Shown piece by piece: positions 1 to 27,999 of a stretch of 27,999 nucleotides of DNA. The notes under the pieces were generated by a model, which saw only the letters and a list, made by a program, of their open reading frames with translations, had not been told where the DNA came from and searched no databases. Position 1 is the stretch's first letter; each line of letters begins with the position of its first letter. Source of the stretch: a virus; IMG/VR virus record IMGVR_UViG_3300017717_000050, positions 1 to 27,999 of that record; one strand, given 5' to 3'. The position numbers and the translations under genes were made by a program.

Positions 1-318
1 ACAGCTGCAGCTCAAGAACGCCAGCTGAGGAGTGTTATGGGTTCTAGTCTAGGTCAGGCAGCCTACGGTGGTCAACTCGGCTCTGCGCGTGCCCAGAAGG
101 CCATGCAGGGTGCTTTAGCGGATAGAGCCTTGGCTTATCAGCAACGCAGACAACAAGAAGCGGCAGCTGGCGCACAAGCACTAGGTGAGGCCGGTTCGGC
201 ATTGCAACAATATGAACAGCAAAGACTTGATGCACCACATACCAGTGCTCAGAGGTACTTTGGTTATCTTGGTAGTGCACCACAACAAACTAAAACATCT
301 GGTGGTGGAGGTAAGTAA
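1..318 (+). CDS. 3' end of a virion-associated protein gene (partial)
   Basis: The reading frame is open from the first base of the window, so the Met at 37 is probably internal and the true start lies upstream. The visible part is about 105 residues, rich in Ala, Gln and Gly (many QQ pairs), predicted helical, and ends in a Gly-rich tail with a GGGGK terminus. A segment reading RYFGYLGSAP near the end is the kind of tail seen in podovirus structural or DNA-ejection proteins, but I cannot name the family. It sits directly before other virion-type genes on the same strand, and its TAA stop overlaps the next ATG by one base, so the two are translationally coupled. Function is inferred from context only. 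Confidence 0.75.
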   Translation, partial: TAAAQERQLRSVMGSSLGQAAYGGQLGSARAQKAMQGALADRALAYQQRRQQEAAAGAQALGEAGSALQQYEQQRLDAPHTSAQRYFGYLGSAPQQTKTSGGGGK

Positions 319-740
319 TGATTCAGCTAGCTAAGCCTATGGGCACTGAACAACCAATGCAGGGCCCACTATATCGAGCACCCGCACCACAAATGATGCA
401 GCAGCCCTCCTTTATGGAGCTTGCAAAACAAAGTGCAATGAAAAAGGCTATGCAAAAAGGCGAGGAAGAATTACTTAAAAAGGCTGGTAAGAAAACAGTT
501 GGTGCCGCTGGTGCCGCAATGGGTGATCCTACTGGTGGCATAGCTACTGAAGTTGCTTATGAAGCCGCTATGCCAATGCTAGAAAACTTGCTTGGTGGTT
601 TGTTTAATAAAGGCGGATATGTAAATGGTCCGCTTTCTATGGCAAACATTTCCGCAGTTAAGTATAAAAAATCCGGCGGTAAAATCGCTGAAGAAATTGA
701 AATTAATTATGGTGGACCGCTATCTAACAAGGGGGTATAG
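318..740 (+). CDS. Small virion-module protein, function unknown (140 aa)
   Basis: The ATG overlaps the previous stop (TAATG), supporting this start. The protein has a Met/Gln/Pro-rich N-terminus (residues 1-35), a Lys-rich helical stretch (about 36-60), an Ala/Gly-rich segment (about 60-80), and a Gly-rich C-terminus with NKGGYVNGP and KKSGGK. There is no enzymatic motif, signal peptide or clear membrane helix. The position between two virion-type genes and immediately before the lysozyme-bearing ejection protein suggests a minor structural, tail-associated or ejection accessory role. It is not recognised as a named family. Confidence 0.75.
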   Translation: MIQLAKPMGTEQPMQGPLYRAPAPQMMQQPSFMELAKQSAMKKAMQKGEEELLKKAGKKTVGAAGAAMGDPTGGIATEVAYEAAMPMLENLLGGLFNKGGYVNGPLSMANISAVKYKKSGGKIAEEIEINYGGPLSNKGV

Positions 741-742
741 TT

Positions 743-2158
743 ATGGCTACAGTTCCATATCAATCAACGTACAGCCTACAACCTAAGTATGGCACACGTT
801 ACGGCCCTTCTCAGTTTGCTCCTGCGACTGCATCAGCTAGTCCACAAACACTAGGTACAACTACACCTGCTGTAGCAACCGTTGGTGCTGGTGTACCAGG
901 CCAAGCGGGTCAACAACAAACTGCGGGCGCGGTAGGAGCCACAACTGGTGTACAAACTACACAAACTCTTGCATTTAACCAAGACCCCTTTGCACAACAA
1001 GGCGCAATAGTTAACGGTCAGCAACAGCAAGGTGTTGGGTTTAGAGATTTACCACCTGGCGAATATCCGCCAGTGGGTTCTCCACCAGCTGCTCCGGGTG
1101 TTCCGCCAACAACTACACCCCCACCGTCTGGTGCAGACCCCGTAGTTGCAGCAATGCAACAAGCAGGCGGTGATGATAATGGTGGATTTGATTATGCAAG
1201 CTCTAGAATTCCACAAGCCCAGGGACTAGGTTATACTCGAGGCACACAAAACCCGCTAGGATTAGCACTTGCTGCAATTCCAGGCGGTAGCTTTTTGTCA
1301 AACGCTATGGGTATAAATGATGAGTATACTTATGGTAGCTATGGCACTTATGATGCACAGGGTAATGTGTTTGGCCCCGAAGGTCGCGCATATGATCCAA
1401 TTACAGGTCGAGCTGTTGCATCTTATGCTAGTCCGTCGGCTGCAATGAGCACCATTGGTGGTGGCTACAGTAAACTAAGAGACGCTGGAGAAGGCGTTAT
1501 TAGTTCTGCATTAGGTAGCTATGATAACTCAGTATACAAACAAATGGATCTTGATCCAACCCTAAACATTGCAGGTGCACGAGCCGCCCGTATGCGCGGT
1601 GAAGGCGCACCAATGGGAACGGTTGCAGATCTTATTAATATGAATACCCAAATAGCAGCGGGTGATTATACTGGTTTGTCAGATGATGACATTGATCGAG
1701 TAGAGGGCACACCGATTACTGCTACACAGCTAGGGTTTACTGGCGATAGACCAGCACCAAGTAACATTAGCGGTAAGTTTGGTACGCAAACTGGAGATAT
1801 TGTTGCGCTAGAAGGGGGACAGTTTGGGGTTCGTAATGAATCCGGAACTATTGAAACCCCTACTGGCACTGTTGTATCGATTAGTGATAGTACAAGACCT
1901 GGCGAAAATATTAGTTTGCTTAGTAACAATCCGGCTACGCAGCTTAGGGCTAATCAAGAATTATCCTTAAGGGCCGGAGAAAACGACGGCCAGGGCAGCA
2001 TGTCAGGCTTTACCGTAAGTGATGGGCAAGGTGGTTCATATCAAACAAGTTCTACGGGAGTTTCAGAAGGCAGAGGCTCACAAGCAGGAACAACTATCTA
2101 CGGCATGGAAGATGAATACGATGAACCGTCCGGTAACGAATCAAGTGGAGGCAAGTGA
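743..2158 (+). CDS. Gly/Pro/Thr-rich virion-type protein, function unknown (471 aa)
   Basis: The gene starts 2 nt after the preceding stop. Residues 1-140 are low complexity (Gln, Thr, Pro, Gly, Ala; runs of QQQQ and PPTTTPPP), probably disordered. The middle (about 150-300) has repeated G/Y/S patterns such as YTYGSYGTYDAQG and an Ala-rich part. The C-terminal third is Gly/Ser/Thr-rich, beta-like, and ends in acidic residues then SSGGK. This Gly-Gly-Lys ending recurs in the two preceding genes. No catalytic motif is visible. Context (late operon, next to large ejection proteins) argues for a structural or tail-associated protein. I cannot assign a family. Confidence 0.75.
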   Translation: MATVPYQSTYSLQPKYGTRYGPSQFAPATASASPQTLGTTTPAVATVGAGVPGQAGQQQTAGAVGATTGVQTTQTLAFNQDPFAQQGAIVNGQQQQGVGFRDLPPGEYPPVGSPPAAPGVPPTTTPPPSGADPVVAAMQQAGGDDNGGFDYASSRIPQAQGLGYTRGTQNPLGLALAAIPGGSFLSNAMGINDEYTYGSYGTYDAQGNVFGPEGRAYDPITGRAVASYASPSAAMSTIGGGYSKLRDAGEGVISSALGSYDNSVYKQMDLDPTLNIAGARAARMRGEGAPMGTVADLINMNTQIAAGDYTGLSDDDIDRVEGTPITATQLGFTGDRPAPSNISGKFGTQTGDIVALEGGQFGVRNESGTIETPTGTVVSISDSTRPGENISLLSNNPATQLRANQELSLRAGENDGQGSMSGFTVSDGQGGSYQTSSTGVSEGRGSQAGTTIYGMEDEYDEPSGNESSGGK

Positions 2159-5100
2159 TGAAACTCAAAAAGTTTGAACAAAAGGACCGCTATGGTAATA
2201 TGTTCTCTATTGAATTTGATACCTCCGTACCGGAAATGTCAATGATTCCAGAGCATCCTGGCTCACCAAAAGGGACTGATACTGTACCAGCTTGGCTTAC
2301 GCCAGGTGAGTTTGTAATGAACGCAGAAGCTGTGCGTATGTTTGAACCGCAGATTGAAGCAATGAATGATAAGGGTCGTGCTATGCAGGCTGCGCAGGGT
2401 GGAACTATTCCTGAGTACTCTGCTGATGGCGGACCAGTTAGTTTGCCAAAACCTAAACCAAAGATGCCAGACATTCCTGCGCTAGAAGCTGACCAGCTTT
2501 ATAAAATGCTTAAGGACCGTGGCTTTACTGATACAGCTGCTCGTGGAATTATGGGTAACTTTTACGCTGAATCAAAGCTTGATCCTGATGCAAAACAAAA
2601 ACTAGATAGCGGTAAAACCGGTAAAGGTAGAGGACTTGCTCAATGGGAAAAGGGCGGTCGCTTTGATACGGACCCACTTAATCTTGTAGACTTTGCTGCT
2701 AAGCAGGAAAAAAGTTGGCGAGATCCTGAAGTACAGCTAGACTTTATGCTTGCTGAAATGAATAACTCTGAAGCATTTGGTGATGTGCGTACTGCAATGA
2801 ATGCAGCTAAGTCACCAGCTGATGCAGCTAAAATCTTTTTAGAAGGATATGAAAAAGCTAATCCTGATAAAGCGCATCTTGATAGGCGTGTAGATTATGC
2901 TATGAATTATAAAGCAGATGAAGAGCCTACAATGCTTGCGAGTATTCTTGGAATGTTTGGGACAACTGAAGCACAAGCAGCTACGGCTGATGATGTACCG
3001 GCTTCTCAATCAATGCCCATACCTAAGCCTGCAGTCCCTGAGACTAGTCGCACTCCTGTAATGACAGCAATGACTGGCCAAGAAATGCCTGTTACTAGTA
3101 CCATTGCGGATATGCTAGCTGCTGCACAGGCACAATATAAAGCGCCTGGTGGCGTAGTTGAAGATGATAACTATGCTGCGCAGTTTGATGCACTAAAGAA
3201 ACTTGCACAACAAGCAACCGCGAATACTGGTATGTATGTTGGCGATGAAGTTCTTGAAGAAGGCGGAACTAACTATGATGCCGCTCGTCATGCTGAAGAA
3301 ATTCAGATGATGCAAAAGATGCGTAGGGATTCAGCTATTGCTGAGGATGCTGCTGCAAATGAAGCAGCTATGCTTACAGCCTCTACTCCTCCAATACCTA
3401 AAGTACCTGATGTACCAGCCCCTGTTGTTACCCCCGAGGTACGCAGTATTAATAAGTTTGGTAAAACAGATAACTATCAAAAAGAAGGTGGAAAGTGGTA
3501 TCGGATTAAAGCAGATGGCTCTTTGGCAAAAGATCCTGCAACAGGTTTGGTTGCCGCGAATCTTAATAATCAAGAGTCTCCTCTTACAGGTGAGGGTACT
3601 GCTGATGCTGTGCCAATGCCAACTAGCAATTTACCTAGCGGCTCCCGCGGATCAGGTGAGTTTTTAGATACTGGTAAAGGTAATCGTGTTCCTGATACAG
3701 CAGCACCTCCTAAGCCGGAGCAAAAGTCTCAGCTTCCCGCAGAGGGAACAACTTATCTTGATCCTAGTTCTAATATCGTTTATACTGTTGATAAATACGG
3801 TAGGCTATTAAACTCTTATGGTCACCCGGCGCCCGCTGGTGTGCAAGATACTTTTACACAGCAACAAGCCGGGCTACTTGAAACAGCAGATGCTGACCCG
3901 AGTAAAATTGTAAAGCCGTATGAAAAAACGGTTGATCAATTAGCTGCTGATGCCGTAACCTTGCAAGAAAAAGCTACAAAAGAAGTAGCAGAAACAGGGC
4001 AAGTATCTTCTGATACAGCTACTGCTATTGCACAAAACAGGGGTCAAACGACTCAGGTTACTAAGGTAGAAGCTGATGAAGCAGCTGCCGCTGAAGCAAA
4101 ACGATTAGAAGAAGCAACAGCTGCACGTAAAACCTTGACCGCTGACTATGAAGAGGCTAAGCGTATTGCTGAAGCATCTGGAGTTACTGACTTTCCAGAC
4201 TTTGATACTTGGAAGCAGCGTCAGAATATTGACACTGATACCGATATTGGAGAGCAAGGCGACGGAACTACGACATCTGAAAACGCTACTAAGAAAAGTG
4301 AAGTGCTTACAGCAATCACTAAAGATATTGAAAGTATCAATGATGGATCTGCTGATGGTACAACCACGGCGGATGCTTCAAAGGCTGTTGTTAAAGCAGG
4401 TGCTGAGGGTCAAGAAAAAACTGAGCAAGCCGAATCATTCTTACAAGGCATCTTTGGTGACTTGTTTGATAAGGGTGAGCTAAAGCGTATGGCTATTTTG
4501 TATGCAGGTTCACGGCTTATGGGCGGCTCACACGGTGGTTCGCTTAACTGGGCAGCAAAGCAATACCTTACACGAGTAGATGCTAAGGCTGCTGAGCATA
4601 GCGCACAAGTTAAAAAGCTAATCAATGATGGTAAGTATACACCTAAGTCTATTCAAGAATATAAGAAGACTAAGGATGCTAGTGTACTTATGAAGCTTGG
4701 ACCAGCTATTAACCCGACCGGTACAAAAGAAATGTGGTATAGTCCAAGTGGTAAGCGCATTCAAGCCGAGAAGTTTAAGGTTGGTGATGGGCATATCTGG
4801 TCTGCAGACGGTGGTAAGACAGCCATCCCTGCTTCATGGACTCAGGAAGCTTCAAGGCATAAGGGTACTGACGAATTCAACGATCGTATTCGTGTTGAGG
4901 TACCGCTGCTTAGAGATTCAATCAAAGAACTATCAACCTCAATTGGTGATGTAGTTCCTGGTGATTCAAAAGCAGGTCGGGCTCGTACCCAAAAGACTAA
5001 CATTACACCAACGAATGCTGCAATGGAAGCTGCAGAATGGGCTGCTAAAAATGGCCTTGATGTTGCATCAATGAATACGTATGTTGAACAAGCATATCGT

Positions 5101-5487
5101 ATGGCAGTTCAGCAAGCTGGCGGTGAAAATGAAGTTAAGCCTGAATCATTGTTGCCATATCTAAATCAGCTAAAGCTACGCCAAGATACCGGTGTTGGTA
5201 ATCTCTTTACGACTACAACAAAAGATGGTGCAGAAGTACCAATGGATGCTGTAAAAGTTGAGGAGCTTAGCCTGCAATTCTTGAAGCGGGCTGGTGGAAC
5301 AGGTAAGATTAGCGACGGTGCAAACCGTGATGCTGTTAATATGTTCTGGACTAAGGCGGCTGAGATATGGAATAAAAAGGTATCTGAAACCCCTGACATT
5401 GTACAGCAGTATCAGAAGCGTGCGCTACCTGGCGAGACAGCCTTTTATGCGTATGCTAAAGAGCAACTAAACTTACCAACTGAATAG
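2158..5487 (+). CDS. Large internal virion/ejection protein with phage tail lysozyme domain (1109 aa)
   Basis: The frame also opens at GTG 2155, but the GGAGG at 2147-2151 is 6 nt from the ATG at 2158, which overlaps the previous TGA, so 2158 is chosen. Residues about 38-70 hold GTDTVPAWLTPGEFVMN, a segment common in phage tail and tape-measure-like proteins. Residues about 111-251 match the phage tail lysozyme fold: a helix with AARGIMGNFYAESKLDP (candidate catalytic Glu138), then GRGLAQWE and a long helical end. This would open the peptidoglycan during DNA entry. The rest (about 260-1109) is Ala/Thr/Glu-rich with coiled-coil-like stretches (about 640-690) and is unassigned. It is first of three giant genes in tight tandem, like the internal core proteins of podoviruses. 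Domain call fairly sure; virion location inferred. Confidence 0.85.
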   Translation: MKLKKFEQKDRYGNMFSIEFDTSVPEMSMIPEHPGSPKGTDTVPAWLTPGEFVMNAEAVRMFEPQIEAMNDKGRAMQAAQGGTIPEYSADGGPVSLPKPKPKMPDIPALEADQLYKMLKDRGFTDTAARGIMGNFYAESKLDPDAKQKLDSGKTGKGRGLAQWEKGGRFDTDPLNLVDFAAKQEKSWRDPEVQLDFMLAEMNNSEAFGDVRTAMNAAKSPADAAKIFLEGYEKANPDKAHLDRRVDYAMNYKADEEPTMLASILGMFGTTEAQAATADDVPASQSMPIPKPAVPETSRTPVMTAMTGQEMPVTSTIADMLAAAQAQYKAPGGVVEDDNYAAQFDALKKLAQQATANTGMYVGDEVLEEGGTNYDAARHAEEIQMMQKMRRDSAIAEDAAANEAAMLTASTPPIPKVPDVPAPVVTPEVRSINKFGKTDNYQKEGGKWYRIKADGSLAKDPATGLVAANLNNQESPLTGEGTADAVPMPTSNLPSGSRGSGEFLDTGKGNRVPDTAAPPKPEQKSQLPAEGTTYLDPSSNIVYTVDKYGRLLNSYGHPAPAGVQDTFTQQQAGLLETADADPSKIVKPYEKTVDQLAADAVTLQEKATKEVAETGQVSSDTATAIAQNRGQTTQVTKVEADEAAAAEAKRLEEATAARKTLTADYEEAKRIAEASGVTDFPDFDTWKQRQNIDTDTDIGEQGDGTTTSENATKKSEVLTAITKDIESINDGSADGTTTADASKAVVKAGAEGQEKTEQAESFLQGIFGDLFDKGELKRMAILYAGSRLMGGSHGGSLNWAAKQYLTRVDAKAAEHSAQVKKLINDGKYTPKSIQEYKKTKDASVLMKLGPAINPTGTKEMWYSPSGKRIQAEKFKVGDGHIWSADGGKTAIPASWTQEASRHKGTDEFNDRIRVEVPLLRDSIKELSTSIGDVVPGDSKAGRARTQKTNITPTNAAMEAAEWAAKNGLDVASMNTYVEQAYRMAVQQAGGENEVKPESLLPYLNQLKLRQDTGVGNLFTTTTKDGAEVPMDAVKVEELSLQFLKRAGGTGKISDGANRDAVNMFWTKAAEIWNKKVSETPDIVQQYQKRALPGETAFYAYAKEQLNLPTE

Positions 5488-5496
5488 GAGATTGCT

Positions 5497-8400
5497 ATGG
5501 GTGACTTTGACGCATTGTTCCAAGTAAGTACCGACCTAGCAGGTAGTGGAGGACACACCTTTGCTGACGCGGATACACTAAGGAATGATGAGGGTAACCT
5601 ACTCCGTATCCAAGGCTTAGAAGCAGCTGAGCTTGCACACGTAACGGCTACAGGACTTGACCCTGGAACCGCCGGTGGTATGGCAGCTACTGAAGAAATC
5701 ATGGCCTTGGCTAATAAGTTTGGCTTTAATAATGTACAGTATCTTACGAACCCAGATGGCACTCCTATGATGGATGCCACTGGGACTCGTCAGATGGTAC
5801 GGATTAAAGACAAAGTTGGTCGTGACTTTACAGAACAACTAACTAGGCACGGTATTAATGAGGTTGGTGCGTACAGTACAAACAACGAAGTTATTACAGC
5901 TAAGCTGGGAATGGCTGAGCGTGCTAGTAAACTTGATCAACCTCTTAATGACTGGGAAAAAGCAGGTCAAGCTATTGAGCAAGCTACTACCGATGAAATG
6001 CGGTATGAGCAAGAGTTCAAGCAGACTGCACTAAACGAACGAGCACTAGCAAGATTAAATGCACCTCAGCAGCCGGGTGAAACTGCAGCAATGTATGCTC
6101 GCCGAATGGCTGAGGCTAATAAGTTTATTGATGCTGGTGTACAGGTACGTAGCCTAGATCGTATGCTAGAAAATAAAGCGGTTAATCCACTAAGCGAAAG
6201 CTTTGATGTAGGTTTGACTGGTGTTATTGAAAGTATGTACGGTGTTGCAGAAATGGTTGGTGAAACCACTGGCTGGAACTGGGCAGAAGAATTAGGTGAA
6301 GCCGGAGTAGCACGTCAGCGTGCTTTTCTGGCATCTAAGCCTGAGCTAAAACTAAGTGCACTAAAGCCTATTGTAGACAAAGATGGTAATGTTACAGGTA
6401 ATGAATGGGATATCGACAGTGTTGGTGAATTCTTTCAATACCTCGGTAACAATGCTGCGGTGTCATTACCATATATGGCAAACACAATTGCTGGTACGGT
6501 ACTTGCTCCGGTTACCGGTGGTGTGTCAATGCTGTCACCCGCCGCTATGTATACAGGACAAACCTGGAATGAGATGGAAGGTGAAGACCGTAATGCTGGA
6601 CTAGCTATTGCTGCTGGTGTTACGCAAGCCGCTCTTGATAGACTCGGTTTGTTTGGTATTATGAAGGGTGCAAGCATTCTTAAGAAAGAAACCAGAGATG
6701 CCGCTGTTGCTGCAATCGTAGCACGTGATGGTGTTACTGATACTGTTGCTAAGAACATGCTAGCAAATGCTACACGACTTGAAGTGGCTAGCCTTGCTGG
6801 CGCAGCATCTGAAGTTGCTAAGCGCCAACTTAAATCGCGTAATGTACTACGTAGCTTTCTTGCATCATCCAGTAAAGGTATGGCAGGCGAAGCTGTAACA
6901 GAAGCCGGTCAAGAACTAACTGGTTATATGGCTGCTACACTTGGCAGTGATAAAGAGTTTGATGCAGTTGAACTTGAAAGCCGACTACTAAATGCTACTA
7001 TTGCTGGTGGTACTTTAGGTGCGGGCTTCTCTATTCCTGGTATTGCATATGATGCCGGCGCCTGGGCCGATGTTGCCGTGCGTCAAGCACCTGCTGAAGC
7101 TAAGCGCTTATCTAAGCGTGGTCAACGCGCTGAAGAAGAGGTTCGGCAATTCGGTAGAGTTAAATCTATTCAGGAGTTGAATGATGATGCAGGCACAGCT
7201 GTAACGGCACGGGGAAATCAGGGTGCAAGCTTCCAAGAAAAGGTTGACGCAGCTAACCGCCGTGATTTAGAGCGGTCAGTATTTGATAGAGTAAAAGATA
7301 CTTGGCAGGCTGTGCCTAGCTTATGGCGAGGCGCTACACGTTTTATCTTTAACGAAAGTTTGCAAGATCGCTCAAGAGCTATGCGAATATTAGCTGATAC
7401 TTTTGGTGGTAATCTACAGCGCACATTTTCAGGTTCAAACTTTGAAAACCGTAAGAAACATTTGCTAACTGAATACCGAAATATGGTTAGCTCACCAGCT
7501 GAGTTTGCTCAAGCTGCTGGGTTTAAAACCATTAGTCAGCCTGAGCTGTCAAGCATTATTAATAAGTTTGGTTCATGGCTAGGTAATCAATCTAGTGCAG
7601 GCATAGACTGGGATAATCTTCCAGAAGATATTAGACGGCACCGTAACTGGCTCGCTCAATACTATCAACAAACTATGAAGCTTAGTGATAAACTATATAA
7701 TGATCAGGTAGCTGCTGCTCAAAAGAATAATAAGCCTGCACCTCTTGGCTATATAAAGAACTACTTATTTAAGTATAAGTCTTTTAATAAAGTAGCTATT
7801 GAAAAAGATCGTAATGGTTTTATACAAAAGCTAATGGACAATTATAATTATAGTCGTACTGATGCTGAAACACTTACTGATAATATTCTTAATCAAGAAA
7901 CATTGGTGGGAGAACAAGACACATTTAATGTAGGTCAAGGTAGGTTTATACCTGCTGCACACCGCAGTCGTACTCTTAATCTATCTGAAAACCCTGAGTT
8001 TAAACAATTCATGGAGTCAGATGCGTTTACTAATATATCTAATGCTGCTAAGTCGGCATCTCGTTATATTACATATCAAGAGTTTCTTGGTGATAATAAT
8101 GCAAAAGTAAATGAGCTGTTAAATCAGGCGCTAGAAGAAGGTGTACCTGCAGCAGAAGTAAATAAAGTTGCAGCACAAATGCAAGACTACCTAGATGCAG
8201 AGTCGGGTAACTATAAGCGTATGCAAAACCGTACTCTTGCTAACATTCAAAAGAACCTTGGTATCTGGACTACAATTGCTGGTCTACCTCTTGCTACTAT
8301 CTCATCGTTTGTTGAGCTAGCTATTACAACCGTAGGACTACCAAAAGATATGGTCTTCAAGACTATTGGTAACGCTTCAAAAGAAATGGCGCAAGCATTA

Positions 8401-9414
8401 TGGGGAACTATAACAGATCCTCGCTATAACTCTACAAACCGACAGGTAGGTAAAGAGTCTAGGCAAGAAAACATTAAACGCCTTGGCTTCTTTGATTGGG
8501 ATGTTGGTGCAGCACAGACTACTGGTGCTACAGAAAATACACATGCATCACGTCATCTGCTAGATAAATACTTTAAGATTATTGGATTGCAACAGTGGAC
8601 TGACTACACGCGTAGCATTCGGGCATCGATTGCTAACGACTTTATTATGAATCACCTTAGTACGATTCAGGATCAAAGAGTTAGCGGTGAGCCGAAGACT
8701 AACGCAGTGCAGGAATCTGAAGAGCATCTCCGTAATCTCGGTATTAATGTAGATGATATGCTTGCTATGGTATATCAGCCAGGGCCTTGGTCACCAGAAC
8801 AAACTGCAGCCTTCGATGCTATGATGCTTGAGGCAGAGTTTAACTTTGTTAATATGGCTATTGCACTTCCAGGTGTTGCTAACCGTCCATTGTTCTATCA
8901 GAACCAGCATCTTGCTTTGTTTACGCAGTTCCAGGGTTTCATCTCTACATTTACTGCTAATCAAATACCGAAGATGTGGGGCGAGTATGTTGCGCGTGGT
9001 ACTCCAGCTATGAAGTATAATGTGTTTGCTGTTATGACAACAATGCTTTTGCTTGGATTTGTATCTCAGTATTTGAAAGACCTACTTAAGTATGGTGAGC
9101 CATCTCCTTATCTTGATGATATGGAAAAGCTTCAGCGTGCTGTTGGTTCGTCTGGATTGCTAGGTACTGGTGAGCGCGTTCTTAACTTTATCTATCCTAT
9201 TTATGAATCATCATCTGATAATGCAGCTGAGTGGTTCTTTAATACGGTCTCTGGTGAGGCTGCTGCACTTTCAAACGTGGCTCGTGTCTACGGTGGTGCA
9301 GGTAAAATCATTGAAGGTAGACCGGAGAAAGGTGTATATGATATACTTAAGACGGCCCCATTTGTGGGACCATTCAATCAACTTAACCGAACAATCGCTA
9401 GCGCATTCGAATAG
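5497..9414 (+). CDS. Giant ejection-type virion protein with N-terminal SNase-like domain (1305 aa)
   Basis: AGGAG (5486-5490) overlaps the previous stop and lies 6 nt before the ATG. Residues about 20-125 resemble staphylococcal nuclease: DADTL (24-28) for the DGDT loop, R37, E42 and E45 for the R-x-x-x-x-D-T-P-E region, then DKVGR (105-109) with R109 for the second catalytic Arg, followed by FTEQLTRHGI like the VNEALVRQGL helix. Further on are several hydrophobic stretches (about 310-350, 365-390, 500-520, 925-950, 1180-1200) in a mainly helical protein. The C-terminus has LKTAPFVGPFNQLNR. Size, hydrophobic segments and position resemble T7 gp16-type internal core proteins that enter the cell with DNA. 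Whether the nuclease-like domain is active is unknown. Confidence 0.8.
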   Translation: MGDFDALFQVSTDLAGSGGHTFADADTLRNDEGNLLRIQGLEAAELAHVTATGLDPGTAGGMAATEEIMALANKFGFNNVQYLTNPDGTPMMDATGTRQMVRIKDKVGRDFTEQLTRHGINEVGAYSTNNEVITAKLGMAERASKLDQPLNDWEKAGQAIEQATTDEMRYEQEFKQTALNERALARLNAPQQPGETAAMYARRMAEANKFIDAGVQVRSLDRMLENKAVNPLSESFDVGLTGVIESMYGVAEMVGETTGWNWAEELGEAGVARQRAFLASKPELKLSALKPIVDKDGNVTGNEWDIDSVGEFFQYLGNNAAVSLPYMANTIAGTVLAPVTGGVSMLSPAAMYTGQTWNEMEGEDRNAGLAIAAGVTQAALDRLGLFGIMKGASILKKETRDAAVAAIVARDGVTDTVAKNMLANATRLEVASLAGAASEVAKRQLKSRNVLRSFLASSSKGMAGEAVTEAGQELTGYMAATLGSDKEFDAVELESRLLNATIAGGTLGAGFSIPGIAYDAGAWADVAVRQAPAEAKRLSKRGQRAEEEVRQFGRVKSIQELNDDAGTAVTARGNQGASFQEKVDAANRRDLERSVFDRVKDTWQAVPSLWRGATRFIFNESLQDRSRAMRILADTFGGNLQRTFSGSNFENRKKHLLTEYRNMVSSPAEFAQAAGFKTISQPELSSIINKFGSWLGNQSSAGIDWDNLPEDIRRHRNWLAQYYQQTMKLSDKLYNDQVAAAQKNNKPAPLGYIKNYLFKYKSFNKVAIEKDRNGFIQKLMDNYNYSRTDAETLTDNILNQETLVGEQDTFNVGQGRFIPAAHRSRTLNLSENPEFKQFMESDAFTNISNAAKSASRYITYQEFLGDNNAKVNELLNQALEEGVPAAEVNKVAAQMQDYLDAESGNYKRMQNRTLANIQKNLGIWTTIAGLPLATISSFVELAITTVGLPKDMVFKTIGNASKEMAQALWGTITDPRYNSTNRQVGKESRQENIKRLGFFDWDVGAAQTTGATENTHASRHLLDKYFKIIGLQQWTDYTRSIRASIANDFIMNHLSTIQDQRVSGEPKTNAVQESEEHLRNLGINVDDMLAMVYQPGPWSPEQTAAFDAMMLEAEFNFVNMAIALPGVANRPLFYQNQHLALFTQFQGFISTFTANQIPKMWGEYVARGTPAMKYNVFAVMTTMLLLGFVSQYLKDLLKYGEPSPYLDDMEKLQRAVGSSGLLGTGERVLNFIYPIYESSSDNAAEWFFNTVSGEAAALSNVARVYGGAGKIIEGRPEKGVYDILKTAPFVGPFNQLNRTIASAFE

Positions 9415-9425
9415 GAGGATAGCAC

Positions 9426-12400
9426 ATGGCTAAATTTTCAGGACCTAGTGTAATACCTGGGGCTCAGCCCACTATGCCGACTGAGGGTAAAGTTAGCGAT
9501 TTTGCAGAAATTTTGGCTACTCCGGTACCAGAACAAGCAGTAACACCGGAGCCCACCACAGCTCCGGAAGTTGCTGCTCCTGCAATTCCTACTCAACCGA
9601 TTACAGAGGTTGCCACGGAAGCCCAGATGCCCGCTATCGATATGCCTGAGGCACCTACTCCGGCCCCAGATTTGGTAGCTGAGCAGCGCGAGCGGGAAAG
9701 AGTGCCTGCTTACACAGAAAAACTAAAGCGAACTACACTTGCACCAAGTGCTGTACAAAATACGCAGCCCTTGGAAAGCGCACTGGTGCGTGCTGATAAT
9801 ACTACCGCTGTTATGGCAGAGGAAGTTGGTGGTTCTAAGATGACCGCTAAGAAGCTAGAGACATTACAAGCTGGCTTCCCTGAAGCTGCGTTCTCTGCGA
9901 CAGATCCCGAGGGTAATATCAAGGTACCAGTAGCTCCTGCATTGCGTGGCTCTACTATTAATGTGGGCGTTCAGTCTTTACTGTATGATCCGCGAATGCT
10001 TGATGCCGGTAAATACGATGAAGAAACCGGTCGTATGTCAATTGATCCAGACTTTGGGCGGGTTATGTCGCTTACAACTGAGGCATGGATGCACCAACAG
10101 ATGGATGCTGCCACTGAAATGGCTGGTAAGATTGATGAAGAAACCGGTATGCCAGGTGATTATGTACCTGGACAACAGGGTGGTCAGCGATTTACTAAAG
10201 CTACAGGTAACCAGGGGCTTGGCCGTGAAATCTTTATGGCTTACAAGCGCCAGCGTGCAGTAAACGAAGGTAGACCTACTGATGATTATTTACAAAACAT
10301 TGACGAGATTTCACCCGAAACATTTATTTTCCTGGGTGATCTTGCAAAAGAGACTTACGCTCGTGCGAATCCTGATATGGTATATCGAGATACGCGTGAA
10401 GTGGATTCAGGTGGTCAAGTCTATTATCAGATGACACCAGAAGGTGCTATTGAATTGGATAGATTGAACCAGGACTTTAAAGGTTTGATGGCGCAGCCTG
10501 AAGTTAAACCGCTTAAGGGTGTATCAGAGACTGCTCAGCCTGTGTTTGAAGGCCGCATGAGGGTTCGTCCGGTTACTACAAAGGTTGGTGACCTTAAAGA
10601 TTGGTCGCTAGTTCAAGAATCAATGGCGAACTATCACAGTGTTCCATATGTAAATGATGCGGGGCGTGAGCGTCTAGCGTTTATGTTTGGAGTGCTGGGT
10701 CTAATCAATACTAACAACCCAGATAACCAAACCTATGCTGGAATGTATGGTATCGGATTAGATAAGTTGAATGAACTTGAAGGTGAAAAGCAACGCATGA
10801 TGGATGCTGCTATGCGTATTCCGTTTCCTGATGCGCGTGAGGCGGCCATTAGAGAAGCTCAAGCTTATAATCCACAAAAGATTTTGCAGGCAAACCGTGA
10901 AAAGTTTTTGAATATTGCTGGAGCTGCGGCTGAATACTCAAACGAGGTTAACCATCTTACGTTTTCAATGCAAGCACTCACTGGTCGTACTCATGTGCAG
11001 CAAACACTTTATAATCCAGCGGCACATAAGTTCCTAAGGTTTATTGTAGGAGGTGGAAATGTTTATAAGTGGAAGCCAAATACTGGTGGTGAAGTTGAAG
11101 CTGCTTGGAAAGAGATTATTTCTGGCTTGCTTTTGTCCGCTGAAAAAGACGGTAAAGTATTTAAGGGTACGGAGTTATCAACTCAGGAACGCCTGGCTAC
11201 ATTTGACCGGACAATAGGTAATGATCAGTGGAATCAGTTTGTAGCTTGGGGTAATCAACTTAAGCAGGCACGTGATAACTTTGATATTAATGGTGCTAAG
11301 CAGGCAGTTGAAGCTATTCGTAAAGCTCAATCACCTGATGCTGTTCGTGGTATCAAACAAGATATTGTAAAGCGCTTTAGTAATGATCCACTAGATGCAA
11401 ACCTGAAAGCCGAGCTAGCTAAGCACGGTGACGAAGGTCCAATGTTTGCAAACCTGTTTATTGAAGTGGCTAACTATGATGCTGCTCGTAAAGATGGTGC
11501 GCAGTTCTCAACAACAATTACTGCTGAGATGGATGGTAAAACACATGGACCTGCTACTAATGCTGCTATTCTTGGTGTATCTTCTATGGCCAAGCGTACA
11601 GGACTTATCGTAACTCAAGACTTTTCTAATACAGATTGGCTTGATTCACGAAAAGCTATGGGCGAAAACATGCAGGCGACTGTTGGTACTTATGCGGGTA
11701 CACTTTATCCGGCTAACCAGATTTCGTACTTTACAAATATTCTTAACCTTGCAATTAAAGATAGAGCTAACTTCCTTAAGAAGTCGCCTATGACTATGGG
11801 TTATGGCCAGGAAATTCCATCGCTTAAGCAGCATGTGGAAACTACAGTTTACTCTGGACCATCCGCAGATGCTATTAAGAAAGAAGCAGTAGCTGGTGAG
11901 ATTAGTCTTGATGATACTGTAGACTTTCTCCATACAATGCTGGTTGATTCTATCTTTGAAATCATGGACCCAAAGGTTGTTGCTATGGGCAGGCTGCTTA
12001 AAGCTAATGCAGTTATGTCAATGGCCAGTAACGAGGTACTTTACTTCGATAATGCTATGGGTTTCCGTAGTTATGCTGCTGGTAAACAAATGGCGCCTGA
12101 GCTTACAACCTCTAGCTCCTTTGAATTTAAGGATCAAGAAGGTGGTCGTAAGAAGGTTGCTGTTCAATTCTATAAAGAGCGTGCGGAAGGATCAGCCGAA
12201 CGCCCAGAACTTGGGCCAGGCGGATGGACACTGGGTCGTATTATTCCGGTTTCAGTGCAGTCTTATGATGGAAATATGATTGCTCGCACAGGATCGGGCC
12301 AGTCTTGGGAACGTATCAGCCAAGCGGCTAAGGGTAAACCATTTGTCCTACCTATCTTTGATGCGTTTGTTACCGACCTTGGTAGCTTTGCTGCTGTACG

Positions 12401-12914
12401 TCGTGAAGCAAACAAGAATTGGTTCGAAGGTATTCGTGATCACAGTTATGTAGAGGAAGTAGCTGGTACATGGTTTGATGACACCATGAAAAAAATTGCA
12501 GCTCCTCTTCCAGATCCTAATGAAAAAGTAAACCTGGATGAAGATGAACCATACCGTGGACTTGCATATCTACTGTCTCGTACTAAGCAAGGTGATCTTG
12601 TTTTAAGTAAGTTCTTAGCTAAGACACTTCAGCATAAGGCAAAGACACCGGGAACTTCTATTGATCAGTACACCGCCCAGCTTCAAATAGCAGGTGAAGA
12701 AGCTGCTGTTCAATTTGAAAACGACTTAGCTGATATGGGAATTGATGTAGACAATACAGTATTCACTAAGCGTCAGATCCAAAGAATTCTTATGACACTT
12801 AAGAATACTATGAACCTCAGTCAAAGAAACAAACAAGCAGTCGCAGTAACTGCTAAAGATAAACGAGAAGTATTGTCGCAAGTTGATAAGAACCTTACAC
12901 AGATGGATCTTTAA
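9426..12914 (+). CDS. Putative virion-encapsidated single-subunit RNA polymerase, N4 vRNAP-like (1162 aa)
   Basis: AGGAGG (9413-9418) is 7 nt before the ATG. Residues 30-90 are Pro/Ala/Thr/Glu-rich and probably disordered. The polymerase motifs of the T7/N4 family follow in order: ALTGR (517-521) for T/D-x-x-G-R, with NP nine residues further as in T7; motif A D703-GKTHG; motif B KKSPMTMGYG (785-794), where K785 and Y793 keep the T7 K631-to-Y639 spacing; then IIPVSVQSYDG (939-949), matching T7 IAPNFVHSQDG; and motif C PIFDAF with D979. Motif B to C spacing (186) is near T7 (173). Being third in the ejection-protein operon, far from the T7-type polymerase gene, fits a polymerase packaged in the capsid and injected to transcribe early genes. 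The N4 enzyme is far larger; this would be a compact version. Motif assignment is mine; packaging is inferred. Confidence 0.72.
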   Translation: MAKFSGPSVIPGAQPTMPTEGKVSDFAEILATPVPEQAVTPEPTTAPEVAAPAIPTQPITEVATEAQMPAIDMPEAPTPAPDLVAEQRERERVPAYTEKLKRTTLAPSAVQNTQPLESALVRADNTTAVMAEEVGGSKMTAKKLETLQAGFPEAAFSATDPEGNIKVPVAPALRGSTINVGVQSLLYDPRMLDAGKYDEETGRMSIDPDFGRVMSLTTEAWMHQQMDAATEMAGKIDEETGMPGDYVPGQQGGQRFTKATGNQGLGREIFMAYKRQRAVNEGRPTDDYLQNIDEISPETFIFLGDLAKETYARANPDMVYRDTREVDSGGQVYYQMTPEGAIELDRLNQDFKGLMAQPEVKPLKGVSETAQPVFEGRMRVRPVTTKVGDLKDWSLVQESMANYHSVPYVNDAGRERLAFMFGVLGLINTNNPDNQTYAGMYGIGLDKLNELEGEKQRMMDAAMRIPFPDAREAAIREAQAYNPQKILQANREKFLNIAGAAAEYSNEVNHLTFSMQALTGRTHVQQTLYNPAAHKFLRFIVGGGNVYKWKPNTGGEVEAAWKEIISGLLLSAEKDGKVFKGTELSTQERLATFDRTIGNDQWNQFVAWGNQLKQARDNFDINGAKQAVEAIRKAQSPDAVRGIKQDIVKRFSNDPLDANLKAELAKHGDEGPMFANLFIEVANYDAARKDGAQFSTTITAEMDGKTHGPATNAAILGVSSMAKRTGLIVTQDFSNTDWLDSRKAMGENMQATVGTYAGTLYPANQISYFTNILNLAIKDRANFLKKSPMTMGYGQEIPSLKQHVETTVYSGPSADAIKKEAVAGEISLDDTVDFLHTMLVDSIFEIMDPKVVAMGRLLKANAVMSMASNEVLYFDNAMGFRSYAAGKQMAPELTTSSSFEFKDQEGGRKKVAVQFYKERAEGSAERPELGPGGWTLGRIIPVSVQSYDGNMIARTGSGQSWERISQAAKGKPFVLPIFDAFVTDLGSFAAVRREANKNWFEGIRDHSYVEEVAGTWFDDTMKKIAAPLPDPNEKVNLDEDEPYRGLAYLLSRTKQGDLVLSKFLAKTLQHKAKTPGTSIDQYTAQLQIAGEEAAVQFENDLADMGIDVDNTVFTKRQIQRILMTLKNTMNLSQRNKQAVAVTAKDKREVLSQVDKNLTQMDL

Positions 12915-12936
12915 CAGCATGTAGTTCCTAAGGTTA

Positions 12937-12996
12937 CAGAAAAAAAAATAAACCCCCTGAGCGTACCATTACGGTATACTCAGGGGGATTTTTTTA
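12937..12996. terminator. Bidirectional intrinsic terminator between convergent operons
   Basis: A 9-bp GC-rich stem, CCCCCTGAG (12953-12961) with CTCAGGGGG (12979-12987), continues past one mismatch into a further paired segment around a short loop. An A-rich tract lies on the left (12939-12952) and a T-tract on the right (12989-12995), so it can end transcripts from both directions: the late + strand operon and the - strand operon. The TAA of the leftward 67-aa gene lies inside the T-tract. Confidence 0.93.
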
Positions 12997-13197
12997 TTTC
13001 ATAAAGTAAGCTTGAATCATTTGTAGTCGATCATCAGCTTGCGCCATCTTATCTAGTTCTTCTTGGACAGCTTCCACAATATCACTGTGTTCACCAATAC
13101 CTACACTATTGTTCATATAAACCATAATGTTTGTCTTAGCTCTTTCAAGTTCACCTTCTGCGTGCATACGCACGGCTTTAATCAATTGATCTTTCAT
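12994..13197 (-). CDS. Small conserved-type phage protein, function unknown (67 aa)
   Basis: This is the last gene of the - strand module; its stop lies in the terminator T-tract. The protein is helical and charged, with segments KTNIMVYMNNSVGIGEHSDI and a Glu/Asp-rich C-terminal helix ending QAYFMK. Very similar small proteins (NNPVGIGEHSD-type) are, to my recollection, common in marine T4-like and T7-like phages without a known function. Its ATG overlaps the stop of the upstream 42-aa membrane protein (ATGA), showing coupled translation. Confidence 0.85.
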   Translation of the reverse strand: MKDQLIKAVRMHAEGELERAKTNIMVYMNNSVGIGEHSDIVEAVQEELDKMAQADDRLQMIQAYFMK

Positions 13198-13322
13198 TTA
13201 GATTCCTTATTACTTTTAAACTTACGTCCTATAAAGAAGACAGTTGTATTAATTAAAGTATTCAAAGTTACTGCTATAAGTAACCACCATTGCCACCAAC
13301 TAGGTAAGTCCGCTTCAGTCAT
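13194..13322 (-). CDS. Small single-pass membrane protein (42 aa)
   Basis: A short ORF: an acidic N-terminus (MTEADLP), a Trp-rich interface segment (SWWQWW), one hydrophobic helix (about residues 13-31, LLIAVTLNTLINTTVFFI), then a basic tail (GRKFKSNKESK), predicting a cytoplasmic C-terminus. Its TGA overlaps the next gene's ATG by 4 nt and its ATG overlaps the end of the upstream ORF by 8 nt. This tight coupling on both sides supports it as real. A small holin-like or other membrane role is possible, but nothing proves it. Confidence 0.65.
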   Translation of the reverse strand: MTEADLPSWWQWWLLIAVTLNTLINTTVFFIGRKFKSNKESK

Positions 13323-13431
13323 CAGTGTGTTCTACCTCGATAAGGAAGTGAGCATTACCAGTAATTAAAGTAGCAATCCATAAGCAACACCATGCCGTAA
13401 TCATAAACGGTGCTGCAATAAAGTTAGTCAA
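13315..13431 (-). CDS. Possible small membrane protein (38 aa, TTG start)
   Basis: A short ORF filling the gap between the 85-aa gene and the 42-aa gene. It could start at TTG 13431, overlapping the upstream gene's end, or at ATG 13404 (29 aa). No convincing ribosome binding site is seen for either, so the start is uncertain. The product has a hydrophobic stretch (FIAAPFMITAWCCLWIATLI) with two adjacent Cys and an acidic end (IEVEHTDD). Its TGA overlaps the next ATG by 8 nt. The overlap pattern and lack of any other use for this stretch argue for coding; the weak start argues against. Confidence 0.4.
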   Translation of the reverse strand: MTNFIAAPFMITAWCCLWIATLITGNAHFLIEVEHTDD

Positions 13432-13681
13432 TGTCGATTTTATGGAGGGCTTCTCTGCGCCAGTCGGCTGCGTATCGTTCACCATCTTCTCCTTTGTTAG
13501 CGTAGTATTCTTTTACGCGGTTATATTCTTGTTCAATAATGTATTCGTCTAGTTGTCTATCAGACATAGAGTCAGCTAGGGATACGTCCATCCCTAGCTC
13601 CTCTAGTGCTGTCTTGTTATCTGGTTCTAGTCCCAGTCTGACCGGGAGGATACCCGATGCTTTACGCGAAGAAGTAGTCAC
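13424..13681 (-). CDS. Acidic small protein downstream of RNA polymerase, function unknown (85 aa)
   Basis: It starts at GTG 13681 inside the last codons of the RNA polymerase gene (20-nt overlap). GAGG, 9 nt upstream of the GTG on the - strand, supports this start. The sequence begins with a short basic segment (SSRKASGILPVRLGL), then is strongly acidic and helical with EEYxxNK-like patterns (YIIEQEYNRVKEYYANKGEDGERY). There is no recognisable domain. The location right after the polymerase suggests coordinated expression with it. Confidence 0.75.
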   Translation of the reverse strand: MTTSSRKASGILPVRLGLEPDNKTALEELGMDVSLADSMSDRQLDEYIIEQEYNRVKEYYANKGEDGERYAADWRREALHKIDID

Positions 13682-15854
13682 TGTCTTGCACCTCTCTTAT
13701 CTCCAGGCTTCCAAGTCCTGGTTGTTCATAGTTAAAGTTATCTGGATTAGTAATCAGCATGTGCTCTATTACATCAAAGTAATTAGGGTAATCATACATG
13801 CTTACAAACTTATCCTTAATGATTTGAAGTAGGTCGTCAACATCACACGCATGTACACTAAATGAATCATGAACAGCACCGAAGTCACTGCCCCATTCTT
13901 TAATTACTGCAGCCATGTGTGCAGCATCCATTGAGTGTACAAAGTTTGGTGAGATGCCTGACATAAAGGAACGTATCTTTGGTTTGTCTGTAGCTTCTTT
14001 ACCTACATGTTGGATACGAATGGTATCTGTTTCTTCTTCAGTACCGTCTTCCTTACGAATTACTGGCTTAACCTTTCGCTCAGTACAACTGATAGTTGCT
14101 TTCTCTTTAAACTCGTTATCTATAAATGCTTCATAGATAACTGGAAAGCCGGAAGGCGTAGTCCATCTAATAGATTTCTGCTGGGTTTCTTTAGCGTAGT
14201 CCGAAGCAATCTCAGCTTCAGCTATCTTTTGTAAAAACTTCATAGTCTGTAGTGGACCTGCGCATACCTCATCAATTGACTTAACAAGATGCTTAGCAAG
14301 CAGTCGACAATCTTCTTCAGTAATATTATACCTATCTAAGTAACCTTCAACGTGACAATCAAGATACATGTTCTCAGCTATCTTAGATGCACCTGCACTG
14401 TATGCTCGGGTCATTGATCCACGCTTAGCGATACCCTTACGTATATGTTTCATGGGCATCTGGCGCTCGTCGAACCACTCCGGTAATCTTGTAATAAGAT
14501 TCTTAGCACACTGTACATAGAAGTCTTTCTGGATCTCCTGCGGAACTACTCCTACAAGTTCACCAGCTTCTTTGTCTTTAGACATAGCACATAGGTGTTG
14601 CCACCCGTTGTTGCTACCATCTACCGGGATCGGTAAGTAAGTATAGTATTCACCCCCGCTATTAATGGCATTGTATATTTCTAATACACAAGCGAGAAGT
14701 GTAATAGGTTTTTCAGCTGCTAGTTCAATCCGTTCCTCAGCTGCGATTGACATTAGCATATCTATATTGTTATCAGTCCATGCCTCACGATCTACCAGTG
14801 TCATCTTGTCAACTGATATATCATCCAAACCTTCATCTTCAAGATACGATAAGTAGTCTGCCGTAACCCAATCAGGTAGCTCATCACGATGATAAGTTTG
14901 ATTGTAGCAGCTAGCAATGTGTATCTTTAATCTGCGTAGGCCTTCCTCAGTCATGAGTTTACCGTTAGCAAATAGCATTTGTCCTCGAGCAATATCATTA
15001 CTTTGAAAGTTTAGGAAGGGGGTTGTGTAGTATAGCCGACCACGATAGTCAGCTTCGGTGTACTGATAAAAAGTATTGTCTTCGATGAGTGCGGACCGTG
15101 CCATTGTCAGATCGAACTCAATGATCTTAGACTTATACTTTTTGGGAAGGTGTTTATGTTGATCGATAATCTTTTCACGATTACGTAAAAGAATATCTCG
15201 AATTTGTGTATTGATTTTCCACGGAGTTTGCTGCAGAACATTCATGCTTTTAATAAAGTCGCGGTAAAGATACTGGTTAAACTCACCACTCCTTTGTTCA
15301 GTCCAGCCTTTTATTATAGGTCTGTCTGTGGGTTGCATGAGTTGTGAAATATCTTCAGGCTTACTAAAGGTTGTACCGGCTAGCAAATCTTTAGAACCTT
15401 CTGGCACTATTAGATTCCATAGTTCCGGTACAACAATATAGTGTGTGCGACTTCTCTTTAATCCTCGATCCAGACTTTCCATTGGTACAAAAGAATCATC
15501 TTTATTTTTACCAATATTAATCTGGTGTGTTTGATAGAATGCTTCCAGCAACAGATCACCCATCATTACACGTAGCTTAAACCATTCCCAAGGTGCTTGA
15601 TCCTCGTGATAATATTTAATATCATCGAGAATATATTCGCCAATTGTTGTACTCAAGTGAGTAAGGTTGGCTTCACCTTGGTATGATTTGTTTCCACGTA
15701 TACTATTACGAGTAAAGTGTTGCTGGATAGTATCCATAGTAAACACGAGGTAAGCCTCGAGGTCTGCGTCAGATGTTAACTTTAGCAGACTACAAGCAAT
15801 GTGAGCTTTAGCTTTTCTTATCTTCTCCTTTAGGTATTGGAGTTGTGCTTGCAT
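13662..15854 (-). CDS. T7-type single-subunit DNA-dependent RNA polymerase (730 aa)
   Basis: All core motifs are present: DYRGR (269-273) for D-x-x-G-R, motif A D412-GSNNGWQH, motif B AKRGSMTRAYS with K477 and Y485 (eight apart as in T7 K631/Y639), GISPNFVHSMDAAH, and motif C VHDSF with D663. T7 RNAP is 883 aa; the missing length is N-terminal, where promoter recognition and RNA exit elements lie in T7, so promoter specificity probably differs. The usual Gly after the motif B Tyr is Ser (YS rather than YG). The ATG has AGGA about 7 nt upstream on the - strand and overlaps the end of the dCMP deaminase gene by 47 nt. It should transcribe middle and/or late phage genes. Its promoters were not recognised here. 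Confidence 0.96.
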   Translation of the reverse strand: MQAQLQYLKEKIRKAKAHIACSLLKLTSDADLEAYLVFTMDTIQQHFTRNSIRGNKSYQGEANLTHLSTTIGEYILDDIKYYHEDQAPWEWFKLRVMMGDLLLEAFYQTHQINIGKNKDDSFVPMESLDRGLKRSRTHYIVVPELWNLIVPEGSKDLLAGTTFSKPEDISQLMQPTDRPIIKGWTEQRSGEFNQYLYRDFIKSMNVLQQTPWKINTQIRDILLRNREKIIDQHKHLPKKYKSKIIEFDLTMARSALIEDNTFYQYTEADYRGRLYYTTPFLNFQSNDIARGQMLFANGKLMTEEGLRRLKIHIASCYNQTYHRDELPDWVTADYLSYLEDEGLDDISVDKMTLVDREAWTDNNIDMLMSIAAEERIELAAEKPITLLACVLEIYNAINSGGEYYTYLPIPVDGSNNGWQHLCAMSKDKEAGELVGVVPQEIQKDFYVQCAKNLITRLPEWFDERQMPMKHIRKGIAKRGSMTRAYSAGASKIAENMYLDCHVEGYLDRYNITEEDCRLLAKHLVKSIDEVCAGPLQTMKFLQKIAEAEIASDYAKETQQKSIRWTTPSGFPVIYEAFIDNEFKEKATISCTERKVKPVIRKEDGTEEETDTIRIQHVGKEATDKPKIRSFMSGISPNFVHSMDAAHMAAVIKEWGSDFGAVHDSFSVHACDVDDLLQIIKDKFVSMYDYPNYFDVIEHMLITNPDNFNYEQPGLGSLEIREVQDSDYFFA

Positions 15855-16263
15855 ACTTTGTCCTATCTACTTTAATGTTCTGAATTAGTAGTAGTGTTCC
15901 TGAATCGTCTTTGTATGCATCAGAAAATACTACCCGACTAATACCACTTTGCAGTATTAGTTTTGCACATTCAACACAAGGAGCGAGGGTACAATATAGT
16001 GTTGCACCCTCTGAACACCCTGTGCTCTTGGCTAGTTTACATATGGCGTTCGCTTCAGCGTGAATTACTTCAGCTTTAGTACCGCCATTAGTTGTTTTAC
16101 AATTGTTTTCCATACCCGAAGGCATGCCATTGTAACCCATGCTTAGTATGTTACCGTCTTTGACAATCACTGCACCTACTTTTGTATCGGCATCGTAACT
16201 CATTTGAGCTACACGATGCGCGATATCAATGAAGAGACTGTCGAGTTTGCTTTGATCTGGCAT
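15808..16263 (-). CDS. Deoxycytidylate (dCMP) deaminase (151 aa)
   Basis: Zinc-dependent dCMP deaminase: converts dCMP to dUMP for dTTP synthesis. The zinc ligands and proton shuttle are visible: HAEAN with H68 and E70, and PCVEC with C96 and C99. The substrate-loop segment GYNGMPSGMENNC is also typical of the family. Length is normal for phage dCMP deaminases. The ATG overlaps the primase-helicase stop by one base (TAATG). It belongs with the ThyA-family and MazG-like genes upstream as a nucleotide-pool module. With a ThyA homologue that looks cytosine-specific here, its product might not feed that enzyme, which is worth testing. Confidence 0.93.
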   Translation of the reverse strand: MPDQSKLDSLFIDIAHRVAQMSYDADTKVGAVIVKDGNILSMGYNGMPSGMENNCKTTNGGTKAEVIHAEANAICKLAKSTGCSEGATLYCTLAPCVECAKLILQSGISRVVFSDAYKDDSGTLLLIQNIKVDRTKYASTTPIPKGEDKKS

Positions 16264-17882
16264 TATATACTCGTAAACATTTCGTCCAGTGTATAAGTTA
16301 GTCGCCCAGTTTCGGAGCTATAAGAAGCAGCTCCAGCTGAACCGGTTTTTCCGGTGAATCTTGACTTGAGTACTCTGAACTTAATTGTGTTTCGTTCGGC
16401 ATCATCATCTGATACCAGGTTTCTCGCAAAGGCAATAATGTCGAACGAGATCTGCTTGATCGAGCCACTGCCTTTGATGTCATCGATTGACGCAAGGTTA
16501 CCCTCCTCGAAAGATTTACCACCGCCTGGGGCTTTACGCAAATGCGAGATTAGTCCCAGCCAAATGTTGTGTTTCTTTACGATCTTAAGTAGATCACTCA
16601 TGAGTTTGTCCACAGCTTCGTTACCACCCAACCCTTCAGCACCTTCAGATACTGCAATGGTAATGTGGTCAAGGATAAGATACTTGCAACCCATGAGTGC
16701 CATGTATTCGATCTTATCCAACAACGAAGTATCGGAACAAGATCCTTGATGGTCAAGTAAAACAAGTCGCTCGTCCTTAAAAACTTTTTCAAATCCGATG
16801 CGGAGTTCTGCATCTGACGTATTCTTAAGGTCCATGCTAGATCGCTCGAGTGCCATACCGATAAACTTTTCTGCAGTATCGCCAACACTTTCTTCGAGAG
16901 ATACAAGTCCAACCTTATCATCTGTCTTAGCAAGAAGATCAAGAGCGATCTCTTTAATGACAGTAGACTTACCACTGCCAGTGCCAGAAGTAAATAAAGT
17001 AATTTCGCCATGTCTAATACCGTTTAGTTTATCGTTAAGACCCTCTAGGCAATGAGGGTATGGAATACTTTCAACTGCTTGGCGTTGTTTAAACTGATCC
17101 CAGATCGGTTCGCCGACCACGATACCGGCTGGAGACCACGTCTGCGCATCCCAATAAGCCTGTAGAATTTTTGCGGATCCGTTGGTAACCAGTTCTTCGC
17201 ATGGGTCTTTCGCCATGAGCCGAGCCACTTTAGCTCGACCTGCGCCGATAATCTTGGCGGCCCGATCCACAGCGGCTTGACCGGCTTCATCGGAATCGAA
17301 GAATAATACGACAGACTCAAACCGCCGGATGAACTCAAGCTGCTCCAGTAATACCTTTGTACCGGTAGCAGAGGGAATTGATACGACCGGAAAGATTCGG
17401 TTGTATTTATCATAGAAGGCCTGCGCCACTGCGCACGCATCGAGTTCACCCTCAGTAATGACCAAGGACTTACCACCCGAGCTAGCCGCCTGGCCGAATA
17501 GCTCAGTCTTTGAGAAGTCGCCATGAATACGAAAATCCTTTGGTAGTTTACGTTCTTTGTAGGCTACAACCTTACCGTCACGTGTGTACGGATAGAAGTG
17601 AGAACCTCCAGAACCGTCTGGGTTTACTGCCATCTTAATACCGAAGTGATCGACGACAGCTTTGCTAATACCCCGACTAGTAATCGGAAAGCTGTTGAGC
17701 TCTGCGATTTCATCTAAACTATTAGATGAGGTTGTTGTAGTTATAGCATTGAAATCATTCATTTCTTTACTAACTTTCTTAGTTGAATAGTTGCAGGAAA
17801 AACAGTGTGCACCATCATCATAGATTGTAAATGCATCTGATGAGTCACACTTTGGGCACTCTGTTTGTACATATCTTGTCAT
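16263..17882 (-). CDS. Bifunctional DNA primase-helicase, T7 gp4-like (539 aa)
   Basis: Unwinds duplex DNA and makes primers at the fork. An in-frame TTG at 17888 exists, but ATG 17882 has AGAAAGG about 8 nt upstream and is preferred. Numbered from that ATG: an N-terminal zinc-binding motif (C9, C12, C27, C30); a Toprim catalytic core with VITEGELDA (E144) and FFDSDEAG (D196, D198); and a RecA-like hexameric helicase with Walker A SGTGSGKST (299-307), Walker B LILDH (D405), and LISHLRKAPGGGKSFEEG and GSGSIKQISFDIIAFAR as helicase motifs 3 and 4. Length is close to T7 gp4 (566). It follows exonuclease and RusA genes and precedes dCMP deaminase in one operon. Confidence 0.96.
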   Translation of the reverse strand: MTRYVQTECPKCDSSDAFTIYDDGAHCFSCNYSTKKVSKEMNDFNAITTTTSSNSLDEIAELNSFPITSRGISKAVVDHFGIKMAVNPDGSGGSHFYPYTRDGKVVAYKERKLPKDFRIHGDFSKTELFGQAASSGGKSLVITEGELDACAVAQAFYDKYNRIFPVVSIPSATGTKVLLEQLEFIRRFESVVLFFDSDEAGQAAVDRAAKIIGAGRAKVARLMAKDPCEELVTNGSAKILQAYWDAQTWSPAGIVVGEPIWDQFKQRQAVESIPYPHCLEGLNDKLNGIRHGEITLFTSGTGSGKSTVIKEIALDLLAKTDDKVGLVSLEESVGDTAEKFIGMALERSSMDLKNTSDAELRIGFEKVFKDERLVLLDHQGSCSDTSLLDKIEYMALMGCKYLILDHITIAVSEGAEGLGGNEAVDKLMSDLLKIVKKHNIWLGLISHLRKAPGGGKSFEEGNLASIDDIKGSGSIKQISFDIIAFARNLVSDDDAERNTIKFRVLKSRFTGKTGSAGAASYSSETGRLTYTLDEMFTSI

Positions 17883-17900
17883 TTCCAAAGCCTTTCTTCT

Positions 17901-18329
17901 TTAGCTCGACGTGTCTGTTTCCGTTTCAAAGAGTTGTTCTGCTTGTTCTGAATGCGTTTCGCCTTCCTTGATTTTAGTAGGGTCAACTCTTCCCACTCGG
18001 ACAAATAGGAACTCTCTTCCTTTTCGGACAATTGTTTTGTGTAGTTCTGCATGATATACCTTGTTATCATTAAACTCTTCAAAGATACCTTGGTAAGTAT
18101 CGAAGAGTGGTTTAATTACGTTGTCAAGATCGGCTGCTCGATTTGAGAAGCCGGCTACTATATAGAACTCTACTTGATCATCACCGAAGGGCCACTCGAC
18201 CCCTCGGATTTCATCACGTAGTTCATTTTGATAGTCAATGTACTGTCTCTGCTTTATCGCTTTGTTTCGATAAGTCATGTTGTTCGCTGACAGTGGTTTG
18301 ACTCGAAAGGTGTGCTCTAATACCGTCAT
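17901..18329 (-). CDS. RusA-family Holliday junction resolvase (142 aa)
   Basis: Resolves branched DNA formed in replication and recombination and may debranch DNA before packaging. The RusA signature is clear: DLDNVIK (67-73) and NDNK with D88. D67, D69, K73 and D88 keep the exact spacing of E. coli RusA D70, D72, K76 and D91. The N-terminal strand FRVKPLSANN also fits the fold, so the start at 18329 is credible even though it overlaps the exonuclease gene by 95 nt. It takes the slot of T7 endonuclease I (gp3) in this replication operon. The C-terminal 25 residues are Glu/Thr-rich and look disordered. Confidence 0.9.
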   Translation of the reverse strand: MTVLEHTFRVKPLSANNMTYRNKAIKQRQYIDYQNELRDEIRGVEWPFGDDQVEFYIVAGFSNRAADLDNVIKPLFDTYQGIFEEFNDNKVYHAELHKTIVRKGREFLFVRVGRVDPTKIKEGETHSEQAEQLFETETDTSS

Positions 18330-19032
18330 ATTCTTCCCATGATGTTAGCATACGCAGTAGCGTGTGGCTAACTTCTAATTGTTTTAAGGACCCAGTATGA
18401 CCACGCCATGCTGCACGAACTCTATTCCATTGTCGTTTAGCTGGTATACCTTTAAGTATTTTCTCAGCTTTCTTTGGACCAATACCTTTTAGTCCTGGAA
18501 TATTATCCGAGTTATCGCCGGTCAAACACTGTAGCATTAGATTATAATGCGCAGTATCATCATCGACGAATTGCCAGGTATCTTTACCGTAGTTGTAATG
18601 ATTACCTGGTATTTGCAGTAAGTCTTTATCGATACCACAGATTACATATTGTTCACCGTGGTCTCGGGATTCATGTGCCCAGATTGAAACCAAATCATCT
18701 GCTTCCATACCATCGGCAGGGCGAGCACCCTTTTCAACAGCATACTTAAACAGAAAGTTTAGTTTGTCTCGGACTTCTTGGTCTAGATCAGGACGAGTTG
18801 CTTTATACTGCGGGTAAAACTCTTTACGAAAGTTATCTTTACCCTTGACTGCATAATGCACATGAAAATGTTCGTCCTCATCAAATGGGTTGCACAGTTT
18901 ATCTTGTACAGTTAGTTCCATCTTACGACAAAACTTATCGTAGTTGCTGCGCATGTCTGATTCACTTGTATTACCGTATGCAATCTTAAAGAAGATTGAG
19001 TCTGTGTCTACAAGCATATTAATGTTTGTCAT
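18235..19032 (-). CDS. 5'-3' exonuclease / flap endonuclease family (265 aa)
   Basis: T7 gp6-like nuclease expected to remove RNA primers and degrade DNA 5' to 3'. The ATG at 19032 overlaps the preceding stop (TAATG), so the longer TTG frame from 19062 is rejected. Numbered from this ATG, the metal-binding acids are visible: D9 near the N-terminus, MEADDL (E110, D112, D113), GIDKDL (D135, D137) and TGDNSDNIPG (D173, D176), followed by the helix-3-turn-helix GLKGIGPKKAEKIL (180-193). The C-terminal about 30 residues are encoded in the same DNA as the RusA start. It lies in the order polymerase, small ORF, exonuclease, resolvase, primase-helicase. Confidence 0.93.
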   Translation of the reverse strand: MTNINMLVDTDSIFFKIAYGNTSESDMRSNYDKFCRKMELTVQDKLCNPFDEDEHFHVHYAVKGKDNFRKEFYPQYKATRPDLDQEVRDKLNFLFKYAVEKGARPADGMEADDLVSIWAHESRDHGEQYVICGIDKDLLQIPGNHYNYGKDTWQFVDDDTAHYNLMLQCLTGDNSDNIPGLKGIGPKKAEKILKGIPAKRQWNRVRAAWRGHTGSLKQLEVSHTLLRMLTSWEEYDGIRAHLSSQTTVSEQHDLSKQSDKAETVH

Positions 19033-19274
19033 TATATCGTCCATACAGCTTCGACACCCCAAACACTATCGATTTGTTTTCGATACATTGGGTTATCTGG
19101 TTCATCGTAAATAGGGTTGCTAAAGGCAAAGCAGTCTTTAACAATATGACCCTTAGAAGTATGATAGCATTTCACCATATGAAACCAGTCTTTAGGTTCA
19201 TAACCCTCTGGTTTCGGGTGAGCAGTAACCATATAGCCAGGGTACTCAATGGATTCATCAGTGGACATCTGCAT
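19032..19274 (-). CDS. Small protein between DNA polymerase and exonuclease, function unknown (80 aa)
   Basis: The frame opens further upstream, but ATG 19274 has GGAG about 7 nt before it and overlaps the DNA polymerase end by only 17 nt, so it is preferred. The protein has aromatic-rich segments (KDWFHMVKCYHTSKGH, DEPDNPMYRK) and two Cys, without a known motif. One-base stop/start overlap with the exonuclease gene indicates coupling and a replication-linked role. Confidence 0.75.
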   Translation of the reverse strand: MQMSTDESIEYPGYMVTAHPKPEGYEPKDWFHMVKCYHTSKGHIVKDCFAFSNPIYDEPDNPMYRKQIDSVWGVEAVWTI

Positions 19275-21084
19275 AGTTATCTCCAATAGATCCTTCACCT
19301 GCCATGATAGTAACACCAACTTGCTTAGGTCCTTCAGCAAATGATTCAGTTAGAATCTCTAGTACTCGCTCAGCATCTTTATCAGATGCAGACCAAGCTA
19401 CCTCGTCGTGATAGTACAGTCGAGGTTGTGCGTCAAGACCTTCACTTTTAATCTTTGCAATCTGATAGGCAACTGCAGATTTAGTGGTGATAGCTTCACA
19501 AGATTGAAGCAGGTAGTTAAGAGTTTGGTAAGGTTGCGGTGTGTAAACACGTCGACCATCGAGACCAGGAATATAACCTTCAGGTCCATGGTTAGACGTT
19601 TGTTTCCAGATAGATTCAATACGATCTTTAAGACCACGCAATCCTGGAATTGCATCGCCATACTTTTCGATAGAATCATTACCAGCTTTAACAATCTTCT
19701 TACCTGTAAGTACTTGGCCTAGCTTAGTAGGTCCAGCGCCAAACAAGAAAGCATAGATCCATGTTTTAGCTGTGCGTCTATCAGTACCAATAATGTCTGC
19801 ATTGTATTGGTGAATATCACCAGACAGAATTTGTGTTGTCAGGTTTTTATCGTTAACATAATGTGCAAGACTGCGGAACTGATTACCACTTGAGTCAGCA
19901 CCTACGATCTTGCGACCAGGCTCTGCTACAAGACATTGACGTAGCTCTTTACCCCACGGTGCATTAACCGCAGGTAGGTTAGCAATAACTTCATGACGAC
20001 AACGGAATGTCGGAGTACCCACAATCCATAGTCTGCCGTGTAGTCTACCATCTTTAAGCTCACGGAACCAACCTTCAAGTACACCTTTGCGTGAGCGAAG
20101 CGTTGTCCACTCATCAATAAGTATACCGTGTTCGCCAACTTTTTCTAGTGAAGTTGATGTTAGCTTAGGCGATTTCTTTTCCCAGCCATATACACCACGC
20201 TCCATCTTCCAGTCATCTGGCTCCCAGCCAATTGAATAAAGATACTCTTTGACTTGTTCCATATTACCGAGTGTAGCCTTGATTGTTTCTTTACGTTGAA
20301 ACTCTCGACCGGCTGCAAGCATATGTGTATCAGTAGGTTTAACTTCACGCTTAAAGTATTCAGTAAGCATACGTGCGGTTGTTGCAGTGTACTCACCTTT
20401 CTTTGTAAACTTCGGAGTTTTAGCTACTTTATCTTTGTACTTAACAATATCTGGTAGGTGTGGTTCGACTACGCTTTCAATGTATTTCATACGATTGATA
20501 AGCTTATCGAGCGTGTCCTTACCTTTATCAGTATCGAATTGCCATCCGTAATGTCTACAGTAAGCATCAAACTTTGCAGCTTCCATTTCTGCTTTCAAAC
20601 CTTCACGAATAAGAGGTTGCTTAGCAGCGAGTGCAGTAAGTTCTTCCATTAGCTTCTTGAAGATTACAGTATTCAGTTGTACATCACGTATACAATACGT
20701 AACCATTTCTTCAGAGAACTCTGAGAAGTTATCGAAGTTTAGTTTATGGTATCCTAAGTGTTCACCCCAGCCTGCCAAGCCATGCTTGTGTGGTCTGCGG
20801 TAATTAAGAACTTGTGATGCAATCCATGTATCAAAGAACTTATTATTGTAAAGATCAACACCATACAGCTTAAGAATTACAAGTGCATCAAAGCCAATGC
20901 CGTTATGTGCAACAAGCAGCTCAGCGTTTTTAAGTACGCTTAGGCCCGTTGCAATATCACCATTGCACTTCATAGGTTGATCGGTATACTTCATGATACG
21001 TCCTGTATCAATGTCTTCCATGATTAGACACCATATTTTGGTAGCGTCTAACCCATCGGTTTCAATATCAAATGTTAGTCTCAT
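19258..21084 (-). CDS. Family A DNA polymerase with 3'-5' exonuclease (608 aa)
   Basis: Replicative T7-like polymerase. The proofreading domain has DIETDG (D6, E8), AHNGIGFD (D66) and YCIRD (Y130, D134). The polymerase domain has motif A GADSSGNQFRS (D397), motif B RRTAKTWIYAFLFGAG (R436, K440, Y444, F448) and motif C YHDEV (H559, D560, E561). Y444 is at the position of E. coli Pol I F762 / T7 Y526. Two positions differ: the motif A Glu (Pol I E710, T7 E480) is Gln402, and the motif B Tyr (Pol I Y766, T7 Y530) is Phe448. At 608 aa it is about 100 shorter than T7 gp5, suggesting no thioredoxin-binding insert. AGGG lies 6 nt before the ATG; the start overlaps the zinc-ribbon gene by 17 nt. Confidence 0.97.
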   Translation of the reverse strand: MRLTFDIETDGLDATKIWCLIMEDIDTGRIMKYTDQPMKCNGDIATGLSVLKNAELLVAHNGIGFDALVILKLYGVDLYNNKFFDTWIASQVLNYRRPHKHGLAGWGEHLGYHKLNFDNFSEFSEEMVTYCIRDVQLNTVIFKKLMEELTALAAKQPLIREGLKAEMEAAKFDAYCRHYGWQFDTDKGKDTLDKLINRMKYIESVVEPHLPDIVKYKDKVAKTPKFTKKGEYTATTARMLTEYFKREVKPTDTHMLAAGREFQRKETIKATLGNMEQVKEYLYSIGWEPDDWKMERGVYGWEKKSPKLTSTSLEKVGEHGILIDEWTTLRSRKGVLEGWFRELKDGRLHGRLWIVGTPTFRCRHEVIANLPAVNAPWGKELRQCLVAEPGRKIVGADSSGNQFRSLAHYVNDKNLTTQILSGDIHQYNADIIGTDRRTAKTWIYAFLFGAGPTKLGQVLTGKKIVKAGNDSIEKYGDAIPGLRGLKDRIESIWKQTSNHGPEGYIPGLDGRRVYTPQPYQTLNYLLQSCEAITTKSAVAYQIAKIKSEGLDAQPRLYYHDEVAWSASDKDAERVLEILTESFAEGPKQVGVTIMAGEGSIGDNYADVH

Positions 21085-21259
21085 CGGTTTCCCTTTCTAG
21101 CATATGCTGGTTGAGACATTTAGGGCAGTGATCTTCGAGTCTATCAATCCACATTCTTTGGTATAGGATAGAGCACGAAGGACACTTAATTATTTCAAAA
21201 GGTAGCTCAGTAATATGATCGATATTACTCCTCATATGTTTGGGCGACTTGTCTGGCAT
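21068..21259 (-). CDS. Small zinc-ribbon-like protein (63 aa)
   Basis: Two CxxC pairs, CPSC (C26, C29) and CPKC (C45, C48), spaced 15 apart, form a likely zinc ribbon or zinc finger; the protein ends in an acidic tail. Start uncertain: ATG 21259 has AGGA 10 nt upstream but a 35-nt overlap with the gene before it; ATG 21235 (55 aa) gives a smaller overlap but no binding site. The stop overlaps the DNA polymerase start by 17 nt, so co-expression with replication genes is likely. A nucleic-acid or protein-binding accessory is plausible. Confidence 0.75.
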   Translation of the reverse strand: MPDKSPKHMRSNIDHITELPFEIIKCPSCSILYQRMWIDRLEDHCPKCLNQHMLERETDETNI

Positions 21260-21689
21260 TTACATAGTATCCTGCGTTAAACTTAGATGGGCGCAGGTTT
21301 TTAAGAAAATCCATATAAGACAAAATGCCGATTACATTAATCTCTACTTCATCACCTGCTTTAAGGAGACGCTCTGGCCTGTTGACCCATTCACAGAATA
21401 CAAATGTTTCAACATCTGTAGACTGCCATGCAAGATACGCCATTTTCTTATGAGCAATGTTGTAAAACTTATCAATAAACTTTACGTCAACATTACCATA
21501 CACATCTGAAACACCATCGACTTTCCAAGAGTCGTGGTCATCCCACTGGTCTGTGCTAATCATATGGTACTCAAAGATTTCGCATTCAATATCTCTAATG
21601 AGTTGTTGTTCAGATCGTTCGCCAGCATTGTATATATTTGAGCGGGCAATACATTGATCTACGAATTCCTGCGAGACTATAATTTTCAT
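21225..21689 (-). CDS. PD-(D/E)XK nuclease-like protein (154 aa)
   Basis: Starts directly after the MazG-like stop, with GGAAGAG just upstream. The middle of the protein reads WKVDGVSDVYGNVDVKF: an acidic residue (D58 or D62) followed about 8 residues later by D68-V-K70, the arrangement of a PD-(D/E)XK nuclease core, with E35/E37 as a possible N-terminal acid. The C-terminal part (about 100-150) has a short beta-like domain with AGDEVEINVIG. I see this by pattern only; the assignment to the superfamily is tentative. A DNA repair, recombination or host-DNA-degrading role would fit its place before DNA polymerase. Confidence 0.72.
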   Translation of the reverse strand: MKIIVSQEFVDQCIARSNIYNAGERSEQQLIRDIECEIFEYHMISTDQWDDHDSWKVDGVSDVYGNVDVKFIDKFYNIAHKKMAYLAWQSTDVETFVFCEWVNRPERLLKAGDEVEINVIGILSYMDFLKNLRPSKFNAGYYVNARQVAQTYEE

Positions 21690-22139
21690 TTACTCTTCCT
21701 TTCCGAGTACTCTTGTAAGAACGCCTGTTGTATGCGTATGGTCCGGTCCACTCCATCCCTCAGGTTTAATAAGATCAGGAAGACCGAGAGGGTTGGGGCG
21801 CGAAGCCTTAACGCCAGGCTCTTTCGCCATGTTTGCTTCCATGACTTCAGCCCAAGCACCAGCGGCGTCGCAGCCGAATGCATCCAGTGTACCGATGGCG
21901 ATAACACATAGGTCGATAAGGCCATCAACAACTTCAGCTGGATCTGAGTTATTAAATGCTTCTTCTGTTTCATTTAGTTCTTCTTTCAGAAATTGAATAC
22001 GAAATTCTAAAAACTTCTTTAGAGATTCCATATCTCCTTCATCTAGTTTACTGTTAACCCAATCATGCACACCAAATAGGTTATGCATGTCTTCAATGTG
22101 ATAGTGCCAAGGCACATCAGTATTTACTCGATAGCTCAT
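21690..22139 (-). CDS. MazG-like nucleotide pyrophosphohydrolase (149 aa)
   Basis: An all-alpha NTP pyrophosphatase core at about residues 38-105. The metal-binding signature is complete: E54-x-x-E57 followed by E69-x-x-D72 in KEELNETEEAF...AEVVDGLIDL. It would hydrolyse a nucleoside or deoxynucleoside triphosphate to the monophosphate. The C-terminal tail (KASRPNPLGLPDLIKPEGW) is typical of phage versions. AAGGA lies 6 nt before the ATG. It sits immediately downstream of the ThyA-family gene, so a role in the same nucleotide pathway (for example dCTP to dCMP) is an attractive inference, but substrate cannot be read from sequence. Confidence 0.85.
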   Translation of the reverse strand: MSYRVNTDVPWHYHIEDMHNLFGVHDWVNSKLDEGDMESLKKFLEFRIQFLKEELNETEEAFNNSDPAEVVDGLIDLCVIAIGTLDAFGCDAAGAWAEVMEANMAKEPGVKASRPNPLGLPDLIKPEGWSGPDHTHTTGVLTRVLGKEE

Positions 22140-22141
22140 TT

Positions 22142-22933
22142 TTATTCCTTTACTGAATATTTAATGGAGTCTTCGTATTTGTAGCTTGAAATTGTAAGAT
22201 CTGATGGTTCAAATGAATACACATCTGCTTGCTTTTTCAAGTCGTATTTAGGTGGAGCCCATGGCAAACGCTTAATTTGTTTATGAGCATCGCTAATATG
22301 ATCGGCGTATACATGTGCATCCCCAACTATAAACTTAATAGTGCCTGGCCTAAGGGCAGCAACACTACTAAAGCATAGAAGCATAGTTGCAGAAAGCACC
22401 ACATCACTGGGAACTCCCACCATCCAATCTCCGGATCTTTGGATCCATAGTAAATCCAATGTGTTACCGTCAGAATAAAACTGGTAGTTGTGGTGACAGC
22501 AGGGTAGATTAAGATCATCGAGTTTATCAGGACGCCATCCACTAATAACCATGCGACGATCAGCTGGATTGTTAAGCAGGCTGTCAATAACATTCGCCAT
22601 TTGGTCGACACCATTAAAGTCACGCCATGCATTACCGTAGTCAACAGCAATCGAACCATCTTCGTTAGCCCATTGATTCCAGTAGTTGCAGCCCCATCTT
22701 TCAAAATCTTTAACATGTCGTGGGCCTCTAATCATTGCGGCGTACTCGCCTAGCACACCTTTATAAAACATTTGGCGTGTTGTAAGCAGCGGAAAGAAGC
22801 CACTTTCAAGTGAAAATTCCATTGTTTGAAATGGCAACGAGTGTGTTACAGCATTTCGAGTTTCTCTTACTGTTCCGTTATGTATGATTTTTCTAGCAAT
22901 ATCAATGTATTGCGATTCAAGTGTCCAAGCCAT
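22142..22933 (-). CDS. ThyA-family enzyme with N177D: candidate dCMP methylase/hydroxymethylase (263 aa)
   Basis: Thymidylate-synthase fold throughout. Residues fall at nearly E. coli ThyA numbering: catalytic C146 with H147 (LPCCHH), R126/R127 (DRR), QRSGD (Q165-D169), H207 and Y209 (GDAHVY), E63 in the active-site helix, and W85 at the E. coli W80 place. The PFNI motif is PSDV here, so the Asn that reads the uracil ring (E. coli N177) is Asp177. In T4 dCMP hydroxymethylase this position is Asp, and Asn-to-Asp mutants of ThyA prefer dCMP (established knowledge). It may therefore methylate or hydroxymethylate dCMP rather than make dTMP. AAAGGA precedes the ATG. Confidence 0.9.
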   Translation of the reverse strand: MAWTLESQYIDIARKIIHNGTVRETRNAVTHSLPFQTMEFSLESGFFPLLTTRQMFYKGVLGEYAAMIRGPRHVKDFERWGCNYWNQWANEDGSIAVDYGNAWRDFNGVDQMANVIDSLLNNPADRRMVISGWRPDKLDDLNLPCCHHNYQFYSDGNTLDLLWIQRSGDWMVGVPSDVVLSATMLLCFSSVAALRPGTIKFIVGDAHVYADHISDAHKQIKRLPWAPPKYDLKKQADVYSFEPSDLTISSYKYEDSIKYSVKE

Positions 22934-22945
22934 TTGAATTCCTTT

Positions 22946-23137
22946 CTAAATTATACCTAATACCCAGTTCTCTGCGCAGTTTTCTGCATAGGTTTCTGAG
23001 TGTCCTTTAATATTACGGTCTTCAACTATTGTAATATCTTTAAGCATTGTTACAGTATATGAGCCGTCTTCTTCGAGAAATACATAAGCTTTGCGATCTT
23101 TGTATTCATCGATTCCATAGAATGTGTGTAGCTCCAT
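22946..23137 (-). CDS. Small protein, function unknown (63 aa)
   Basis: Its ATG overlaps the stop of the SH3-like protein gene upstream by one base (TAATG). The product is short, mixed alpha/beta, with acidic patches (YGIDEYKDRKAYVFLEEDGSYTV) and a C-terminus with ETYAENCAENWVLGII, where AEN repeats. No family recognised. Position between a small SH3-like gene and the ThyA homologue suggests co-expression with nucleotide metabolism genes. Confidence 0.75.
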   Translation of the reverse strand: MELHTFYGIDEYKDRKAYVFLEEDGSYTVTMLKDITIVEDRNIKGHSETYAENCAENWVLGII

Positions 23138-23307
23138 TACTCAACGTGCCTCAAAATCTTTTCGCTATATACATGCAGCACACCGCGGTCATCTTCAACC
23201 ACTAGACGAATAGCACCGCTTAGCTTTTCAAATACTGAAACAACGATGCCTACAAACGTATAGTCACCGCCAACTTTTTCTACTTTATCACCTACATTAA
23301 ACGTCAT
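23137..23307 (-). CDS. Small SH3/KOW-like protein (56 aa)
   Basis: The frame is open up to 23361, but the ATG at 23307 overlaps the upstream gene by 11 nt and has GGAG about 10 nt upstream, so it is preferred. The sequence FNVGDKVEKVGGDYTFVGIV...IRLVVEDDRGVLHVYSEKILR is a small beta-barrel pattern widely seen among phage hypothetical proteins. Function unknown; such barrels often bind proteins or nucleic acids. Confidence 0.8.
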   Translation of the reverse strand: MTFNVGDKVEKVGGDYTFVGIVVSVFEKLSGAIRLVVEDDRGVLHVYSEKILRHVE

Positions 23308-23578
23308 TCTTTTTATTCTCCAAATATGCTGCAAACATTGCGCAGTAAACGGCCATGTCAACTAGCGTGTCCTCAAGTGCTTCGAAGTTTGTTTCTTGAT
23401 CACCTTCACAGATATTTCGCATACGCAAATACTTTGTATGAATCATGTGAATGTAAGATGTATCTCCGAACGGGAAGTAATCTTCTTCAGTCCATGAGCC
23501 GCCCTGATAGTCTTTAGACTTACGCTCTTTAAGCTCAGCGGCTTCATGCAAAATTTGTACTGCAGTGACTTTCGCCAT
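23297..23578 (-). CDS. DUF1599/Nmad1-like nucleotide-modification-associated protein (93 aa)
   Basis: The frame can be extended to 23668, but that region encodes a different small gene and hairpin; ATG 23578 has AAGGAAG about 6 nt upstream, so it is the likely start. The sequence has KDYQGG and PFGDTSYIHMIHTKYLRMRN, then FEALEDTLVDMAVYCAMFAAYLE, where the E-x-x-D-T-L-x-D-x-A-x-Y pattern is that of DUF1599 (nucleotide modification associated domain 1). The fold is all-alpha and acidic residues E69, D70 and D74 may bind metal. It lies upstream of ThyA-family and MazG-like genes, consistent with a base-modification or pool role. Family recognised from memory, moderate certainty. Confidence 0.7.
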   Translation of the reverse strand: MAKVTAVQILHEAAELKERKSKDYQGGSWTEEDYFPFGDTSYIHMIHTKYLRMRNICEGDQETNFEALEDTLVDMAVYCAMFAAYLENKKNDV

Positions 23579-23603
23579 GTCAGCTTCCTTTCTTTTGTTG
23601 GTT

Positions 23604-23626
23604 GGAAAGGCGGCGTTAGCCGCTTG
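23604..23626 (-). promoter_or_regulatory. Conserved hairpin H3 (candidate vRNAP promoter or weak terminator)
   Basis: Stem 23608-23614 with 23619-23625 around loop GTTA (+ strand), 7 bp including one G-T. On the - strand the core reads GGCTAACGCC then CCTTTCCAACC. It begins 2 nt after the stop of the 48-aa gene and ends about 25 nt before the Nmad1-like start. It shares core, loop, pyrimidine tract and CCA with the hairpins near 26820 and 27753. See findings for the two competing roles. Confidence 0.6.
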
Positions 23627-23627
23627 T

Positions 23628-23774
23628 TCAGCCTCTATCTCTCTCATTATTCTGCCGTAATCTGTCATCTTTATCTCGCTTTCTATTGTATTTCTTTTTG
23701 TTTTTAACTACTTGATGCTTATACTTAGGATCACGAAGTAGCTTTGCGTATGGATTTATAGGTGTAACTCGCAT
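23628..23774 (-). CDS. Small basic protein of NPYAKLLRDPKYK type (48 aa)
   Basis: A short ORF on the - strand: GGAG is 8 nt before ATG 23774, and the TGA is at 23628-23630, just before hairpin H3. The N-terminal part MRVTPINPYAKLLRDPKYKHQVV followed by many Lys/Arg (KNKKKYNRKR) resembles a tiny basic protein I recall from many marine phages, of unknown function. High positive charge suggests nucleic-acid binding. Because this frame is used, the N-terminal extension of the next frame (up to 23668) is not expected to be real. Confidence 0.75.
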   Translation of the reverse strand: MRVTPINPYAKLLRDPKYKHQVVKNKKKYNRKRDKDDRLRQNNERDRG

Positions 23775-23842
23775 GCTGCATACTCCGGATGTCGGTTATT
23801 AAAATTAAATGTCTCCTTAAAGACTTAACTTGGAGGTTTACT
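23775..23842. promoter_or_regulatory. Divergent intergenic region with likely promoters
   Basis: The only divergent gap in the window: the - strand 48-aa gene starts at 23774 and the + strand terminase-like gene at 23843. The 68 bp include an AT-rich block (TTATTAAAATTAAATG) and both ribosome binding sites. The + strand gene needs a promoter here since genes on both sides run the other way. No consensus sequence could be recognised, so the exact site is unknown. Confidence 0.4.
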
Positions 23843-24247
23843 ATGGGTTATGAAAACTGTGGAAAACACCCGAACTCGCTGAAGCAGCTAAAGCCCTATA
23901 TGGACTCTGAGAAAGCTCGCGCTATGCAAGCAAAAGGTGCAGAAACACGAAGACGGAACAAAGCATTGCGAGAAGCAATGAGTTTATCCGCGCATGAATT
24001 TAAGAAAATCCGTGATGAAATTATTACGGAAATGCCGACAGCTGTCGAGATTCTTAAAGTACAACTTATTAAAGCTATGCAAGCTGATGACCAGGATACT
24101 ATTGAAAGACTGGCGATTGCATTAGCAGAGTATGAGCAGCCGAAGCTGCAAAGGATTGACCAGACCACGAAGAATCTTGATACAACTGAGTTGTCGGAAG
24201 AGGAGCTCGACCGCAAGATCAAGGAACTGTCGGATGTGGGTCAGTAA
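23843..24247 (+). CDS. Putative terminase small subunit (134 aa)
   Basis: The frame opens at 23789, but ATG 23843 has GGAGG (23832-23836) 6 nt upstream. The N-terminus GKHPNSLKQLKPYMDSEKARAMQAKG and basic segment RRRNKALREAM, then helices and a C-terminus PKLQRIDQTTKN...LSEEELDRKIKEL, follow the pattern of small phage terminase / DNA-packaging proteins that bind the packaging site and recruit the large subunit. It is the only + strand gene within the - strand early module and has its own terminator right after it. The large subunit is not in the window. Family assignment by pattern; could be another DNA-binding packaging factor. Confidence 0.75.
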   Translation: MGYENCGKHPNSLKQLKPYMDSEKARAMQAKGAETRRRNKALREAMSLSAHEFKKIRDEIITEMPTAVEILKVQLIKAMQADDQDTIERLAIALAEYEQPKLQRIDQTTKNLDTTELSEEELDRKIKELSDVGQ

Positions 24248-24303
24248 AAAGTAAATAAAAGCCACTAGAGATACTTGAAGTATTTCTAGTGGCTTTTTTA
24301 TTT
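24247..24303. terminator. Strong intrinsic terminator after the terminase-like gene
   Basis: An almost perfect 15-bp stem (24261-24275 with 24279-24293, one G-T) closed by a 3-nt loop, followed on the + strand by TTTTTT (24294-24299). A-rich sequence on the left (24246-24260) makes it usable for the - strand too, although the gene coming from the right ends at 24306, directly before it. Confidence 0.93.
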
Positions 24304-24305
24304 CT

Positions 24306-24473
24306 TTACACAGGTCGTGGTACGAATTGGCCACGGGTTTTTGGAGCTGTGCTACGAGAGACTTTAAGATAGCCACGATTAGAGCTAATGGTGCCTTTCG
24401 CTGCATAGCGATTAGTAGTACGTCTGAACAAAAGGTTTTGAGAACCGATTGGATTTACAGTTACTTTACGCAT
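24306..24473 (-). CDS. Small strongly basic protein, function unknown (55 aa)
   Basis: GGAGG is 7 nt upstream of ATG 24473; an in-frame upstream ATG at 24488 lies before that site and is rejected. Rich in Arg, Lys, Ser and Thr (FRRTTNRYAAKG, VSRSTAPKTRGQFVPRPV) with almost no acidic residues. It is the last gene of the leftward early block, ending at the bidirectional terminator. Such peptides in phage early regions often bind DNA or host transcription proteins, but no motif proves this. Confidence 0.75.
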   Translation of the reverse strand: MRKVTVNPIGSQNLLFRRTTNRYAAKGTISSNRGYLKVSRSTAPKTRGQFVPRPV

Positions 24474-24475
24474 TT

Positions 24476-24727
24476 TTATACCTCCCATGTGTCATAGAGC
24501 GCGTTGTCGATAATGTCTTCGATTGTTTCGCTGTCGTTGAATAGAGCTTGTAGGTCTTCGAGTTCGAAGCCGTGCTCTTCAGCGATACGTTCGAGTTGGT
24601 CGTCGATGTTTTGACGTGTGACGTTTTTCATTTCGTCAATAGTACCTTGACATTCGTCCCAACCGTCTTGAACACATGCATGAATAGTATCTTCAACATG
24701 CATGGCGAGTTGTTTTAGTTTACCCAT
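24476..24727 (-). CDS. Acidic early protein, function unknown (83 aa)
   Basis: ATG 24727 overlaps the previous stop by 8 nt. Helical, strongly acidic in the C-terminal half (ERIAEEHGFELEDLQALFNDSETIEDIIDN). One of a run of three acidic helical genes next to each other, opposite in charge to the basic 55-aa product that follows. Family not recognised. Confidence 0.8.
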   Translation of the reverse strand: MGKLKQLAMHVEDTIHACVQDGWDECQGTIDEMKNVTRQNIDDQLERIAEEHGFELEDLQALFNDSETIEDIIDNALYDTWEV

Positions 24728-25040
24728 GATTTACCTTTCCGGTTTGTTTCCATTCACTGAATTGATATGCAGACCAGTGACCGAGAGCTTCGCGCATACG
24801 CTCGAACAATGCTTCTTGACCAGACCAGTTGTCGAATACTAGAGCATCGGTTTCTTCGCATAGGTCAGTATGAATTGTTTCGATATGGCTTTGAGCGCTA
24901 CGAATATTGTGGCCGATGTTGTATATGTCTTCGTCATTGGCAAGGTTTTGAATATGTTCCATTGCGAATTCGATATGGAATATGGCTTCCATAAGATGCA
25001 GACGGCACATACCGGCTGATTTGATTTCTTCAGGTGCCAT
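24720..25040 (-). CDS. Early protein, function unknown (106 aa)
   Basis: The frame reaches 25073, but ATG 25040 has GGAG 7 nt upstream and overlaps the preceding gene by 11 nt, so it is chosen. Helical, with Met/His/Cys in AGMCRLHLMEAIFHIEFAMEH and Trp-rich C-terminal part (NWSGQEALFERMREALGHWSAYQFSEW). Mildly acidic. No family recognised. Coupled to both neighbours by overlapping ends. Confidence 0.8.
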   Translation of the reverse strand: MAPEEIKSAGMCRLHLMEAIFHIEFAMEHIQNLANDEDIYNIGHNIRSAQSHIETIHTDLCEETDALVFDNWSGQEALFERMREALGHWSAYQFSEWKQTGKVNHG

Positions 25041-25314
25041 TGTGTTGCTCCATGAATTTTTGAAGCATGACATTGATAACTTGTTCAGTCATGTTTGCAG
25101 CATCGCCGAATATTTCGTCGTAAGAAACGTCGGTTTCTTCGTTTAGATATTGTTGATGTGAAATGCCGTGAGCGGCACAAACAGCTTCTTCGCATAATTT
25201 TATTATGGTTTTATTGTTTACAGATGCTTCGGTTTTGTAAACGAAAGTAAAATCATATAATTCGCTTTCAAAATGTTCGTAGAATCTGTCGGCAATGATT
25301 TTAGGAACTGACAT
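25030..25314 (-). CDS. Early protein, function unknown (94 aa)
   Basis: ATG overlaps the previous stop by one base (TAATG). Acidic, helical, with MSVPKIIADRFYEHFESELYDFTFVY at the start and two Cys near residue 45. No motif identified. Part of the tight run of small genes 24306-25535, which are typical of phage early regions that redirect the host. Confidence 0.8.
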   Translation of the reverse strand: MSVPKIIADRFYEHFESELYDFTFVYKTEASVNNKTIIKLCEEAVCAAHGISHQQYLNEETDVSYDEIFGDAANMTEQVINVMLQKFMEQHNGT

Positions 25315-25535
25315 TAGTGCATCGCTTTCGTATAACCGTTGTTAAGACGCGTACGTGCTTCGATTGCTTCTTGACGCCATGTACGGTCGATTTCGTTTTC
25401 ATTAGAGCGCATCCATTGCCATAAGAAGTTTGCAATTTCATCGCGTGAGTGGGTGTTAGCATCAGTAATAGCTAGACGCAGGAAAGGAAGATTGGCAGAT
25501 ATACGCGCTACCATCGCATCGTCGAGTTTGGACAT
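25314..25535 (-). CDS. Early protein, function unknown (73 aa)
   Basis: A GAGGTGA site lies just before ATG 25535, and the upstream 27-aa ORF stops within that site. Helical and Trp-containing (FLWQWMRSNENEIDRTWRQEAIEARTRL). Ends in TAATG overlap with the next gene. Family not recognised. Confidence 0.8.
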   Translation of the reverse strand: MSKLDDAMVARISANLPFLRLAITDANTHSRDEIANFLWQWMRSNENEIDRTWRQEAIEARTRLNNGYTKAMH

Positions 25536-25538
25536 AGT

Positions 25539-25622
25539 TCACCTCAAGTAGTAATTGATTGCCCGCACTAAGAATAATACAGGAAGTATGTATCCGATTG
25601 CGGTCATGATTTCAGCTAGCAT
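25539..25622 (-). CDS. Possible small membrane peptide (27 aa)
   Basis: A tiny ORF in the gap between two early genes: MLAEIMTAIGYILPVLFLVRAINYYLR, one hydrophobic helix with a basic end. AAGG lies about 12 nt before the ATG, a long spacing; an internal ATG at 25607 is another option. Similar in style to the other tiny membrane ORFs here (26230-26322, 27772-27897). Confidence 0.45.
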   Translation of the reverse strand: MLAEIMTAIGYILPVLFLVRAINYYLR

Positions 25623-25675
25623 AGAACGATGAACCTTTCTGCATCCGGCCGTTACTATTCCGGGATAAGGTTAGA

Positions 25676-26230
25676 TTATGCACGAAACATTCTTTTGAAA
25701 GTAGCTTTGGGCATATTAGGATGTGCAGCGCGAGCGGCTGCGATGTATTTATCGTAAGACATATGAACTTTATTACCGTCGATATGACTGATGTATACAC
25801 CTTTAGTGCGTAAGTATTTTTCGTCTTCCCATTCTTGCTTTAGCCGGTTGAAGTAAAGCTGTTTGATTTTACGTTGTTGGCTTGAAGTAAGACCGGTTTT
25901 GATTTCTTCAGATAGTTCGTAATTACCTGAAGAATCAGCATGAATGTAAACATCGAAACGTGAAGCATATTTATGTTGTAGGTTTGAATCACAGTTATGA
26001 TGTAGACGCTTGCCGTATTTGTCACGGCGTTTACCGCGTGCCATGAGACTGACACGGAGTAATTGGTTAGATGAATAACGATTGAAACGACGTGCAACTG
26101 AACGAACTCGTGCATTGTGGTCACGTACGAGTTGCTTTAGCCGTAGCAATTGTGGGTCATCTTTTGATGTGATTGTGAACTTGTATTGGCTAATAGCGTG
26201 ACGAAGTTCGTTAAGCATTACTTCGGCCAT
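25676..26230 (-). CDS. Basic early protein, function unknown (184 aa)
   Basis: ATG overlaps the stop of the 30-aa ORF upstream (TAATG). Strongly basic (many RR, KR, such as VRSVARRFNRYSS and ARGKRRDKYGKRLHHNC), with Tyr and His clusters, and C-terminal helix YDKYIAAARAAHPNMPKATFKRMF. It is the largest protein of the early block. Charge suggests nucleic-acid binding, but I see no catalytic motif or named domain. A 53-nt non-coding gap follows it. Confidence 0.8.
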   Translation of the reverse strand: MAEVMLNELRHAISQYKFTITSKDDPQLLRLKQLVRDHNARVRSVARRFNRYSSNQLLRVSLMARGKRRDKYGKRLHHNCDSNLQHKYASRFDVYIHADSSGNYELSEEIKTGLTSSQQRKIKQLYFNRLKQEWEDEKYLRTKGVYISHIDGNKVHMSYDKYIAAARAAHPNMPKATFKRMFRA

Positions 26231-26322
26231 TAGTACAAACCTCCGGGAATAAAGTAATAGTCGATGGCAACCATAGTAATGCCGAGTAGTATGCCGTAAT
26301 AGAATACATCAAATTTGGTCAT
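26230..26322 (-). CDS. Small membrane peptide (30 aa)
   Basis: AGGA about 7-8 nt before ATG 26322, 14-nt overlap with the gene upstream and one-base overlap with the gene downstream. The product MTKFDVFYYGILLGITMVAIDYYFIPGGLY is one hydrophobic helix flanked by aromatic residues. The precise fit between neighbours and a good binding site support it as a real gene. Role unknown. Confidence 0.6.
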   Translation of the reverse strand: MTKFDVFYYGILLGITMVAIDYYFIPGGLY

Positions 26323-26638
26323 TATCATTTCCTTCCGGAGTTAGTTGAATGGGTAGTTCGTATTCGCTTACAAGACCGGTTATATCCCATTCGACGATTT
26401 CGCGTATGAGACCGATTGATTCGATGAGATTAACTTCGGCAAGTATTGCTGTTGCAGTGTGCAAGTCGTCACAAGGAAACAAAACAATACGCCGAGATTC
26501 GGTAATAATGATTTTGATATTATCAGCTTCTGCTGTTTGAATAAGAGCCATACACTCACCATCGCTGAGAGGATCGATGAATGTAAACTCTTTAGTGACG
26601 TGAGCTACAGCTGTTACGTCGTCGGAATCAGTTGACAT
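26309..26638 (-). CDS. Early protein, function unknown (109 aa)
   Basis: AAAGG lies 8 nt before the ATG. Acidic, with beta-like segments (NIKIIITESRRIVLFPCDD) and a mixed alpha/beta layout that could be a small ferredoxin-like fold, but no family is recognised. It is preceded by a long structured leader (26667-26758) and, further upstream, hairpin H2, so it is probably the first gene of an early operon running down to 24306. Confidence 0.8.
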   Translation of the reverse strand: MSTDSDDVTAVAHVTKEFTFIDPLSDGECMALIQTAEADNIKIIITESRRIVLFPCDDLHTATAILAEVNLIESIGLIREIVEWDITGLVSEYELPIQLTPEGNDNDQI

Positions 26639-26808
26639 GAGAGAACCTTTCGGATGGAGGTTGAGTAAAAAGCAAGCGCTCTAGCGGAGCATGAAGGAGA
26701 GACTGCTACTACGCTAGAGCTGCTATGAGAATGAGGTGAGCAGTTTATCTTCATGCTCAGGAAGTATGTGTAATAAAGCAGAGCATACAAATAAAGCGTA
26801 TGTTGCAC
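26639..26808 (-). promoter_or_regulatory. Structured leader with interleaved inverted repeats and T5 tract
   Basis: No supported gene in this stretch. Three inverted repeats interlock: GCTCTAGCG (26678-26686) with CGCTAGAGC (26712-26720), GAGCATGAAG (26687-26696) with CTTCATGCTC (26749-26758), and ACTGCT (26702-26707) with AGCAGT (26739-26744). On the - strand the first pair lies near a TTTTT run (26667-26671). The pairings are mutually exclusive or form a pseudoknot, as in an attenuator or other switch, or they are protein-binding sites. A small hairpin (CATAC/GTATG, 26785-26803) lies upstream. Confidence 0.6.
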
Positions 26809-26832
26809 TGGAAAAGCGGCGTTAGCCGTTTA
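26809..26832 (-). promoter_or_regulatory. Conserved hairpin H2 (candidate vRNAP promoter or weak terminator)
   Basis: Stem 26815-26820 with 26825-26830 around loop GTTA (+ strand), with one G-T pair. Its outer bases overlap the TAA of the 64-aa gene. On the - strand: CGGCTAACGCCGCTTTTCCAGTG. It has the same loop, core, T-tract and CCA as H1 and H3, and lies about 175 nt before the 109-aa gene. Confidence 0.6.
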
Positions 26833-27024
26833 TTGTAACTTGAAGCAAACAAATTTGTTATCGTTTGGTGAGGTGATAACGATGTTAGGTAGCGATGTAT
26901 CGGGTGCACGGCAGTCAATCATGTACCATTCGTAACCGCTAGCTAGCTGTTTGTTTGAAGTGTTGATGAAGTCTGCATTATCGGCGGACCACAACGCAGC
27001 GACTGCAATAAAGAATAGAGGCAT
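26830..27024 (-). CDS. Small possibly exported protein (64 aa)
   Basis: CCGGAG is about 8 nt before ATG 27024. The N-terminus (MPLFFIAVAALWSADNADFIN) has a short hydrophobic core, like a weak signal sequence or membrane anchor, followed by a small domain with two Cys (C38, C61) and PNIVITSPNDNKFVCFKL. A secreted or periplasmic disulfide-bearing peptide is possible. It sits between SSB and hairpin H2. Confidence 0.65.
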   Translation of the reverse strand: MPLFFIAVAALWSADNADFINTSNKQLASGYEWYMIDCRAPDTSLPNIVITSPNDNKFVCFKLQ

Positions 27025-27056
27025 GATATAGACTCCGGATGAGGGTTTGCAGTAGA

Positions 27057-27088
27057 GTAAGGACCCACGCCGTAGCGTGAGCCCTCAG
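27057..27088 (-). promoter_or_regulatory. Stable UACG-loop hairpin after SSB
   Basis: As - strand RNA, ten consecutive pairs including two G-U (27061-27070 with 27075-27084) close a C(UACG)G tetraloop. It begins about 10 nt after the SSB stop. There is no long U-tract behind it, so it may protect the SSB message from 3' decay or slow transcription rather than fully terminate. Confidence 0.6.
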
Positions 27089-27093
27089 GGAGA

Positions 27094-27630
27094 TTAGAAT
27101 GGATTCGCAGTTGCTTCGTCCGTTGCTGGAGCTTCGGCTGGTGCAAACGCTGCAGGATTAGCAAGGTCTGCGATTGGCTCGAAGCTGGAATCGCCAGTGT
27201 ACTCTTTGAACTCTGCGACTTGCACAGCAGTAAGAGAGCTGGAGATACCTTCACGACCGGCATTTTTGTAGTACATCTGATAGATGATTACGTTACCGCG
27301 TGAACCATTGCCAAGCTTTGAAGCATCGATAGGCTGAGCATCGGCACCAACAACAGTGGGAGCACCGTTATCAGATTGATCAGCTTTGAATGCTTTACGC
27401 TTAAGAGAAGCAATGAGCTTACCTGTTGGCTGCTTAGTCTCTTTGTCAAGCTCTGACTTAACATTGAGATGATTGGCAGACCATTCGTCAGCTACGGTTT
27501 TATCAGTAGTAGCAATTTGAAGCTCGTACTGCATAACGCCGAATGGTGAAACAGGTTTGGTCAATTTAGCCCAGTTCAATTCAACATTGTCAATGCGATA
27601 ATTGCGAGGCTGGAAACTTTGAATATTCAT
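27094..27630 (-). CDS. Single-stranded DNA-binding protein, gp2.5-like (178 aa)
   Basis: Phage SSB that coats single-stranded DNA and interacts with the replisome. The N-terminal region (VELNWAKLTKPVSPFGVMQYELQI) and the segment NGSRGNVIIYQMYYKNAGREGISSSLTAVQV are typical of gp2.5-like OB-fold SSBs. The C-terminal tail is Ala/Pro/Glu-rich and ends in an aromatic residue (TDEATANPF), the feature used for protein contacts in T7 gp2.5, although here less acidic than usual. GAAAGG precedes the ATG. A structured leader and hairpin H1 lie upstream, suggesting it heads an early operon. Confidence 0.85.
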   Translation of the reverse strand: MNIQSFQPRNYRIDNVELNWAKLTKPVSPFGVMQYELQIATTDKTVADEWSANHLNVKSELDKETKQPTGKLIASLKRKAFKADQSDNGAPTVVGADAQPIDASKLGNGSRGNVIIYQMYYKNAGREGISSSLTAVQVAEFKEYTGDSSFEPIADLANPAAFAPAEAPATDEATANPF

Positions 27631-27740
27631 AATTGTACCTTTCGTTGGATGTGTTTAGATTGTGTAAAGATGATACGCCTACCCGTTTTATGTGCGGCTG
27701 AGGGCAATCCGTCCGTGTATGGCTACTAAGACGTATCATT
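27631..27740 (-). promoter_or_regulatory. SSB leader closed by 8-bp inverted repeat
   Basis: No gene seen. ATGATACG (27670-27677) pairs with CGTATCAT (27732-27739), enclosing 54 nt with C/G-rich patches. The repeat starts 7 nt from the stem of hairpin H1. As the 5' leader of the SSB message it could stabilise RNA or regulate translation. Confidence 0.5.
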
Positions 27741-27763
27741 GGAAAAGAGGCGTTAGCCTCTCC
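27741..27763 (-). promoter_or_regulatory. Conserved hairpin H1 (candidate vRNAP promoter or weak terminator)
   Basis: Perfect 6-bp stem 27746-27751 with 27756-27761 around loop GTTA (+ strand). On the - strand: GAGGCTAACGCCTC then TTTTCCAATG. It lies 10 nt after the stop of the 41-aa membrane protein and about 110 nt before SSB. The stem differs from H2 and H3 with compensating base changes while loop and flank are the same. Confidence 0.6.
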
Positions 27764-27771
27764 TCGAGTAG

Positions 27772-27897
27772 TTATGGTAGCTTAGAAGATATGTAAGGAA
27801 CTACATACCGTTCAAGTATTTCTACAAGAAGAAACACGAGACAAGCTGAGAAGCCTATGACACACATGGCTATCGCGAGGATAAGAATCTGTGTCAT
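27772..27897 (-). CDS. Small membrane protein (41 aa)
   Basis: MTQILILAIAMCVIGFSACLVFLLVEILERY, a long hydrophobic helix with two Cys, then VVPYISSKLP. There is no strong binding site; it starts 3 nt from the stop of the preceding 20-aa ORF, so translation could be coupled to it. Function unknown. Confidence 0.55.
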   Translation of the reverse strand: MTQILILAIAMCVIGFSACLVFLLVEILERYVVPYISSKLP

Positions 27898-27899
27898 AG

Positions 27900-27962
27900 C
27901 TATCGGCGCCAGATGATTTTAACAGTGCCATCGGGATACACATGGTAAACATACTCAGTCAT
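27900..27962 (-). CDS. Possible tiny protein (20 aa)
   Basis: AGGAGG, one of the best ribosome binding sites on this strand, lies 7 nt before ATG 27962. The product MTEYVYHVYPDGTVKIIWRR is 20 residues, beta-like, ending basic. It may be a real micro-gene or a leader peptide that drives translation of the 41-aa membrane protein directly behind it. Confidence 0.5.
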   Translation of the reverse strand: MTEYVYHVYPDGTVKIIWRR

Positions 27963-27999
27963 TGAAGTCCTCCTTTATGCATGAGTAACAGAACCAGCA

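Follow-up and report, generated by a model that had tools for sequence, protein, structure and literature searches.

A phage clade of thymidylate synthase homologues with aspartate at the base-selecting position, probably acting on dCMP

The described enzymes closest to the one analyzed here share the thymidylate synthase (TS) fold and are told apart by a few active-site positions, given throughout in E. coli ThyA numbering. In the dCMP hydroxymethylase of phage T4 (gp42), the base-selecting position 177 is occupied by Asp (Asp179 in T4). Its hydroxymethylase signature consists of Asp145, three residues before the catalytic Cys (Cys-3), where TS has Leu, and Ser94, which coordinates the catalytic water and lies structurally at Val93 of E. 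coli TS; Asp145 is required, and the D145N variant is inactive (PMC6400193). The dUMP hydroxymethylase of phage SPO1 (gp29) also has the TS fold and also carries Asp at Cys-3, but retains Asn177. Because the Cys-3 acid is common to the T4 and SPO1 enzymes, it goes with hydroxymethylation on either base. Substituting Asp for Asn at the base-selecting position turns TS into a dCMP methylase, as observed for N177D in E. coli and N229D in L. casei (PMC8670742, PMC6400193). Among phages, Xp12 DNA contains 5-methylcytosine for 100% of its cytosine (PMC7653180), and DNA of its relative AXL1 resists most restriction enzymes (PMC9206674). MetaGPA, which recovered DNA by selection for modified cytosine, found that the synthases of modified-cytosine phage contigs mostly carry Asp177 and are accompanied by PF01503 and PF00383 domains, and it lists position 147 as the second most discriminating (PMC8670742). 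The D177 rule and its tie to modified-cytosine phages have therefore been in print since that 2021 study; what is new here is a D177 clade with a D93/C145 active-site signature, spread across unrelated phages, together with a natural in-place gene swap.

The DNA analyzed, referred to as the window, spans 27,999 bases and constitutes the whole of IMG/VR record IMGVR_UViG_3300017717_000050, itself a fragment. A complete open reading frame on the minus strand (22142..22933, read from 22933 to 22142), with an ATG start and an AAGGA ribosome site, encodes a 263-aa ThyA homologue. Residues 8-261 match PF00303 (E = 2e-66; 224 bits against a cut-off of 24.3), and the catalytic Cys, the Arg pair, E58, and H207/Y209 are all present, placing the full-length protein in the TS superfamily. 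The AlphaFold model (pLDDT 94.8) adopts the TS fold over its whole length and matches E. coli TS ternary-complex structures (4gev) with a Z-score of 35.5 and an rmsd of 1.3 Å over 257 residues, C-terminus included. T4 gp42 was absent among the structural matches listed for the model, which is uninformative by itself. Taking the family match, residue alignment, and model together, we annotate the gene as a putative ThyA-like, dCMP-type C5 methylase or hydroxymethylase.

Alignment with E. coli ThyA showed that the catalytic residues named by the first-pass annotation (C146, R126, R127, Q165, S167, D169, H207, and Y209) were correctly read, and that E58, W80, W83, Y94, H147, G173, and P175 are kept as well. 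The numbering of the window protein coincides with that of E. coli from R126 onward. The change from PFN to PSD that the same annotation had proposed, with Asp at 177, is borne out: the motif is V-P-S-D in the window enzyme versus L-P-F-N in E. coli, and the Asp177 codon (GAT) lies at 22403..22405 on the minus strand. Asp98 of the window protein (GAC, 22640..22642, minus) aligns with position 93, Val in ThyA, beside the catalytic Tyr94. The segment L143-P-C-C146 (22496..22507, minus) contains the nucleophile Cys146 and places Leu where the T4 and SPO1 hydroxymethylases have Asp (PMC6400193). The T4-type signature, with Asp/Glu at Cys-3 and Ser/Thr two residues before Tyr94, is replaced by Leu and Val. 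A Trp at the E. coli W80 position had also been noted, as a pointer to the product; it is present (W85; W83 corresponds to W88), but T4 gp42 keeps the equivalent Trp82 (PMC6400193), and we dropped this residue as neutral.

Scans of IMG/VR, using first the protein and then an alignment as query, retrieved relatives down to ~44% identity, 139 of them in one scan, and others are encoded by cultured phages of Edwardsiella, Vibrio, Pseudoalteromonas, and Pelagibacter. The nearest named matches are from phages Kolga (49.6%), KF-1, PH1, VPMS1, and Amaethon; one locus (L005) is 100% identical to the window, and copies in other IMG/VR contigs are 97-100% identical. Asp177, the dCMP-type residue, is present in the window enzyme and in 66 of 66 non-redundant clade members, including isolates KF-1, PH1, VPMS1, and Kolga, whereas the phage ThyA proteins compared have Asn. 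Given this conservation, the identical locus, and the near-identical copies, D177 reflects neither chance nor sequencing error. Leu143 is likewise invariant (66/66), and W83 is kept by the window enzyme and 46 of the 66. Position 93, Val or Ile in the N177 ThyA sampled, is Asp in 58 members and Ser in eight, and it co-varies with positions 145 (Cys in 58, Pro in eight) and 165 (Gln in 58, Ser in eight). The Ser93/Pro145/Ser165 combination marks a sub-clade (L055, L056, L059, L061, L063, L070, L078, and L090) with a block change around the active site.

In a maximum-likelihood tree, the D177 clade holds together as a single branch (99/99) that is separate from N177 ThyA, the D177 enzymes of Pamexvirus (the Xp12 genus), the gp42-type enzymes, and the SPO1 dUMP hydroxymethylase. 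Gp42 and the swap-type genes described below occupy their own branch (100/100), with which the window enzyme does not group. Pamexvirus enzymes sit on a separate, long branch and show no close sequence kinship with the window enzyme. A further D177 enzyme, in locus L022 (899-1834), groups with an N177 ThyA; its residues at 93, 143, 145, 147, and 165 are the canonical ones, yet it has Asp177, and here the dCMP-type residue seems to have originated separately. On this tree, the N-to-D change at 177 appears to have arisen several times.

Set against the described systems, the window enzyme resembles each in part. It shares with T4 gp42 the TS fold, Asp at the base-selecting position, and a dCMP context, but lacks the Ser92/Asp143 signature and keeps W83, H147, Q165, and a C-terminal lid that gp42 lacks. 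At both 177 and Cys-3, it is the opposite of SPO1 gp29. The engineered N177D and N229D methylases have the same framework and the same single specificity substitution; the window enzyme is natural, however, and has the further clade-specific residues D93, C145, and S176. For the Xp12 genus, the comparison was made with relatives AXL1, AAT-1, and YB23 in place of Xp12 itself. Pamexvirus phages and relatives (AXL1, AAT-1) also pair a D177 TS-fold enzyme with a MazG-like hydrolase and a dCMP deaminase, and with DHFR, which here occurs only in some clade members; their enzymes are distant in sequence and carry Ala/Asn/Pro/Leu or Ile at 93/143/147/165, versus Asp/Leu/His/Gln in the window. Like the MetaGPA contigs, the window encodes the trio PF00303, PF01503, and PF00383, although no carbamoyltransferase was found in the related records searched. 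From these comparisons, the window enzyme, a D177 dCMP-type member of the TS superfamily, would work like a dCMP methylase of the Xp12 type or like a hydroxymethylase.

The neighboring genes described next are all on the minus strand. Just upstream of the synthase lies a DUF1599 gene ("nucleotide modification associated domain 1"; 23297..23578), assigned from synteny and a PF07659 match (3e-5) marginally below the Pfam cut-off. The next operon gene after the synthase (21690..22139) encodes a MazG/DR2231-like nucleoside triphosphate pyrophosphohydrolase (PF01503, 7e-9; DR2231, 3e-6) with a conserved EExxE...ExxD motif, which probably returns dCTP/dUTP to the monophosphate. No kinship of the MazG or DUF1599 protein with the T4 dCTPase gp56 was detected by hhalign. 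A conserved hypothetical gene with no family match (21225..21689) separates MazG from a family A DNA polymerase gene (polA, 19258..21084; PF00476, 5e-20), which served as the phylogenetic marker of the phage group. Further along in the same direction is a dCMP deaminase (15808..16263; PF00383, 3e-25; phrog_174, 4e-51) with the HAE...PCxxC motif.

Phages were collected through the DNA polymerase adjoining the synthase, and across the group the genes keep the order DUF1599–synthase–MazG–(hypothetical)–polA. In six loci (L037, L039, L042, L043, L071, and L076), whose polymerases are ~77-78% identical to that of the window, the synthase slot holds a gp42-type gene. These genes encode enzymes of 225-239 aa with the hydroxymethylase signature Ser92, Asp143, Thr147, Met165, and Asp177, and the DUF1599 and hypothetical genes are kept with both enzyme types. 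The exchange is one-for-one in L042, L043, and L071, with the same neighbors (DUF1599–[gene]–MazG–polA), while L037, L039, and L076 have two extra genes after MazG. The polymerase tree groups the six swap loci with three others, truncated on the upstream side, in a single clade (100/100) that lies nested within the carriers of the ThyA-like gene; among clade loci with enough upstream sequence, none has an N177 enzyme and none lacks both enzymes. Given this nesting, the simplest history is replacement of the ThyA-like gene by the gp42-type gene. Since a dCMP hydroxymethylase took its slot, the ThyA-like enzyme is best explained as dCMP-acting, and since a T4-type cytosine-modifying enzyme has taken the place of this gene in relatives, we infer that the phage DNA probably contains modified cytosine, most likely 5-methylcytosine. 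The exchange also supplies a natural pair for asking about methyl versus hydroxymethyl need against host defense. The two extra genes, in L037 (record G005, 19320-21603) as in L039 and L076, lie between MazG and the hypothetical gene and encode a PF04820 tryptophan-halogenase homologue and a 250-aa protein without a Pfam match. They were considered as modification genes and rejected, the first being a tryptophan-halogenase homologue and both being absent from record G006.

That dCMP is the substrate of the window enzyme, as first proposed, seems very likely from the clade-wide D177, the in-place swap with a T4-type hydroxymethylase, and the published link between D177 and modified cytosine (PMC8670742). 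Our preferred reading, to which we give a probability of about 0.55, is that the enzyme methylates dCMP and that 5-methyl-dCMP is incorporated into phage DNA. Replacement of Asn177 by Asp would let the enzyme bind and activate dCMP rather than dUMP: Cys146 would add to C6 of dCMP, with Asp177 holding and protonating N3, and methylene-THF would provide the C5-methylene adduct. Under a TS-like closed lid, hydride from THF would then reduce the adduct, yielding 5-methyl-dCMP and DHF. Host or phage kinases would convert the product to 5-methyl-dCTP, the MazG-like pyrophosphohydrolase and the DUF1599 gene product would probably draw down dCTP and supply dCMP, and the phage polymerase would incorporate the modified nucleotide, leaving cytosine 5-methylated against host restriction. 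Counting against this reading are the retained H147, given the MetaGPA ranking of that position, and the literature, where we found no biochemistry of the D177 clade. A literature search likewise returned nothing on whether DNA of KF-1, VPMS1, or ETP-1 resists restriction.

The first-pass annotation had allowed either 5-methyl-dCMP or 5-hydroxymethyl-dCMP as the product; our analysis favors the former by about two to one. The informative features are positions 143, 93, and 83 and the C-terminal tail, which together with DHFR–TS operons in relatives tilt the balance to 5-methyl-dCMP. DHFR is needed for a DHF-making reaction such as methylation, not for hydroxymethylation. The Xp12 genus, where a D177 enzyme is likewise encoded along with DHFR, points the same way. 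The DHFR gene overlaps or abuts the D177 synthase start in L139, L141, L150, L151/L153/L154, and L162-L166, and the DHFR-linked records checked (G015 and G017) have one TS-family gene, no second, and no ThyX; these members form essentially one sub-clade and so amount to about one independent observation. In L154 (1495-3437), the DHFR–synthase overlap follows a MazG-like gene and a short open reading frame, and in L166 (5504-6774), a dCMP deaminase gene comes after it.

The strongest alternative is a dCMP hydroxymethylase of non-T4 type, in which Asp177 would recognize the base while Asp93 or Ser93 and Tyr94 hold a water, giving 5-hydroxymethyl-dCMP and THF. The polar residue at 93, found in 66 of 66 members beside Tyr94, has no explanation in simple methylase chemistry and could support water attack, and T4 Ser94, its structural counterpart, does hold water (PMC6400193). 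Moreover, the enzyme that took over the slot is a hydroxymethylase, DHFR is absent from a near-identical 55-kb genome (G001) and most relatives, and one relative (L192) is annotated "pyrimidine hmase," by similarity only. Against these points stand the Cys-3 acid, essential in T4 but Leu in every member; the TS-like lid, with a tail that can be matched to E. coli TS right through to its final residue; W83 and Q165; and the DHFR–TS operons. Known enzymes that decorate hydroxymethylcytosine also failed to appear: searches of 28-30 related records turned up no AGT, BGT, GT1, GT2, or carbamoyltransferase (a T4 control was detected for AGT and BGT), and TET/JBP gave no match in a search run without a positive control. 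We regard this alternative as possible but less probable than methylation. It is likewise only tentatively that the clade may be seen as a second, independently evolved hydroxymethylase architecture, with Asp/Ser93 instead of Asp143 activating water, or, less likely, as part of a route in which dCMP is methylated and then deaminated to dTMP.

An ordinary TS, converting dUMP to dTMP despite D177, is improbable. It would account for the other TS catalytic residues, all kept, for the whole-length TS fold, and for this being the sole TS-family gene in these phages, and the encoded dCMP deaminase would supply dUMP. Yet D177 is without exception in the clade, the published N-to-D mutants prefer dCMP, and the hydroxymethylase that replaced the gene in situ is unable to stand in for dTMP making. 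Equally improbable is a dual route that leaves DNA cytosine normal, in which dCMP is methylated and the phage dCMP deaminase then yields dTMP: such deaminases accept 5-substituted dCMP, and the same phages encode one, directly after the synthase in L162-L166 and L139, but the in-place swap would break the route, and phages with the gp42-type gene keep the deaminase too.

Should dCMP methylation or hydroxymethylation hold for the clade, base-wide cytosine modification would be common in marine podovirus-like and other phages, encoded by genes annotated as plain thymidylate synthase. The contrast at 93, 143, and 177 opens a direct way to test how the superfamily decides between methyl and hydroxymethyl products.

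Outside the synthase operon, plus-strand genes of the window (2155-12914) encode three very large proteins, of 1110, 1305, and 1162 aa. They are possibly internal virion or ejection proteins and are conserved in most of the phage group. The window also encodes a 730-aa RNA polymerase of the T7-like single-subunit type (13662-15854). The 55-kb record of G001 looks complete, and its polymerase gene runs across the record ends, so the genome is probably circularly permuted. A window-type synthase also occurs in a 72.9-kb phage record with a family B polymerase (phrog_262), in a region (G004, 28115-37391) that includes S-adenosylmethionine synthetase, DAHP synthase, and phosphomannomutase-like genes.
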